64,000 nt of DNA from Candidatus Melainabacteria bacterium (GTDB lineage Bacteria > Cyanobacteriota > Vampirovibrionia > Obscuribacterales > Obscuribacteraceae): contig RXJR01000006.1 of the NCBI GenBank assembly GCA_003963305.1, positions 1 to 64,000 on the forward strand, given 5' to 3'. The position numbers were made by a program, and so were the translations under genes. How positions within the stretch are numbered: position 1 is the stretch's first letter; the number at the start of each line of letters is the position of its first letter. Below are positions 1-64,000 of this stretch, piece after piece. The notes beneath the pieces are model-generated. The model saw nothing but the letters and a program-made list of their open reading frames with translations, did no database searches and was not told the DNA's origin.

Positions 1-425
1 TGCCGAGCTTCCTTTTCGTGCAAACTAGTGCATGGCACTGTTTCATTGCGCTCCTCCGAGTTACTCGGAATAGTCCGGAACTCTGGATATTCGCCAACAT
101 CATGAATGCGCAGTGTCCAAGGTGTGTGGCTCTGGGTGCCGGTTATCGAGGCTGCAAGCCAGTCGCTCGGTCTAACTGTGTCGATGAGCGAGATGAGATT
201 TTCTGCGAGACGTTCGGGACCTCCGTTCGCCAGGAGAAGCTCAATTGTGCGAAGGTTGCGTTCCCGACGGGCTTTCTGGCCGCTTGTTCGATACCGAACT
301 CCGTTTCCATAGCAAACCTTTTTGCAGATGTCGGTCGCGCCGATGCAAGTCGCGCTGCGCGGTAAGCTGAAGGCCCAAGATGCCTTGCTGTTGTTGGTCA
401 GCTCAAGACCGTAATTCTTTTCCAT
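1..425 (-). CDS. GP88-like protein, 3' end beyond window
   Basis: Reading frame on the minus strand open from ATG at 425 to the left edge (141 residues seen), so the C terminus is missing. I chose the ATG at 425 over the one at 431 because AGAGGT (433-438) sits at normal distance only from the former. Residues 18-45 hold FSLP, then Cys27, Cys34 and Cys38 in a TCIGATDICKKVCYG block, followed by a basic helix; near residue 117 comes LRIHDVGE. This Cys-rich block plus an RIH-x-x-G-(D/E) motif is how I remember phage and plasmid Gene product 88 (GP88) proteins, whose role is unknown to me. Similarity fades after RIHDVGE, so a frameshift or divergence near the edge is possible. Lies downstream of the SSB gene in a mobile-element-like series. 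Confidence 0.55.
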   Translation of the reverse strand, partial: MEKNYGLELTNNSKASWAFSLPRSATCIGATDICKKVCYGNGVRYRTSGQKARRERNLRTIELLLANGGPERLAENLISLIDTVRPSDWLAASITGTQSHTPWTLRIHDVGEYPEFRTIPSNSEERNETVPCTSLHEKEAR

Positions 426-431
426 GTTCAT

Positions 432-726
432 ACCTCTGGTTAGTGCGGCGTTTCGCCTCAAAACCGGGGGGGGGGGCACGGGGTTGGCTCCGTGGGTCAA
501 GCGGAGATGTAAGAGTGGAGAGAAATGTGCTGCGATGCGCTTGACGCGCGGTGGCGCCGACCTCGTAAACTCAAGGAAATAGAAACGCTAAGACAAAGTG
601 CTGCTGCGACTGATCGCGATACGAGCTAGGCAAGGCGTCATCGCATTCGTATATTCATATAACTACTGCGGGGCGATACTTAAGTACGGCTACGAGAAGC
701 AGTGACGACAGCGCATGAAGGAAGAA
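432..726. other. non-coding stretch with an 11-G run
   Basis: No convincing gene on either strand. It holds the 5' leader of the GP88-like gene and an uninterrupted run of 11 G at 466-476 (C-run on the transcribed strand of that leader). Nothing else recognised. Confidence 0.5.
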
Positions 727-761
727 AGAAAAAGGAATTAGCAGGGACTTGCGCCCCTGCT
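727..761 (-). terminator. intrinsic terminator after ssb
   Basis: On the minus strand a perfect 7-bp stem (AGCAGGG/CCCTGCT, 740-746 with 755-761) with an 8-nt loop is followed by AATTCCTTTTTCTTTC. It lies 24 bases past the ssb stop codon, so it should end the ssb transcript and separate it from the GP88-like gene. Confidence 0.7.
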
Positions 762-784
762 TCAATCCCGATTCAGGACTAGAG

Positions 785-1141
785 CTAGGCGGTCTGCGCC
801 TCATCGCGAGCTGGCTTCTTGCCACAGAGGTGGAAGCTGGTGAGCTTGATGACAGGTTTTGTCATTTGCACTTTGACACCGTTCACTTCCTTGGGATAGG
901 TGCTTATCGCTAGCCGGCCATTTACCACCACTTCGCGTCCCTTTGTGATGCTCTTTAAGACGCGCTCACCAAGACCGTTCCAGGCGTCAATGTCGATCCA
1001 CATTGTTTTGTCTTCGTCGGTATTGGAAGAAAACTCTTTTACCGCTACCGAGAATTTCACGACCTTGTTACCGGTGTCTCCGAAAGAGACTGTGTGGGGG
1101 GCTTGTCCGACATGTCCGACGATAGTGATTGAGTTGTTCAT
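785..1141 (-). CDS. ssb: single-stranded DNA-binding protein
   Basis: 118-residue OB-fold protein of the bacterial SSB family: N-terminal MNNSITIVGHVGQAP, a KFSVAV strand, MWIDIDAWNGLGERV in the middle and KGREVVVNGRLAISTY near residue 68 are the usual SSB landmarks. It is shorter than housekeeping SSB (about 160-180 residues) and lacks the acidic C-terminal tip that recruits partner proteins; it ends in DEAQTA. Short tail-less SSBs are common on phages and plasmids. Start supported by TGGAGGT seven bases upstream. Probably protects single-stranded DNA during element replication or transfer rather than being the cell's main SSB. Confidence 0.85.
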   Translation of the reverse strand: MNNSITIVGHVGQAPHTVSFGDTGNKVVKFSVAVKEFSSNTDEDKTMWIDIDAWNGLGERVLKSITKGREVVVNGRLAISTYPKEVNGVKVQMTKPVIKLTSFHLCGKKPARDEAQTA

Positions 1142-1202
1142 TTGGCACCTCCAGTGCGTGTTAGTGCCTCGGAAAAAGACACAAGCGTCAGCCGCGCACG
1201 CG

Positions 1203-1264
1203 CTTTTTGCTGCTGCATGGACGCGTAGCGCCCTTTAGGGTTTGCCATTGCAGCAAGCAAAAAG
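1203..1264. repeat. long imperfect inverted repeat upstream of ssb
   Basis: CTTTTTGCTGCTGCATGG (1203-1220) pairs with the complement of 1245-1264 over 18 bases with only two single-base bulges; the 24-base loop contains the small palindrome CCCTTTAGGG. It lies about 60-120 bases upstream of the ssb start. Could be an attenuator, a single-strand origin or a processing site; the sequence alone does not say. Confidence 0.6.
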
Positions 1265-1787
1265 TTGTGTCACTGTTGGCACGTTAAGACATGCACCGGT
1301 GGTAGCCAATTACTTCAACTCGTTCTCGGACGGGCTTGTTGGTGTGCGCTCCAGTTTCCTTCGGTGCAAACAACAAGGCGTGTTGCCCGGTCGCGGAAGA
1401 AGGCCGGAGTCAATGCAGCGAAAACAAACAACGTAATTGTCGGCGGAACTGGTCGTCAGCGGCGCAAAATCACAATGGAAAGGGGTGGCAGCAGGCGCGG
1501 AAACACAACTCATGGCAGGAATGGTTGGTTGAGTTACAGTCACCGGTCCCAGCCGGGCAATCGAACAAGCGCGGTGCTACTGCCGGATTCGTTTGTCCTG
1601 AGCGGAAAGGATCGAGGCGGGTGTATCAGTGCGCTGCTTTGCTTGCCCTGTGTGTCTTGACCGCTCCGCTAAAATCTCCAGGGCGAAGGCGCGCTTGTTT
1701 TGCATCTGCCGTCTATCGCCCGCCTTCGCTCGTAAAGTGAGAAAGCGGGGCGAGTCAAGACGGGTCGTCAGGTTCATTCAAGGACTA
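1265..1787. other. gene-poor stretch between ssb and the J-domain gene
   Basis: About 520 bases with overlapping short open frames on both strands but none with a ribosome site or recognisable protein. A 9-bp perfect inverted repeat GCGAAGGCG/CGCCTTCGC lies at 1683-1691 and 1721-1729. A 77-codon minus-strand frame (1310-1543) has a Cys-rich translation but begins with GTG without a Shine-Dalgarno site, so I do not call it. Confidence 0.4.
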
Positions 1788-1788
1788 G

Positions 1789-1821
1789 TAAAAGAAACGG
1801 ACCCGGCGTCCAGCCGAGCCC
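1789..1821 (-). terminator. intrinsic terminator after J-domain gene
   Basis: Minus strand: 8-bp stem GGGCTCGG/CCGGGTCC (1814-1821 with 1799-1806, two G-U pairs), 7-nt loop, then GTTTCTTTTA. It begins 11 bases beyond the stop codon of the J-domain gene. Confidence 0.65.
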
Positions 1822-1832
1822 GTCGATGAGTT

Positions 1833-2915
1833 TTAAGCTGCTATTTCTTGCAGCTCCTTCTTGAGGTCAGTAACAACCTTTTCCGCAACTCGCTTACAGG
1901 AGAAGGAGTTGATTGGTGATGTCGCTTTGACTTCCATTGCGAATACCACTGCGTAGGCTCCGGGTCTGGCTTCGAAACGAATCTTCAAGCAACGGGAGCG
2001 CTTCACTTCAGGAAAGACTTCTTCTTCGAAGTGTAGCGTTGCTTCAGTAGCGCCTCCAGCTGCGACGAACCTCCAGCTTCCATTTGGAACGGTGTGCTTT
2101 TCGATGATGCTTTTCGCGAGGTCAACGGTATCACCGAGGCTGCGACCACTGCGGAAGTACATCTCTTTCTGCTGGAGCTTTATTAGTTCAGCTTCTGCGA
2201 AGAACCAGCGAAAGATGTAGCATGTGCACCAACCAGAGGCACCCAACATCGTCATCATCAGCCAATCTGGGTAGTGTCCTGGCAGCTCCGGGAATACGGA
2301 GCCGAGCGTTCCCGATATCACGAAGAGCGGTCCGAAAATGGCCGCGAATGCAAGAATCATTCCGAGGAATGATGGGTCGGTGCCGCTACAGCAGTGTTTG
2401 TCGATCTTCTCAACAAGGTCTTGCATCGGCGTAAGCTTTAACTCGGAAGCTGTGAACCAGCCGGTATTTGGAGGCTTTGCCGACGCTCCTTGCGATGAAG
2501 TTGACGACTTCGCTTGCGAGTTGGTTTGCCGTTGGTTTTGGCTCGCATGCGATTGCTGTTTGCTTTGAGTTCCTTGTTTTGTTTGTGAGTTCGTGTTGTT
2601 TGATTGAGATTTGTTGGCGTTGTTGTTTGACGTATTCGCGTTCGCCGATTTGTTCTGCGTCTGCTGAGAACCACTTGTGCTGCCGGGCGGGGTTGCATGC
2701 GGGTTCGTCTCAAACCATTTCTTCAAGATGTCCCGCGCATTGTTCAATTGCTTTTGTTTTTCAAGTGCAATCTGATAGTTCTTGGGATTGCGCGCGTGAC
2801 GATCAGGATGATGGATTCGTGACAACTTCCGCCAGCGTTCGTTAACTTCTTTAAGACCAGCACCGAAGGGTAGTTCGAGTGCTCGATAACACGCTTCAAA
2901 ATCCATGTTAGCCAT
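1833..2915 (-). CDS. J-domain (DnaJ-like) membrane protein
   Basis: 360 residues. Residues about 3-70 form a J domain (FEACYRALELPFGAG, WRKLSRIHHPDRHARN with the HPD signature that stimulates Hsp70 ATPase). Then comes a low-complexity Asn/Gln/Ser linker to about residue 160, followed by two hydrophobic segments (roughly 185-240: FLGMILAFAAIFGPLFVIS and the LMMTMLGASGWCTCYIFRWFF stretch) and a C-terminal soluble domain of about 110 residues. It lacks the Gly/Phe and zinc regions of true DnaJ. ATG at 2915 is preferred over 2945 because CAAGAGGAAC lies seven bases before it. Probably tethers an Hsp70 to a membrane-associated process of the element; the target is unknown. Confidence 0.75.
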   Translation of the reverse strand: MANMDFEACYRALELPFGAGLKEVNERWRKLSRIHHPDRHARNPKNYQIALEKQKQLNNARDILKKWFETNPHATPPGSTSGSQQTQNKSANANTSNNNANKSQSNNTNSQTKQGTQSKQQSHASQNQRQTNSQAKSSTSSQGASAKPPNTGWFTASELKLTPMQDLVEKIDKHCCSGTDPSFLGMILAFAAIFGPLFVISGTLGSVFPELPGHYPDWLMMTMLGASGWCTCYIFRWFFAEAELIKLQQKEMYFRSGRSLGDTVDLAKSIIEKHTVPNGSWRFVAAGGATEATLHFEEEVFPEVKRSRCLKIRFEARPGAYAVVFAMEVKATSPINSFSCKRVAEKVVTDLKKELQEIAA

Positions 2916-2952
2916 GTTCAGTTCCTCTTGATGCGCTTGAAACAAGCGAGAA

Positions 2953-2974
2953 GAGCGGGCATTACTGCCCGCTC
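2953..2974 (-). promoter_or_regulatory. 9-bp hairpin at the TPR-like gene stop
   Basis: Perfect stem GAGCGGGCA/TGCCCGCTC with a four-base loop that contains the stop codon of the upstream gene. On the minus strand it is followed by TTCTCGCTTGTTTC, a weak U-tract, so it may act as a partial terminator or attenuator before the J-domain gene. Confidence 0.5.
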
Positions 2975-3375
2975 CGTATTGAAATTGGTTGTGGGTTCAC
3001 TTGAAGTACAAGAGCAAGCGCGTTGTATTTCATTGCTTCGCGATGCTTGCCTTGTCTGCAGCAAACGTGACCGAGAAGCTTGTAGATCGTGATGATGCGC
3101 GCATTGTCTGCTGGAGCGATCTTCGCAACGATTCGATATGCCGTGGTCAGCGCTTTTTCAGCGAGGCGGAAACCATTTCGTCGTCCGACTTGTGCTTTCG
3201 CTGCTTTGATGAGGGCATCGGCAACGCGTTCTGGTGATTCGATGCGATTTGCTACATCTTCTCCAAGTGCGTAAAGTCTTTCGACGAGTTCTTCGTAGAG
3301 AGCTTCGGCTCGGTCGAGTCGCGTGAACGCTGAATTGCCGAAGGCCACAGCGTCTTTCAAATTGAGTTTTTCCAT
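2962..3375 (-). CDS. TPR-like helical protein
   Basis: 137 residues, almost wholly helical by composition. The C-terminal half (ITIYKLLGHVCCRQGKHREA and AMKYNALALVLQ) fits one tetratricopeptide unit with the G-x-x-x-x-x-(Q/G)-(G)-K pattern; the N-terminal half is an amphipathic helix run rich in Ala, Leu, Glu and Arg. No catalytic motif. Start is supported by TAAGGAG seven bases before the ATG. It sits between an HTH gene and the J-domain gene in the same direction and could serve as a co-chaperone-like adaptor, but that is inference. Confidence 0.55.
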   Translation of the reverse strand: MEKLNLKDAVAFGNSAFTRLDRAEALYEELVERLYALGEDVANRIESPERVADALIKAAKAQVGRRNGFRLAEKALTTAYRIVAKIAPADNARIITIYKLLGHVCCRQGKHREAMKYNALALVLQVNPQPISIRSGQ

Positions 3376-3393
3376 GATGTTTCTCCTTAGGCA

Positions 3394-3430
3394 GGAAGGA
3401 GAGACCCAAGAAATTCAGCCCTCTCCTTCC
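3394..3430. repeat. 10-bp inverted repeat in operon leader
   Basis: GGAAGGAGAG (3394-3403) and CTCTCCTTCC (3421-3430), 17-base loop, immediately upstream of the ribosome site of the TPR-like gene. One arm itself resembles a Shine-Dalgarno sequence. No U-tract in either direction, so more likely an RNA structure or a protein site than a terminator. Confidence 0.5.
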
Positions 3431-3450
3431 GAAAAGTTTTTGTTTAGCGA

Positions 3451-3675
3451 TTAACGGAAGATGATTCCGCTTCTAGGACACACGCTTGGTATTGCGTAGG
3501 TGTTCTTTTTGATTAGGTGTGCGATTCCGCTCCTGGTGACCATGATGCGCTGTTCAATTCGAACCACTGGCAGCTTGCGTTGTTTGATCAATCTGCGAAT
3601 TGTGTGTTCCGACATATCGAGCAATTTTGCTGTATCACGCACGGTAAGGAGCTGAAGGTTATTCGCATCTGTCAT
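3451..3675 (-). CDS. excisionase-type HTH protein, shorter copy
   Basis: 74 residues. Residues 9-55 match the small MerR/excisionase helix-turn-helix fold used by Xis-like proteins: LTVRDTAKLLDMSEHTIRRL is the recognition unit and KLPVVRIEQRIMVTRSGIAHLI is the wing. Good GGAGGA ribosome site before the ATG. It follows the other HTH gene by 15 bases, so the two are probably co-transcribed and may be related by duplication. Likely roles are directionality factor for the element's integrase or a small repressor. Confidence 0.7.
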   Translation of the reverse strand: MTDANNLQLLTVRDTAKLLDMSEHTIRRLIKQRKLPVVRIEQRIMVTRSGIAHLIKKNTYAIPSVCPRSGIIFR

Positions 3676-3690
3676 GATGTCCTCCAGTAG

Positions 3691-3966
3691 TTAGGCGATT
3701 TCGTTCTCGGCATTTCGATAACCGCAGCTGATCGTGCGGCTGTTGATGAACGCATCGAGGTCGGCTTTTCTATATTTTGCTAACCGCCCGACTTTTACAA
3801 ACCGTAGCGGATAACGCCTAGTAGAAGCCCATACAGCGAGCGTTTCGGGAGTTACTCCGAGGTATGCTGCTGCCTCTCGACGGGTGAGAAGATCTGATTG
3901 AAATCTTGGTGTGATTGCGGGACTTTGGGTCGATTGAACGACCTCTAGTTTTCTGTCGTTTGACAT
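3691..3966 (-). CDS. excisionase-type HTH protein, longer copy
   Basis: 91 residues from the ATG at 3966 (AGGAGAA lies six bases before it; an ATG at 3990 has no such site). Residues about 27-80 form a helix-turn-helix_17/excisionase-like domain: LLTRREAAAYLGVTPETLAV, then RYPLRFVKVGRLAKYRKADLDAFI. First gene of the leftward operon and divergent from hsdM. It could regulate the divergent region or act with the recombinase whose remnant lies at 21.4-21.8 kb. MADS loci also carry an HTH protein (MAD1) as I recall, so this gene is one candidate for that role here. Confidence 0.7.
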   Translation of the reverse strand: MSNDRKLEVVQSTQSPAITPRFQSDLLTRREAAAYLGVTPETLAVWASTRRYPLRFVKVGRLAKYRKADLDAFINSRTISCGYRNAENEIA

Positions 3967-4104
3967 TGTGTTCTCCTTATGGAGCACCATTTACGGTGCG
4001 CGAAAAACGCGCTCAGGAAATGTCGAAGCCTGGTCGGATGTATTGAAGAAGCAAAAAAGAATTTGCAGGAAAAACCAGAAATGTCCATCAAATCTGGTCA
4101 AACA

Positions 4105-4142
4105 AAAAGCCCGAGGCGCCTGTATCTTCAGCTTGCCTCGGG
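4105..4142 (-). terminator. terminator-like hairpin with no obvious gene
   Basis: CCCGAGGC (4110-4117) pairs perfectly with GCCTCGGG (4135-4142). On the minus strand the stem is followed by CTTTTTGTTTGACC, a good intrinsic terminator. The only sequence that could feed it is 4143-4463, where I find no convincing protein gene. On the plus strand the tail is TTAAATT, much weaker. Confidence 0.55.
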
Positions 4143-4463
4143 TTAAATTGGCGCGTCGAGCGCCATGTATTTATCGTACCGCCGCTTTCGAAAATCGCAC
4201 CATAGGGAAAACCCTGGGACGAAAATTTAGATATGGGCAATTCTGTCGACTACTGTGATGAGTTCCGCAGCCCCGCCCGAGCAAGTCTGATGCGTTGCCG
4301 CTGCATGCCGATAGCCGCGGATGCATAACGGCGCTGCAATGGATATAAAAGGGGACAAGCCTCGAAATCTTACGCCGCCGCAGAGATTCGGCGGTTGTCA
4401 TGATCGGCTTAAAATGCATTCTAGGTTATTCTTACATGTTTACTTACTAATGCGATTCGGTGG
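4143..4463. other. intergenic region before hsdM
   Basis: About 320 bases between the terminator-like hairpin and the hsdM leader. Contains small hairpins (GCGCGTCGAGCGC at 4151, CCGCCG/CGGCGG around 4375-4394) and the first copy of a 16-base direct repeat. No protein gene with a ribosome site on either strand; a minus-strand small RNA ending at 4105 is possible. Confidence 0.4.
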
Positions 4464-4469
4464 TTGTCA
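4385..4469. repeat. 16-base direct repeat pair in hsdM leader
   Basis: GATTCGGCGGTTGTCA (4385-4400) and GATTCGGTGGTTGTCA (4454-4469) differ at one base, start-to-start 69 bases. They lie directly upstream of hsdM and could be sites for a regulator of the restriction-modification operon. Confidence 0.6.
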
Positions 4470-4547
4470 GTGGCTCGATTCGAAAAACTAAGTTCTGCGG
4501 TGCGCGTCAAACCATCAGATGACATTGATATTGTCGGGAAGGTTCGA

Positions 4548-6110
4548 GTGAACAACAACAAGGAAGCAGAACGAGCGGAACTACACAAAACGATCTGGCG
4601 TATTGCCAACGACTTGCGCGGCAGCGTCGATGGATGGGACTTCAAAAGCTACGTGCTCGGTATGTTGTTTTACCGGTTCATCTCAGAGAACCTGACAGCT
4701 TACCTAAATACGCAGGAGCGCAAAGCTGGCAAAAAAACATTCGACTATGCAGCTCTGTCCGATGAGGACGCTGAATATGGCCGCGTCGAGACAGTTAAAG
4801 AAAAGGGCTTCTATATACTGCCGTCCCACCTGTTCGCCAATGTGCGGAAGCAAGCGCAGGACGATGGGAATCTAAACGAAACTCTGTCCAAAGTGTTCAA
4901 GGGCATCGAAGGCTCGGCCGTTGGTGCGGATAGTGAGAACGACATCAAGGGATTGTTCGACGACCTAGACGTCAACAGTAGCAAGCTCGGTCCATCGGTT
5001 ATAAAGCGCAACGAAAAGCTCGTCAAACTGCTCGATGCCATCGGCGATCTTCCGCTGGGAAATTTCTCAGACAACACCATCGACCTTTTTGGCGATGCCT
5101 ACGAATACCTGATGCAAATGTATGCCTCCACAGCGGGCAAGTCGGGCGGAGAGTTTTACACGCCTCAGGAAGTCTCCGAATTACTCGCTTGCATCGCTGT
5201 GGCAGGCAAGACAGAGGTTAACAAAGTCTATGACCCCGCCTGTGGGTCAGGGTCGTTGCTGCTGAAAGTCGTCAAAGTACTGGGTCAGGACAAGGTGCGC
5301 CAGGGGTTTTTCGGACAGGAGGTGAATCTGACGACCTATAACCTGTGCCGGATCAATATGTTCTTACATGACGTGAACTATGAAAAGTTCGACATCGCGC
5401 ACGGTGACACACTCACAGACCCGCAGCATTGGGATGACGAACCCTTCGAAGCTATTGTTTCCAATCCTCCGTATTCGATCAAATGGGCGGGTGATAGTAA
5501 CACGTTGCTTATCAATGACCCACGCTTTTCGCCGGCTGGTGTGCTGGCGCCCAAGAGCAAGGCCGATCTTGCATTCACTATGCACATCCTGAGCTGGCTT
5601 GCTGTCAATGGTACGGCAGCGATCGTTGAATTTCCTGGTGTCCTATATCGCGGCGGTGCGGAGCAGAAAATCCGGCAGTACCTGATCGACAACAACTATG
5701 TTGATACCGTTATCCAGTTGCCGCCTGACCTGTTTTTTGGTACTGGAATTGCCACATGTATCATCGTGCTCAAGAAATCCAAGCGCGACAACGCGACGCT
5801 GTTCATCGACGCTTCGTCCGAGTTCATTCGGGTTGGTAACAAGAATAAGCTTACCCAGGACAATCAAAAGAAGATTCTCGATGCCTTCACCGCGCGAAAA
5901 GACATTGCCCACTTCGCAAGATTGGTCGACAATGGCGACATCGGCAGTAACAACTACAATATCGCGGTGTCCTCGTATGTGGAGCACCAGGACAAACGCG
6001 AAGCGGTGGACATCAAGGCGCTCAATAGCAAAATCGCCGGGATTGTCGCTCGACAAACGGAACTGCGAAGGCAGATCGAAACCATAGTTGCGGACCTGGA
6101 AGGGGAATAA
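4548..6110 (+). CDS. hsdM: type I restriction-modification DNA methyltransferase
   Basis: 520 residues. The N terminus ELHKTIWRIANDLRGSVDGW is the HsdM helical domain; then YGRVETVKEKGFYILPS, and the Rossmann methyltransferase with motif I DPACGSGSLLLKV (about residue 230) and motif IV NPPYSIKW (about residue 305), the NPPY form of adenine-N6 methyltransferases. Forms the M2S1 methylase with HsdS using S-adenosylmethionine. The frame is open back to TTG at 4464, but GTG at 4548 has GGGAAGG at five bases and gives the usual HsdM start (MNNNKEAERAELHK), so I choose it. Followed one base later by hsdS. In this island its methylation is the likely self mark. Confidence 0.95.
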   Translation: MNNNKEAERAELHKTIWRIANDLRGSVDGWDFKSYVLGMLFYRFISENLTAYLNTQERKAGKKTFDYAALSDEDAEYGRVETVKEKGFYILPSHLFANVRKQAQDDGNLNETLSKVFKGIEGSAVGADSENDIKGLFDDLDVNSSKLGPSVIKRNEKLVKLLDAIGDLPLGNFSDNTIDLFGDAYEYLMQMYASTAGKSGGEFYTPQEVSELLACIAVAGKTEVNKVYDPACGSGSLLLKVVKVLGQDKVRQGFFGQEVNLTTYNLCRINMFLHDVNYEKFDIAHGDTLTDPQHWDDEPFEAIVSNPPYSIKWAGDSNTLLINDPRFSPAGVLAPKSKADLAFTMHILSWLAVNGTAAIVEFPGVLYRGGAEQKIRQYLIDNNYVDTVIQLPPDLFFGTGIATCIIVLKKSKRDNATLFIDASSEFIRVGNKNKLTQDNQKKILDAFTARKDIAHFARLVDNGDIGSNNYNIAVSSYVEHQDKREAVDIKALNSKIAGIVARQTELRRQIETIVADLEGE

Positions 6111-6111
6111 C

Positions 6112-7296
6112 ATGAGCCGCATTAACGATCTGATTGGGCAGTATTGCCCGGATGGCGTGGAGTTTAAGCCGCTGGGCGATCTTCTGTCATACGAACAGCC
6201 TGGAAAGTATCTTGTTAAATCGACGGCTTACGACGATTCTTATTCTACTCCAGTACTTACCGCAGGACAGACCTTCATCCTTGGATATACGGATGAAACG
6301 GAAAACTTGTACCCAGCGTCATCGAAAAACCCCACCATCATTTTTGATGACTTCACGACGGCCTTTAAGTGGGTTGACTTCCCGTTCAAGGCTAAATCGT
6401 CAGCAATGAAGATGCTTACACCTAGACCGACGGAAGAGGTCAACTTCCGGTTTGTGTACTATGCAATGCTCTGCATCCAGTTTACCCCACAAGAGCATGC
6501 ACGCCAGTGGATCAGTCAATACTCCACGTTCCGCGTGCCGGTGCCGCCGCTGGATGTCCAACGGGAGATCGTGAAAGTACTCGACACTTTTACGGCGTTG
6601 GAGGCAGCGCTGGAGGCAGAGCTGGACGCACGTCGTCAACAGTACAAGTACTACCGGGACGAGCTCCTCACCTTTGATCATCGCGCGCCGGAAACAAGCA
6701 AGGAATGGACAACCCTGAGTGAAGTTGGCAAGTTTACGCGGGGACGGCGATTCACTAACAATGATTTTGTAGAATCCGGTGTCGGCTGCATCCACTACGG
6801 GGAGATCTACACCCACTACGGTCTGAGCGCGACGGAGACCAAATCCTTTCTGAACCCTGAGCTGGCAGCAACTCTCCGCAGGGCGAAGAAGGGTGAGCTA
6901 GTGATCGCGGGCACCGGAGAAAGCGTCGAGGATATCGGCAAGGCGGTCGCGTGGCTAGGCGACGACGAAGTGGCTGTCCATGATGATTGCTACATTTTCA
7001 GCCATTCTCTCAATCCGAAGTACATGGCCTACTTTTTCCAATCGAGCCATTTCAATGAGCAGAAAGTGAAGCATGCTGCTGGAGCAAAGATGATCCGAGT
7101 GTCCAGCGAGGGGTTGGGAAAAATCCGAATCTACGTTCCGCCAGTTGAAGAACAGGAACGCATTGTCTCCATCCTCGATTCTTTCGATGCGTTGATAAAT
7201 GACCCCACGTCCGGTCTTCCAGCTGAAATTCAGGCGCGGCGGCAACAGTACGAGTATTATCGCATTCAATTGCTCACATTCGAGGAAGCGTCGTGA
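6112..7296 (+). CDS. hsdS: type I restriction-modification specificity subunit
   Basis: 394 residues from ATG 6112 (AAGGGGA upstream; the ATG at 6088 inside hsdM is less likely). Two target-recognition domains: residues about 1-150 and about 200-360. Each is followed by the conserved spacer helix, seen as RRQQYKYYRDELLTF near residue 185 and RRQQYEYYRIQLLTF at the C terminus, with VPPLDVQREIVKVLDTF and VPPVEEQERIVSILDSF before them. The full two-domain layout predicts a bipartite asymmetric recognition site; the sequence recognised cannot be read from here. Overlaps hsdR by four bases. Confidence 0.93.
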   Translation: MSRINDLIGQYCPDGVEFKPLGDLLSYEQPGKYLVKSTAYDDSYSTPVLTAGQTFILGYTDETENLYPASSKNPTIIFDDFTTAFKWVDFPFKAKSSAMKMLTPRPTEEVNFRFVYYAMLCIQFTPQEHARQWISQYSTFRVPVPPLDVQREIVKVLDTFTALEAALEAELDARRQQYKYYRDELLTFDHRAPETSKEWTTLSEVGKFTRGRRFTNNDFVESGVGCIHYGEIYTHYGLSATETKSFLNPELAATLRRAKKGELVIAGTGESVEDIGKAVAWLGDDEVAVHDDCYIFSHSLNPKYMAYFFQSSHFNEQKVKHAAGAKMIRVSSEGLGKIRIYVPPVEEQERIVSILDSFDALINDPTSGLPAEIQARRQQYEYYRIQLLTFEEAS

Positions 7297-10200
7297 GCGA
7301 AAACCAGAAGCCCAGCCGCTATGAGCCGATTGCGCTTTCGAGCGAAAGTACGGTCGTTGCTGAATTCGTGCGCGAGAACAAAGTGCGTGAAGAAAGTTAC
7401 CAGACCGAAGCGGAGCTGGAATCAAACTTCCTTAAGCGCCTACAAATTCAGGCTTATGATTACCTGCGTATCAAGAGCGAGGCTGATCTCATCGCTAACT
7501 TGCGCCGCCAGCTGGAGGCGTTGAACAAGATCGAATTCAGCGAGAGTGAATGGCAACGCTTCTTCAGCGAAAAAATAGCTGGAGCAAACGATGGCATTGT
7601 TGAAAAAACTACACGCATTCAGGAAGACCACATCCAATTACTCAAGCGCGACGATGGCACCACAAAGAACATTTACTTGATTGATAAGCAATCAATTCAT
7701 AACAATCGCCTGCAAGTTATCAACCAATACGAAGTAGAGGGGATGCGCAGTAACCGATACGATGTGACTATCCTGGTAAACGGACTGCCGATGATACATG
7801 TTGAACTCAAGCGTCGGGGCGTGGAAATCCGCGAGGCGTTTAATCAGATCAACCGCTACCAGCGAGACAGCTTTTGGGCTGGCTCCGGGTTGTTTGAGTA
7901 CGTCCAACTCTTCGTAATCAGTAACGGTACTCTCACAAAGTATTACAGCAATACCGTCCGCGAGGGACACCTAGCAGAGCAGCGCAATAAGCGGAACCGA
8001 AAGAAGACCTCAAACAGTTTTTCCTTCACCAGCTGGTGGGCCGATGCAAAGAATAAGCCGATCACGGAGTTGACCGATTTCACGAAGACTTTCTTCGCTA
8101 AGCATACGCTGTTGAATATCCTCACCAAGTACTGTGTGTTCGATGTGGATCGGAAGCTGCTAGTAATGCGTCCATACCAAATTGTTGCAGCCGAATCGAT
8201 CCTGCAGCGCATCGTAACAGCAACGAACCATCGACAACTGGGCACCATATCAGCTGGCGGTTATATCTGGCATACGACGGGATCCGGCAAAACACTGACG
8301 AGCTTCAAGGCGGCGCAGCTGGCACGTGCACTGGCGGAGATCGACAAGGTGCTATTCGTTGTTGATCGAAAGGATCTGGACTACCAGACCATGCGCGAAT
8401 ACGAACGCTTTCAAAAGGGCGCAGCTAATTCCAATACTTCCACTGCGGTGCTTCAACAGCAACTCGAAGATCCAGCGTCGCGCATCATAATCACCACCAT
8501 CCAAAAGCTCAGTCGCTTCGTCGCGAAGAACAAAAAGCACTCGGTTTACAACTCACATGTCGTAGTAATTTTCGACGAATGTCATCGCAGCCAATTCGGC
8601 GACATGCACACAGAAATTACGAAAGTGTTCAACCGGTATCATCTGTTTGGCTTTACTGGTACGCCAATCTTCGCCGCCAACGCCGGGAGCGGTGGCAATC
8701 CACAACGCCGGACCACGGAGCAAGCATTCGGCGACAAGTTGCATACCTACACCATTGTCGATGCCATCAATGACAAGAATGTCCTTCCTTTTCGAATCGA
8801 CTATATCAATACCATAAGAACCGCAGCAAACGTCCGCGACAAAAAGGTGTCGGCCATCGACAAAGAGCGGGCACTACTCGCCAAGAAACGCATCACTCAA
8901 ATAGTGGGATATATCCGTGAACACTTCGACCAGAAAACGAAGCGCGGTGGCAATACTGTCTATCAGCACGGAATAGTGACAAATGTAGAAGAGGTTATCG
9001 CCAGCAGAAATAAGATTGAAGAAATCCGGCGTAGCCAGCGAGTCAGTGGATTCAATTCCATTTTTGCCACGGCATCTATCGACGCCGCGAAACGCTACTA
9101 TGCTGAATTCACTAGCCAACAGCAAGACATCCCAATTGCTCAGAAGCTGAAGATCGGATTGATCTACAGCTTCGCCGTCAATGATGACGATGAGGACGGT
9201 CTTCTCGGCGAGGAAGAGTTCGAGACCGAAGGGCTGGACCAGAGCTCGCGGGATTTTCTGGAGGCTGCTATCAAAGACTATAACGCTTTGTTTGCCACCA
9301 GCTATGATACCTCTGCTGATAAATTCCAGAACTACTACAAAGATTTGTCGCAGCGGTTGAAGAACCGCGAGCTTGACGTCGTTATTGTGGTCAACATGTT
9401 TCTGACGGGCTTCGATGCCACCACATTGAACACACTGTGGGTCGACAAAAATCTGCGCGCGCACGGATTGATACAGGCATACTCCAGGACAAATCGCATC
9501 CTCAACTCAGTTAAGACTTACGGCAACATTGTTTCTTTTCGGAATTTAGAAGAAGAAACGAATGACGCGCTTGCGCTTTTCGGTAATAAGGACGCCAAGG
9601 GCATCGTATTGCTCAAGCCCTACAGGGACTATTATTCGGAATATCAGAAGAAAATCGCCGAATTGGTCAGTAACTTTGAACTAGGGATGCCGATCATCGG
9701 TGAGAATTTGCAGAAACAATTCATCAAACTGTTTGGCTCGATCTTACGACTCAAGAACATTCTCAGATCATTTGACGATTTTGCTGGAAATGAAATACTC
9801 AGTGAACGAGATTTTCAAGACTACCAGAGCGTGTATTTGAATCTGTATGCCGAATTCCGCAGCGCTTCCACGGCGGAGAAAGAATCCATCAACGATGATG
9901 TAGTGTTTGAAATTGAGCTTATTAAGCAGGTCGAAATCAACGTCGATTACATTCTGATGTTGGTGGAGCGATACATTAAGTCGAAAGGTACTGGTGAAGA
10001 CAAAGAGATCCTGGCTACCATCGAACGAGCGATCAGTTCCAGTCCGTCGTTGCGTAACAAGAAGGACCTTATTGAAGAGTTTGTCGATTCTCTCACAACG
10101 GCGGCCAAAGTTGATGCAGACTGGCTTACGTTCATCAAGGTCAAAAAGGCAGAAGAACTAGATTGCATTATCATCGATGAGAGCCTCAACGCTGAGGAGA

Positions 10201-10379
10201 CAAGGTCATTCGTGGAAAATGCTTTCCGCGATGGGGCAATACCGACCAGCGGCACAGCAATTACTAAGATCATGCCGCCTGTCTCAAGATTTTCCAAAGA
10301 CAGCGGTCATTCGACGAAGAAACAAACGGTCTTGGACAAATTGTCGAGGTTCTTTGAACGCTACTTCGGGCTTTCCTAA
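7293..10379 (+). CDS. hsdR: type I restriction endonuclease subunit R
   Basis: 1028 residues, full length for the family. GTG start overlapping the hsdS stop (GTGA), GAGGA upstream. N-terminal nuclease with RYDVTILVNGLPMIHVELKR (Asp then Glu-x-Lys of the PD-(D/E)XK fold, about residues 150-172). SF2 motor: Walker A HTTGSGKT (about 330), DECHRSQFG (about 428), GFTGTP (about 452), and QAYSRTNR motif VI (about 728). C-terminal helical region binds the methylase. All catalytic motifs look intact, so active translocation and cleavage of unmethylated DNA is expected. It ends 52 bases before the end of the convergent ATPase gene. Confidence 0.95.
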   Translation: MSENQKPSRYEPIALSSESTVVAEFVRENKVREESYQTEAELESNFLKRLQIQAYDYLRIKSEADLIANLRRQLEALNKIEFSESEWQRFFSEKIAGANDGIVEKTTRIQEDHIQLLKRDDGTTKNIYLIDKQSIHNNRLQVINQYEVEGMRSNRYDVTILVNGLPMIHVELKRRGVEIREAFNQINRYQRDSFWAGSGLFEYVQLFVISNGTLTKYYSNTVREGHLAEQRNKRNRKKTSNSFSFTSWWADAKNKPITELTDFTKTFFAKHTLLNILTKYCVFDVDRKLLVMRPYQIVAAESILQRIVTATNHRQLGTISAGGYIWHTTGSGKTLTSFKAAQLARALAEIDKVLFVVDRKDLDYQTMREYERFQKGAANSNTSTAVLQQQLEDPASRIIITTIQKLSRFVAKNKKHSVYNSHVVVIFDECHRSQFGDMHTEITKVFNRYHLFGFTGTPIFAANAGSGGNPQRRTTEQAFGDKLHTYTIVDAINDKNVLPFRIDYINTIRTAANVRDKKVSAIDKERALLAKKRITQIVGYIREHFDQKTKRGGNTVYQHGIVTNVEEVIASRNKIEEIRRSQRVSGFNSIFATASIDAAKRYYAEFTSQQQDIPIAQKLKIGLIYSFAVNDDDEDGLLGEEEFETEGLDQSSRDFLEAAIKDYNALFATSYDTSADKFQNYYKDLSQRLKNRELDVVIVVNMFLTGFDATTLNTLWVDKNLRAHGLIQAYSRTNRILNSVKTYGNIVSFRNLEEETNDALALFGNKDAKGIVLLKPYRDYYSEYQKKIAELVSNFELGMPIIGENLQKQFIKLFGSILRLKNILRSFDDFAGNEILSERDFQDYQSVYLNLYAEFRSASTAEKESINDDVVFEIELIKQVEINVDYILMLVERYIKSKGTGEDKEILATIERAISSSPSLRNKKDLIEEFVDSLTTAAKVDADWLTFIKVKKAEELDCIIIDESLNAEETRSFVENAFRDGAIPTSGTAITKIMPPVSRFSKDSGHSTKKQTVLDKLSRFFERYFGLS

Positions 10380-10431
10380 GGCGCGCAGGCAAAGGTCTCA
10401 ACGACGGTCTTAATCGTTCGTTCAGTCCAGC

Positions 10432-13400
10432 TCACAGTTTGAGGAGCGAAATGGTTTCAGGTCGCGGCGAGCCTTCGGTAAAAAACATCGCATTGTGCTT
10501 TGGCATAGTTTTGAGGCGATCAGTGATGCGACTGACCATGTCGGTCGGCGCGACATTCTTCGCTGCAATTCGTGCGTCTGTATCCGTTAGGCGAAGGAGC
10601 AGATAGTTGGACACGGCAGCGAACAGAGAGCTGCTAAAGTCTTTGACTTCCTGTGATGCAACTAAAAGCGAAATGCCATATTTTCTGCATTCTTTGCCCA
10701 TACGTCCCAAGAGGCTCAGTTTTGATGCTTTGTGTGCTTCGTCGAAGATAACCGCATCGCAAATTCGATTGCGTACTCCCCTTATGAACATTTCTTGATA
10801 GATGTTATACAGAACGAATGAGGCAAATGCTTTTTGGAGGGACTCGTTGCTAGTTTGGTGTAACCGAACTATCTTGAGACCGTCCTGGGTTAGGGCGCTT
10901 CGCATCTCACCAGAGCTTGCGAAGAATCCGTAATCATTCAGCTCAGCCAACCGCGCCATCAGCCCGGGATTAACGCGTTCTTGCGAATTCAGAATGTCGA
11001 AAAACCGCTGGAACGCGGGTATTGCTCTTTGTTCTTGATTCGTATGCTCGGACCCCCACCCAAGTTCCAAATAGCTTTGCTTAATCGATTCGCGAATGCG
11101 CTCGGTCTGTAGGTCTCCAAGCTCTGAGAAAATTGCAGAGAAGATATCCCGGAGCATTCCTGCATTATCCAAGTATGCAAGCGGGTTCTCAGTCACGATC
11201 CGCAATGGATTGAATCCTAACCCACGATAATCAATGAACGAAATGTTGTCACCGCCCACGATATCAGTGATCCGTTGATCAAAGTCATCATGATAGGAAA
11301 AGACAACCGGATTTATCCCGGCTTGCAATAACTGCTTAGTGATCGTAATCAGCGTCGTAGTTTTTCCCATACCGGGCAGTCCGACGATCATCAGATGTGG
11401 ATTGTTGGAAATAGACGGACGCCAGATGACCTCTTCTCCGCTCGTTAGACTTGTCCCGAGAATTATCTCGCCCACGGGAATTTTGGACTCAATTTGCCCA
11501 CTCGGCGGTTCGGCAACTGCGACAGAACCTGGACTGGGTGGGTTTTCCTGCTGACTATCTATGGGTTCGACGGGATCAGACTGCAGCTCATTAAGCTGTT
11601 CTGGATTTGGGGTGACTGCTGGGAGTCGTGGAGAATGTACGGGTTCATCACGCAGATCGTGAGTGAGATCTTTGGAAGGTTGTGGGCGCGGCTTGCCATG
11701 GTCCGGCATTTGCGCCGGCCCGAAAAGATGTATGTCGACTTGTTCGCTGAACGGTATCATTTCAGGTGCGTCACCGGGAAATTCTGGGCAGAAGATGAAT
11801 CCTTTGTCCGGCAATAGATTGACTTGATACTTGTTAGCTTGAGAGATGAATTTGTCTATTTCCTTTAACAGTCGTAAAAACACATCCTCTTTCAGATAGT
11901 GTCGTCGCGCTTTTTCAGCATAGAATCGCAGGATCTTTCCGACCATACTCCGCCGTATGCTCGCTTCTGATGGTGTCAGTGAGTCGGAAAGGAAGAACGT
12001 TTCCCAATGCGTTCTAGTGTTTGTCAGTTGAGAGTGAATCGAGTTCAACAAATCTTCTGTTCGTGCCATTCGCAAATGACGTCTATATTTGACTTCCACG
12101 AAAGAGAGGCAAAGCGATCCCCGCTTAGTGGCGGTCACATAGACGAGATCCGCTCTAACTTGTGAGGCACCGCCGTCTTTTTTCGCCGGGCACAATTCCG
12201 GGACATCATCGAGGGGAACGAAAAATCCTTCATTTAAATCGCACCAACCGGAATGTTTTTCACGCAGGCAATTCGAATACAGAAGTGAAAGTGCGATTAG
12301 TTCTCCAGGCTGCTGAGAAGAGTTTGCTAACCGCATCGCCAACCTTCCACTGAGCCCTTTCAATTGCATAAGGAGGAACTCGCAATTCCGTGGACTGCAG
12401 CTCAGATTCATCTCCACTAAGGGTTTGGCTAACAGCGTCGTCACCTCGCTCAGATGAGTGGTAGAGGTGACGAGTTGCATAGTGCCGAGGGAAGGTCTCT
12501 CGGGAACGCAGTCTATTACATACGCTTCATAAGTATCCTTTGCTTCACACGGAGAATCAAAGTACTCAAGTCCACCGTGCCGATCTATGGTTATTACCCA
12601 ATCGCTCGTTTCATGGACTTTCGACAGTGTGTTCTCTTCAGATTGACTCAAACTGGTTTTGAGCACTGCATTTCCTAACACCGCAGGTCCCGATTCTTTT
12701 GAGATAGAACGAGAGGTGGCAGAGAGCAAGAAGTTCTGAATGCGGAGTAAGCGATCTGTAAATACTTTCCCAGCCGGATGTTTTTCACCGTCAACGCTCG
12801 TTGCATTGCCCGTCATCCAGACTGGGTGTGGACGCATTTTAAAATTGCGATAGATCGGTGCAACCAATCCATACACTTCTAATGGTCGAGTTTCAGGAGG
12901 TCCTGCTGCGACATCAGGGACTACCGAGGTATCGAATGTGTCAAAGGAAACTGATAAATGCGACGGGGGCGGAGAATCGGCTTCGAACTGCTTTGCCCAA
13001 TTTAGACGGGGCAATTGTTGACCTTCGAATTCATAGGACTCCAGCATCCATCTGTCTACTCGTGCAATTTGGCCAATACCAGCGCGGCGTTTTTCACTAC
13101 TCTCCGTGAGAAAGCTTCCGGCCGTCCCATGTTCTCTGGCAGAACCGATTAGCCGCAAAGTAAAACCAACGTCTTGTGTGATGGGTGGGGCGTCTGGTTC
13201 ATCAGCAATGTCGGTGCCCAAACTGCATCCAAGCGATCTTGCAATTGTGCAGCCATCGCCCGCTTTAAATGCGTTAACGTGAATATTATGATAGCTCTGG
13301 TGCAAATTCGCATAGCGTGCGATTTCGCGGCCGAGATAGCGGCTTACAGAAGAACTGATCGAAGCAGGCACAGGATTCGCTTCGTCAGACAGTGCTTTCG

Positions 13401-15402
13401 ATAAAAGTGCTATTGATGCCCGCGGTTCTGTATCAGACTGTAGAACCATTGCAACGCAGTGAAATCCCAACATATCGCCGAAGACAAAGTTTTGATCTGG
13501 TTTCGGTCCCGGAATAATCAGCGGATAGTGTGCGCCGTTTAGTGAAGCGACAAGTCCTTCAATGCGTTTTACCGATACATTCTCTTCATAGGCGAGCTGC
13601 TGCACGAGCGCGTCGTACGAATAATGCCAGGCGACTCTAACAGGGTGCCAAGGCAGAATTATCAGTCCTATGGTTCTCCCGGAAAGGCTTTGCACTTCGA
13701 CAGTGCCTGCAAGACAAAAATCTGGCGATCCTTGTTCAAATGTCGATGACCATGCATTTATATATTCATCAATAACTTTGCTTTGCTGATAAATAGCGCC
13801 ATAAGTGCTTCTGCACTTGGCAATGTAGTCAGCGAATTGGCGACACGCATCCGTGAGACGCGACGTGGATGGGTCGTCCATTTGAATGTATTCAATCGCC
13901 GAGTGTCTTGTGCCGTCGGGTCGGAGCCTCACAATCCAGCGGGATGGACGACCACGGTTGTCATTCCACTCGGTTTCAAGAAGCTTGACAAGGGTTGGGC
14001 GGTGAACTCGATAACTGCGTTGATTTGCCTTGAAAACGATGTAGCCACGACGATCTTCGTTGTAGCACTTGTCCACATCTGGTGAGTTGAGAAGAGACTG
14101 AAGAACATCTCGTTCAAGTGCTATTGCTCCATCAATAAGACAACGAAGATGCTGTCCACTTGCGGAGCGCACGTCTTTCGATTCTCTACCGATGGAAAGA
14201 ATAAACTCTTCTGTTTCAATTTCGCGGACGTTTTCGATACCGACCGCCTTGATGATTATCTTCGCCTCGAACTTCGAGCCCTCTTCTATGTCGGCGAAGT
14301 CCTCTTCGGTAAATTTACTTTTCTGCGGGTCCTTTCCAGAGTGCGATACAACTTGCTCCGCTAAGACCTCGTCTCCTGCGACCACTGTTACATTGTACTG
14401 AACCGCATCGCGCTTGAGCCCTTCGGGTATGGCTTTCCATCGTACTTCCAGCTTAGACCGTTCTTTGGCACTGCTCGGAGTCGGATTAATGGCAATTTTG
14501 AGCATGCCACCGTCAGCCTCACTCAGACTAAGTCCTGACCATACCTGCGCTTTTGCGTCATTGCGCCCCCGCCACTTCAATAGCTCCAAAGAAACGAGGT
14601 CGCTGGAACCGAAGAAACCTGGGTTAATGCTATTCAGCCACAGCTCTTCTTTATTTCTCAAGTCTGTCAGGGCCTGAGTCCATCGTGTCCCGGTCGAACT
14701 ACGAACAAATGATTCCAGCTCCTTGATCTGCGCATCAGAAGCGTCGCGCAATAGCAACGAAGCGACTCTTGAAGAGGGTGGTTGAGCGGCGCCCGTGGCT
14801 AAGAGCAATCGCTCCACTAACCTAACTGATTTTTCTATCTCGGCTTCGTCCGGCGGCTCGTCCGAAACCTTGATGGGCCACAATCCTAGGTCGATAAGAT
14901 GGTTTCCAAAGTCTTTCAAATCCGCAGCACACTTTGCGAGGAAAGCAAATTCCGCCATCGGCGAAATGGTGTTCTGCCGGCCAATCTTTCTTGTGCGATC
15001 AACTGCTTTTTTGCAGATCGGCTGCCATCGCTGGTCGATACGAAGCACCGCCAACCTAATTGCTTCTTCGAAAAAGGCCTGTTCAGTAACTTCGAAACAG
15101 GCGCTGTAGATGCCGTCCATTCCGCTTTTTGCGCGGCTCGGATCTACGAGTAATAGATGGCTGCCTTGTTTCTCTTCGCGTAACTCAACGGCTTTGTCTG
15201 CGCTGATCAATCTGTTAGAGCTCTTACTTACGTCTATGACGCCGTTTGCGGTCCATCCGGTGACATCAAAAGTTTGCGACTGGCAAAGATCTTCAATAAC
15301 TCCACCATCCAAGAAAGTCACAAATGCCACGTTACCATCAGCCGGTTGTGGCAGCAGTTTTGCGAAAGCTTGAGATAGAAGTTGGCATTCAAAATCAGTC
15401 AT
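10432..15402 (-). CDS. DptH-like protein: PD-(D/E)XK motif plus HerA-type ATPase
   Basis: 1656 residues from ATG 15402 (GAGGAC seven bases upstream; overlaps the previous gene by eight bases). The long N-terminal part has no motif I can name. Around residue 1100 comes ADLVYV, then FVEVKYRRH, an Asp and Glu-x-Lys pair spaced as in PD-(D/E)XK nucleases. A Pro-rich linker follows, then a HerA/FtsK-like ATPase: GEIILGTSLTSGEEV, Walker A VGLPGMGKTT (about 1345) and Walker B DAVIFDEAHK (about 1552), ending in a conserved C-terminal tail. Size and architecture match DptH of phosphorothioation-dependent restriction and the ATP-binding MAD8 of MADS as I recall them. Probably the translocating effector of the complex; the family assignment rests on architecture, not on a search. 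Confidence 0.7.
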   Translation of the reverse strand: MTDFECQLLSQAFAKLLPQPADGNVAFVTFLDGGVIEDLCQSQTFDVTGWTANGVIDVSKSSNRLISADKAVELREEKQGSHLLLVDPSRAKSGMDGIYSACFEVTEQAFFEEAIRLAVLRIDQRWQPICKKAVDRTRKIGRQNTISPMAEFAFLAKCAADLKDFGNHLIDLGLWPIKVSDEPPDEAEIEKSVRLVERLLLATGAAQPPSSRVASLLLRDASDAQIKELESFVRSSTGTRWTQALTDLRNKEELWLNSINPGFFGSSDLVSLELLKWRGRNDAKAQVWSGLSLSEADGGMLKIAINPTPSSAKERSKLEVRWKAIPEGLKRDAVQYNVTVVAGDEVLAEQVVSHSGKDPQKSKFTEEDFADIEEGSKFEAKIIIKAVGIENVREIETEEFILSIGRESKDVRSASGQHLRCLIDGAIALERDVLQSLLNSPDVDKCYNEDRRGYIVFKANQRSYRVHRPTLVKLLETEWNDNRGRPSRWIVRLRPDGTRHSAIEYIQMDDPSTSRLTDACRQFADYIAKCRSTYGAIYQQSKVIDEYINAWSSTFEQGSPDFCLAGTVEVQSLSGRTIGLIILPWHPVRVAWHYSYDALVQQLAYEENVSVKRIEGLVASLNGAHYPLIIPGPKPDQNFVFGDMLGFHCVAMVLQSDTEPRASIALLSKALSDEANPVPASISSSVSRYLGREIARYANLHQSYHNIHVNAFKAGDGCTIARSLGCSLGTDIADEPDAPPITQDVGFTLRLIGSAREHGTAGSFLTESSEKRRAGIGQIARVDRWMLESYEFEGQQLPRLNWAKQFEADSPPPSHLSVSFDTFDTSVVPDVAAGPPETRPLEVYGLVAPIYRNFKMRPHPVWMTGNATSVDGEKHPAGKVFTDRLLRIQNFLLSATSRSISKESGPAVLGNAVLKTSLSQSEENTLSKVHETSDWVITIDRHGGLEYFDSPCEAKDTYEAYVIDCVPERPSLGTMQLVTSTTHLSEVTTLLAKPLVEMNLSCSPRNCEFLLMQLKGLSGRLAMRLANSSQQPGELIALSLLYSNCLREKHSGWCDLNEGFFVPLDDVPELCPAKKDGGASQVRADLVYVTATKRGSLCLSFVEVKYRRHLRMARTEDLLNSIHSQLTNTRTHWETFFLSDSLTPSEASIRRSMVGKILRFYAEKARRHYLKEDVFLRLLKEIDKFISQANKYQVNLLPDKGFIFCPEFPGDAPEMIPFSEQVDIHLFGPAQMPDHGKPRPQPSKDLTHDLRDEPVHSPRLPAVTPNPEQLNELQSDPVEPIDSQQENPPSPGSVAVAEPPSGQIESKIPVGEIILGTSLTSGEEVIWRPSISNNPHLMIVGLPGMGKTTTLITITKQLLQAGINPVVFSYHDDFDQRITDIVGGDNISFIDYRGLGFNPLRIVTENPLAYLDNAGMLRDIFSAIFSELGDLQTERIRESIKQSYLELGWGSEHTNQEQRAIPAFQRFFDILNSQERVNPGLMARLAELNDYGFFASSGEMRSALTQDGLKIVRLHQTSNESLQKAFASFVLYNIYQEMFIRGVRNRICDAVIFDEAHKASKLSLLGRMGKECRKYGISLLVASQEVKDFSSSLFAAVSNYLLLRLTDTDARIAAKNVAPTDMVSRITDRLKTMPKHNAMFFTEGSPRPETISLLKL

Positions 15403-17194
15403 TGCTATTGTCCTCAGCCACATACCGCGCCGTCAGTCGTTTCATTGTTTCCGCATCGTTGACACCAACCAACAATCCGAGGTCGCGTAAGCGACGTTCC
15501 AGGAACTTCTTATTCGCTGACAACAATTCGTTTGCGATTGGCATTCCTTCTGGAGAGCGATCCACGAATAAGCCATACCGTTCTCGTAGCAAGACAAGGA
15601 AATTCTGCAAGCTAAGAACTTGTTCGCCTTTTCCCTTTTTGTCTTTTCGCAGATGTCGATGTACAAGAAAGTCAATCATCGTATTGGTCAATACGATTGA
15701 CCGGGCCTCTGTAAGCCGCTTCTTACCCATCGTGGATACCATTACCTTTCGCTTACTTGCGAGGCCGCTTGGCGAATCAACCATAAGGCAAGATTCGAGA
15801 GCTTTCTGAAAGTGCGATCGATTGAGCTTGTCACCCATCAGAGCAACCAATGCTTCGCCAAGTCTTGTTGCTGGCTCGACCTCGGGATTTCGGAGAAGCT
15901 CCGTGACAGCCAATTGCTCTTCGTCCGCTTCAAGTGCATCCGCTAATTCGCGGCACTTTCGTTTTAAATCCTTCGCTAAAAATTGGGAATTTTCATGTCT
16001 GCCATCTCTAATGGCGCCTAGGAGGTTGAGCAATCCTTCGCTGTGAGGTGATTGCTTCAGAGACTTCACCTCGGCACGCATGTCCTCGTCATAAGACACT
16101 GCTTGATCGAGAATTCTCATGGTCATCAACGTTATTGGTAATCGATCAAGTCTTCTGAAGCAGTCTTCAAAGGACTCTTCGGCCAACCGACGTAAGTCAT
16201 TATTCGCGCCAGAAGAACAATCAACGAATAGCTGCCATGGACGATCTTCTTTGGGCAACGAGAGTTCGTTTGTCTTTTCCCAGCCGAGCGCCAGCTGCGC
16301 ACTTGAAAGAAAGATGTTGGAAAGCCCGAGCGAAAGGCAAGCTTCGAGCATTGGTATCAATGCATGCCTCGGAATAACGGTTCCATATGCCTGTAGAAAA
16401 ACGCTCAGGTCTCGCGAGAATCGTTGTGCAGCGTTTTTTGATAGTGGCTTAGAGTTTGGTATTAAACCACTTTCGCTCGGTCCCCTCAATTTCTGGGGTG
16501 CCTGTGTACAAGATTGTGCCATTCTCACAGTAAGTAGCTGATCGATTCCTATTTCTGCGCTTTCTGAATATCGCTCGGCAGAAACGTTGGCTTCTCGACC
16601 TTCAGAATACACGCCAGTTCCAAGGAGTTTCAGTAATTCGTTATCCTCCATACTCCTGCCGGCCGAGAATCTCGATTTAACACGCCCCGACTCGATATGC
16701 GAACCGTCCGGTTGATCAACGAGCAGCGCAACAATCATTTCGGGAACAGAACGCAAGTGTCCGATCTGTTTGGGAAGATCTATCCAGCTCGCGAAATAAT
16801 GGGTAGGAAAAGCTCGGATAACTTGATTCGTTCGGCCCGTTGAATGGTCCGTATTTTCCAAGCAATAAGTCAGTAGCAGATCGCCAAGTATTGCTAGAGT
16901 TGTTTCATCCTTGAAATTTGCAAACCACTGATCCTTTTCGACAAGCTTTTTTGCGATTTGATCAATCGACAGTATCGGTTCAGTTTCGCTTGTAAATGCA
17001 GAAGCGAATTTGCCTGCGCCTCTACGATGTCCCCAGCGAAACATGTACAGCACCGCAGGCAGCACCGCTTCCATCGAAAAGTCTTGCGGCGTAATCGGAA
17101 TGACTGCGGAGTAATTGGACGACCAAAGCTCTCTGACGCGTTGAGGCGTTAGCACGTTCTCGACTATAGTTTTTGTGGGATTTGTTTGCCGCAT
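15395..17194 (-). CDS. DptG/MAD7-position protein of unknown fold
   Basis: 599 residues, soluble, mostly helical by composition. Middle gene of the kinase-ATPase operon: 21 bases after the kinase stop, and eight bases overlapping the ATPase start, so translation is probably coupled. AGAGGA precedes the ATG. No nucleotide-binding or nuclease motif seen. The position between a P-loop NTPase gene and a HerA-like giant is that of DptG in dptFGH and of MAD7 in MADS. The sequence itself I do not recognise, so the link is by gene order. Likely a structural subunit bridging the two ATPases. Confidence 0.6.
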   Translation of the reverse strand: MRQTNPTKTIVENVLTPQRVRELWSSNYSAVIPITPQDFSMEAVLPAVLYMFRWGHRRGAGKFASAFTSETEPILSIDQIAKKLVEKDQWFANFKDETTLAILGDLLLTYCLENTDHSTGRTNQVIRAFPTHYFASWIDLPKQIGHLRSVPEMIVALLVDQPDGSHIESGRVKSRFSAGRSMEDNELLKLLGTGVYSEGREANVSAERYSESAEIGIDQLLTVRMAQSCTQAPQKLRGPSESGLIPNSKPLSKNAAQRFSRDLSVFLQAYGTVIPRHALIPMLEACLSLGLSNIFLSSAQLALGWEKTNELSLPKEDRPWQLFVDCSSGANNDLRRLAEESFEDCFRRLDRLPITLMTMRILDQAVSYDEDMRAEVKSLKQSPHSEGLLNLLGAIRDGRHENSQFLAKDLKRKCRELADALEADEEQLAVTELLRNPEVEPATRLGEALVALMGDKLNRSHFQKALESCLMVDSPSGLASKRKVMVSTMGKKRLTEARSIVLTNTMIDFLVHRHLRKDKKGKGEQVLSLQNFLVLLRERYGLFVDRSPEGMPIANELLSANKKFLERRLRDLGLLVGVNDAETMKRLTARYVAEDNSND

Positions 17195-17215
17195 TGCAGT
17201 CCTCTTTCTGAGAGA

Positions 17216-20200
17216 TCAATGGATTTCCAGACAGCGAACTTCATTCTGAAGACTCGCGGTAAGTTTGTATGTCTTGTTCTCATTTGCTGGGTTCCATGCC
17301 ATCAACTCGGTCTGGTCCTCCTGAGCTAACCGACCGATGAATATCGACAAGTTAGCGAAGGTATCGTCGAGCGCAGCATTTACGAACTGATGCCCCTCCT
17401 TTAGTTCCATCAATATGGAGAACAGGTCGGCGCCAAGGTAGAGATCTTCATTGAAGCCATTCTTGTACTGGTAAGTGAGTACCAGATGTGTGTGGAGGGC
17501 TTCCATATCGCTGTCCTGATCACTCAGAGCGCAGCGAAGCGAAAAGCGCGATATTGGTTTGTTGACCCAGAGTACGGTTTCGGTCGGGGTGCGCGGAGTT
17601 ATTCGTAGCGGTACTTGATCCGGTTGGTTGAGAACTACGTCTGGCAGGTCAACGAGTCTCGACAATCCTACGCAGAGGTCGCGGCAGATTTGAGATTTTT
17701 CTTCGGCCTTCAGTAATGGAAACCTTCTAAACAGCTGGAAGTGGGCCGATCTGCGAATGCCGAAGAGGTTCGCACCATTACTTGCAAACTTCGCGACTTC
17801 CTCGTCATTCCATTCAAAGAAGGCTCGTCTGCGCGCGGATGATAGTTCCAGGTCGGGGTAACGGGGTGAAGACGAACCTTCGTTAGTTTGTTCGAGTCCT
17901 AGCAGGAATCTGTCGAGATTCGGATTAGATTCAAGTGCCGGATCCAGCGTGCAGAGCTCCATCAAGACCTCGCCTTGCCGTCTGGGGGATTTTGCCGAAA
18001 ACGCACGATCCCAGAATGGGAGATATTCCTCCATCCTTTCCGCGTGTATGTCTTTGCAGTTGTGAAGTCCGAATATGATGTAGCTTAGCGCTCCCCGGAG
18101 GTCCCTAGCGGTTATGTGTACTTCGGCTCTTTGATGTACGGCCTGCAGTGCCGTATACAATCTCTGCCTCATTAACAGAGCATTTTCTTTGGTATATGAG
18201 TTTGTACCGCGTACGCGCGAGACGGTGTTGAAAATAGGACAGGACGGTTGCGCGGTACAGCTGGCGCACGGTGACCAAATTTCATCAGCTTTCTCAGAAC
18301 CTAGCAACGCATCAACAAGTTGATCTACGAATTCGGTCGAGATCATGTTTTCACCGCGATTGACTCCACCTACTAGAGACCGATCATTGAAATCGATGAA
18401 TCGCAACCAACTCGGCAAGTCTTCATAGTTGCCTTCAATCGCTGACCAAAGTGCGGAAATCAGAACTGACTCTTTGCCGGGATTGCGTCCGGCAAAGTCC
18501 TCTATCCAAGCCAGAAGAGGGCCGCTGTTGATGGCCACTAAATGAACCGCTATTGGGGAAACGGCACCATTGTGGAATTGGCCGAATAACTCATCTAATA
18601 GTTCGGTAGCGCTTCTTCCTTGATAGGAAGCCGAACCATCCAGATTGATTCTCACTCGGAGACCGTTAGATATTGTTTGATCGACAATGCGCGTGCTCGA
18701 TTTTTCGACCGGGACACCTAATGAATTTGCCAAGTGTTGTAGAAATGCGGTTTTACCATCGCCTGCGTTACCAGTTAGGATCACAAGTTTCACGTCACGT
18801 TTCATTATGCCTTGACAAAGATTTCGCTCCAAGTCAGTCTCAACGTAGGTGTGTTTAGCAAAGTCACTATCGAGTCCGCGAGTCTCTGCGTTGCCGAATC
18901 TCGATTTTGGGTAAGCTTTTAAAACCTCGGTCAACCAAAGTACTTCGTTTGGTGTTCGATTTTCATCCGCCGCAGAACCCGTCTCGAACTCACCCTCATC
19001 GACTCTTTCAAGTCGGTTGTTAAGGAACCGAATCGCTTCGGAAGCTGAACGCAGGCGCGCGGATTCATCGGGAGTAGTACAGAGTTTCAGAAACTCGATA
19101 ACATTCAAAAACTGGTCACAATCAACTCCGTCCCAGTTCAGACCAGCGTTTTTTCGTAGCTCGCCATTAAAGTCAAACGGAAGCTTGTCAAACAGCACAT
19201 GAAAAAACGACGCTCCCAGAGAAAAGATGTCATCGCCGGGAGCTAGTTCATGTTCAGTTTGCATTGCCGACGAACAGTACGGCAAGGTACCTTTGCTGAT
19301 TGATTTCAAGCCAATTCTGGTTGCAAGATCATAGTCGGTTAGGAAAATATCCTGTCCGACTACAATGAGATTCTTTGGCGTAACATCTCCGTGTACGTAT
19401 CCCGCCTGATGTAACTGAGAAAGTCCCTGGCAAACGCGTACTAGCCACTTCATGACTAATTCTTCGACGGAGCTTTCGCCATATTTATCTGCGTACGCTG
19501 AAATCTCTCCCGTCAGCGATGCGAGCGGAACTCCATCGATCCACCTCATTAACGCTACAAAAGCATCTGGTCTCCATCGCTCTGCGATTTCATGGATCAT
19601 TGAAAGCGAATTGTGTATTGTATGCGCACGAATCTTTTTGTATGCGCGTATCGCGCTGTTACCTTCGGATTCAGTGTGAATGGCTTTTGCCACGTACGTC
19701 CCATATTCTTCATCACTAGTCTTATCGATTTCGACAACCTTGAAAGTGGTGCCCCAGCCGCCCGAACCTAGTTTTGAAACAACACGGTAACGAGATTGGT
19801 TGAAATCAAGCTCCGTGCCTTCATCCCAATATTGCGCCGATGGTAATGCTTCTGGTTTCGTAATGGACGAGGTGGTAGGTTGTTTGATTTGTTCGCCAAT
19901 TTGAGATGCAATCATTGCGGCTGACGGACGATCTTCCGAGTTCGCATTTAGACCAGCTTCAAGTAGTTTTTGAACTTTACCAAGTGTTGCTCCGGTACCT
20001 TCAGCAAGCAGATCTTTGAGACTCGCGCACATCGAGTACACGTCTGAAGCTTTCGACGCTGCTGCAATCCCACCACTTATCACTTCTGGGGCCGTACAAC
20101 TGTCGTGCTGTTGCGGAGCCGGCTGGACCGGAAGAGAAGTCATTTCCGCGATTCTGCTGAGGCGCAGACCGGTAAAAAGCGGGTTTCCATTTGTTCTCAC

Positions 20201-21196
20201 GTGGATAGTGCTTTGATTCAAGTTGCGATGGATAATGGCTGGGTTGTCGGGATCAGCTGGTTCGTGAAGATCCGAAAGCGCAGAAAAACATCGTGCCACG
20301 AACGCAATTTTGTCGTCCGTTTTCCAATTACGATCAACCTTTCTCATTAGGACTGTTGGTGCGCCCGGATCTACGAGTGAGAAAAAATAGAGTTCGCCCG
20401 GATACTCCGGTGCTTCTTGAAACGACTCCATAAGCTTTGGCAGCCACGGCGACTTTTGCAATCGCTGAATCGTCTCGAATTCTCGTCTTGCAATTAGATC
20501 GGGATTATTCGAATCTGACGCAGAGTAATCGTAGATGTGAAGGACAACTTTGTCTTGCGTTCTTGCGTTCTGACCACGATAAACGCGATGAACCCTGTCG
20601 TCGCGTGGTGAGGATAGTTCTAAATTGCTATAGTTTCCGAAATGTCGAATATCTCCAGTCAGCGTGACTCGTGCAGAAGGCATGATTGACGATGCAAGTT
20701 CATCTGTTTGTTTCGCTGTCAACAATTGTTTTGCGCTAACATCTAACAGTTCTTTCCAATCACGCAATGCATAGAATCCGGCTCCCTTTATGGGTGACAA
20801 TGTACTGGCATAGGAAATATTTTCACCCTTCGTCAGTAAAAACTTTCCTTGAATGAAGTTGGCCGACGCCCATAATCTCTTCACCTTCCCTGCGATCCGC
20901 CGCGCTTTCTTGTTCAGAATTTCGGACTGGTCGTCGACTGTAAGAGCGTTGGCTTTGTTCTCAACGTACTTGTTGTCCCAGTGTTTGGTTTCTAAAACGT
21001 GGACACCAGATGGACCCACCACCAAAAGATCAATCTCGTCCGGACGGCTGGATGGTGTCGTCCCAAATTCGATGTTCGAAAAGAGAACCCACAGACCATC
21101 CCCGCTCAACGATTCCAATTTTTCTTTCAAAAACTCTGTTGCCCGGCGCTCGCTATCATTGGCATAAGGACCGCACTGTATGAGTTTTACTTTCAT
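17216..21196 (-). CDS. NERD-pseudokinase-kinase-NTPase defence protein
   Basis: 1326 residues from ATG 21196 (AGGTG upstream; the frame is open further but without a ribosome site). Order: NERD nuclease-like domain with DEIDLLVVG and HVLETKHW (to about residue 120); a degenerate kinase (about 195-430) where HRD is HRN and DFG is lost; an active-looking Ser/Thr kinase (about 470-735) with GSGGWGTTF, YVAKAI, VHGDVTPKN and LTDYDLA; then a P-loop NTPase with Walker A GNAGDGKTAF near 811 and a CASCTAQPSC zinc-type cluster near 980. NERD plus kinase recalls PglW of BREX and MAD6 of MADS; the NTPase half recalls DptF. First gene of the three-gene operon. Likely the sensor and switch of the system. 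Confidence 0.75.
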   Translation of the reverse strand: MKVKLIQCGPYANDSERRATEFLKEKLESLSGDGLWVLFSNIEFGTTPSSRPDEIDLLVVGPSGVHVLETKHWDNKYVENKANALTVDDQSEILNKKARRIAGKVKRLWASANFIQGKFLLTKGENISYASTLSPIKGAGFYALRDWKELLDVSAKQLLTAKQTDELASSIMPSARVTLTGDIRHFGNYSNLELSSPRDDRVHRVYRGQNARTQDKVVLHIYDYSASDSNNPDLIARREFETIQRLQKSPWLPKLMESFQEAPEYPGELYFFSLVDPGAPTVLMRKVDRNWKTDDKIAFVARCFSALSDLHEPADPDNPAIIHRNLNQSTIHVRTNGNPLFTGLRLSRIAEMTSLPVQPAPQQHDSCTAPEVISGGIAAASKASDVYSMCASLKDLLAEGTGATLGKVQKLLEAGLNANSEDRPSAAMIASQIGEQIKQPTTSSITKPEALPSAQYWDEGTELDFNQSRYRVVSKLGSGGWGTTFKVVEIDKTSDEEYGTYVAKAIHTESEGNSAIRAYKKIRAHTIHNSLSMIHEIAERWRPDAFVALMRWIDGVPLASLTGEISAYADKYGESSVEELVMKWLVRVCQGLSQLHQAGYVHGDVTPKNLIVVGQDIFLTDYDLATRIGLKSISKGTLPYCSSAMQTEHELAPGDDIFSLGASFFHVLFDKLPFDFNGELRKNAGLNWDGVDCDQFLNVIEFLKLCTTPDESARLRSASEAIRFLNNRLERVDEGEFETGSAADENRTPNEVLWLTEVLKAYPKSRFGNAETRGLDSDFAKHTYVETDLERNLCQGIMKRDVKLVILTGNAGDGKTAFLQHLANSLGVPVEKSSTRIVDQTISNGLRVRINLDGSASYQGRSATELLDELFGQFHNGAVSPIAVHLVAINSGPLLAWIEDFAGRNPGKESVLISALWSAIEGNYEDLPSWLRFIDFNDRSLVGGVNRGENMISTEFVDQLVDALLGSEKADEIWSPCASCTAQPSCPIFNTVSRVRGTNSYTKENALLMRQRLYTALQAVHQRAEVHITARDLRGALSYIIFGLHNCKDIHAERMEEYLPFWDRAFSAKSPRRQGEVLMELCTLDPALESNPNLDRFLLGLEQTNEGSSSPRYPDLELSSARRRAFFEWNDEEVAKFASNGANLFGIRRSAHFQLFRRFPLLKAEEKSQICRDLCVGLSRLVDLPDVVLNQPDQVPLRITPRTPTETVLWVNKPISRFSLRCALSDQDSDMEALHTHLVLTYQYKNGFNEDLYLGADLFSILMELKEGHQFVNAALDDTFANLSIFIGRLAQEDQTELMAWNPANENKTYKLTASLQNEVRCLEIH

Positions 21197-21277
21197 TGAA
21201 CACCTGACACTTGTGGCGTTTGAGGAAGAAATGGTTCGCTCGACACTTGGAATCAATCTAAGCATCTGCCGCTGCAA

Positions 21278-21306
21278 ATAATATGCAGTGCAAAATAGCC
21301 TGATAA
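21278..21306 (-). promoter_or_regulatory. candidate promoter of kinase operon
   Basis: Minus strand: TTATCA (21306-21301), 17-base spacer, TATTAT (21283-21278), five of six and four of six matches to the sigma-70 boxes. It would start transcription about 75 bases before the kinase ATG at 21196. Confidence 0.4.
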
Positions 21307-21442
21307 GAGATGCCTGTCGGATACCGAATAGGCGGTCAATTATAATGCAAGTTTAAGGCTTGTGAGTTACCAGAAGGTCTTGGAAAGTGCCGCGCCATAA
21401 AAACGAAGACTGCCGCATTATCTGTATTCGCAAAACAAAAAT

Positions 21443-21849
21443 CTATTTGCGCGACTTCGAGCTACGTTTTGACTTAGCGTTAGAGGATGACTTGCTCCGA
21501 GCTTTGTTCGGGCCATCATCAGCCGCATTTATAGTCGGCTCTTGCGCCTGACGTTTCATTGCCTCAAGCCAAGCTTGTTGGGCCTTCTGCCTTGCTTCTA
21601 GTTGAACTTGCTGGCTTGTCCGAATGTATGCCTTCAGCGTAGTTCGAGTGTCTGTGTGGTTGAGCGCGGCTCTGACAACCGAGACGTCTGCCCCAGTATT
21701 GGCCATTGATGAGGCCAAACTTCTGCGCAAATCGTGTATCCACAGATCGCTCATTTCAAGCTTCTCGCGCAACGTTTCCCATGCGTTGCCTGGATCTACC
21801 ATGTGCCCGGCCGCTCCTTTCCCGGGAAAGACACGTGATTCTTAACTTT
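21443..21849 (-). pseudogene. tyrosine recombinase remnant (C-terminal part)
   Basis: The only ATG is at 21802, but conserved coding continues upstream to a stop at about 21850: ESRVFPGKGAAGHMVDPGNA is the segment that precedes the catalytic C terminus in phage-type integrases. After it come IHDLRRSLASSMANTGAD (box II Arg), LNHTDTRTTLKAY (His and likely Tyr nucleophile), then a Lys/Ser-rich tail. The core-binding domain and the box I Arg are absent, and the next upstream sequence is not integrase in any frame. So this is a 5'-deleted, inactive gene, broken at about 21850. It marks the right edge of the island, near the start of the kinase operon. Confidence 0.8.
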
Positions 21850-22147
21850 AGCTGGAGTCGTATTTCACAAAGGGGTGTTCATATGATTCAACGAGTCGAT
21901 TGCGGCTTGGCCTTCCGTAACATTCGAGACATTGTGTCGGATATAGTCGTCATTAACTTTCTGGGAACCCGTCACAAATCTTTGCCTAATCTTCAAGACA
22001 ACTGTAAGCACGAAAAGACCCGAACCCAGAACTACCAGGTCACCAACAGATTTGGGTATATACGTCAAACGCGGCTCGAAACCGAGCATAGTACAGCGGC
22101 CCAATCTTTAATACTAGTAAAACCGAAACACAACCCGATAAACCACG
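21850..22147. other. junction stretch between two broken genes
   Basis: About 300 bases without a supported gene. A 79-codon minus-strand frame (21865-22104) with a hydrophobic segment lacks a ribosome site. This is where the lost front of the integrase should have been, so the recombination scar probably lies at its right end of the remnant, near 21850. Confidence 0.4.
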
Positions 22148-23093
22148 ATGACATCAAAATTAGAGCGCCTAATCAAAATGGAAGACGAAATTCTGCGAGA
22201 TGTTCGAAGTCCAGCCAAGAACAGTCTACGACGATATTCGAGAGTTGAAAGAGCGCTGCGGGCTGGACATCGAATTCGATAGATTCAAAAACGGCTACTA
22301 CAATAAAAATCCGAAAAAGCAGCTACCGACATTCGAGCTTTCTGACGGCGAGCTGTTTGCCATCACACTCGGGAATGAAATGCTGTCAGAGTACACAGGT
22401 ACATCGTTCGAGCCAATCTTGAGTAGCGCGCTCGAGAAGATCTACGAGCGCATGCCAGACCGCTCTGAAGTTGACTTGGGCGAACTACGGAGCATGGTGA
22501 ATTTCAACGCCGGCTCTGTGATCAAAATCAAGCGAAGAACGTTTTTCGATTTCAACAGCGCCTGCGAAAAGAATTTAGTGATGACGCTGGAATATTTCAC
22601 AGCCAGCCGAGGTGAAGTAACAAAGCGCGAGATTGAGCCGTACAGGCTACTAGAAAGCAGAGGTACCTGGTACGTGGTGGCGCATTGCCGCATGCGCAAT
22701 GCACTAAGACTCTTCGCACTGCATAGGATGCGCGATTACTTTATTAAGGACGAAAAATTTACACCGATAGATGACGGGAAAATTCAAGAGTGGATTGATT
22801 CTGCGTTTTTCCTGGAGCACACGGAAAAAGAAAGCAACATCAAGATCAAGTTTGACCCTGACGCCAGTCGATACATTCGAGAGCGGAAGTGGCATCCATC
22901 GCAAGAATTGATTGAGCATCAAGACGGCAGCTGCACTCTATCTTTTACGGCACCCAGCCTTGACGAAATCAAAAGGTGGGTCATGTCTTATGGCGCTCAA
23001 GCTGAAGTCCTGGAGCCGGAAGAACTCAAGTTGCTCATGCGCGTGGAATTCGAGGCGGCGCTGCAAATCTACAAGAAAGACGGAAGCTACTAG
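22148..23093 (+). pseudogene. WYL-domain transcriptional regulator, frame-broken N terminus
   Basis: ATG at 22148 begins MTSKLERLIKMEDEI, the usual start of HTH-WYL regulators, but after about 17 codons homology continues in another frame as MFEVQPRTVYDDIRELKERC from 22200. The intervening residues of the first HTH helices are missing, so a deletion that is not a multiple of three has fused the pieces out of frame. The downstream frame (297 codons) holds the recognition helix end, the linker helices and a complete WYL region (RRTFFDFNSACEKN, EPYRLLESRGTWYVVAHC, FALHRMRDY) and a WCX-like C terminus. No ribosome site precedes 22200. WYL regulators often sit beside defence loci and bind nucleotides or DNA. 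Could still yield an HTH-less fragment. Confidence 0.7.
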
Positions 23094-23413
23094 TCGGGCA
23101 ACTTCTCGGCCTGCACGGTCTTAGTTCGATAGATTTGCGCTTCCACCACAAGTATTAACTTGCTACATTTGCTGTCCATAACAGTTTTAGTGTCGACAGA
23201 ATAACCGCGCATCGGCAAGCGTGCGCAGACGATAGAAATTTCGTGGCGGTCATAGAGATACTTGTATTCACTCGACGGAAATTCTCTCACAGCAACAACG
23301 ACCTCACCGTCGAATGCGGCTGCTCTCTCGCAATCAGCCTGGAGATCGGGACTGCTGCGGTCGACTGATATTTGAACTTGCCGCTTGGCTGGCTCAGGAG
23401 AATCGGTTGGCAT
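23090..23413 (-). CDS. hypothetical protein
   Basis: 107 residues, no signal peptide or membrane segment, no domain that I recognise. AGGGG lies eight bases before the ATG. The stop overlaps the stop of the WYL gene by four bases in convergent fashion. N terminus Pro/Glu-rich, the rest alternates hydrophobic and charged residues as in a small alpha/beta domain (GEVVVAVREF, EISIVCARLPMRGYSV, KLILVVEAQIYR). Confidence 0.55.
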   Translation of the reverse strand: MPTDSPEPAKRQVQISVDRSSPDLQADCERAAAFDGEVVVAVREFPSSEYKYLYDRHEISIVCARLPMRGYSVDTKTVMDSKCSKLILVVEAQIYRTKTVQAEKLPD

Positions 23414-23666
23414 GTAACTACCCCTAATACTGGGTGTTGCCCCGCTTAGTTGGCTGATGCGGGTGGGTCTGGACTAATCCAATTTAAATGAGGTAACTGC
23501 AGCATGTTCGCAGTACAGAAAAAATTTGGCGGGTTCTCAGTAATTAATCAAACGGAAAGACAACATGACTGCAGATATTTTGCAGTGAAGTCCTATATGC
23601 TTAAACAAACGCCGATTTGATACTCTGCTTGCGGGCGCTTAACCAGTCAGCTAAAGCGAGGTGCTT

Positions 23667-24350
23667 ATGGTTATTCACTCATACGGCTATGCAGCATCGT
23701 CGGAAGCAGATGCTGGAAGTCGAAATCGTTCTCGTGACTTGTTGCTCCAGAATTTCGATCTGGTGCTTAAATGCCACCACAAAATACTCAGTTGCGCAGA
23801 GTATTTTTTCTGCCAGCCGTCATTTGCAAGTTGCTCGTGGCCCTACGTCGGCGGCGACGGTCCGCTTCCAATCGGTTACCTTCTAATTGGTTGGCTCGAA
23901 GGTACACTTGTTGAGCAGTGTACAAAATGTACTGACAATGTGTACTTGACGTCCTTCAGTGGATCAATGCTATCAAACAGCACTTGCTGGACCGGAATTT
24001 GCCGCAGCTGCCGATCTTTCATTTCAGGCAAAGGCTCTACGCATAAATCTTTCATCGAGCGAATTCAGTTCATTGCAAACCTGCGCCGAAAGTATCCCGC
24101 ACAAGTATCTGAGTGGACCGAGTACAACGGTCATATCTTCAGCTGGGGCGGCAATGGCCTGCAACCATCGAAAAAGAGACGGCTAACAATAAAAGCGACG
24201 GCGAATCCAATTCCATTCGATCTCCTTTTGTCTGAACTTGCCAGTGGCGTCGAGCGTTTAAACGATCTTCCCAACGTGGAGTTGTTAGAGTTTTCAACCG
24301 GAATCAAGTTAGGCAGAGGAACTCAGATAAGCAGTGAACTTTATAGTTGA
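23667..24350 (+). CDS. cysteine-rich hypothetical protein
   Basis: 227 residues from ATG 23667, with GCGAGG a few bases upstream. Contains several Cys pairs, among them VEQCTKCTDNVY and CWTGICRSCRSF, spaced like zinc knuckles. The C-terminal third is a charged soluble domain. No family recognised. The Cys-pair pattern suggests zinc binding. It stands alone between a convergent hypothetical gene and a minus-strand small peptide gene. Confidence 0.55.
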   Translation: MVIHSYGYAASSEADAGSRNRSRDLLLQNFDLVLKCHHKILSCAEYFFCQPSFASCSWPYVGGDGPLPIGYLLIGWLEGTLVEQCTKCTDNVYLTSFSGSMLSNSTCWTGICRSCRSFISGKGSTHKSFIERIQFIANLRRKYPAQVSEWTEYNGHIFSWGGNGLQPSKKRRLTIKATANPIPFDLLLSELASGVERLNDLPNVELLEFSTGIKLGRGTQISSELYS

Positions 24351-24454
24351 GAATTCCTTCTTATGAGCCCCCCCTGTTTCTAACTGACACAACTTACGTG
24401 ATCGGCTGATGCCCGCATCACACAGGCATCAACCAATCTCAAGTGCGCATATCG

Positions 24455-24586
24455 TTACGCGAAAACGAAAAACGCTACTCTGAACACCGGACCGATCACT
24501 GGAATGGTGCCGAGAACTTTCTCTGCCATCCAGATCAGCGCCTTGTTGAACAGTCTGCTCAAAACATTTCTTTTGCGGTTCTTCAT
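24455..24586 (-). CDS. 43-residue hydrophobic peptide
   Basis: A short frame with an exceptionally good ribosome site: TAGGAGGG seven bases before ATG at 24586. Translation starts with a basic cluster (MKNRKRNVLSRLFNK), then continues as ALIWMAEKVLGTIPVIG and PVFRVAFFVFA to the stop. One amphipathic or membrane-spanning helix, net positive. Could be a small membrane protein, a type I toxin or a bacteriocin-like peptide; no partner gene is evident within 300 bases. Confidence 0.6.
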   Translation of the reverse strand: MKNRKRNVLSRLFNKALIWMAEKVLGTIPVIGPVFRVAFFVFA

Positions 24587-24964
24587 GACTCGCCCTCCTA
24601 AACGTGTATGTGGATTTCACGTCGGAACGCGCGCAAAGACGCAGGCTTATTCATCCGCTAAACAGCTCAATTTCAATCCCAAAAAATTGCCAGCCTGGTC
24701 CCTACGCGCGGCTTCTACTCGAAGGGCGTGCCAGGAGCTTTGCAAGCAAATATGCATCAACTCGTCTCAGTATGATGAGCATAGCTTCCTCCGGGTCAAT
24801 AAGGGACACAAAACCACTACTATCCAGTCTAACCCAGCCTTTGAAATCTGCGCAACTCACCCTTCATCCATTATTAAGTAAAGGTTCAAATTAAAATGTC
24901 TTGAAACCGCTGAGCCAAATATCAAGTAAATTAGCGTCCGGAGCGTTTTCAGCGAGGCGGTGTC
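24587..24964. other. non-coding stretch
   Basis: About 380 bases between the small peptide gene and the membrane protein gene. Overlapping plus-strand frames of 96 and 125 codons exist but lack ribosome sites and have compositions typical of chance frames. Nothing recognised. Confidence 0.4.
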
Positions 24965-25720
24965 ATGCGATTCAAAACTGACCCATTCTTACTTGAACTA
25001 GAAGCTGGCAAAAAGGAAGAACTGCATCGCATTCTCTCGCGACTCTCATCGTCTGATGAGAGCATCCTCAGGCTGACAAAGGATATCGCAGCTTTTACTT
25101 ACAGCGAGGAGCGTCAAAAATCCGACGTCATTGAGAATCGCGCATTTGGCTTGATGCAATTTGCCAAAGTCGGATTGACCATCATCATCGGAATAGCCGG
25201 GCTGATCGCTACAACTAACGTGCATGATACCCCGTTCCGAGAATCGCTTATTTTCCTGCTTTCCATCGCCGCTGCTTTTCTGGCCAAGCTGTTTTATCGC
25301 GGACTGAATGTCGTAAAAATCGGAAGCTTTTTTCGCCCTCAATTCGATGCTTACGTCAAGCCAAATGAAAAAGACATCTATGAAACGCAAGACGGCGAAA
25401 CATACATGGTGGCATTGAAGCATCACATTGCGAGCACGATCTGGTATTTGCAGTACACCGCAAATGATAATCACATTCGCAGCATTCAGTGTAAGTGCTG
25501 CTACGTCAATTCCTTTGGTTTTCTCATCGCGTTTCTTGCGTTCTTTGTCTTGAGTATGGTGCATTTGCTGGAACCAAGCCTTACACTGAACATGCCAGAG
25601 CACCGGATCATCGGCGCCATCCTCTTGGCTCTGGCTTTGACAGCCGACAATATCGCGCAATCAATGCGTTTGGGTTGGTTCGATATTGAACCAGCACCAG
25701 CAGAAGCAACAACGGCATGA
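24965..25720 (+). CDS. four-helix membrane protein
   Basis: 251 residues. N-terminal 55 residues form a charged helical segment, followed by a hydrophobic pair (VGLTIIIGIAGLIATT and SLIFLLSIAAAFLAKLF, about residues 68-112), a 60-residue cytosolic-type loop, and a second pair (FGFLIAFLAFFVLSMVHLL and HRIIGAILLALALTADNIA, about 180-235). Resembles the S-4TM/SLATT style of small membrane proteins that accompany bacterial conflict systems, but I cannot assign it. GCGAGGCGG precedes the ATG. No co-directional partner close by. Confidence 0.6.
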   Translation: MRFKTDPFLLELEAGKKEELHRILSRLSSSDESILRLTKDIAAFTYSEERQKSDVIENRAFGLMQFAKVGLTIIIGIAGLIATTNVHDTPFRESLIFLLSIAAAFLAKLFYRGLNVVKIGSFFRPQFDAYVKPNEKDIYETQDGETYMVALKHHIASTIWYLQYTANDNHIRSIQCKCCYVNSFGFLIAFLAFFVLSMVHLLEPSLTLNMPEHRIIGAILLALALTADNIAQSMRLGWFDIEPAPAEATTA

Positions 25721-25830
25721 TGGTTTAGGAATCGTTGAATCTCAATTCAGGAGTCTAGACTAGTCCTGAATTACTGATACCAAACCCTGCTGTCTCGGTT
25801 AATCGCACACAGTCGCTGAAAAACGACACC

Positions 25831-25871
25831 TTGCAATAATCGAAGCAATCGAATATAATCGAAATATTCGA
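25831..25871 (+). promoter_or_regulatory. promoter and operator of the PIN toxin-antitoxin operon
   Basis: TTGCAA (25831-25836), 17-base spacer and perfect TATAAT (25854-25859). The heptad AATCGAA occurs at 25838, 25847 and 25857, with a variant ATTCGAA at 25866, and TCGAATAT (25849-25856) is inverted as ATATTCGA (25864-25871). Sites overlapping the -10 box fit autorepression by the antitoxin. Confidence 0.65.
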
Positions 25872-25893
25872 AATCATCCAAATTAGGTGCCAC

Positions 25894-26340
25894 ATGGTTC
25901 AATCAACCTCACTCAGAGAACCAATTTACGCTGAAAGAGAGCAGGCGGCTGCTGTACAGGCGTTTGGCAAAGCGCTGCATACTATTAAACAGGCACGCCT
26001 GGTAGGTCCAGAGGGGCAAGAAATACCGCTTCCTGAGCCCCTTTACCGTGTTCTTGAGCAGGTTGTTCCATTACTTGCAGCCGACATGGCAGTGTCAATT
26101 GTTCCAGTTGGACATTTGCTTACTACGCAAGAAGCAGCGGATTTGCTCAATGTGTCGAGACCGTATCTCATCAAACTTCTACAAGAAGGAGACATCAGTT
26201 TCGAGCGAGTGGGAACGCATCGACGCATTCGATTCGAAGATCTCATGGAGTATAAACACAAGCGCGACAAGAAGCGTAGAAGCGCGTTAAAGAAACTCAC
26301 GAAGATGGCACAGGAAGCTAGCCTTTACGATGAGGAGTAA
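25894..26340 (+). CDS. antitoxin with excisionase-type HTH
   Basis: 148 residues. N-terminal about 75 residues are helical; residues 76-125 are a MerR/Xis-like helix-turn-helix (LLTTQEAADLLNVSRPYLIK, then FERVGTHRRIRFEDLMEYK). A short acidic C-terminal tail (ASLYDEE) may cover the toxin. This layout is standard for antitoxins paired with long PIN toxins. AGGTG before the ATG. The toxin gene follows after five bases. Should bind the operator at 25838-25871. Confidence 0.85.
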   Translation: MVQSTSLREPIYAEREQAAAVQAFGKALHTIKQARLVGPEGQEIPLPEPLYRVLEQVVPLLAADMAVSIVPVGHLLTTQEAADLLNVSRPYLIKLLQEGDISFERVGTHRRIRFEDLMEYKHKRDKKRRSALKKLTKMAQEASLYDEE

Positions 26341-26345
26341 ATCGC

Positions 26346-26897
26346 TTGGCAGTTTTTCCAGCTGTTCTTGACGCGTGTGTTCTTTTCAATCGTCCCGTAA
26401 CAGATACCCTTCTGCGGGCGGTCGAATACGGGCTCTACCGTGTGCATTGGTCACAGCTTATTCTTGACGAGACTACGCGAAACCTCATAAAACGAAGAAA
26501 AATGAATGACGCTCAAGCAGCACATTTACAAGAAGAGATGGCTAAAGCCTTTCCAGAAGCAATGGTGTCCGTACCGGACAAGCTAATCGAGCAGATGACC
26601 AATGATGAAGGCGATCGCCATGTCACTGCTGCCGCTGTAGTCGCTCAGGCGCAAGTGATCGTGACTTTCAACATAGACCACTTCAAACCGAAAGATCTTG
26701 AACCATGGAATCTCGAAGCGCAGCACCCAGACGTATTTCTATCGCATCTGTTCGACCTGGATTCTTTTCTCTTCCTTCAAATAATCGAAGAACAAGCTGA
26801 AGACTTGACTGACGTGAGCGTGCCAGAGCTTTTAATGAAGCTTGAACCACATGTACCAAATTTTGTTTTACAGGTTCGCTCGCTCGCATCGTCGTAG
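26346..26897 (+). CDS. PIN-domain toxin (ribonuclease)
   Basis: 183 residues starting at TTG 26346, GAGGAG seven bases upstream. PIN fold with conserved acidic residues: VLDACVLFN (first Asp), LDETTRNLI (Glu), DEGDRHVTAAAV (Asp pair), VTFNIDHF (last Asp). A C-terminal extension of about 45 residues goes beyond the minimal VapC size (130-140 residues), as in the longer PIN toxins with Xis-type antitoxins. Metal-dependent RNA cleavage is the known family activity; its target is unknown. Confidence 0.88.
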   Translation: MAVFPAVLDACVLFNRPVTDTLLRAVEYGLYRVHWSQLILDETTRNLIKRRKMNDAQAAHLQEEMAKAFPEAMVSVPDKLIEQMTNDEGDRHVTAAAVVAQAQVIVTFNIDHFKPKDLEPWNLEAQHPDVFLSHLFDLDSFLFLQIIEEQAEDLTDVSVPELLMKLEPHVPNFVLQVRSLASS

Positions 26898-27098
26898 ATG
26901 ATAGTGGGAAAACCCTCAAAAACTTCAGTCAAGGTCGGCGCTTATTGACTACCTCAGAATAGACATCACGAAAAACTTAGCGCCAATTTTTGGCAAAGTC
27001 CTGACATGACGTTTGGTCAGCTGGTAACTTCAAACAGACCCAAGATCGGAATCACTCAAGTTTAGTCGGAGCATCGCGAACGTTCAGCAGGTGTCGAT

Positions 27099-27614
27099 CT
27101 ACTCAAGCCAATCTTCGAGCGCAGCGTTACCCGGCAAAGGACGCGCAGGATAGTGTTTCGTCTTACCGTTCGCTTCGTAAACGATCTTACTGCCGTTTTT
27201 CTTTTCTACTGTAACTGTTTCAATTTTCTCGCCATTTTTCTTTGATTCAGTCACGCTCACGACATCTCGCTCCCTGCGTGCGTGTTCGGCAATCTTGTGT
27301 TGAACTTCGTTGGCGCTTTTCACGATTTCGTCCCAGGATTTCAACTTAGGCAATTCATCAGGGGCTGAATGCTTGACGCCCTTTTCTGCCTTGTCGTACA
27401 AAGGTTGTGATTTAGTGTCATTGAATTGTTTAAGCAAATCATCACAGGAAGGAAGGTCACAGGTCGGCAAAAAACTCTTTGAAGCGCTGATCGCTTTCTT
27501 GTATAAGTCGTTGCCGCCCTGGGTGAAAAGCGCTTCTGTAGAAAGTGCCGTAGTAAATTTCTGGCTGGATTCGGTGCGACCTTCAAAACTCTCAGCGGCT
27601 GAATTAAATGCCAT
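27099..27614 (-). CDS. hypothetical soluble protein
   Basis: 171 residues from ATG 27614 (GAGGAA six bases upstream; the ATG at 27644 has none). Charged, Lys/Glu/Ser-rich and largely helical; the C-terminal third has a beta-strand rhythm (IETVTVEKKNGSKIVYE) that resembles a short repeat of Lys-Asn-Gly turns. No family recognised, no signal peptide or membrane segment. Confidence 0.6.
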   Translation of the reverse strand: MAFNSAAESFEGRTESSQKFTTALSTEALFTQGGNDLYKKAISASKSFLPTCDLPSCDDLLKQFNDTKSQPLYDKAEKGVKHSAPDELPKLKSWDEIVKSANEVQHKIAEHARRERDVVSVTESKKNGEKIETVTVEKKNGSKIVYEANGKTKHYPARPLPGNAALEDWLE

Positions 27615-27837
27615 TTCCGTATTCCTCACTTTTGCTCGACGCATGGGCGTTCTCTACCGATGGAGGGAGAATACGGAAAACTTGTATACAAGTTGTTTGC
27701 GTGCTTGCTGACGCGAATTCTGAAACCAGGTCTATACGCGCAAGGTTATTCTGCTCCTGCTCGAACTAAGTTTCGTGACCCTCCACTAAACATCGACACA
27801 AAAGTCTGGATCCTGGCGACGATTCGGGCATAATCTA

Positions 27838-29724
27838 TTGCAATCTAGTGCGCAGGCACACAGCCGCAGCAGGGAAGGGGCAGCTCTGAATCTACTATCA
27901 AATCTCAATGCCAATCAGAAGGGACTGCTCTTGATACTGGTTCCTATCGTTTTTGAATTGATTTCCCTTTCGGTATTGGCAGGCACGCTCCTCTCCGCTG
28001 AAAAAGAGCTCACCACTCTGGAGCACGAGCAGCAAGTACTTCTCGATCTGCACAACATCGCCCGAATTTGCACACAAGCCTTTTTTGTGGTTGGTCGTAG
28101 CGACCAATCCGCAGACACCACCGAAGCTTTACGCGAGCTGGAGAAAGTCGAAGAACTCCTCAACACCATAACGAAAAATCGAGCCCTCAATCGAACTATC
28201 AGTCCTGAATTGAACGAAGTCATGGATGAAGCACAGTCGATGCTGCGAAGCATCTTAGCTATCGAGCAACAAGCAAAACGATATTTACTGGGTCCTCACG
28301 AGAGAATCACCCACATCGACGGCTTCCGCAGAGAAGTGGTGTCAACTGTAATTCAGTTCAGTGAACTATCGCACAAAATCGTCGCTATAGAATCAACTGT
28401 AGAAGCGACCAATGAGCAAGCGGTGTCAACCATCCGCCTCAAACTGAGTTTGTTGCTCTTATCAATCATTTCTTTGAGTGTACTCCTCACAATCGGACTG
28501 GTTTCGCTGTTTACGCGCGACTTACTTGGACGACTGTCATTGGTGAGCGATAGCGCAATCAAGCTAGCCATACGCGAGAAGTTGCCGCCATCTCAAGGCG
28601 GCAAAGACGAAATCGCCCAACTTGATCGAGCGCTCCATGATGCCGAGACAATTTTGACCGATGCTCGCATGCATGAAATGGCTATCCTAGACAACGCAAA
28701 GGACGTCTTATGCTCGTTAGACAAAAATCTGAAATTCGTCACGGTAGGTGATTCTGCAGTAAAAGAGTGGTCGTTCGAGCAATCGTCTTTAATCGGGAAA
28801 TCTCTATTGACCCTGGTGACTGCCGGTACTCTAGAGGTCACTAAAAACACACTTCAGCGCATAGGAACTGGTCCAGCGGAAGGCACACTTGAAAATGCCA
28901 TAGTCTGCGGAGACCGCTCGATAAAATACTTGCGCTGGTCGATACGTTGGCTAACGGCAAAGCAGATCTATTCTTGCGTCGTACATGACATTACAGAACT
29001 GGTAGAAATAGAACAATTGAAAAATCAGTTCCTCAGAATTGTCAGTCACGATCTGCGCACACCACTCAATTCTATCGGGCTGAGTGTTGACCTGCTTCTT
29101 TCAGGAAGGAACGGCATTCCAGGTACAGCCGTTGAAACGCAGCTACTCAAAATTCAACCGATCAGAGTTCGATTAAAGACTCTTATTGACGAACTTCTCG
29201 ATTTAGAAAAATTGAAATCAGGAACCTTTGTTACTAATACAAAGTGCTTGCGAGTACATGGCTTTTGCTCACTGGGAATTGAGGCGGTGAGCTCATTAGC
29301 AGAAGCCGCTCAGATAACTATAGTAAGACCGATGAACGACGCTTTTGTTATGGGCGATGAGGGACGCCTGATTCAAGTCGTCGTCAATTTGCTATCCAAT
29401 GCAATAAAGTTCTCCCCACCTGGATCGCGCATTACTGTAAAAATCGAAAAGCAAGCAGACGTCGTGGAAGTGCAGATTTCTGACCAGGGATGCGGTGTGC
29501 CTCCCGAAGATTTGAGCGTCGTTTTTCAAAAGTACAAGCAATCGAGAGCTACCGCGAACCGCACTAAAGTTCATAGCAGTGGACTGGGGCTAGCTATAGT
29601 GAAATCAATAATCGAAGCACACGGCGGAACTCTGGGAGTATTTAACAATCAGGATGCCGGAAGCACTTTCTGGTTCAATTTGCCTCGCTATCGCAATCCC
29701 GAAATCGAAGATGAGGAGCTCTAA
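27838..29724 (+). CDS. membrane PAS-type sensor histidine kinase, first of pair
   Basis: 628 residues from TTG 27838. A CTG at 27886, right behind GGAAGGGG and giving the same N terminus as its neighbour, may be the true start. Two membrane helices (about residues 30-52 and 205-227) enclose a helical sensor loop; then a HAMP-like linker, a PAS-like domain (ILDNAKDVLCSLDKNLKFV), HisKA with VSHDLRTPLNS (phosphoacceptor His), and HATPase with NLLSNAIKFSPP, ISDQGCGVP and SGLGLAIVKSI. Autophosphorylates and passes phosphate to a response regulator, probably the OmpR-type one at 31480. One base separates it from the second kinase gene. Confidence 0.88.
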   Translation: MQSSAQAHSRSREGAALNLLSNLNANQKGLLLILVPIVFELISLSVLAGTLLSAEKELTTLEHEQQVLLDLHNIARICTQAFFVVGRSDQSADTTEALRELEKVEELLNTITKNRALNRTISPELNEVMDEAQSMLRSILAIEQQAKRYLLGPHERITHIDGFRREVVSTVIQFSELSHKIVAIESTVEATNEQAVSTIRLKLSLLLLSIISLSVLLTIGLVSLFTRDLLGRLSLVSDSAIKLAIREKLPPSQGGKDEIAQLDRALHDAETILTDARMHEMAILDNAKDVLCSLDKNLKFVTVGDSAVKEWSFEQSSLIGKSLLTLVTAGTLEVTKNTLQRIGTGPAEGTLENAIVCGDRSIKYLRWSIRWLTAKQIYSCVVHDITELVEIEQLKNQFLRIVSHDLRTPLNSIGLSVDLLLSGRNGIPGTAVETQLLKIQPIRVRLKTLIDELLDLEKLKSGTFVTNTKCLRVHGFCSLGIEAVSSLAEAAQITIVRPMNDAFVMGDEGRLIQVVVNLLSNAIKFSPPGSRITVKIEKQADVVEVQISDQGCGVPPEDLSVVFQKYKQSRATANRTKVHSSGLGLAIVKSIIEAHGGTLGVFNNQDAGSTFWFNLPRYRNPEIEDEEL

Positions 29725-29725
29725 T

Positions 29726-31474
29726 ATGAACCTGCTCCAGCGAGGCATACTGGTCACAACTTTTCCGCTTATTTGCCAGATCCTGTTTGTTGGCTGGCTG
29801 AGTTTTCTTTTGTGGCAAGTTCAAACATCACTAATCAGAATTTCGCACGCACATCAGATTACGAAAGAGACACACGAGTTAGTTGCGAATCTCACTCAAG
29901 AGAACGTTATGAATTTACTTTCTCTGGAGCCGCAGCCAATCGCAGCTACCATGGACAAATTCAATAAAAGCATCGACCATTTAGCATCCGAGACCAAAGA
30001 CGACCTGGCACTGCAAGAACAATTGAACAAAGTACGGGCAGCATCCGATAACAATTTCCGCGTCATCTTGCTTCGCGCCAGGCATGGACCACAGTGGCAT
30101 CAGCTCGAGATCGATCGCCAATTAATGAAATACAGCAGTATTTTTTACTCTGCCAGTTCAGCCCTGATCGATCAAGTGGAAATGAAATACGGGGCGCATC
30201 CGGTCGATATAGACAATTTAAAAATGTACATTGCCTCGGCTATCGCCTTTGCCGTTCCAAGCAGCCTGATTATCTCGTTTTTGCTAGCTCGAAGTTACGC
30301 GCGTGGAATTCGAAACCCATTAACACACATTTGTGCGAACAGCCAGTTGATGTCCAATGAGCAACCACTCCTGGAACCACTTAAGAGTCATGACGAAATT
30401 GGTCGTTTAGATCGCCTGATCCATCAAGTTGCACGATCGCTGGAAGAGACTCTCGCCAGAGAAAGAGATCTCATTAGCAATGCCGCAGAACTGATCTGTG
30501 TTATCGATGTTAATGGATTTTTCGTTAGCGCGAACCCTTACGCCGAGCGCCTTCTTGGCGTTAAATCTGAACAAATTATCGGCAAGCACTTAGTCGATGT
30601 GGTGGCTCAGCACGATAGAAGCACAGCAGACGACAAGATCGGAAAGACACACGCTGATCAGGGATCGTCTGTTTTTGACCTACAGCTTGTGAGAGCAGAC
30701 GGTGAACTGATTGATACTACCTGGTCAATTTTCTGGTCAGCGATGAGGCAAAGTTTCTTTTGCGTGGTGCAAGACGTTACGGAGCAAAAAAAGGTTGACC
30801 GCATGCGTCAAGATTTTGTGGATATGATTAGCCATGACCTTCGCAGTCCGCTTTGCGCGATCAATGTTTCGCTAGAAGTTGCGTATGAGCACGCAAAGCG
30901 GCTTGGACTAGATGACACCTTATCAGAATTGAAGTCTTCTATAAAAAACACAGAGCTCTTGATAAATTTCGTTAATAGCCTTCTCGATTTCCAGAAGTTG
31001 AAGTCAGGCAAAATGGAAATTCAGCGAGTGAGATGCGACATAGTGCAGCTAATATCGCAAGCATCCGATTTGGTGCTCAGTTCTGCGGAAGCGAAAGGCA
31101 TCAATGTCGAGATTCCATCCAATCAATGTTTCGTCGAATGCGATCCTCAAAAAATAATTCAAACAGTAATGAATTTACTCAGCAACGCCATCAAGTTTTC
31201 AAACAAGAACACCAGTGTGTGCGTCTCAATCGAACATCTTGCGAATTTTACAAAGGTGCTGGTCAGCGACAATGGTCCCGGGATTCCGGAGGAAAACCGC
31301 GAAAACATTTTTGATGCCTTCTATCAAATCGGCGCAGCCAACTCAAAAGAAGGCACTGGGCTCGGTCTGGCGATATGTAAGCTAATCATTGAAACGCACG
31401 GCGGAACAATCGGCGTCACAGGCAACCATCCTAACGGCAGCATCTTTTGGTTCACGCTGCCCAACTCGCAATAA
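29726..31474 (+). CDS. membrane PAS-type sensor histidine kinase, second of pair
   Basis: 582 residues from ATG 29726 (GAGGAG overlaps the end of the previous gene). Same layout as the first kinase: membrane helices at about 8-30 and 170-192, a helical periplasmic loop, HAMP-like linker, PAS (AAELICVIDVNGFFVSANPY), HisKA with ISHDLRSPLCA, HATPase with NLLSNAIKFSNK, VSDNGPGIPE and GTGLGLAICKL. The two are probably tandem paralogues with different sensor loops. Ends five bases before the convergent response regulator gene. Confidence 0.9.
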   Translation: MNLLQRGILVTTFPLICQILFVGWLSFLLWQVQTSLIRISHAHQITKETHELVANLTQENVMNLLSLEPQPIAATMDKFNKSIDHLASETKDDLALQEQLNKVRAASDNNFRVILLRARHGPQWHQLEIDRQLMKYSSIFYSASSALIDQVEMKYGAHPVDIDNLKMYIASAIAFAVPSSLIISFLLARSYARGIRNPLTHICANSQLMSNEQPLLEPLKSHDEIGRLDRLIHQVARSLEETLARERDLISNAAELICVIDVNGFFVSANPYAERLLGVKSEQIIGKHLVDVVAQHDRSTADDKIGKTHADQGSSVFDLQLVRADGELIDTTWSIFWSAMRQSFFCVVQDVTEQKKVDRMRQDFVDMISHDLRSPLCAINVSLEVAYEHAKRLGLDDTLSELKSSIKNTELLINFVNSLLDFQKLKSGKMEIQRVRCDIVQLISQASDLVLSSAEAKGINVEIPSNQCFVECDPQKIIQTVMNLLSNAIKFSNKNTSVCVSIEHLANFTKVLVSDNGPGIPEENRENIFDAFYQIGAANSKEGTGLGLAICKLIIETHGGTIGVTGNHPNGSIFWFTLPNSQ

Positions 31475-31479
31475 CTAAA

Positions 31480-32157
31480 CTACTCCTGATTATCGAGTAG
31501 ATAGCCGGACCCTTGCACGGTGCGAATCAGATCAGACTTACCGGCACTCTCCAGCTTCTGTCGAAGGTTTCGCATCCAACTTCTTACCGTCTGGCTGGAG
31601 GCACTTTTATCTGATGGCCATACCGCATCTAGTATGTCTTTCGATCCGAAAAAACGATTCGGATGTCTCAAAAAATGCTCAAGCAGTGCAGATTCAGTTG
31701 GCATCAAGCGATAGGGAACGTTATCCACGAACATAGTATGCGAAGGCGCGTGCAGAACCAAATTCCCGCATCTCAGCTCATTATGGAGCAGACCAGCTGT
31801 TCTGCGCATTACGCTGCGAATGCGGCTTGAAAGTTCTCTCACGTCAAACGGTTTAACGAGATAGTCATCAGCGCCAATATCCAATCCTTCTAATTTATCT
31901 GTTATTTCGCCGCGCCCAGTCAGAAAAATAATGGGCGTTCTCCCGCCGGTTGCACGGAATCGCTTGCAGACCTCGGTTCCAGAAATCCCTGGCAAAGTAC
32001 GATCTAACAGCACGACATCGAACTGAAAATTACTCAACATCTGCAGAGCGTCTTCGCCCGTGTTGACCGATTCGAAAAGATAACCTTCGTCAGAAAACCA
32101 AATTTTGAGTTTCTCTGCTAATTCGCCATCGTCTTCGACCAGCAATAATTTTGCCAC
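31480..32157 (-). CDS. OmpR-family response regulator
   Basis: 225 residues. Receiver: acidic pair in LLVEDDGELAEKL, phosphoacceptor Asp52 in VVLLDRTLPG, Thr in IIFLTGRGE, Lys in DYLVKPFD. Winged helix C terminus: MPTESALLEHFLRHPNRFFG, SSQTVRSWMRNLRQKLE, IRTVQGSGYLL. A DNA-binding transcription factor, most likely served by one or both histidine kinases that face it. Confidence 0.93.
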   Translation of the reverse strand: MAKLLLVEDDGELAEKLKIWFSDEGYLFESVNTGEDALQMLSNFQFDVVLLDRTLPGISGTEVCKRFRATGGRTPIIFLTGRGEITDKLEGLDIGADDYLVKPFDVRELSSRIRSVMRRTAGLLHNELRCGNLVLHAPSHTMFVDNVPYRLMPTESALLEHFLRHPNRFFGSKDILDAVWPSDKSASSQTVRSWMRNLRQKLESAGKSDLIRTVQGSGYLLDNQE

Positions 32158-32200
32158 TTTTCATAATCTCGGCCAAACACACACAAAATAGCATATTCCC

Positions 32201-32653
32201 CTAGGCCACCATGGCTAAATTCTTTCGCGCAGCCTCCAGTCCCTTGGCAGCTGCGATGGCAAAACTTACTCTGGCAAGGGTGAGATCTGCTTCTTCCGTG
32301 AGACCAAAACCCATCATCAGACCTAGATTATTTTCTGCACTCGGGCATCCTCTTGATACAGCCTCTTCGAGGAGGAATCTGGCGATAGTGTAATTTCTTT
32401 CCACGTGGATCCCCTGCACATACATGTAAGCCAGGTTTGAAAGTGCGGAGAGGCAGCCATGGTTGCACGCAGTCTTGAACCAGTAATAGGCCGCGGAACT
32501 GTTCCGATCAATATCTGTGCCAGCCAGAAGCGCGACGGCAAAGGAATTTTGTGCCTCAGCATCATTTTCCAGAGCTCGCAGCCACAATTCGCTTGTTGCA
32601 ATGTTGAAGGCTATTTTCTGTTCTGGAGCAAAATTTTGAAAACCGCATTCCAT
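32201..32653 (-). CDS. Sel1-repeat protein
   Basis: 150 residues, no signal peptide. Repeats of the Sel1 type: WLRALENDAEAQNSFAVALL, YYWFKTACNHGCLSALSNLA, ARFLLEEAVSRGCPSAENNL, ARVSFAIAAAKGLEAARKNL, each about 36 residues with the A-x-x-x-L-G/A pattern. Such alpha-solenoids mediate protein contacts. Follows the response regulator direction but with its own leader, which carries four 16-base tandem repeats. Confidence 0.8.
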   Translation of the reverse strand: MECGFQNFAPEQKIAFNIATSELWLRALENDAEAQNSFAVALLAGTDIDRNSSAAYYWFKTACNHGCLSALSNLAYMYVQGIHVERNYTIARFLLEEAVSRGCPSAENNLGLMMGFGLTEEADLTLARVSFAIAAAKGLEAARKNLAMVA

Positions 32654-32662
32654 GTGTCAAAA

Positions 32663-32726
32663 TTCCTTGTGATTGAATTTCCTGGCGATTAAGGTTCCTG
32701 GTGATTGAAGTTCCTGGTGATTGTTG
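32663..32726. repeat. four tandem 16-bp repeats upstream of Sel1 gene
   Basis: Units start at 32663, 32679, 32695 and 32711, consensus TTCCTGGTGATTGAAG, with one to four changes each. They begin 10 bases upstream of the Sel1 start codon, in its leader. Equal spacing suggests a regulator array or recent slippage. Confidence 0.75.
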
Positions 32727-32844
32727 ATGCCTGTAGTCTTTGCTGATAAGAGTTCAGCAGTCACGCTGATTGCGATAGCGAAACTTCAAGTGAACTCAAG
32801 ATAGACTAGAGAGCGTGCAAAATGCGTGCAACTCTAATGCCAGG

Positions 32845-33684
32845 CTAGCGGCTGGCATTTCCCAAATTTGACATCAGACGCTTCAATCTGTCTCTATCTT
32901 TATCGTAATTAGAACGACCGACCTCTTCATCGATATGAGTGCCGATAGCCGCTCCCGCTAACGAAAAGACAGCAGCACCAACTAACATGGCCGGGAGCTT
33001 CGGAAATGCATTCACTGCTCGCCCGAGAAACGCAGCACCAGCCTCTCCCTCACAACATTGACTGAGAGAGCGGAGGAAATTCATTCTCAACCGAGCACCG
33101 GCTCCTGCTCCCAGTATTGAACCGGCAGTGACACCAAGAAAACCAGCACCGATCTCTGTTCTGGCTGTCTGTTCATACAGTTGCCGCTCTCTATTGCTGG
33201 TGTCAGAACAACCTCCGTCCACTCTTGTTTTATATATGTCATGAAAAAGTTTGACATCTTCTTTTCTGATACCACTATTCAATCCCCAGGAGGCTCTGCT
33301 AAGTCCTTTTAAATCGTCAAAATTTGCAGACAATTCATCAAGCATGGCTTCGCGGCGAGATTCTGCAGGATTTATCCAGGTGCGCAGAGATGACGGCAGT
33401 CTTAAAGGATTGTGCTTATATGTTTCAATATCCGCCTCTGTTATTTGAGTTCGATCCCGAGAAATGGTCTGGAAAGAGTCGTTGAACTCTTTATAAAATT
33501 CTTCGGCTGTCAGTGCCGGTTTGGCGTTAACTGGTCTTGCTTGCTTTCCAATCAGATCTAGATATTGATTCGTCAAAGCGGAGGGTGAATGTTCGCCAAA
33601 CGATGAAGGCTTCTCGTGGTCATCGGATACGGATTTCTTTGCTAAACGCGTATCTTCGCATTTTGTCGAACTCTCAAGTGTCAT
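32845..33684 (-). CDS. hypothetical protein with glycine-zipper hydrophobic region
   Basis: 279 residues. The first 165 residues are polar and helical. Residues about 175-260 contain two Gly/Ala-rich hydrophobic stretches (IGAGFLGVTAGSILGAGAG and AMLVGAAVFSLAGAAIGTHI) of glycine-zipper type, then a basic tail. Similar hydrophobic Gly/Ala segments occur in the proteins at 49.8 kb and 54.2 kb, so this may belong to a lineage-specific set. Function unknown. Confidence 0.6.
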   Translation of the reverse strand: MTLESSTKCEDTRLAKKSVSDDHEKPSSFGEHSPSALTNQYLDLIGKQARPVNAKPALTAEEFYKEFNDSFQTISRDRTQITEADIETYKHNPLRLPSSLRTWINPAESRREAMLDELSANFDDLKGLSRASWGLNSGIRKEDVKLFHDIYKTRVDGGCSDTSNRERQLYEQTARTEIGAGFLGVTAGSILGAGAGARLRMNFLRSLSQCCEGEAGAAFLGRAVNAFPKLPAMLVGAAVFSLAGAAIGTHIDEEVGRSNYDKDRDRLKRLMSNLGNASR

Positions 33685-33880
33685 ATCTTTACTCCAAGCT
33701 ATCTTTTGAAAAGATGCACCAAAAATGCTTCACCTTCGGACACCGTCACCTTAGCAACACAAGTGTGCAAATACCGTGCAACTGCAAAAGCCGCGCAATT
33801 GAGCAATTGCCACAGCTTTGCACGCTATTTGCACCCGGAAAAATCTATGTTTAACGTACCTATATCTGAGGCAAGCGTAT

Positions 33881-35599
33881 ATGGCAAGTGAGATCAAAAC
33901 CGAAGAATTTGCCCTGACTGGCAAAAACGAGCAGTCATCGGTGGCAGCCGCGCTGTTGGCTGATACCTACAATGCTGTGAAATTTGCCGACAAGTATCCG
34001 ACCTGGATGTATGAGACTGTCCAACCGCTGTTGCTTGGTTTGGCGAGCGACAATAACGATAAATTAGATGAACGACAAAAAAACTTCTTTTCACCAGGCG
34101 AAACAATTGCGGCTGAGGAATCCAGTAAAAAGAATGAGCCTCGTATTGATTTTGATAAAGTTCCACGTCCCGGCGATTTTAGAGGCAGTATCCAGATTGA
34201 TGGAGTCGAACGTGAATATCTGCTGCACGTGCCACCCGGCTACAGCGGCAGCCAACCAATACCACTCGTGGTGGCTTTGCATGGATTAGGCGGCAACGCC
34301 AGCCAGTTTGCGCGTGAGAGCAACATAAGCACCCTGGCCGACAAACATAACTTTATTGTAGTTTATCCAGATGCAAGACCATGGTTCGGCGAGAAACAAT
34401 TGAAGATCTGGGACGCTGCTAACGGTCTGGTGAACGGGAACCAGGGCGACAACGAACTCAAGTTTTTACGGTCCATAATTGAGAAAACTCAAAGCCAAGC
34501 CAGCATCGACAGCCAGCGCATATACGTGACCGGAATTTCGAACGGTGGCATGATGACGTTTGATGCAGCGGCGGCTCTGTCCGACAAAATTGCAGCGATT
34601 GCCGTCGTCAGCGGTGCGATGAGTGGTAAAGAAAAGCCACCCAGTCAACCGCTCTCAGTACTAAATATACATGGCACCGATGACGCCATTATTCCAATCG
34701 AGGGTGTCGAAGGAGTGCCTTCTCTTCTTTCCGAGGCAGGAATTCCAACGCTTAAGCCAAACTGGTATGTGTCGAATTATTGGAATGCAGTTAATGGCAA
34801 CGCAGAACCATCGCAAATCGAATTTAAGGAGAATCAGGTCATTGAGCGCTGGACCAATTCTAAAAGCGGCGCCGAAGTCGAGCAGAGGATCATAATAGGT
34901 GGACGGCATAAACTGGATGAACCAGCACAGACAGCCGATGCTATCTGGCAATTTTTTATGCGCCACCCAAAGATCGCTTCAACTGAGACCAAAACTCCAC
35001 CGCATGATCATCCTCAAGACTCAGTAGCCGAACAAGCAAATGAAAACAGCAACACTGTTCTACCAAACTCACAGATAGGACATTTAGTGGAGCGTGTGCA
35101 GAACCTTCCTGATGGCTCCTTCAACCCCGGCAAGCTCTACTCGAAGCTAGAAGGTGGCTTGCACAATAAGCTGAGCACTAGATGCGATCAGTTAATCAGG
35201 GCAATAAATACTGCGTCGAAACAGGGAAACCATTTTGAGTTAAAGCTGAATCAGTCTGAAAAAATTCCATTGTCGACTCAAGTTCCTGCGCTTGGCACCA
35301 CGGTTAGCCTGGACGATCTCGAAATCGGCAATCTATCGTTTGATATGAGCAAAGAAAACAATCTGGTGCACGTAGAGCATGTTGCCGGTCTGACAATACA
35401 TGGCAACTTCTGGGGGTGGAACTTATCGAGTCGCGTGGATCAACTCGCTGAGCAGGTAAACAGGGAAGGGCAGCATTTTTACCGCCTTCAATTCGACAAC
35501 CCGATGCCGTATGTACTTCGACAGGTTTCGATGACTCCAGAGAAGTTGTCCGTTGATGTCAGAATGGAAACGGATGGAACGGCGACGATTATGCGCTAG
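33881..35599 (+). CDS. PHB depolymerase / feruloyl-esterase-like hydrolase
   Basis: 572 residues from ATG 33881 (CTGAGG upstream). N-terminal 95 residues are low in motifs, then an alpha/beta hydrolase domain of the LpqC/polyhydroxybutyrate depolymerase type: YLLHVPPGYSG, VVALHGLGGNASQF, nucleophile Ser in GISNGGM (about 219), Asp in IHGTDDAIIP (about 267), His in GGRHKLDEP (about 343). The C-terminal 200 residues form a separate domain without motif. No classical signal peptide, so either cytosolic or exported by another route. Ester substrate not predictable from sequence alone. Confidence 0.8.
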   Translation: MASEIKTEEFALTGKNEQSSVAAALLADTYNAVKFADKYPTWMYETVQPLLLGLASDNNDKLDERQKNFFSPGETIAAEESSKKNEPRIDFDKVPRPGDFRGSIQIDGVEREYLLHVPPGYSGSQPIPLVVALHGLGGNASQFARESNISTLADKHNFIVVYPDARPWFGEKQLKIWDAANGLVNGNQGDNELKFLRSIIEKTQSQASIDSQRIYVTGISNGGMMTFDAAAALSDKIAAIAVVSGAMSGKEKPPSQPLSVLNIHGTDDAIIPIEGVEGVPSLLSEAGIPTLKPNWYVSNYWNAVNGNAEPSQIEFKENQVIERWTNSKSGAEVEQRIIIGGRHKLDEPAQTADAIWQFFMRHPKIASTETKTPPHDHPQDSVAEQANENSNTVLPNSQIGHLVERVQNLPDGSFNPGKLYSKLEGGLHNKLSTRCDQLIRAINTASKQGNHFELKLNQSEKIPLSTQVPALGTTVSLDDLEIGNLSFDMSKENNLVHVEHVAGLTIHGNFWGWNLSSRVDQLAEQVNREGQHFYRLQFDNPMPYVLRQVSMTPEKLSVDVRMETDGTATIMR

Positions 35600-35901
35600 G
35601 CTAGAAAGCTTTCCTGACTTATACAAAACTCGCCACGCTGGATCCAAGGGTTTATCAGCTAAATAGCTGCTTATCTCTGCAAGAACCGTGCTTCTTGAAT
35701 AACCTCACTCGCCATTAACTGCTATTCAGTTGCCCTATTCAAGCCTAATCGACAAAATTGGCAAAGTTCTGGCAATCGAACCGTCCTGCCCACCGGTTTA
35801 ATTAGCCTTTTTGCCAAAAATAACTTACTATCTTCAACACCCTTGGCATCCTTCTTACCAGTACCCCCTGCTCTTCAACAACGCCTTGGACGTGTCATTA
35901 A
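35600..35901. other. intergenic stretch
   Basis: About 300 bases between esterase and LysM genes. Only a 10-base palindrome GAAAGCTTTC near 35606 noted; no promoter boxes or small gene with a ribosome site. Confidence 0.4.
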
Positions 35902-38154
35902 ATGGCATCGGACAAACCTGATTCTATTGAACGGGCACCTGCCCCGACAAACGCTGTCTGGACTTCCGATCTAATGGACGGCGGACGTATACAGCGGCGC
36001 ATAAACAGGGCCCTGAGCGAGTCGCTGGGATTGCCGAAGGTAGCCATCGACTTTGCCGACAATCAAGACCATACAGTTGCTCTAAACAACAACGCGGTTC
36101 AGCAAGACTCACGCTCGCCCGACGAACGAGTGCGCGACCCGAAAAAAGCCGATGAGCGCGGGCTCGGTCTCGAACACGCACATGAGCAGGATACACGCCC
36201 GCCTGACGAGCGCGTGCGTCCTGCTCAAAAAGCAGATGCCAGCTGGGATCCATATGAATCGCTGCAAGCAGGCAACGGCGATTTATCCGATCTTTTAAAT
36301 CAAGTAAGCAACTATCGCGGCGCCGAAATTCACTTAAAAGTAGAACCCGGCACATACACTGCTAAGCCGGGTGAAACGCTCGAACGCATCGCTGAAAAGC
36401 ACCTCGGTCCTACCGCAACGAAGGAACAAATAGCACAGCATGCCGGGGAGATAGCTCGCTACAATCAAATTTCGCCAACAAGAGAAGCCGGATTCGGTCT
36501 GCATGTTCTGCGGCCGAACGAACAAGTTAGATTGCCTGGACACGACAAAGACGGAAGCACGATCTTCACAGACTCGCAGGGCACACGCTTCACCTACAGC
36601 ACCGACGGCAAAACAAAAGCTGAATTCAAAGACGGCACCACTTACGTCCGTACTCCTGACGCATCAGGCGGATACACCGACGTTCACAACGGACCCAGAC
36701 CGGAAGATCGTTTCGAAGTCACAATCAACAAGGATGGCAGTGTCGAGAAAACAACTCGTGCAGAGGCACCAACACAGGACAAAAATGCCGAAAGAGAAAA
36801 GCTCGATCATCTTGCTGACACTAAAATAGGACTACTCAAAGAACGCGCTCAATTCAAAGAAGACATGATAGCTTTCGAGCAACGCGCCAGAGAGCAGCAC
36901 CTGAGCGACGAAGAAGTGGCGAAAACTTATCACGAAATCTCTCGGGTGCTTGAAGCAAAAGGCACGCAACCGATGGACGATCGCAAAAGAGTGCGCGTCG
37001 CTCTTGGCATAATGGCGGTGGCAGCCGAGCCGACTTCTAACGATCAAGGGATGCACAATACCTGCAATGTCACGGCAATAGAAAACAGATTATTCACGCG
37101 CGAACCATCCAGCGCTGCGAAATTAGTCGCAGATGTCGCCACCACCGGCAAATACACTGCGCCTGACGGAACCACAGTGAAATTAGACAGGTCCAGCTTC
37201 TCCACATTCGGCGAAGAAGCCAACAACGCGGCCCGCGGCACAAACGAACGAAATTACGCCAGCCAACTCTTCAACGTCACGGCAGTGAATTTGCTTCTGG
37301 TGAAACACAACGAAGCCACCATTCCTCCAGGCGATCTTCGATACAGCCAGGAACGGTCGACAGGTCACAAAGACAGCGGAGAACGCCTTCGCGACTACTC
37401 TACTAATCCGCCCACCAAGATCGCTGAAGATCCTAATGAAGCTGCCATGTTTAACGGCATGCTCACTATCAATACGACGCTTACTGGTCGTTTCGAACCG
37501 CAAGCTTTCATGAGCCACAAAGATTCAATAACGGCGCAGGACGACAAGATCGCTTCATATGCAACCAAAGAAGAATTTGAAGCGAAACTAGCGGCAGCCA
37601 AAGCCGACGGTACCTTTCCAATCGTGCTGGGCGTGCACGCAAGCAATCGTCCATTCTTCGACCCGAATTCGAAACGTCCGTTACATGTGGACCAGGCACT
37701 CGCGGACGGTCACATTGTTTTGGTGACGGGTTACGACCCAGTCAAGCACACTGTCACCTACGATAATCAGTGGGGTAACAGCGAAGATCACAGTGATGAC
37801 AAGCCGGTTTCGATTGATGACATGTTCAAGGCGACAAAGCGTGTGTCAGCGACTGAGTGGCTCGATCGCATTGAGCAGAGACACTCGCAGATGACGGAAA
37901 ACCAATATGCAAATAACATCGAGAAACTCGTGAAAAATTACGAGATGCTTTGGAACGCTCAGAAAGGTGGCGATGTGCCTGGAGCAGTAGATGAGCAGGA
38001 TCAGCTAGCAGCGATCGCTAAAGTCAACGCAATGCTGAAAAAGATCAGCCCGGCACGAGCCGATCTGGTGCGGAAACACTTGAAGGATTTTCTGGAGCAT
38101 AATGAAGACCCTCCAGCTGTGAATAATACAATCGCCCCGCCAGTAGCAAACTGA
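35902..38154 (+). CDS. LysM protein with papain-fold cysteine peptidase-like domain
   Basis: 750 residues. The N-terminal 150 residues are disordered and carry a duplicated block (SPDERVR and PPDERVR with KKADE/QKADA). Residues about 150-215 form a LysM-type glycan-binding unit (TYTAKPGETLERIAEKHLG, LRPNEQVRLPG). A DUF-like beta region follows. The C-terminal half has a Cys in GMHNTCNVTAIENRLF (about 382), His in DGHIVLVTGYD (about 612) and Asn/Trp in YDNQWGNS, as in C39/papain-fold enzymes. No signal peptide, yet LysM implies contact with peptidoglycan. The start lacks a strong ribosome site. Confidence 0.7.
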   Translation: MASDKPDSIERAPAPTNAVWTSDLMDGGRIQRRINRALSESLGLPKVAIDFADNQDHTVALNNNAVQQDSRSPDERVRDPKKADERGLGLEHAHEQDTRPPDERVRPAQKADASWDPYESLQAGNGDLSDLLNQVSNYRGAEIHLKVEPGTYTAKPGETLERIAEKHLGPTATKEQIAQHAGEIARYNQISPTREAGFGLHVLRPNEQVRLPGHDKDGSTIFTDSQGTRFTYSTDGKTKAEFKDGTTYVRTPDASGGYTDVHNGPRPEDRFEVTINKDGSVEKTTRAEAPTQDKNAEREKLDHLADTKIGLLKERAQFKEDMIAFEQRAREQHLSDEEVAKTYHEISRVLEAKGTQPMDDRKRVRVALGIMAVAAEPTSNDQGMHNTCNVTAIENRLFTREPSSAAKLVADVATTGKYTAPDGTTVKLDRSSFSTFGEEANNAARGTNERNYASQLFNVTAVNLLLVKHNEATIPPGDLRYSQERSTGHKDSGERLRDYSTNPPTKIAEDPNEAAMFNGMLTINTTLTGRFEPQAFMSHKDSITAQDDKIASYATKEEFEAKLAAAKADGTFPIVLGVHASNRPFFDPNSKRPLHVDQALADGHIVLVTGYDPVKHTVTYDNQWGNSEDHSDDKPVSIDDMFKATKRVSATEWLDRIEQRHSQMTENQYANNIEKLVKNYEMLWNAQKGGDVPGAVDEQDQLAAIAKVNAMLKKISPARADLVRKHLKDFLEHNEDPPAVNNTIAPPVAN

Positions 38155-38189
38155 TTCAAGATTCATAGAACCGCACTGAATTGTACCCG

Positions 38190-39443
38190 ATGTCAAAATA
38201 CTATTTTTTTAGTGGACCACAATCTGGAAACGTTAACCCAACTCTTGCTATTGCGCAGGGTCTCGTAGAGCGCGGCAACCAGGTTGTGTATTACTTGACG
38301 GAGGAATATAGAGACGTCATTGAAAGCACTGGTGCAACCTTTCGTAGCTACAATTCGGTCTTGAAAAGCTCCATCGGTAAACCTCAGTCCGATACGCAGA
38401 GTAATCGAGACCTGCAAGTGAGCGCTCCCTGGATTAATAGCAACTTGGTTAAGGAGTGCTCAATCGTTGTGCCAAACGTGCTCCAAGATTTGAACACCGA
38501 AGCAAAGCCAGATGCCATCATTTACGGACAAATGGCACTTTGGGGACGAATGCTCGCACAGATTCTGCAGATACCAGCCGTGTTGCTTCGGCCAACATTC
38601 GCGTCGAACGAGCACTTCAATCTTCTTGAAACGTTGCACAAAATGTTTTACACCGCTGAACAAAGACAGGAACGTACTTTAACGTTTGCGAAAGCAAATA
38701 AGGAGATGCATGAACTTTGCGAACACTATGCTATTGAGCCATTTCCGGTTACTGACGCGATGGATTACGGCGAACCCTTAACGCTAGTGACACAGCCACG
38801 CTCGTTTCAATATGAGGGCACCACCTTCGACAAACGCTTTCACTTTGTTGGACCGTGCATCCTACCGCGTCCTGATTTCAGTCATTTCCCACTTGAGCAA
38901 ATTGAGTCGAAGCCAACTCTGTACATCTCTTTGGGCACCGCATTCAATGGCAATTCGGAATTCTACAATATGTGCTTTAAGGCCTTTTCTGATACCAAAT
39001 GGCAGGTCGTGCAATCCATCGGCAATCGGTTGAAATTAGAGCAGCTTGACCCCGTGCCAAACAACTTCATTGTCTCCCCATACGTGCCGCAGCTTGATGT
39101 ATTAAAACGATCAGACATATTTGTGACGCACGGTGGAATGAACAGTGTGATGGAGGGACTAAGCAATGGGGTGCCGCTTGTCGTTGTCCCACAATCGGGC
39201 GAGCAGATGTTGAGCGCGCAACGCGTTGAGCAACTGGGTATCGGTCTTGCCCTGCACCCTCGCGACGTCACAGTATCCAGCCTGCGGAAGGCAGTCGAAC
39301 AAATCTCCAGTCAGTCCTCTTATCGTGAACGCGCAAGTTCACTTCAGGAGGATATACAACGCGCTGGCGGCTACCAAACAGCAGTGGATGCTATTACCAC
39401 TTACACAAAAAATCGCAAATTGCCCGGGTACTCAATCCTTTGA
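38190..39443 (+). CDS. family 1 (MGT-type) glycosyltransferase
   Basis: 417 residues from ATG 38190. GT-B fold: the N-terminal Rossmann half begins YYFFSGPQSGNVNPTLAIAQ and the C-terminal half has LYISLGTAFNG, FIVSPYVPQLDVLKRSDIFV and the donor-binding motif THGGMNSVMEGLSNGVPLVV with SGEQMLSAQRV. Matches macrolide/UDP-glucuronosyltransferase-like enzymes that move a sugar from a UDP donor to a lipophilic acceptor. Stands 35 bases after the LysM gene. Confidence 0.9.
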   Translation: MSKYYFFSGPQSGNVNPTLAIAQGLVERGNQVVYYLTEEYRDVIESTGATFRSYNSVLKSSIGKPQSDTQSNRDLQVSAPWINSNLVKECSIVVPNVLQDLNTEAKPDAIIYGQMALWGRMLAQILQIPAVLLRPTFASNEHFNLLETLHKMFYTAEQRQERTLTFAKANKEMHELCEHYAIEPFPVTDAMDYGEPLTLVTQPRSFQYEGTTFDKRFHFVGPCILPRPDFSHFPLEQIESKPTLYISLGTAFNGNSEFYNMCFKAFSDTKWQVVQSIGNRLKLEQLDPVPNNFIVSPYVPQLDVLKRSDIFVTHGGMNSVMEGLSNGVPLVVVPQSGEQMLSAQRVEQLGIGLALHPRDVTVSSLRKAVEQISSQSSYRERASSLQEDIQRAGGYQTAVDAITTYTKNRKLPGYSIL

Positions 39444-39489
39444 CGACGCTTAATTTGACTCCGCAAAAAGGAATGAGCCGGAAATTCTT

Positions 39490-41847
39490 CTACTGCGCGC
39501 GAACCGTTATTGCGGAGCCAGGCAGAGGTTTTGCAACATTATCTCTGTCCGATGCTGATGTCGCGTTGCCGCCCTTGTACTTCAGTGTGAAGTGCTCGCA
39601 GACTCCCTTCAGATAAGCCGGCGTCGTGCCATCGTCCTGATACAAATGACCGACGGCAGCACCTTCACTGTCTGGATAGACTTCGTATTTAATCGCATCG
39701 CCACCAGGCTGTCCGACAAAATCGACTGCTGCGCCGGTCGGTATGATGCTGCCGGCTTTGACGAAAAGAGGCACCGTATCAAGTGGCGCATCGACCGAAA
39801 TATACTGACCGCCCTCGTACTTTTTACCGGAGAAATAGTCATACCATTGACCTTTAGGAAGATAAAGATCGCGTTTGGTAACGCCGGGATGTAAAACCGG
39901 TGCAGCAAGCAAGGCATCGCCAACCATAAATTCATCGTCGATACCGAGAACATTGTAATCGTCTTGATCTTCGAGAATCAGCGGACGGAACCATGGCGTT
40001 CCCGTCTCGTGCGCTTCTGCCAAAACGGTGTAGAGATAAGGCAAAAGGTGATATCTCAACTTTACGAATTTCCGAATGATGTCTTCGTATTTTTTACCGA
40101 AGCGCCATGGTTCCTGATCGTTATGATCGACAGCATGATGATTTCTGAGAAACGGAGTCAGGAAACCAATCTGATACGAACGTGTCAAAAATTCCCCGTC
40201 ACTTCGCCCCATATAGCCGCCGAGATCGGCTCCGACAAAACTCTCGCCGCTCAGACCGAGCGTTTCAAACATCGGGATACTGAGCGCCAGAGCTTCCCAT
40301 GAAGCGTTGCTGTCACCAGTCCACATGGTGGCATAGCGTTGAATACCAGCGTATCCGCTTCGCGTGATCACATATGGGCGCTCGTCAGGACGCAACCGTT
40401 GAAGCCCCTCATAAGTTGCCTTGCACTCCAGAAGAGCGAAAAGATTGCGCATTTTGTCATGCTTTGAATGTTCGCCATCATCGTAGTTGACGACATCTTT
40501 CCACAATCCGCCGTCACGACTGACAAAATCGGCAGGTTCGTTCATGTCATTCCAGATGCCTGAAACGCCTGCATCCAATAAGCTTCTGTGTTGGTCGCCC
40601 CACCACTTTGCCGCATCGGGCAATGTGTAATCGACAAACACAGACTTCCCTGGCCAGACCTCTCCGACATATGGTTCACCATTTGCCTTTTTGAGGAAGT
40701 AGTTATGTACAGTGCCCTCATTGAACACGTTATAAGTGCCGCCTGACTCGTGTTTCACACCCGGGTCGATGATTGTCACAGCTTTCACGCCCTGTTCGTT
40801 TAACCACTTTATCAACCCTTTCGGGTCAGGAAAGCGCTCATGGTTCCACGTGAAGACGCGGTAGCCGTCCATGTAGTGAATGTCTAAATGCAGAGCATCC
40901 AGTGGAATATTTTCCTTCTTGTAACGGGTAACGACGTCTCTAACTTGCTGTTCGTTCGCGTAGCTGTAGCGGCTTTGCTGATTGCCCAGTGCCCACTTCG
41001 GCGGCAGCGGCATGCGCCCTGTAAGTTCTGTATAGCGGTTGAGAATTTTCTTTATGGAAGGTCCATAGAAAAAGTAGTAATTCATTTCACCGCCATCAGC
41101 CTGAAAAATAACGTGCTCAGGATCTGTGGACGACAGGTCGAAGTGAGTGCGATAGCTGTTGTCGAAGAAGATGCCATAGGCAGAACCGCGCCAGGCAGAA
41201 TCGGCGGGGTCCATCAAAAGTCCAATGTAAAACGGGATGCTCTGGTAGATCGGGTCTCGACCGAGCACATAGCCAGGTGTATCCGAACTCCACATCTCAT
41301 AAGCATCGTGGCGCTTGTCGAGATGCGCCGCCTTTTCGCCCAACCCGTAGAAGTGCTCTTCAGAACTTATGGACTTGGCTGCTGCCACCGCACCAGTCGA
41401 CGAGTTATATTGCATCGGCAGCCCGTCTGCATTGATCAGTCGGTTAGTGTGCGCATCGTAGAAGGAAATCTTCAAAGGTTTGCGGCTTACAACTACGTGC
41501 AGCTCGGATGTGTCCAACGAGAGTTCATCCTTAGTCTGCGAAACCTTGAACGGAACGCTATCCCATTTTGTACGTGCAATTGCCCACGAATGATCGTGCT
41601 GCGGCAAACTGGTTTTAAACGCGGCCCGCACGCGCACCAAATCTGGTGCAAGAACTTGCAGACGTATATGGCTATTATCGTCACAATCGATCAACACACC
41701 ATCATCTGTTTTCGTCATTCCAGCAAAATTGCCAATCGCCTGCATGGTGGTCAAGTCAACAGCGAACGCTTGCGAACCACTTGAAAGCATCAACAGACAA
41801 ATAAGCAACAGGTACGCCACTACTTTAAAAGACGCTGGGGATCGCAT
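39490..41847 (-). CDS. secreted family 31 alpha-glucosidase
   Basis: 785 residues with a signal peptide (FKVVAYLLLICLLMLSSGSQ then AFA cleavage). GH31 architecture: N-terminal beta-sandwich (EEHFYGLGEKAAHLDKR), TIM barrel with LDIHYMDGYRVFTW, nucleophile Asp in GIWNDMNEPADF (about 432), acid/base Asp in WTGDSNASWEAL (about 512), HHAVDHNDQEPW, then C-terminal beta domains ending VYPDSEG and LYQDDGTT. Hydrolyses alpha-glucosyl links outside the cytoplasm. Converges with the glycosyltransferase gene. Confidence 0.93.
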   Translation of the reverse strand: MRSPASFKVVAYLLLICLLMLSSGSQAFAVDLTTMQAIGNFAGMTKTDDGVLIDCDDNSHIRLQVLAPDLVRVRAAFKTSLPQHDHSWAIARTKWDSVPFKVSQTKDELSLDTSELHVVVSRKPLKISFYDAHTNRLINADGLPMQYNSSTGAVAAAKSISSEEHFYGLGEKAAHLDKRHDAYEMWSSDTPGYVLGRDPIYQSIPFYIGLLMDPADSAWRGSAYGIFFDNSYRTHFDLSSTDPEHVIFQADGGEMNYYFFYGPSIKKILNRYTELTGRMPLPPKWALGNQQSRYSYANEQQVRDVVTRYKKENIPLDALHLDIHYMDGYRVFTWNHERFPDPKGLIKWLNEQGVKAVTIIDPGVKHESGGTYNVFNEGTVHNYFLKKANGEPYVGEVWPGKSVFVDYTLPDAAKWWGDQHRSLLDAGVSGIWNDMNEPADFVSRDGGLWKDVVNYDDGEHSKHDKMRNLFALLECKATYEGLQRLRPDERPYVITRSGYAGIQRYATMWTGDSNASWEALALSIPMFETLGLSGESFVGADLGGYMGRSDGEFLTRSYQIGFLTPFLRNHHAVDHNDQEPWRFGKKYEDIIRKFVKLRYHLLPYLYTVLAEAHETGTPWFRPLILEDQDDYNVLGIDDEFMVGDALLAAPVLHPGVTKRDLYLPKGQWYDYFSGKKYEGGQYISVDAPLDTVPLFVKAGSIIPTGAAVDFVGQPGGDAIKYEVYPDSEGAAVGHLYQDDGTTPAYLKGVCEHFTLKYKGGNATSASDRDNVAKPLPGSAITVRAQ

Positions 41848-42012
41848 GACATTCCTTTTCGATGAAGGCTGGAGCTGCAGTCTCTGAGGCGGTCAGAACA
41901 CTTCTGGCAGAGCCGACCAGAATAAGGCAGGTTCTTCCGCTTATCCGCAACAAATATACTAGACCAGCAGATAACCGGCTAGGTAATGCACCGCGCTAAT
42001 TTGTCCCGCGTC

Positions 42013-42039
42013 GACTTGTCACACTTTGACTTGTCACAC
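42013..42039. repeat. two 12-bp direct repeats before the dehydrogenase gene
   Basis: GACTTGTCACAC at 42013-42024 and again at 42028-42039, 15 bases start to start, about 57 bases before the ATG at 42096. Possible activator or repressor half sites. Confidence 0.45.
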
Positions 42040-42095
42040 CCTGCCTTCTCCCACGCTGTAGTATCCTTTAGCTCCGACACGCAGGGGAGAATGCA

Positions 42096-43052
42096 ATGCG
42101 CGCTTTAACCATCCACGAATATGGCTCACCAGATGTATTCAAGGTGGAAGATATCGAAAAACCGATACCTGGAAATTATCAGGTTCTTGTCGAGGTGAAA
42201 AGCTCATCAATCAATCCGGTTGATTGGAAAATTCGCGCTGGTCATTTATCTCTGATAATTCCAAAACATTGGCCGAGAGTATTAGGCGTCGACTGCGCAG
42301 GCGTAGTTGCAGAAGTCGGCAGCGCCGTTCGTAAATTCGCGCCTGGTGACAAAGTTTTCGGAATGTCAAACCCGCTTAGAACACCATTTGGAGCGTACTC
42401 TCAATACTGCATTTGCGAAAAGGACAGCCTCGCAAAAATGCCAGAGGGACTTTCGTTCGAAGATGCAGCGTCAATTCCAGTTGCCGCACTGACCGCCTAC
42501 AAAGCCTTCAAGCAGCAAATTAAACTACAGACCGGTCAAACTGTTCTCATCAACGGTGCTTCCGGTGGAGTCGGTAGTTTCGCTGTCCAGATCGCCAGAT
42601 CGATGGGCGCAAAAATTGTGGCGACATGCGGTGCCGACAATATAGAATTTGTCAAAGAACTCGGCGCCGACGATGTGATCGATTACAAAGAGCAAGACGT
42701 GGCGAAGCTTACGCAAAAGTTTGACGGCATATTTGATGCCAGCGCGAAGCTGAATTTTCGTACAGCGTCGAAGATGTTGAACAAGCATGGTGTCTACGTT
42801 ACAACGGTACCGGATGCATACACGATTCTCGGCTTGCTGACGTCACCTTTCTGCCGACAGAAAGCATATATTGTCAGTGCCGGAAGCGGTGCATTTGTGT
42901 CGCAAGAGCTCTCGGAAATCGCCGAACTGGTTTTATCAGGACAGGTAAAACCGATCATTGCAACATCAATATCGCTGGAACAAGTGCCGGAATTTCAAAA
43001 ACTTTCAGAGGCAGGACATGCGCGCGGAAAAACAGTCATAAAGGTCTCTTAG
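42096..43052 (+). CDS. zinc-free NAD(P)H quinone-oxidoreductase-like dehydrogenase
   Basis: 318 residues, medium-chain dehydrogenase fold. MRALTIHEYGSPDVFKVED start, substrate domain with SSSINPVDWKIRAGHL and GVDCAGVVAEVG, Rossmann fold with GASGGVGSFAVQIARSMGA (about 150). Catalytic zinc ligands of true alcohol dehydrogenases are absent, as in QOR/RTN4IP1-like enzymes, which reduce quinones or enones with NADPH. GGGGAG before the ATG. Confidence 0.9.
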   Translation: MRALTIHEYGSPDVFKVEDIEKPIPGNYQVLVEVKSSSINPVDWKIRAGHLSLIIPKHWPRVLGVDCAGVVAEVGSAVRKFAPGDKVFGMSNPLRTPFGAYSQYCICEKDSLAKMPEGLSFEDAASIPVAALTAYKAFKQQIKLQTGQTVLINGASGGVGSFAVQIARSMGAKIVATCGADNIEFVKELGADDVIDYKEQDVAKLTQKFDGIFDASAKLNFRTASKMLNKHGVYVTTVPDAYTILGLLTSPFCRQKAYIVSAGSGAFVSQELSEIAELVLSGQVKPIIATSISLEQVPEFQKLSEAGHARGKTVIKVS

Positions 43053-43132
43053 TGAGCTTAAGGCTCTGTCGGAAACAAAAGATGATATTGTTGAATTTCC
43101 GTTGGTAAGATCCCGTAACTGGAGGAAGCATA

Positions 43133-43762
43133 ATGTCTAGAACTTGGTTGAGAGTCGTATTCGCTATATCTGCAATTTTTTCTCTCAATGCATCCGCAGC
43201 TGACGCAGCAAGTCATGATGTCTTCCTTTCGCCGTACTATTGCCTGCCCGGCAATGGTGTGACTGATGCCACAGCATCATTCATCACGATCAATGGTGGT
43301 CGAGGCTCTATTCCTGCGTTGAATCTCGTTGTACCGCAGAATAGCGCCACGATCGGCGCATACGGTCTTGTACAAAGTGCAGCGCCAGTCGCATTCGGTT
43401 CGCTGAGCTTTGACGCTAAAGATACAAACCGCAGTGCTTTTGTCGTTGTACACGTGACCCAAAAGAATGGTCAGCCGAATGCCGGGGTTGCTTTTTTCTC
43501 GGACTGTGTCACGGCGCCAACCCTTGACACCCCTTCTGGTTGGTCTCACTGCGTAGCCCTGACTAGTAAGTTTTTTGCTTTCGACAATGGTCCTTTCGAT
43601 AAGGACGCTACCTTTGCGTACGCTACACTTCTGCAATTTGAAGACAGCAGCGCCACCCGTTCAACGCAAATTGCCAATGTTAGACTAAATGCTCAAGCCA
43701 AAAATGCCGTTGCGGTGACGCGTCAAGCCGAAAATAACTGTGCGCTGATCGACGAGAAATAA
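43133..43762 (+). CDS. secreted hypothetical protein
   Basis: 209 residues with a signal peptide (TWLRVVFAISAIFSLNASA then ADA). The mature part is beta-rich with four Cys (CLPG, SDCVT, SHCVA, NNCAL), likely two disulfides. GGAGG precedes the ATG. No family recognised. Stands alone downstream of the dehydrogenase. Confidence 0.7.
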   Translation: MSRTWLRVVFAISAIFSLNASAADAASHDVFLSPYYCLPGNGVTDATASFITINGGRGSIPALNLVVPQNSATIGAYGLVQSAAPVAFGSLSFDAKDTNRSAFVVVHVTQKNGQPNAGVAFFSDCVTAPTLDTPSGWSHCVALTSKFFAFDNGPFDKDATFAYATLLQFEDSSATRSTQIANVRLNAQAKNAVAVTRQAENNCALIDEK

Positions 43763-43835
43763 TTTCACGGTTTTTTTTACGTCAGTTTGTTCTTCAGGTG
43801 CGCGTTTTACCGCCAGCCTGTGGAACCCAATCCAG

Positions 43836-45542
43836 TCAACCAGCACTGATTATTCTGAGCCGATCCTTTAGCAGCTTCGCGATTGCCAGTTGTTTTCGTG
43901 CGACGGCTCTCTCTGTCGCTCTTCGCAGTGGTGCAGTTAAGTCATCCTTACTGTCGTCATCAATGCGGCCTACCTGTTTGTAGAAACTCAAAGCTTCATC
44001 ATGACGGCCCAGCAAATCCAAGAAGACTGCCTGCTCTAAGGTCGCATGTGTCCACGCCTTCGAATCCTCTGAGTAAGAGTCACGAAGCCTTTCTAAGTGC
44101 TCGATCGCATCCTGGTAGTGGTCCATCGCTCGACAACAATCGATAATCCGCTGACGCGCACGCAATTGATTTTCAGTCGTAAGCCGCACGAGTAGAGGAA
44201 TGAAAAACCGTCTGGCGGCAAAGTATTCTTTCCTCTGAAACAACATTTCTCCATATTCGAGTTCGGCTACTGCAATCTCTGCTTCACTTGCTCCAATTTT
44301 TTTCAACCAGTCGATCCTCGAGAGCGCATTGCCTTCTCGTTCATCTTCGTCCCTGTTTTCGCTTTGGCATAAAAACTTGAAAGTTCGTCTTATTGCCTCA
44401 TGATCGGTAATGCCGAAGCTAGTTCTAATAGCCTTTGCTCTTTTTAGAAGCCATGAATCAAAAAATCCATCGTGTGTGATCGCGACGAGTTCCATCAAAT
44501 CCACCTGCTCGGCACGGGTCATTGCGTGCCGATTTATAGCGGTCACAGCCTGATCATAAGTCTGATTCTTCTCGCTCAATCGCTTTGCTAACCGAACACG
44601 ATATTTGTCTGCGCGTTCTAATTCTCCAGCCCCATCACAGCTGATAAGCAACGTCACTAGTTCAGATGTCTGCAGATTCTCTTCGGGCATACCAAAGCTG
44701 TCAGGAACCTTTTCCAGAGGAGTGCTCATCGGGACTCGACAATTTGCTTTGATACCGTTTTCGATGGCATCAATTGCTCGCTTATACTCGCCGTAGCCAT
44801 CCAACAAACAATTTGCAAGCTCGTACATGTAGTACGAGTATTGCGGGGCAAGAGGAAAGCATCCGGAGTGTCGCTTGTCCATCGTTTGCTTGCGAATGTC
44901 CTTTTCTGCTATTTGCTGTTCAATCATTTTGAGAGCAGCCTCGAAATCACCGATTTCCAAATAGCACCTGATTGATAATGCTTCCTCGCGCATTTTCTCA
45001 ACGTAGAGCCGAGCTAGCCTGTCCTTCTGTCGTGTGCGCTTGAATAGCCTTTCGAGAGCCAGAGCCATGTCAACATTCCGATTGCCAGGCATTTGGTAAC
45101 TTCGCTCCAGATTTATAATCGCTTCGTCCAGATCACCCAACGATTGGTTTATTTCCGCCAGGCGCCTTGCTACTTGAGGGTCCTTATCACTGTGGGCGTG
45201 TTTCGCGTCGGTACGAGGAAAGTGCCTGAGCCGCTCGTCTGGTCTCCCCCAAGTTTCATAGAGGTGTGAAATCGAATGTCCCAGGCTGTGCAGAACGTGA
45301 AATCTGTGCTCCGGGTGGGTCTCTGAGTAATTAAAAGCGCGCAGTAGAAGCGGCTCTGCGTCGACGAAGTTTCCATTCGAAAGATAGAATTCGCCGAACA
45401 ATCCTTCAATTTCAAGCAGAAGGCTCTCCGGGGCCGTCTCACGCAAAACTGCAAACTTTTGTTCTGCGGTTTCGACGTCTCCTGCTGCGAGCAGCGATGA
45501 AATCAATCTTGCTACTACGATCTGTTCAGGTTCTTCAGACAT
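43836..45542 (-). CDS. large TPR-repeat protein
   Basis: 568 residues, cytosolic. Helical repeats throughout with tetratricopeptide features, for example LLAAGDVETAEQKFAVL, GEFYLSNGNFVDAEPLLLRA, LAEINQSLGDLDEAIINLER, CCRAMDHYQDAIEHLER, FLDLLGRHDEALSFYKQV. No catalytic domain. Likely a scaffold; partners unknown. Confidence 0.75.
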   Translation of the reverse strand: MSEEPEQIVVARLISSLLAAGDVETAEQKFAVLRETAPESLLLEIEGLFGEFYLSNGNFVDAEPLLLRAFNYSETHPEHRFHVLHSLGHSISHLYETWGRPDERLRHFPRTDAKHAHSDKDPQVARRLAEINQSLGDLDEAIINLERSYQMPGNRNVDMALALERLFKRTRQKDRLARLYVEKMREEALSIRCYLEIGDFEAALKMIEQQIAEKDIRKQTMDKRHSGCFPLAPQYSYYMYELANCLLDGYGEYKRAIDAIENGIKANCRVPMSTPLEKVPDSFGMPEENLQTSELVTLLISCDGAGELERADKYRVRLAKRLSEKNQTYDQAVTAINRHAMTRAEQVDLMELVAITHDGFFDSWLLKRAKAIRTSFGITDHEAIRRTFKFLCQSENRDEDEREGNALSRIDWLKKIGASEAEIAVAELEYGEMLFQRKEYFAARRFFIPLLVRLTTENQLRARQRIIDCCRAMDHYQDAIEHLERLRDSYSEDSKAWTHATLEQAVFLDLLGRHDEALSFYKQVGRIDDDSKDDLTAPLRRATERAVARKQLAIAKLLKDRLRIISAG

Positions 45543-45804
45543 TTTGCGACCTGGCTAAGTGTGTGTAATCTACAATCTTATCCCTCGCATACAGCACCGT
45601 CAAAACTGACTCAACGAAATACAGGAAAAACCCTGTAGATAGCCCAAAGCATTGTCCGTATATTAAACGAGCCACCTTCAGGCAAGTTCGACTGACCGCA
45701 CTTACTACAATCAAAGATTCGGCACTGCTATCGTTATTTGATGGCAGCTGAATTTGACTGAGCACCTAACGGTGTTGGGTTTAATTTCTAGCGAGGATTT
45801 TTAT

Positions 45805-49608
<3,804 letters not shown>

Positions 49609-49656
49609 CTTGCGAGGATAAAAGGAGAACCGTCTGAGCAATTGCGAGAATGAAGG

Positions 49657-49693
49657 AGAAGCTTCGGACTCACCCGGTCCGAAGCTTCTTTTT
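49657..49693 (+). terminator. strong intrinsic terminator
   Basis: 13-bp perfect stem AGAAGCTTCGGAC/GTCCGAAGCTTCT (49657-49669 with 49677-49689), 7-base loop, then TTTTT. Ends transcription of the VIT/VWA-like gene 49 bases after its stop. Confidence 0.9.
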
Positions 49694-49842
49694 GCGCCGG
49701 CATGGTCAAAGAAATTTAGACAGCTGCCTCCAGATGGATTTGTGAAATTCCAATAGATACCGTCCCCTGTGCAATTACACATTCAAGTCCGTTCGAGCTT
49801 CCTATACGCTCAATTATGTCAAACATCACCGGAGAGACAAAA

Positions 49843-51177
49843 ATGAGCCCTTTTGACTTAATCTATTCAGACCCGAAAGATAGGCAAACGCGTTTAGAGA
49901 ACTCAAACCTATTTCAGGCATCTAGCAAATTTATTGAAGACACATTCCAGAATCCAAATGCTAGAGCGAGGCAAGCTGCTGCTCTAGTTGAAGGATGTGT
50001 TGTCGGCGGCATTAAGTCGATACCGGATCGGATCGTCAATCATCCAGCCGAAACCTGCAATCAAATTTTGATCGGCGCTGGAACTGGAGCACTGTTCGGG
50101 ATGGCAGCTATGCTAAATGCACCGATAGTGACCGGAGCTCTGGCAGTGGGTGGTACAGCAATGACACTTGCATATACCTGGGACTTGGGACAGCGCCTGG
50201 GTCAAGACCGAGGTCTACAAAGTTCGCTCGACGAACTATGGCGCAATGGTGATTCGAAAACCTACAATTCGGCGCTGCCCATTATTGAAAATAGGCTGGG
50301 AAAAGAAGCCTTTGATTGTTCAATAGCCCTGTTGTCAGCGGGAGCAGGAGCAAGAGCGGCAAAATTGGCAGCTGAATTGATCTGTCCAATTAGCGCCAAT
50401 CTCAGCTTAGCAAGCGCACCGCTTGCGATGACAGAGAATGTTTCTCCGTCTAGAAAAACACCGGATAATGTACTCGCGATGGTTTGGCACAGAGACAGAT
50501 TCGGCTTTACAAGGGACAAAACTGATCCAAAAACACTTGAGTCATACATACAAAAAGCACCATTGTCGCAAAGGTTAGACACAATCGAGACAGCCATCAA
50601 CAAAGGCGAACTCAACAAAGCGTATAACCATGCTGAAGCCAACCTCAAGTGGCACCAAGAAAGATCGGGGTCTTACGACGATGAACACGATCGCCTGAGC
50701 CGCGAGTTCATGAACATCGCCATGGTGACAAGAAATGCTTGGGACACCAGCGACAACTTTTGGTTGAACAAAGCCCGAGAACAGATTACGCAAATTCGTA
50801 AACAGTTTCCCAACAAAACCGGATGGCCAACAAACTTGAAGGTCGATCCAGACAATTTGACGAACCTTGCACGATTAGCCAGCACACCACTGACGAGGCG
50901 GGTAGCGGAAATACAAGCATTGGTCAATCATGGAATGTTCAAAGATGCAGCGCGACTAGCTAACACTAATTGTATTTTGCATCGTACCACCCAAAGCAGT
51001 TACGCGAGAAACAACATCAACGATGCGCCGACGAACCATCAGCGGGACATCTCTGATGAATTCGACAAATTGTTTTTACACCTGCACAGAATGTATGATG
51101 AGAATTTGGAAAGTCTGGTGCCAGAGACCTCACTTGCAGTAATCAGCGAGCACCTCGCAGCGCTCAAGAGAATCTGA
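49843..51177 (+). CDS. hypothetical protein with glycine-zipper hydrophobic region
   Basis: 444 residues from ATG 49843 (GGAGAGA six bases before it; ATG 49816 has none). Residues about 75-120 hold Gly/Ala hydrophobic stretches (ILIGAGTGALFGMAAMLNA and GALAVGGTAMTLAYTWDLG), another follows near 175 (IALLSAGAGARAAKLAAEL), and the C-terminal 230 residues are helical and charged with a TPR-like rhythm. Similar in build to the proteins at 32.8 and 54.2 kb. Function unknown. Confidence 0.65.
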   Translation: MSPFDLIYSDPKDRQTRLENSNLFQASSKFIEDTFQNPNARARQAAALVEGCVVGGIKSIPDRIVNHPAETCNQILIGAGTGALFGMAAMLNAPIVTGALAVGGTAMTLAYTWDLGQRLGQDRGLQSSLDELWRNGDSKTYNSALPIIENRLGKEAFDCSIALLSAGAGARAAKLAAELICPISANLSLASAPLAMTENVSPSRKTPDNVLAMVWHRDRFGFTRDKTDPKTLESYIQKAPLSQRLDTIETAINKGELNKAYNHAEANLKWHQERSGSYDDEHDRLSREFMNIAMVTRNAWDTSDNFWLNKAREQITQIRKQFPNKTGWPTNLKVDPDNLTNLARLASTPLTRRVAEIQALVNHGMFKDAARLANTNCILHRTTQSSYARNNINDAPTNHQRDISDEFDKLFLHLHRMYDENLESLVPETSLAVISEHLAALKRI

Positions 51178-51294
51178 AAGAAGACCGATGCATACTTATT
51201 CTCGTTACTAAATGCCTGCGATTCAGAATTCATCAACGCTAAGCCGTGCCAGTTTCCCAGCTGGGTATAACAAAAATACCAACTGGTAAGAGAA

Positions 51295-53493
51295 ATGAGC
51301 ACAAGCGCCCTGAGCGAATCCCAATTGGAGACCCTGGTTAATCTGGCGCTAGCCTATGCAGAAGGCAGCGCGGATTCAGGCGTGCAGCTGATCGCAAGCG
51401 TCGACGAAGAGACAATTCCGCTCTTGCCGCACGAGCTCAGAGTCACGGTCCTCGACGCGCTACTGACGGGAAAGAAAACGGCACTCGACGATCGCAGTAA
51501 GGCGCTAGTGCAAGCCATTCTCAACGCAACGACCGACGAGAGCTTCCTCGTCAAGAAGGCTGAATCCTACATCGAAGCACGCGAGCAACTGGGCGCAGAA
51601 ACACTGCTCAAGTGGCGAGTCAAGCAAGCGGCGCGGAAACAAGCAGGAAGCAACGTTCACGTTGAGGCGCTGATTGACCTCGGCGAGGTCTATCAGTCAG
51701 GCGGAAAAAGCAACGATGCTCGTGCCATGCGAGAGGCAGCAGCCAATGCCTGCGAGTCAGGAGAGGTTCAGAAAGCAGGCGTCGGGAAACTGCTGGTGAA
51801 GGTTGCTCAGTCGTGTTATGACGCGTCCGATTTGACTCAGTCCCAAGAAATTTTAAAACGCGCGGTCAATCAGTTCGAGACATCTGCTAAGGATGTCTCA
51901 CCTGATGATGCAGCGAAGCGTTCTACCGAGCTCAAAGATTGCCTGCGGCTGCAGCACTCCATCGCGCAAAAAGTGCAGCCCAGTGACGACGCACTGTCGG
52001 TTGCTCGGCGCATTCAAAAACTTCTGGGCGAAAAAACCAGAATCGATGAAATCGACCGATTGCTGCTCACTTACGCGAACCTGCCCGATCAATTCGATCT
52101 CACTGTAAGACCCGATGGAGTCGATTTGATTTCTGATGATTTTCCAAAGATAGTTAAAGAGTTTTCTGGATTAGACCTGGAAAGATACTTTATCGACGCC
52201 TTCTCGCAATCGCCTGGTCTCACCGACGAGCAGCGAACCAGGGTGGCAGCAGACTTGTTCAACGTACTGCGGACGGTGACAAAGATTGTAACTTCGACCA
52301 CAGGTTCGACGTTGACACTTTCGGAGGAAGTCTCAGTAGATTTGCCCCGGGGTCTATCGGATGGCTACGTTCAAAAAGTAAATTTCGGCACCACCGTAAC
52401 ATTCACGCTCGTTCCAATTCCACCCGATGAAGCGATCTTTGCCAATTTGACCGGTATCACATTCAGTGTCGGAGGGAAATTGATTGCGGTGCCCCAGCTA
52501 GCACTGAAAGCCGAAGGAAATATTTGCATCGTCAAACCGACGCTTGCCGAATGCGGTACAGTTGCACAAACAGCGTCGTCAAAGTTGCAAGCAATCGCAA
52601 ACCTGGGCAGAAACATCGTTGTCGGACTGCTACTGAAAACGACAACGTTCTCAACCAAATTGCCCATCGATCAAAACGAATACCGGAGTTACCTGGATAG
52701 TGCCATCAATCTTAAGCGAGCATTGCAATATCAGGAAAAGGACTTGCTCTCACTCTTCGAGAGATGCGCGCGTATCGAAGTAACCGACCCGCTGACCAGA
52801 TCGATTTTTCAAAATGGCACACGCATAGGCAGAAACGTGGAAAGCGTTCAGATCGTTCGACAGGGCGAATCGTCCTGCGACTTTAATGGCGTCGCCTTGA
52901 AATTCGCCCCGACTGTCAATCTGGACATGAAAAAGACAACGCGCGAACTAGACATAACCGAACTGGAAGGAGTTGACATGAGCGTGGCGTTCAACACGCC
53001 ATCAGAACTCAGCGCAATAGGTCTTGACTTGAGGCGTTCTATCCCCTCGCACATAGAAGCGATCAATCTCAGCCCTCCCAAAAATCATTGCCGCCGTATT
53101 GTTGTTCGGACAGCACCAGGCAGATGGATCGGATTAGATCTCAACGAGCAAACGATGCTTCCCGCCTTCGACCAAAATGGATACTGGATGCTATTTGGCG
53201 TCACGAGCAACCCCATATCTGGTGCTACACAAAGCTTTTATTTGAGATTGGACCGCAACAACGAATTGAAAATGTCCACACGCGAGCTTACATCATTGGT
53301 TCGCCAAACAGCTCTAAAAGGTTGGGACCCTGGCGACCCTTCAACATGGCAATGGGGCGCCGTAGCAATTGGCGCAGAGACCGTGCTAGCCGCCGGCACC
53401 ATCTTGCGAGGCACCATCGGCGATGAGGAAACCGACAAAATAGTCGACGAAGTAAAGGACGTGGCGAAGTTTTTCAAGGACTTGTTTTTCTAA
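51295..53493 (+). CDS. large hypothetical protein
   Basis: 732 residues, soluble. The first 240 residues are helical with TPR-like units (ALIDLGEVYQSGGKSNDARA, VAQSCYDASDLTQSQEILKR). The middle and C-terminal parts are beta-rich with no motif I recognise; a short hydrophobic stretch (WGAVAIGAETVLAAGTIL) lies near the C terminus. AAGAGA precedes the ATG. Same direction as the gene before it. Confidence 0.65.
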   Translation: MSTSALSESQLETLVNLALAYAEGSADSGVQLIASVDEETIPLLPHELRVTVLDALLTGKKTALDDRSKALVQAILNATTDESFLVKKAESYIEAREQLGAETLLKWRVKQAARKQAGSNVHVEALIDLGEVYQSGGKSNDARAMREAAANACESGEVQKAGVGKLLVKVAQSCYDASDLTQSQEILKRAVNQFETSAKDVSPDDAAKRSTELKDCLRLQHSIAQKVQPSDDALSVARRIQKLLGEKTRIDEIDRLLLTYANLPDQFDLTVRPDGVDLISDDFPKIVKEFSGLDLERYFIDAFSQSPGLTDEQRTRVAADLFNVLRTVTKIVTSTTGSTLTLSEEVSVDLPRGLSDGYVQKVNFGTTVTFTLVPIPPDEAIFANLTGITFSVGGKLIAVPQLALKAEGNICIVKPTLAECGTVAQTASSKLQAIANLGRNIVVGLLLKTTTFSTKLPIDQNEYRSYLDSAINLKRALQYQEKDLLSLFERCARIEVTDPLTRSIFQNGTRIGRNVESVQIVRQGESSCDFNGVALKFAPTVNLDMKKTTRELDITELEGVDMSVAFNTPSELSAIGLDLRRSIPSHIEAINLSPPKNHCRRIVVRTAPGRWIGLDLNEQTMLPAFDQNGYWMLFGVTSNPISGATQSFYLRLDRNNELKMSTRELTSLVRQTALKGWDPGDPSTWQWGAVAIGAETVLAAGTILRGTIGDEETDKIVDEVKDVAKFFKDLFF

Positions 53494-53537
53494 GCTACTT
53501 ACATCGAAGGGTTGTACCCCCCCTTGCCATCCCACCT

Positions 53538-54188
53538 TCAACAACTCGCATATGGCATTAACTCCAGATAGATAGCCTCGTCCAACCTGACGATCGCGAG
53601 TAACAGTGGCTCAAGATCGAACGGTGGCGAGGATGCGAAAGTCCAATTGTTTCGTTCCCAAGTTGCGTCGTATGAGCCATGAATCCACTCAATTGTACGC
53701 ACGTTTCCCTTGCCACCTTGAACAAGAAATCGATACTCGCACAGGTCACTCTCGGATTTCCGCAACAACTCGTCATCATCAAACAAGACATTGTATGTTC
53801 GTCCCAAAATTGGATTGCTTGCACGATCGACAACAACTGTGCGAGGTGTAGCTCGCGCACTTGAAAAATCGGGTAAGACAACACCCCTCTCATTTGCCAA
53901 TGCAAGGCAGTCTACGGCCCTGTCGATGCACAGCTCACCATCATCATCAGACGTTAGCGCAAAGAAGTATTTGTCGTGTAATACTGCTCCATTTTCGTTG
54001 AATGTAAATACGAATTCAGACTCAAGCTGCGTATCATCTTTTTCTATTTCGCAAACTGCTACTTGACGCATGATGCTAAGCAGCTGCGCATGGTCGTCCT
54101 TTCCGATCTGATCGAATCTTGGCCGACAGCGCAGCCTGCATTCATCCGGGCTCACAACCGTCAGCGAAACTGGTTGCAGTCTTTTCAT
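53538..54188 (-). CDS. candidate immunity protein
   Basis: 216 residues from ATG 54188 (GGGGGAG upstream; the frame extends back into the toxin-like gene without a ribosome site). Soluble, acidic alpha/beta protein, no catalytic motif. It begins 11 bases downstream of the stop of the papain-fold gene, the position and size expected of an immunity protein for a polymorphic toxin. The role is inferred only from that context. Confidence 0.55.
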   Translation of the reverse strand: MKRLQPVSLTVVSPDECRLRCRPRFDQIGKDDHAQLLSIMRQVAVCEIEKDDTQLESEFVFTFNENGAVLHDKYFFALTSDDDGELCIDRAVDCLALANERGVVLPDFSSARATPRTVVVDRASNPILGRTYNVLFDDDELLRKSESDLCEYRFLVQGGKGNVRTIEWIHGSYDATWERNNWTFASSPPFDLEPLLLAIVRLDEAIYLELMPYASC

Positions 54189-54199
54189 CACTCCCCCAA

Positions 54200-55582
54200 T
54201 CAACGTCTCGCCACAGCTTGTCCTGTCCAATGGTCCATGAAATCATTCATCGTCATCTGATAAATTGTACCGTCACCAGGGTCTCTAATCACAACTCGAC
54301 CGGCGACATTAACACCATCGACAACCACAGCGTGAGCATCGACCTGGAAGGCTTTAAGCGTTACCGCAAAAGGCTGTTTGGTGGTTAGTAGCTCTTCAAA
54401 CAACGGCTCAAAGTCTATTCCCTGTCTTTTTGAGACGGTTTTGAACTGCCAGTCTTTTCCAAGTTCAACGGCTAAATCCTGAAGAGCAAGCAGTGACTCC
54501 TTCCCTCTCAACTCAGGCAATAAATATTGTTCCAGTCTTTGAACCAACGAATTTTGGTCAATTTTCCCTTCTGTAAGCATCTCGCCAGCAGCCGCTACGC
54601 ATGCATTTTTATGGCACTGAATCGGGACCTCAGGAGAACGAACCTTCTCGATTTCTTCGTATTTGAAACGTCCGTTGGTAGCTCCGGCGAAGTGCTTCTC
54701 GCCGTCTGCATGATGTACTTCACCAGCGCGTTTTGAAACATTGTTTGACTGAATCTCTTCTGGTAGCAGTGGTTTCTTTGCGGCAGATTCAATGCCGAAA
54801 TGCAAACGATTTGCGTCAGCTTTCAACTTGAACGCATCCATCTTTTCTAACACACCTGCGAATGCTTCGGATGCAGTGGATAGCACTTTTCCAGTCGCAA
54901 TACCAATTCCAACGCAAACAACTTGCTCAGTGGCAACGCTGGTTTTCTGCCCGGGTGTAAGTTTTTCGAACTTCTCGTATTCTTTGTGCGCGACATTGCC
55001 CACATCAGTCAACGGCTTAGAGTAATCGCCTCTGGCCTGCGCCTCTTGTACGGATTTAGCGTAAGCGCCGACAGCATGCAAGAATTTTGCGTCATCTACG
55101 ATTGCTTTGCCAACATCGTCCCCGAATTTCGCAGAGTCTTCGATTGCTAAGGCTGGGTTTTTAATCGTGTTTGCCAACCAATTTCCAACCCTTGCTGGCG
55201 GGGAGACGATCGCATTTCCAATCCCTGCAAGACCATTCCCAACTGAATAAACAGCCTTGACTGTTCCAACTTCTAGAGCAAGCACGTGATCGCTGACTGA
55301 CCCATTAGAATGTGCGAGCTTCTTTTCTGCTTCGCCCAAACCATCTGGAGGCTGAAATCCACCGAACGGCTTGGCGCACCAGTCTCTCAATGCATCAGAG
55401 GCAGCAGAATTGGATATAGTCACGTGTCCAAACTCGTCGATAGCGCTGGTTTGCCGTGTTTCATGCGAGTGCGACGCTTTTGGTCCCCATACATCTAGCT
55501 GAATGCTGCGTACTCCTGAGTCAGTACTGCCAGAACTCTGATGAGCACGGTCGCCAGGGTTGTGTTGTTCGATGCTAGGCAT
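54200..55582 (-). CDS. candidate polymorphic toxin with papain-fold C terminus
   Basis: 460 residues from ATG 55582 (AAGGA upstream). N-terminal half: helical, with hydrophobic Gly/Ala stretches (VYSVGNGLAGIGNAIVS; VVCVGIGIATGKVLSTA) like the pre-toxin regions of polymorphic toxins. C-terminal 150 residues: Cys in CHKNACVAAAGEML (about 333), His in VDAHAVVVDGV and Asp in VIRDPGDGTIYQMTMNDF, the Cys-His-Asp order of C39/papain-fold enzymes. Such domains act as proteases or deamidases in toxins. The gene after it looks like immunity. No secretion signal seen, so delivery route is open. Confidence 0.6.
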   Translation of the reverse strand: MPSIEQHNPGDRAHQSSGSTDSGVRSIQLDVWGPKASHSHETRQTSAIDEFGHVTISNSAASDALRDWCAKPFGGFQPPDGLGEAEKKLAHSNGSVSDHVLALEVGTVKAVYSVGNGLAGIGNAIVSPPARVGNWLANTIKNPALAIEDSAKFGDDVGKAIVDDAKFLHAVGAYAKSVQEAQARGDYSKPLTDVGNVAHKEYEKFEKLTPGQKTSVATEQVVCVGIGIATGKVLSTASEAFAGVLEKMDAFKLKADANRLHFGIESAAKKPLLPEEIQSNNVSKRAGEVHHADGEKHFAGATNGRFKYEEIEKVRSPEVPIQCHKNACVAAAGEMLTEGKIDQNSLVQRLEQYLLPELRGKESLLALQDLAVELGKDWQFKTVSKRQGIDFEPLFEELLTTKQPFAVTLKAFQVDAHAVVVDGVNVAGRVVIRDPGDGTIYQMTMNDFMDHWTGQAVARR

Positions 55583-55978
55583 GCTAGGCGTCCTTGTAAG
55601 CCACGCCTTGATACTAGTGAAAAGTTTTGGCACGTTGTTGGCACGGCTGCGGCTAGGACGATCGCCAATTGCAAGCCACTGTACCACAGTACAACGAACC
55701 AAATTTCTCAACCAGAGACGACCAAGCTAACTAAATAAAGACCCAAACATGGCAAAATTCTGAGTTAGGCGTCCATTAAGATCGTTCCTAGAAAGAACTT
55801 TATAGCAGCGAAAACTCAAGAGATACATAATCTCTGTGCAACCATCGCACAGTGTCACTCAGATTCAATTAGTTGCATATACAAAAAGTGCCTGCCATAA
55901 TATTCAAGGAGACACTTATTTCCGCTATTGTCCTGCAATGACGACTTTGGGTTCATTGAAGCAGGCTTCATTCCAAAG
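55583..55978. other. divergent intergenic region
   Basis: Leader shared by the leftward toxin-like gene and the rightward 489-residue gene. Repeated GCTAGGC hexamer-like units at 55574 and 55584 near the toxin start. No small gene with a ribosome site. Confidence 0.4.
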
Positions 55979-56041
55979 GTCGAAATAAAAGGCGCTCCAA
56001 GTTCGTGCGAACGATAAAACCTCTTGGAGCTACGTTTCGAC
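55979..56041. repeat. nested inverted repeats, possible structured element
   Basis: Three arms nest: GTCGAAA/TTTCGAC (55979-55985 with 56035-56041), GCTCCAAG/CTTGGAGC (55994-56001 with 56023-56030), and a small inner hairpin TTCGTGCGAA (56002-56011). It lies about 90 bases before the start of the 489-residue gene. No U-tract, so not a terminator. Confidence 0.55.
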
Positions 56042-56128
56042 TACCAAATTCACAATCAATCGCTGAATTCAGCAATTGTTTCTGATTAGAGTGAAACTTG
56101 ATAAAATTCTACCACCAAGAGGTTTAGA

Positions 56129-57598
56129 ATGTTTCTCGTTTTGCAATTGCCATTTACAGACATTCGACGATTTCTATCAGTACCCACAAATCTCCTACTT
56201 CAGCCAGAATGGGCAATTTCGCCTGAACCCGGTCGACATTTTGTACGCTCTTTCGGACGTATCGCTCGTCGTCCAAGAGGTTCAAAAAACAACTGGCACT
56301 CATCACATCTATTTTGTCGCGTTAAAGGATTGATCAAATTTGACGCTAAGACGGAATACGCACCTTCCTTTCAGAGCTTCTATTCCGATGGCGTGGGCAA
56401 ATCAATTTATGAATTTGGATTCGCATTCGCACCCAGCCAAGATTTATTTGACTTGCAAACACTTCTCAAGCAAACAGTTGCAATTAGAAGTCGCGAGAAC
56501 AGCATAACAACCACAAGATTGATCCGGATTTCGAAACACCTAGCCCATCGAATTCTCGATTCGTCAACATCGAAAAGAATAACACCACAATTAGCAAATT
56601 CTTCAAAAGCATCGGAGATCTTTGTACCGCAAGACTGGTGGATCACACCAGGACGCCCATTGCTGTTGATCGACTACGATCTACATGAGAATTTGAAAGT
56701 GTCCCGGTACGCTATCCCCGTTCAAAGCGAATTTCTTAACGACTCTAACATCAAACTGGCCCACGCATGGCTGCAATGCGAAAATACCGAGATTCGTACT
56801 TGGCTCATAGGACATGATGACGGAACTGATCTGGACACATTGCAAAGGCTGCGTTTCTATCTCAGTGGCGTTCATTCCGATATGGAAACACTTCAAGACA
56901 TAGTGCGATTGCTTTCAACCCAAGAGCTCTCTTATGTAGAGGGTCTTGAATGTTCCAAACTCATGGGCAACTACATCGGGACAATTGCGTCAATATTACA
57001 AAGGAAATCAAGAAACGGAGTCAAGCAGTCTGATATCCTCGATGTTGCACTCGAAGTTGACCGCATGATCACAGAAGACGACCGCACACTGGTACTATCC
57101 GCGGTGGATCGTTTACGAGGAATCAATCCAAACTTTTTGAACAACATTAAAAATGTTGTGGGACAACTTAGTGACCGACAACCGGCTATTTCAGCAGAAA
57201 CCATCCTATTCAACATAAAGGAGATAAATGTGACTAACCAAATCACGTCGATCAATGGTGACAACAATGTTGTAAACCAATGGGCACAGAGCACCGTAAC
57301 AAACAGTCTGAATAATTTGAAAGACAGCTCATCACAAAGCGAAGTCAAGCCAAAATTGGAAGAATTACACAATGAAGTCGAAAAGATTCTACCCAAACTC
57401 CCAGAGTCAAAGCAGAAAGAGGTTGCCCAAGACCTCCAGACTTTTACATCAGAGGCTATCTCCGAAACGCCAAGGAAAAAGTGGTATGAACTGAGTGCAG
57501 AAGGCTTAATAGAAGCAGCTCAAACTGTTGGAGAACTCGCAGAACCAATAATCAAAGTTGTAAAAATGATTCTTGGCCTAATTTCAGTTGGACACTGA
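56129..57598 (+). CDS. hypothetical protein, possible conflict effector
   Basis: 489 residues; AAGAGGT six bases before the ATG. Most of the protein is soluble alpha/beta without a motif I can name. Near residue 365 comes INVTNQITSINGDNNVVNQ, an Asn/Gly beta motif, followed by a coiled coil (KLEELHNEVEKILPKLPES) and a C-terminal hydrophobic helix (IIKVVKMILGLISVG). This GDNN plus coiled coil plus terminal hydrophobic helix recalls C termini of effector proteins in bacterial conflict loci as I remember them, where the helix inserts in membranes. Strong terminator downstream. Confidence 0.6.
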   Translation: MFLVLQLPFTDIRRFLSVPTNLLLQPEWAISPEPGRHFVRSFGRIARRPRGSKNNWHSSHLFCRVKGLIKFDAKTEYAPSFQSFYSDGVGKSIYEFGFAFAPSQDLFDLQTLLKQTVAIRSRENSITTTRLIRISKHLAHRILDSSTSKRITPQLANSSKASEIFVPQDWWITPGRPLLLIDYDLHENLKVSRYAIPVQSEFLNDSNIKLAHAWLQCENTEIRTWLIGHDDGTDLDTLQRLRFYLSGVHSDMETLQDIVRLLSTQELSYVEGLECSKLMGNYIGTIASILQRKSRNGVKQSDILDVALEVDRMITEDDRTLVLSAVDRLRGINPNFLNNIKNVVGQLSDRQPAISAETILFNIKEINVTNQITSINGDNNVVNQWAQSTVTNSLNNLKDSSSQSEVKPKLEELHNEVEKILPKLPESKQKEVAQDLQTFTSEAISETPRKKWYELSAEGLIEAAQTVGELAEPIIKVVKMILGLISVGH

Positions 57599-57639
57599 CT
57601 GCTATCCGCATCTAATCCTACGTGTCAAGCTAAATGACT

Positions 57640-57703
57640 GCCGGATCAACTCAATACAACCGAAAAGCAAGCATTTTGGCTAAGAGTTGATTCGGCTTTT
57701 TTT
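57640..57703 (+). terminator. intrinsic terminator
   Basis: 13-bp stem GCCGGATCAACTC/GAGTTGATTCGGC (57640-57652 with 57684-57696, one G-U pair) with a 31-base loop, then seven T. Ends the 489-residue gene. Confidence 0.75.
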
Positions 57704-57948
57704 GGCATTACTCACGTCAACAACACGAAACCAAACTAGCTTTTTGGTCTGGATCGAAAAATCCCAGATCACGCCGCTTTTACACGCACTGATGATCATT
57801 TCCTTTACCGTAAATTCGGTCCTTTGTCGACAACTACTTCTTCCGTCGAAGCGCGCAACAACTTGATTCGATGAACATATCACCCTTCGAGGTCAACCAG
57901 CTCATCTAAGTCTAAGTAGATAGTCACTTACAAATGCAATCCAGAGAT

Positions 57949-58629
57949 TCAGGCTTTTACATTATTGTAAAACTTCGCAACACCAGCAAATATATTTGCA
58001 GAGTCTTTTCGAGCAGTTGGCGAACCCTGAATACGCAACGACTCTTGATGCCCGAGATGTGCTGCTTGCAAAATTTTGCCCTCTATCGCAGTGTCAAAAG
58101 TTACAGCCAAAACGTAGATGTTGGTCAATTCAACGCACCGATTTAACCATCCACCCGCCCACTTCACCTGTGACGGATTTCTCTTCATTATCGCGGAATA
58201 GGCAGAGAGCCGTTCCGCCATAAATTGTGTGAATATCTGCCACTTCGGGTTGGTCTGCTTATACTTAGCAACAGTCGGCTGATCAATTTTGCCCGTGCGA
58301 GCAACACCAAGAACACGCTGAAGAAGCCGAATAGCGGTGACAGTCCCTAAATTAACTCCAGCATCTATCAGCTGCTCTGCCATGGGATCATCGCCCAAGT
58401 CTAAATAGCCGGGCGCTTTTACATAAAGAGTCTTGTAGATCAAACAAGCCTCGGAAAGCTCTAAATTCTTCACGTCACTAGGCGTGACTGAATGTTTGCG
58501 CCAACTTGCTAATGTCTTCTGAGTAATGCCGTACTTAGTTGGACCACCTGGATCCTGCGGATCATTTGTATATGCACCTTCCCGATTGCATATCTTTCTA
58601 ATCACAGCATCAATGTAAGTATCAGCCAT
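57949..58629 (-). CDS. GH108 muramidase (phage-type lysozyme)
   Basis: 226 residues, no signal peptide. The N terminus has the GH108 catalytic block REGAYTNDPQDPGGPTKYGI with Glu at about 17. The middle has DPMAEQLIDAGVNLG and AIRLLQRVLGVARTGKIDQ, the C-terminal peptidoglycan-binding (PG_binding_3) part of the same family, then a tail of about 50 residues rich in small residues. Cleaves the glycan of peptidoglycan. Without holin or tail genes nearby it is more likely a domesticated or stray phage gene than part of a prophage. Confidence 0.9.
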   Translation of the reverse strand: MADTYIDAVIRKICNREGAYTNDPQDPGGPTKYGITQKTLASWRKHSVTPSDVKNLELSEACLIYKTLYVKAPGYLDLGDDPMAEQLIDAGVNLGTVTAIRLLQRVLGVARTGKIDQPTVAKYKQTNPKWQIFTQFMAERLSAYSAIMKRNPSQVKWAGGWLNRCVELTNIYVLAVTFDTAIEGKILQAAHLGHQESLRIQGSPTARKDSANIFAGVAKFYNNVKA

Positions 58630-58756
58630 TTAGACCCGCGGACCTCCTGTTGTTCGTCAGCACGTCTGCCTCCTAAAGTCATCGAATAAAAGCAGATACG
58701 GTCAGAGGTGAAACGAACACCTGTATTCTATATCGGCGACGAAATCGTTCGATTGA

Positions 58757-58800
58757 TTATGATCATATTGCGCTCTTCAATTCGCGCACTATGATCATAA
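58757..58800. repeat. 17-bp inverted repeat built of two TATGATCATA palindromes
   Basis: TTATGATCATATTGCGC (58757-58773) matches the complement of 58784-58800 with one mismatch; loop 10 bases. Each arm contains the self-complementary decamer TATGATCATA. Lies about 130 bases upstream of the muramidase start. Looks like a double operator. Confidence 0.65.
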
Positions 58801-58930
58801 GTTTGTAGGTTGTAGATTATAGGTTTCCGGGAATCCGATGGCTCTAATACTTTCACAAAGAATTCTATTTGAAAAGTACAAATATCAGAAAATAATTTAG
58901 ACACTTGCATTCGACACAAGCGAAACAAAG

Positions 58931-59098
58931 ATGAACAGGGCACTTACCAAAAAAATAAAATCTAAGCACCTCAAGAGTGAAATTAACGAGAAGGGACTTG
59001 GGGCTGCAGATACACCAACACGACTGCAATCTATCAACAATCAAACGGATGGCACGAGTGGGTCGATGCCGATGCTGTTCAAAACACCCAAAGTATGA
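58931..59098 (+). CDS. possible small protein, 55 residues
   Basis: ATG at 58931 to TGA at 59096-59098. Basic N terminus (MNRALTKKIKSKHLKSEINE), polar remainder. No strong ribosome site, so this may be a chance frame; listed because it fills the gap in front of the peroxidase operon with the same direction. Confidence 0.25.
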   Translation: MNRALTKKIKSKHLKSEINEKGLGAADTPTRLQSINNQTDGTSGSMPMLFKTPKV

Positions 59099-59167
59099 AA
59101 TGATCTCGAATGGAAGCCCGAGTTGAACAAACTTTGCTCAAAACTTCTTCTAAGATCAAGTCAAGCG

Positions 59168-60460
59168 ATGCCGTATTCCATATTCACCGTTGTGACGCGG
59201 ATCCTACCAAGCAAACTTTCAGTTTTGAAGTCACTGCTTAACGACATAGGACTAGATCCCGCAAACAATCCATTGCTTCCGTTAGCCAAGCTCGAGTCGC
59301 TTCACTTCGCAAGCCTGACTATCTTTGAGGAAACTTCCTGTCCATACCTGGTTTTTGAACACAATGTCGATGGATTCACAACAGTCTATTTAACGGATCT
59401 CGTATCTAAATTAGCGCCTGGTCTGCATGAGATCTATAGAAATTGTGCAGACTATCGTGCCTCGGACTCGTCGGCAAAAGATACTATTCTGATGTTCCTC
59501 AAAGATCACATAGTACATCCAAGCGCTTATCACATTGGCACACCGGGACGATCACAATTACGAATAAATACAGAACAGAAGCTGCATAACCTAATTGAAG
59601 AACATCTCGACTCGCAAACGGAATGGTCAAACTTGGAGTCGTTATCAAAAAGCATACACGAATCTGTCAACCAACATTCCAATGACTGGTGTGTCAAAAT
59701 ACAACCAAGAATCGACCGATTCGAATGGTTCTACGCACGACGTCGTACCTGGCTTCTACTCGCGCTTATTCTGCTCCTTGGCTATACTCTAATCCAAAAC
59801 TATGGATTGATTTGGATACCTTTTGCTGCCCTCGCAGTTTCTTCTTTTGTAATCCTCTGGTCCGCGATTCTATGGCATAAAAACGCTACAGATAAGTTCG
59901 TGCCAAGTCAAATCAGACATGAGCATATCCAGCAAATCTCCGTGAGAGAAGATGCCGCCACATTTGTTCAAAACCATTTTGCGAATGTAATCGATGTGAA
60001 ACCTGGCTGGTTCCGCCGTTGGAATTTAAGACTTGTCTTTTTGATAGCAAGCCTCACCACTCCCTGGTCCGACAAGGGTGAATTAAGCGGCATCCCAAGC
60101 ATTCACTTTGCTCATTGGGCGCTTATCGATGGTGGAAAGAAGTTACTGTTTCTGAGTAACTATGATGGTAGCTGGGAAAATTATCTAGACGATTTCATCG
60201 ATAAAGCTAGCGTTGGTCTAACAGGCATCTGGAGCAATACTGTTGACTTCCCGCCTACCAAACACTACACCGATGAAGGATCAAGGAATGGACCACTCTT
60301 TAAACAATATGTGCGAGATCGGCAGTCCTACTCACCGGTTTGGTACAGTGCTTATCCGAGGCTGAGTGTACAAAATATCGACAGAAATACTGAGATTGCG
60401 CAAGGATTTGCGGAATGTCCTGCTGGAAAAGAGTTGAAAAATTGGTTTCAAAAACTATGA
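59168..60460 (+). CDS. membrane protein partner of the DyP peroxidase
   Basis: 430 residues from ATG 59168 (a TTG at 59123 gives 15 more). N-terminal 190 residues soluble; two adjacent hydrophobic helices at about 200-240 (TWLLLALILLLGYTLIQ and IPFAALAVSSFVILWSAIL); C-terminal 190 residues with IHFAHWALIDGGKKLLFLS, NYDGSWENYLDDFI and PVWYSAYPRLSVQNI, a block I remember next to or fused with DyP-type peroxidases. Overlaps the peroxidase gene by four bases (ATGA), so the two are coupled in translation. Probably anchors or supplies the enzyme at the membrane. Confidence 0.7.
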   Translation: MPYSIFTVVTRILPSKLSVLKSLLNDIGLDPANNPLLPLAKLESLHFASLTIFEETSCPYLVFEHNVDGFTTVYLTDLVSKLAPGLHEIYRNCADYRASDSSAKDTILMFLKDHIVHPSAYHIGTPGRSQLRINTEQKLHNLIEEHLDSQTEWSNLESLSKSIHESVNQHSNDWCVKIQPRIDRFEWFYARRRTWLLLALILLLGYTLIQNYGLIWIPFAALAVSSFVILWSAILWHKNATDKFVPSQIRHEHIQQISVREDAATFVQNHFANVIDVKPGWFRRWNLRLVFLIASLTTPWSDKGELSGIPSIHFAHWALIDGGKKLLFLSNYDGSWENYLDDFIDKASVGLTGIWSNTVDFPPTKHYTDEGSRNGPLFKQYVRDRQSYSPVWYSAYPRLSVQNIDRNTEIAQGFAECPAGKELKNWFQKL

Positions 60461-61899
60461 AAAGTAAAAACGCAGACATCATTCTTGAACGAAGTGACAT
60501 TCAAGGCATACTCCTTACGTCATACAGCAAGTTGCCTTACGCGGCTTATGTTTTAGTGCGATTCAATGCTACGAAATCAGCAAAGGAATGGCTTTCGGAG
60601 GTAGCAAAAAGATGCACTCCTGCTGATGTTGACAGCGACGTCGAAGCGTTGAATATCGCCCTCACCTACTCGGGTCTACTAGCCTTGGAATTAGATCAGT
60701 CTATAGCGGATTCATTTTCACATCCCTTTATCGAAGGCATGATTACAGAACGCCGGTCGCGAATTCTTGGTGATACTTATGAAAACAACCCAAAATTCTG
60801 GACTTGGGGAACAGCGCAAAATCCAGTGCATGCGCTAATAATGCAGTTTGCAAACACCCAATCACTACTCCAGGAGAAGTTGGAGGAGGGAAACAGGTTG
60901 TCCAAGAAATACGAAATTTCAAACGCAGCCACCATTATTGCCACAAAAACTGAAAGTGACTATAGAAAAGAACACTTTGGCTTCGTCGATGGCATTGGAC
61001 AACCGGTCATTAAAGGAAGTGATCTACGAACAAACCAATTAAAGAGAACGGGACACGCTACAGAAATTGAAACTGGTGACTTTATATTGGGGTATGACGA
61101 TCAGTACGGCTCGTACGCTCATGGTCCAATTGTACCGAAAGAGCACGATCCGCGCGTGGTGCTACCCAAGTTATCACTTAAGGCAGCCACGATTGTTGAC
61201 AATACTAAGTTCCATGATCTTGGCAGAAACGGCAGTTACTTGGTGTTTCGACAGCTCGCTCAGGATGTAGCCAAGTTTTGGCAGTACATGGATGACGCCC
61301 AAAAGTTGAGTCCAAATCGGATCCCTTCTCCAGAATGGCTTGCATCGCGCTTTGTGGGACGCTGTCCTAATGGTCAATCGTTGATGCTGAATGACATGAC
61401 AAATGCGAAGGAAGAGACTGACACTAGGAACGACTTCGGCTATCGGCAAGATGAGCGTGGCACCAAGTGTCCGTTTGGAGCGCATGTGCGCAGGGCGAAC
61501 CCGCGAGACTCCCTGGGACCGAATGCAGAACAATCGCTGCTTTCGGCTAATCGGCATCGCATTTTGCGGAGGGGGAGATCATACGGTGAACCGATCGCTA
61601 ACAATAGGGTAGACGATAAAAAACCCAGGGGTCTAAATTTCATCTGCATAAACGCAGATATTGAAAGGCAGTTTGAATTTGTGCAACAAACATGGATTGG
61701 TAATCCGGTTCTTAATGGACTTTTCGATGAAGTGGATCCATTGACTGGAAGCCAGAATGCAGAAGGTGGAACTTTTAGCATTCCAACAGAGGATGTACGA
61801 ATTAGAGTCAAAGGCATACCTCAGTTTGTAACAGTCAAGGGTGGTGCATACTTTTTTCTGCCTGGAATCCGAGCTTTAAAATTCCTAGCAGGCATGTAA
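60457..61899 (+). CDS. DyP-type heme peroxidase
   Basis: 480 residues from ATG 60457, overlapping the previous stop. DyP hallmarks: GFVDGIGQP (about 175, the GxxDG motif with catalytic Asp), PFGAHVRRANPRD (about 337, proximal heme His), and the C-terminal GTFSIPTEDVRI and GGAYFFLPGI strands. Longer than minimal DyP (about 310 residues), as in the C/D-type larger enzymes. Uses hydrogen peroxide to oxidise dyes and aromatic compounds. No Tat signal; location set by its membrane partner. Confidence 0.92.
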   Translation: MKSKNADIILERSDIQGILLTSYSKLPYAAYVLVRFNATKSAKEWLSEVAKRCTPADVDSDVEALNIALTYSGLLALELDQSIADSFSHPFIEGMITERRSRILGDTYENNPKFWTWGTAQNPVHALIMQFANTQSLLQEKLEEGNRLSKKYEISNAATIIATKTESDYRKEHFGFVDGIGQPVIKGSDLRTNQLKRTGHATEIETGDFILGYDDQYGSYAHGPIVPKEHDPRVVLPKLSLKAATIVDNTKFHDLGRNGSYLVFRQLAQDVAKFWQYMDDAQKLSPNRIPSPEWLASRFVGRCPNGQSLMLNDMTNAKEETDTRNDFGYRQDERGTKCPFGAHVRRANPRDSLGPNAEQSLLSANRHRILRRGRSYGEPIANNRVDDKKPRGLNFICINADIERQFEFVQQTWIGNPVLNGLFDEVDPLTGSQNAEGGTFSIPTEDVRIRVKGIPQFVTVKGGAYFFLPGIRALKFLAGM

Positions 61900-62210
61900 A
61901 TACGTCGTCGCGAAATATTGAGGTAGGGGTTCTGTTGCCATAGCCACTTATTCTAAGTTGCATAATTTGTGACCAAAAGTCAAAACCAGCCGCTCTGAAC
62001 TTCGCTTTCCAATTAACCTAAAAACTCAACAATCGATAGCGAACTGCGGTATCATTCTCGCTCAGGTGTCTTAAAAAAGTCCGACGTTCAAACTTTGTCG
62101 GAAGCATTACTTGCTGCAGAGCGCGAGAGCTCGTATCCAGCAACCTTTTACGCATGCTCATTCAAGCGGCGTGGTGCCATTTAATCACTAGCACTCAAAG
62201 GAGAAAATCC
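61900..62210. other. intergenic leader of the metalloprotease gene
   Basis: About 310 bases. A small hairpin TCCGAC/GTCGGA lies near 62080-62102. No gene with a ribosome site. Confidence 0.4.
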
Positions 62211-63812
62211 ATGGCAGGAGTTTTTAGTCACACGAGTTTGTTCTCTCAACCAAGTGGTACACCTATAAAATTGGTCGTTTATGGCGACGAATTCTATGCG
62301 CGCCGTGAAACAGAAGATGGATATACAGCCGTGTTCGACGCGACCCTTGGCTTGTTTTGTTATGCCATTGTAATCAATGGCTCTTTCATTTCATGCGGTA
62401 TCCCCGTAACAGAGCCTGCGCCATCAGAAATTCGCAGACACCTGCATGAAAGCCCTGCAATAGTCAAAAGAAGTAGAGCACAACGAAAAACAGTGTTTTC
62501 AGTGCCTTTGAGCGAAACCACTATTATGCCCCACGGTAACATGCTCACGTTCGGACCTCAAAATGGTTTGCTTGAAGGACGAAGAATAAGTGAGGGAGTA
62601 GTTCGAGGACTCACCGTTTTAGTAGAATTCGACGACGTTCGCGCCACCGTTGAAAAGAGCGAGTACGAAGATCTACTAAATGGTGACAATTACACGGGAC
62701 ATGGCAACATTAGCTCAGTTAGGCAGTACTATCTGCGAGTTTCTTCCGGCTTCCTCGACTACAGCAACGATGTCGTCGGCCCGATTAGATTATCTAAACG
62801 ACGCTCACAGTACATCAACACTTTACTCGTAGAAGAAGCCCTCGAAAAGGTATCCCAACTTGGAATTGATTGGTCTCGCTATGATTGCCGCGGCGAAGGA
62901 ATTGTAGATGCAATCAATTTCGTTTACGCCGGTGACACGCAATTCATAGGAAACCTATGGCCGCACAACTCATACAAGAATGTGAGAGTTGGAAATTTGC
63001 GAACGTATTATTACATGCTTACCAGCATGGGTGCATCTCCGGATGAGCTAAGGATAGGCACGTTCTGCCATGAAAACGGACATATGCTTTGTCGATTTCC
63101 TGACATGTATGACTACGGAACAAACGATGCAGGCGAGGGGGACTTAACTCCTAGTGCTGGCATCGGTGATTATTGCTTAATGGGTTCCGGCAATTATAAT
63201 GACGACTTTGGAAAAGCGCCGTCGCCCGTGTGTGCGTATTTAAGACATTTAGTGGGTTGGTGCCCAACCGTGATCAGCTTGAACCAAGCAGGAAAATTCA
63301 CCGCCAAGCAGGGCGCTTACGACACCGTTCACATTTTCCGAACTAGTAAACCGACGGAATACTTCCTTATAGAAAATCGCTTTAAGACTGACTTGGATCG
63401 GGGTCTGTCATCTAGCGGACTCGCTATCTATCACTGCGATACGAGCGGCTCAAACGAGTATCAACAAAACAGTGCAGACAAGCACTATCAGTGCGCACTA
63501 CTCCAGGCTGATGGCAAAAACGATCTTGAACGCAACATAAATTCAGGTGACGACAAGGACTTGTTCGGAAAAGTAAACGGTATGGCCATAAATAGCAAGT
63601 CGAATCCAAGTTCTCGAATGTGGGACAAATCGGAATCCGGACTCACCGTTTCGAATATTACTGCACCAGACAAAGCAATAACGTTTGAAACAGGACAAGG
63701 CAATCCATCATCCATACATCTAACACCCTTCCATGTTTTGGCTGAGGTGCCAGAAAACTTAATCCCGCAAACACTAGCCCGAAGGAATAGAGTCCAAGCG
63801 ACGCTCAAGTAA
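62211..63812 (+). CDS. M6-type zinc metalloprotease
   Basis: 533 residues from ATG 62211 (AAAGGAGA upstream; the ATG at 62154 has none). N-terminal propeptide-like domain (KLVVYGDEFYARRETEDGY, typical of M6 immune inhibitor A-like enzymes), then LTVLVEFDDV, and the zinc site HENGHMLCRFPDMYDYG (HExxH at about 286, downstream Asp). Continues with GDYCLMGSGNYND, PVCAYLRHLVGW and C-terminal beta region. No signal peptide recognised, unusual for a protease of this group. Confidence 0.88.
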   Translation: MAGVFSHTSLFSQPSGTPIKLVVYGDEFYARRETEDGYTAVFDATLGLFCYAIVINGSFISCGIPVTEPAPSEIRRHLHESPAIVKRSRAQRKTVFSVPLSETTIMPHGNMLTFGPQNGLLEGRRISEGVVRGLTVLVEFDDVRATVEKSEYEDLLNGDNYTGHGNISSVRQYYLRVSSGFLDYSNDVVGPIRLSKRRSQYINTLLVEEALEKVSQLGIDWSRYDCRGEGIVDAINFVYAGDTQFIGNLWPHNSYKNVRVGNLRTYYYMLTSMGASPDELRIGTFCHENGHMLCRFPDMYDYGTNDAGEGDLTPSAGIGDYCLMGSGNYNDDFGKAPSPVCAYLRHLVGWCPTVISLNQAGKFTAKQGAYDTVHIFRTSKPTEYFLIENRFKTDLDRGLSSSGLAIYHCDTSGSNEYQQNSADKHYQCALLQADGKNDLERNINSGDDKDLFGKVNGMAINSKSNPSSRMWDKSESGLTVSNITAPDKAITFETGQGNPSSIHLTPFHVLAEVPENLIPQTLARRNRVQATLK

Positions 63813-63842
63813 TCACATATCGGTCGTGCATTTCCTATTGGA

Positions 63843-63879
63843 TGATGAGTGGTGGCAATGACATTGCCACCACTCATCA
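63843..63879. repeat. 18-bp perfect inverted repeat
   Basis: TGATGAGTGGTGGCAATG (63843-63860) and its exact complement at 63862-63879, one base between. No U-tract follows in either direction. It is 30 bases beyond the metalloprotease stop and could end its transcript or be a remnant of a mobile element end. Confidence 0.8.
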
Positions 63880-63977
63880 CTGCACGTACTGGACTCGAAG
63901 AAGCATTGGCGAAGAAATTTCATCAATACAATCCACAATGCGCGCGTTATATAGATGACAAGCCGGAATGGACCTAA
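63858..63977 (+). CDS. possible short ORF inside the inverted repeat
   Basis: ATG at 63858 (within the hairpin) to TAA 63975-63977, 39 residues. Translation runs MTLPPLITARTGLEEALAKK, then FHQYNPQCARYIDDKPEWT, a plausible soluble peptide or the tail of a broken gene. No clear ribosome site; sequestered by the stem. Confidence 0.25.
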   Translation: MTLPPLITARTGLEEALAKKFHQYNPQCARYIDDKPEWT

Positions 63978-64000
63978 ATGAGCTTGGTGGGCAATTATGC

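Follow-up and report, generated by a model that had tools for sequence, protein, structure and literature searches.

The question raised by gene F in the window, i.e., the whole analysed stretch of 64,000 nucleotides from a Candidatus Melainabacteria genome, is what a single protein joining a NERD nuclease domain, two kinase-like domains and a P-loop NTPase could do. The open frame of gene F covers 17216-21277 on the minus strand, giving 1353 aa from a TTG start, and position 21196, at which the preliminary description of this DNA had begun the protein, is an ATG at residue 28, where the homologues start too. The following features were recognized in gene F:

17216-21196, minus strand: gene F, a NERD-pseudokinase-kinase-DndF fusion of 1326 aa from the ATG at 21196 (family matches)
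20894-21154, minus strand: NERD nuclease domain, residues 42-128, with D83, E96 and K98 (Pfam PF08378, 3e-10)
19907-20638, minus strand: predicted pseudokinase domain, about residues 214-457 (AlphaFold2, pLDDT 90.9; Foldseek matches to PknB and other kinases)
18995-19813, minus strand: protein kinase domain, about residues 489-761, with K531, HGD and DYD intact (Pfam PF00069, 6e-22; AlphaFold2; conservation)
17888-18952, minus strand: DndF-type P-loop NTPase with a helical lid, residues 776-1130 (SspF, 6e-15; hhalign to DptF, 5.6e-20)
18749-18772, minus strand: Walker A of the DndF-type core, GNAGDGKT, residues 836-843
18239-18268, minus strand: Cys cluster of the DndF-type core, CASCTAQPSC, residues 1004-1013
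17219-17887, minus strand: segment C-terminal of the DndF-type core, assigned by position only and by analogy with PMC10853773

The four domains proposed for one chain were recovered by Pfam, PADLOC and NCBIfam matches, with AlphaFold2 for the first kinase-like region. All motifs quoted from the product were located as claimed, far beyond chance, namely ETKHW of NERD (residues 96-100), HRN (350-352) with TGL at the expected DFG position in the first kinase-like region, HGD (629-631) and DYD (648-650) in the second, GNAGDGKT and the Cys cluster. The Pfam Pkinase match covered residues 497-706 (6e-22), and residues 809-1128 were matched by the PADLOC SspF/DndF and NCBIfam DptF models. In addition, hhalign aligned the family profile of the F core with an annotated DptF (E 5.6e-20), bearing out the DptF-like nature suggested for the NTPase. 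Searching the PDB by sequence with the F core gave no relative.

Judging from the adjoining genes, gene F is predicted to be the first gene of a three-gene F-G-H operon of phage defence, the other members of which are as follows:

15395-17194, minus strand: gene G, MAD7/SspG/DndG-like, 599 aa, a predicted DNA-binding subunit (NF047733 and SspG matches)
10432-15423, minus strand: gene H, DndH-like, 1663 aa (PADLOC DndH, 5e-31; HerA matches; hhalign to DptH)
12088-12150, minus strand: REase motif of the gene H product, D1092, E1110 and K1112 (D-ExK), kept in 51-54 of 57 homologues
10624-11406, minus strand: HerA/FtsK-type ATPase of the gene H product, with GLPGMGKT, DEAH, Arg1580 and Gln1591 (key residues in 56-57 of 57 homologues; HerA matches)

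Genes H and G overlap by 29 bases. The gene G product matched NCBIfam NF047733 (MAD7) over residues 27-591 (2.4e-41) and PADLOC SspG weakly (6e-5), and hhalign detected no significant match between its family profile and the DptG of one annotated DptFGH; DndG itself is a DNA-binding subunit with three wHTHs. The family profile of H aligned with the annotated DptH over 876 columns (E 1.2e-25), and the motif set of gene H (REase, HerA, Arg and Gln) agrees with the published description of DndH. These assignments bear on the proposal that phosphorylation and ATP-driven DNA action are united in one chain, which did not hold: at Walker B, the DptF-like P-loop of F carries Asn (AIN, in 81/81 homologues), as also published for DndF, and HerA sits in the separate protein encoded at 10432-15423. 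The DNA-translocating ATPase of the system is thus probably the HerA domain of the gene H product and not the P-loop of F.

Residue counts for F were taken over 81 full-length homologues. The NERD residues D83 and K98 were kept in all 78 homologues with a NERD domain and E96 in 76 of these, the other two having Asp, while the three cysteines of the Cys cluster and the NxDG motif, corresponding to the N-D motif that follows strand 2 in DndF, were, like AIN, invariant (81/81). The P-loop was likewise present in 81/81 homologues, a figure that is biased, since one of the two patterns used for the search was GNAGDGKT itself. In the second kinase domain, K531, D631 and D648 were kept in 77-78 of the 81 homologues, and all three are present in the gene F product; judged by its VAIK Lys, HRD Asp and DFG Asp, this domain is a competent, active-type protein kinase. 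The catalytic residues of the second kinase are lost in three relatives (L067, L070 and L074), and another (L080) has HGG there, with the NERD triad intact in all four. Phosphorylation is therefore not essential everywhere, given the loss of these residues in L067, L070 and L074.

In the first kinase-like region of the gene F product, the VAIK Lys is replaced by His247, HRD by HRN and DFG by TGL. Of the 81 homologues, 70 carry His in place of the VAIK Lys, and only three have the HRD Asp. The preliminary description had staked its reading on this region having a kinase fold, and such a fold was predicted: AlphaFold2, with an input alignment built without rows from plasmid records, modelled the NERD domain plus the first kinase-like region with a mean pLDDT of 90.9, and Foldseek matched this model to protein kinases, e.g., PknB (6b2p, target TM 0.73, rmsd 3.3). 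The residues and the predicted fold thus uphold a degenerate kinase ahead of an active one. The JAK-type regulation drawn from this arrangement stood as to domain order and not beyond it. For the AlphaFold2 model of all three domains, NERD, pseudokinase and kinase (pLDDT 89.0, pTM 0.83), Foldseek ranked JAK1 (7t6f) first among PDB entries; the alignment ran over 813 columns, but at a TM of 0.29 and an rmsd of 27. The other 49 matches listed each spanned about one kinase domain. Consequently, the kinase pair of F shares its domain order with JAK1, while the modelled relative arrangement of the two domains differs.

A cis-inhibition of the JAK type, in which the pseudokinase would hold the adjacent kinase inactive until infection and the kinase would be the output, has in its favour that full-length homologues retain the order of pseudokinase and kinase and that JAK1, the top Foldseek match across both domains, was matched at the sequence level, too, in a single stretch over both. 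However, both kinase matches follow from homology, the predicted arrangement is not superposable on JAK1, and relatives with a dead second kinase retain the pseudokinase as well as NERD. As the second kinase is dead and NERD intact in L067, L070 and L074, the pseudokinase there is not solely a restraint on an active kinase, and JAK-type inhibition is considered unlikely. The pair resembles JAK/TYK2 in that a pseudokinase lies N-terminal to an active kinase, whereas F has no FERM or SH2 domain, is not superposable and occurs in an independent context, so the likeness is an analogy only.

The novelty initially seen in the four-domain chain was not sustained. NERD with tandem inactive and active kinases has been published as an N-terminal fusion of DndF (PMC10853773), and the NERD-pseudokinase-kinase trio also occurs in PglW (PMC12839542); what is gained is that the locus is now placed in a testable frame. 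It has also been reported that DndFGH occurs as a standalone system, that phosphorothioation genes are often not linked to it, and that the N-terminal domains of DndF differ between lineages (PMC10853773). The window locus resembles the phosphorothioation-dependent restriction system DndFGH/DptFGH in the four-domain order of the published F fusions, the Asn at Walker B, the optional Zn/Cys insert, the G and H partners, the REase and HerA in H, and its standalone occurrence, whereas its sequence is only weakly related to the one annotated DptFGH compared. Moreover, it differs from classical Dnd systems, in which phosphorothioation genes are linked, in that a search of the window's genome gave no DndC match. 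Since no modification gene recurred either in the flanks of the FGH operons (Pfam scans of 85 downstream or inside genes and 99 upstream genes), the locus appears to be a kinase-fused DndFGH without linked modification genes, as looked for by DndC genome-wide and among flank genes.

Comparison with the methylation-associated defense system MADS revealed a closer relation. The MAD6 proteins of two relatives (L010 and L012) have the same layout of NERD, two kinases and DndF core, and MAD7 and MAD8 are homologous to G and H over most of their length. Above the NCBIfam cut-offs were MAD2, MAD5, MAD6, MAD7 and MAD8 in L012, and MAD6 and MAD3 among the two proteins scanned in L010. The window proteins all scored below the cut-offs (bits versus cut-off: MAD6, 181.6/460; MAD7, 142.4/410; MAD8, 19.1/175), with the sub-threshold MAD6 match of the gene F product lying in its N-terminal half (2.5e-53). 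The MAD6 proteins of L010 and L012 are about 1390 aa long, and the NCBIfam MAD6 model spans only residues 1 to about 615; in hhalign with seven MADS-type loci, the remaining half of MAD6 matched DptF (E 4e-23) and MAD8 matched DptH (E 1e-15). The named MAD6 proteins (about 1390 aa) therefore seem to carry a DndF core outside the region of the NCBIfam model, so that annotation obscures how MADS and DndFGH are related. A literature search for MADS together with DndF found no paper, and a search on MADS gave papers whose titles and abstracts make no link to DndF. Profiles of the window's clade matched single MADS proteins at 2.5e-32 to 6e-47 for F, 5e-14 to 2e-16 for G and 8e-22 to 2.5e-32 for H, versus 5e-17 for F, none for G and 6e-18 for H with the single sequences of one DptFGH. 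The FGH of the window thus appears nearer to MAD6-7-8 than to the one canonical DptFGH compared. In the F tree, the MADS set formed a separate clade (support 1.0, midpoint rooting). Furthermore, the window differs from MADS in having an operon of F-G-H only, without MAD2, MAD3 and MAD5, and a pseudokinase more degenerate than that of MAD6. The gene order departs from that of the other MADS-type loci in L095 (10013-21026), where HsdM- and HsdS-like genes separate the G-like gene from the H-like one.

PglW of type 2 BREX (Pgl) shares NERD, pseudokinase and kinase in its N-terminal half, and its PADLOC model matched the gene F product (2e-11). The matches to PglW ended at about residue 753, with a score of 30.7 versus a cut-off of 990. 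In contrast to F, PglW has a C-terminal helical domain, wHTHs and an inactive STAND (PMC12839542) and no DndF core, and neither PglX nor PglZ adjoins gene F. DndFGH, MADS 6-7-8 and PglW hence share parts of one toolkit in the loci examined. As a tentative and rather doubtful proposal, MADS might be a kinase-fused DndFGH with an added type I-like methylation arm (or the window's clade might have lost that arm), the window's clade its modification-free sister, the F kinase a phospho-switch that turns a machine with two nucleases on or off, and G an exchangeable specificity subunit.

With a probability somewhat above even, F is a subunit of a three-subunit complex of the DndFGH/MAD6-7-8 superfamily acting against phages or plasmids, most likely under phospho-control by its kinase pair. 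The complex is suggested by the family matches of all three genes, the hhalign results with DptF, DptH and MADS, the F-G-H order in many phyla and the retained NERD and REase residues. In such a complex, G and H would find foreign DNA, and H would move along it by HerA and then cut it with its REase. F would be the hub, its P-loop core binding nucleotide and holding the complex together, its N-terminal half supplying a second nuclease (NERD) and the kinase pair. The active kinase may phosphorylate F, G or H, so that the nucleases are kept off or are flipped on when contact with an invader relieves the kinase, and the pseudokinase could serve as a scaffold between NERD and kinase. The analysis shows the identity of the domains, the predicted fold of the pseudokinase, and the conservation of active sites and operon, whereas we infer that the window operon acts in defence, what each subunit does and in which direction phosphorylation works. 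Among relatives, DndFGH has a 2:2:1 stoichiometry of DndF, DndG and DndH and is able to bind DNA, translocate along it and nick it (PMC10470545), and the phage kinase JSS1_004 phosphorylates and thereby neutralises DndFGH (PMC12345140). In addition, three MADS loci (L012, 21787-22452; L009, 22358-23020; L096, 19378-20070) have a PP2C phosphatase gene directly after MAD8, their H gene. Phospho-control by the F kinase is favoured on account of the DNA nicking by DndFGH, its inactivation by a phage kinase and this position of PP2C; against it, no such PP2C gene recurs in the clade of the window, its three occurrences being at MADS loci, and three relatives have lost the catalytic residues of the kinase.

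The main rival to phospho-control is the published interpretation of the DndF fusions (PMC10853773), in which NERD and the kinase would not be regulators but suicide effectors acting on host DNA and host proteins if an invader disables the GH nuclease. It accords with the NERD triad being kept even where the kinase is dead and with the variation of DndF N-terminal domains between lineages (PMC10853773), but the trio is kept as a unit in the window's clade and in MADS, unlike freely swapped effectors, and this backup role is regarded as possible, though somewhat unlikely. If, as in the favoured reading, the kinase controls the nucleases, the locus would be a phospho-regulated restriction system that is testable by mutants of one gene.

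Around the operon, the following features were detected:

4464-10379, plus strand: complete type I RM operon HsdM-HsdS-HsdR, tail to tail with FGH, 52 bases apart
21443-21802, minus strand: remnant of a tyrosine integrase, C-terminal part, immediately upstream of F (family match)
22200-23093, plus strand: WYL/WCX-domain regulator upstream of F (domain match)
25894-26897, plus strand: adjacent HTH_17 and PIN-domain genes, resembling a toxin-antitoxin pair

Regulators of the WYL/WCX type are often found near defence genes, and the integrase fragment is consistent with a mobile island. The proximity of HsdMSR, together with the methyltransferase and specificity genes that share the F-G-H operon in MADS loci, raises the question of whether FGH is the restriction arm of this neighbour, with self-marking by methylation as by MAD2/MAD5 in MADS. 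However, HsdMSR runs convergently to FGH and already includes an HsdR, and around the operons of the window's clade methyltransferase genes are only sporadic (99 upstream genes gave 4 N6_Mtase and 4 N6_N4_Mtase matches), making this arrangement very improbable. Being convergent and not recurrent in relatives, HsdMSR was rejected as a default part of the FGH system.

One scan of genome contigs yielded 441 relatives, and the 80 best loci among them were retained; these belonged to Proteobacteria, Planctomycetes, Chlorobi, Acidobacteria, Chloroflexi, Spirochaetes, Verrucomicrobia and others. The preliminary description had called for a search for the same domain order in other genomes, and the F-G-H operon was indeed found in about 80 further genomes of many phyla. 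Of the 74 loci in which F and G were both present, 71 had G following F within 60 bases, and the overlap was 4 bases at the median. No recurrent partner of the operon was found by Pfam in the 85 and 99 flank genes, the flanks being heterogeneous with only sporadic methyltransferase, helicase and integrase genes. The nearest F homologue was in a Melainabacteria MAG (L013). Within the window's own phylum, 4 of 386 genomes matched the F core, including the window's genome, and the three others were all weak; viral contigs scanned for close relatives of the gene F product gave nothing. The spread over many phyla, the heterogeneous flanks and the few occurrences in its own phylum suggest that the FGH operon is a sporadic, horizontally moving module. 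Tandem copies of the G-like gene were identified in four loci, with four copies in L052 (14071-21800), three in L059 (13863-19367) and two each in L041 (14038-17744) and L088 (14004-17590). A specificity region of G was sought from these copies, and their differences were scattered along the whole protein. The copies are 43-94% identical, and the set of each locus forms its own clade, indicating that the duplication of G arose repeatedly.
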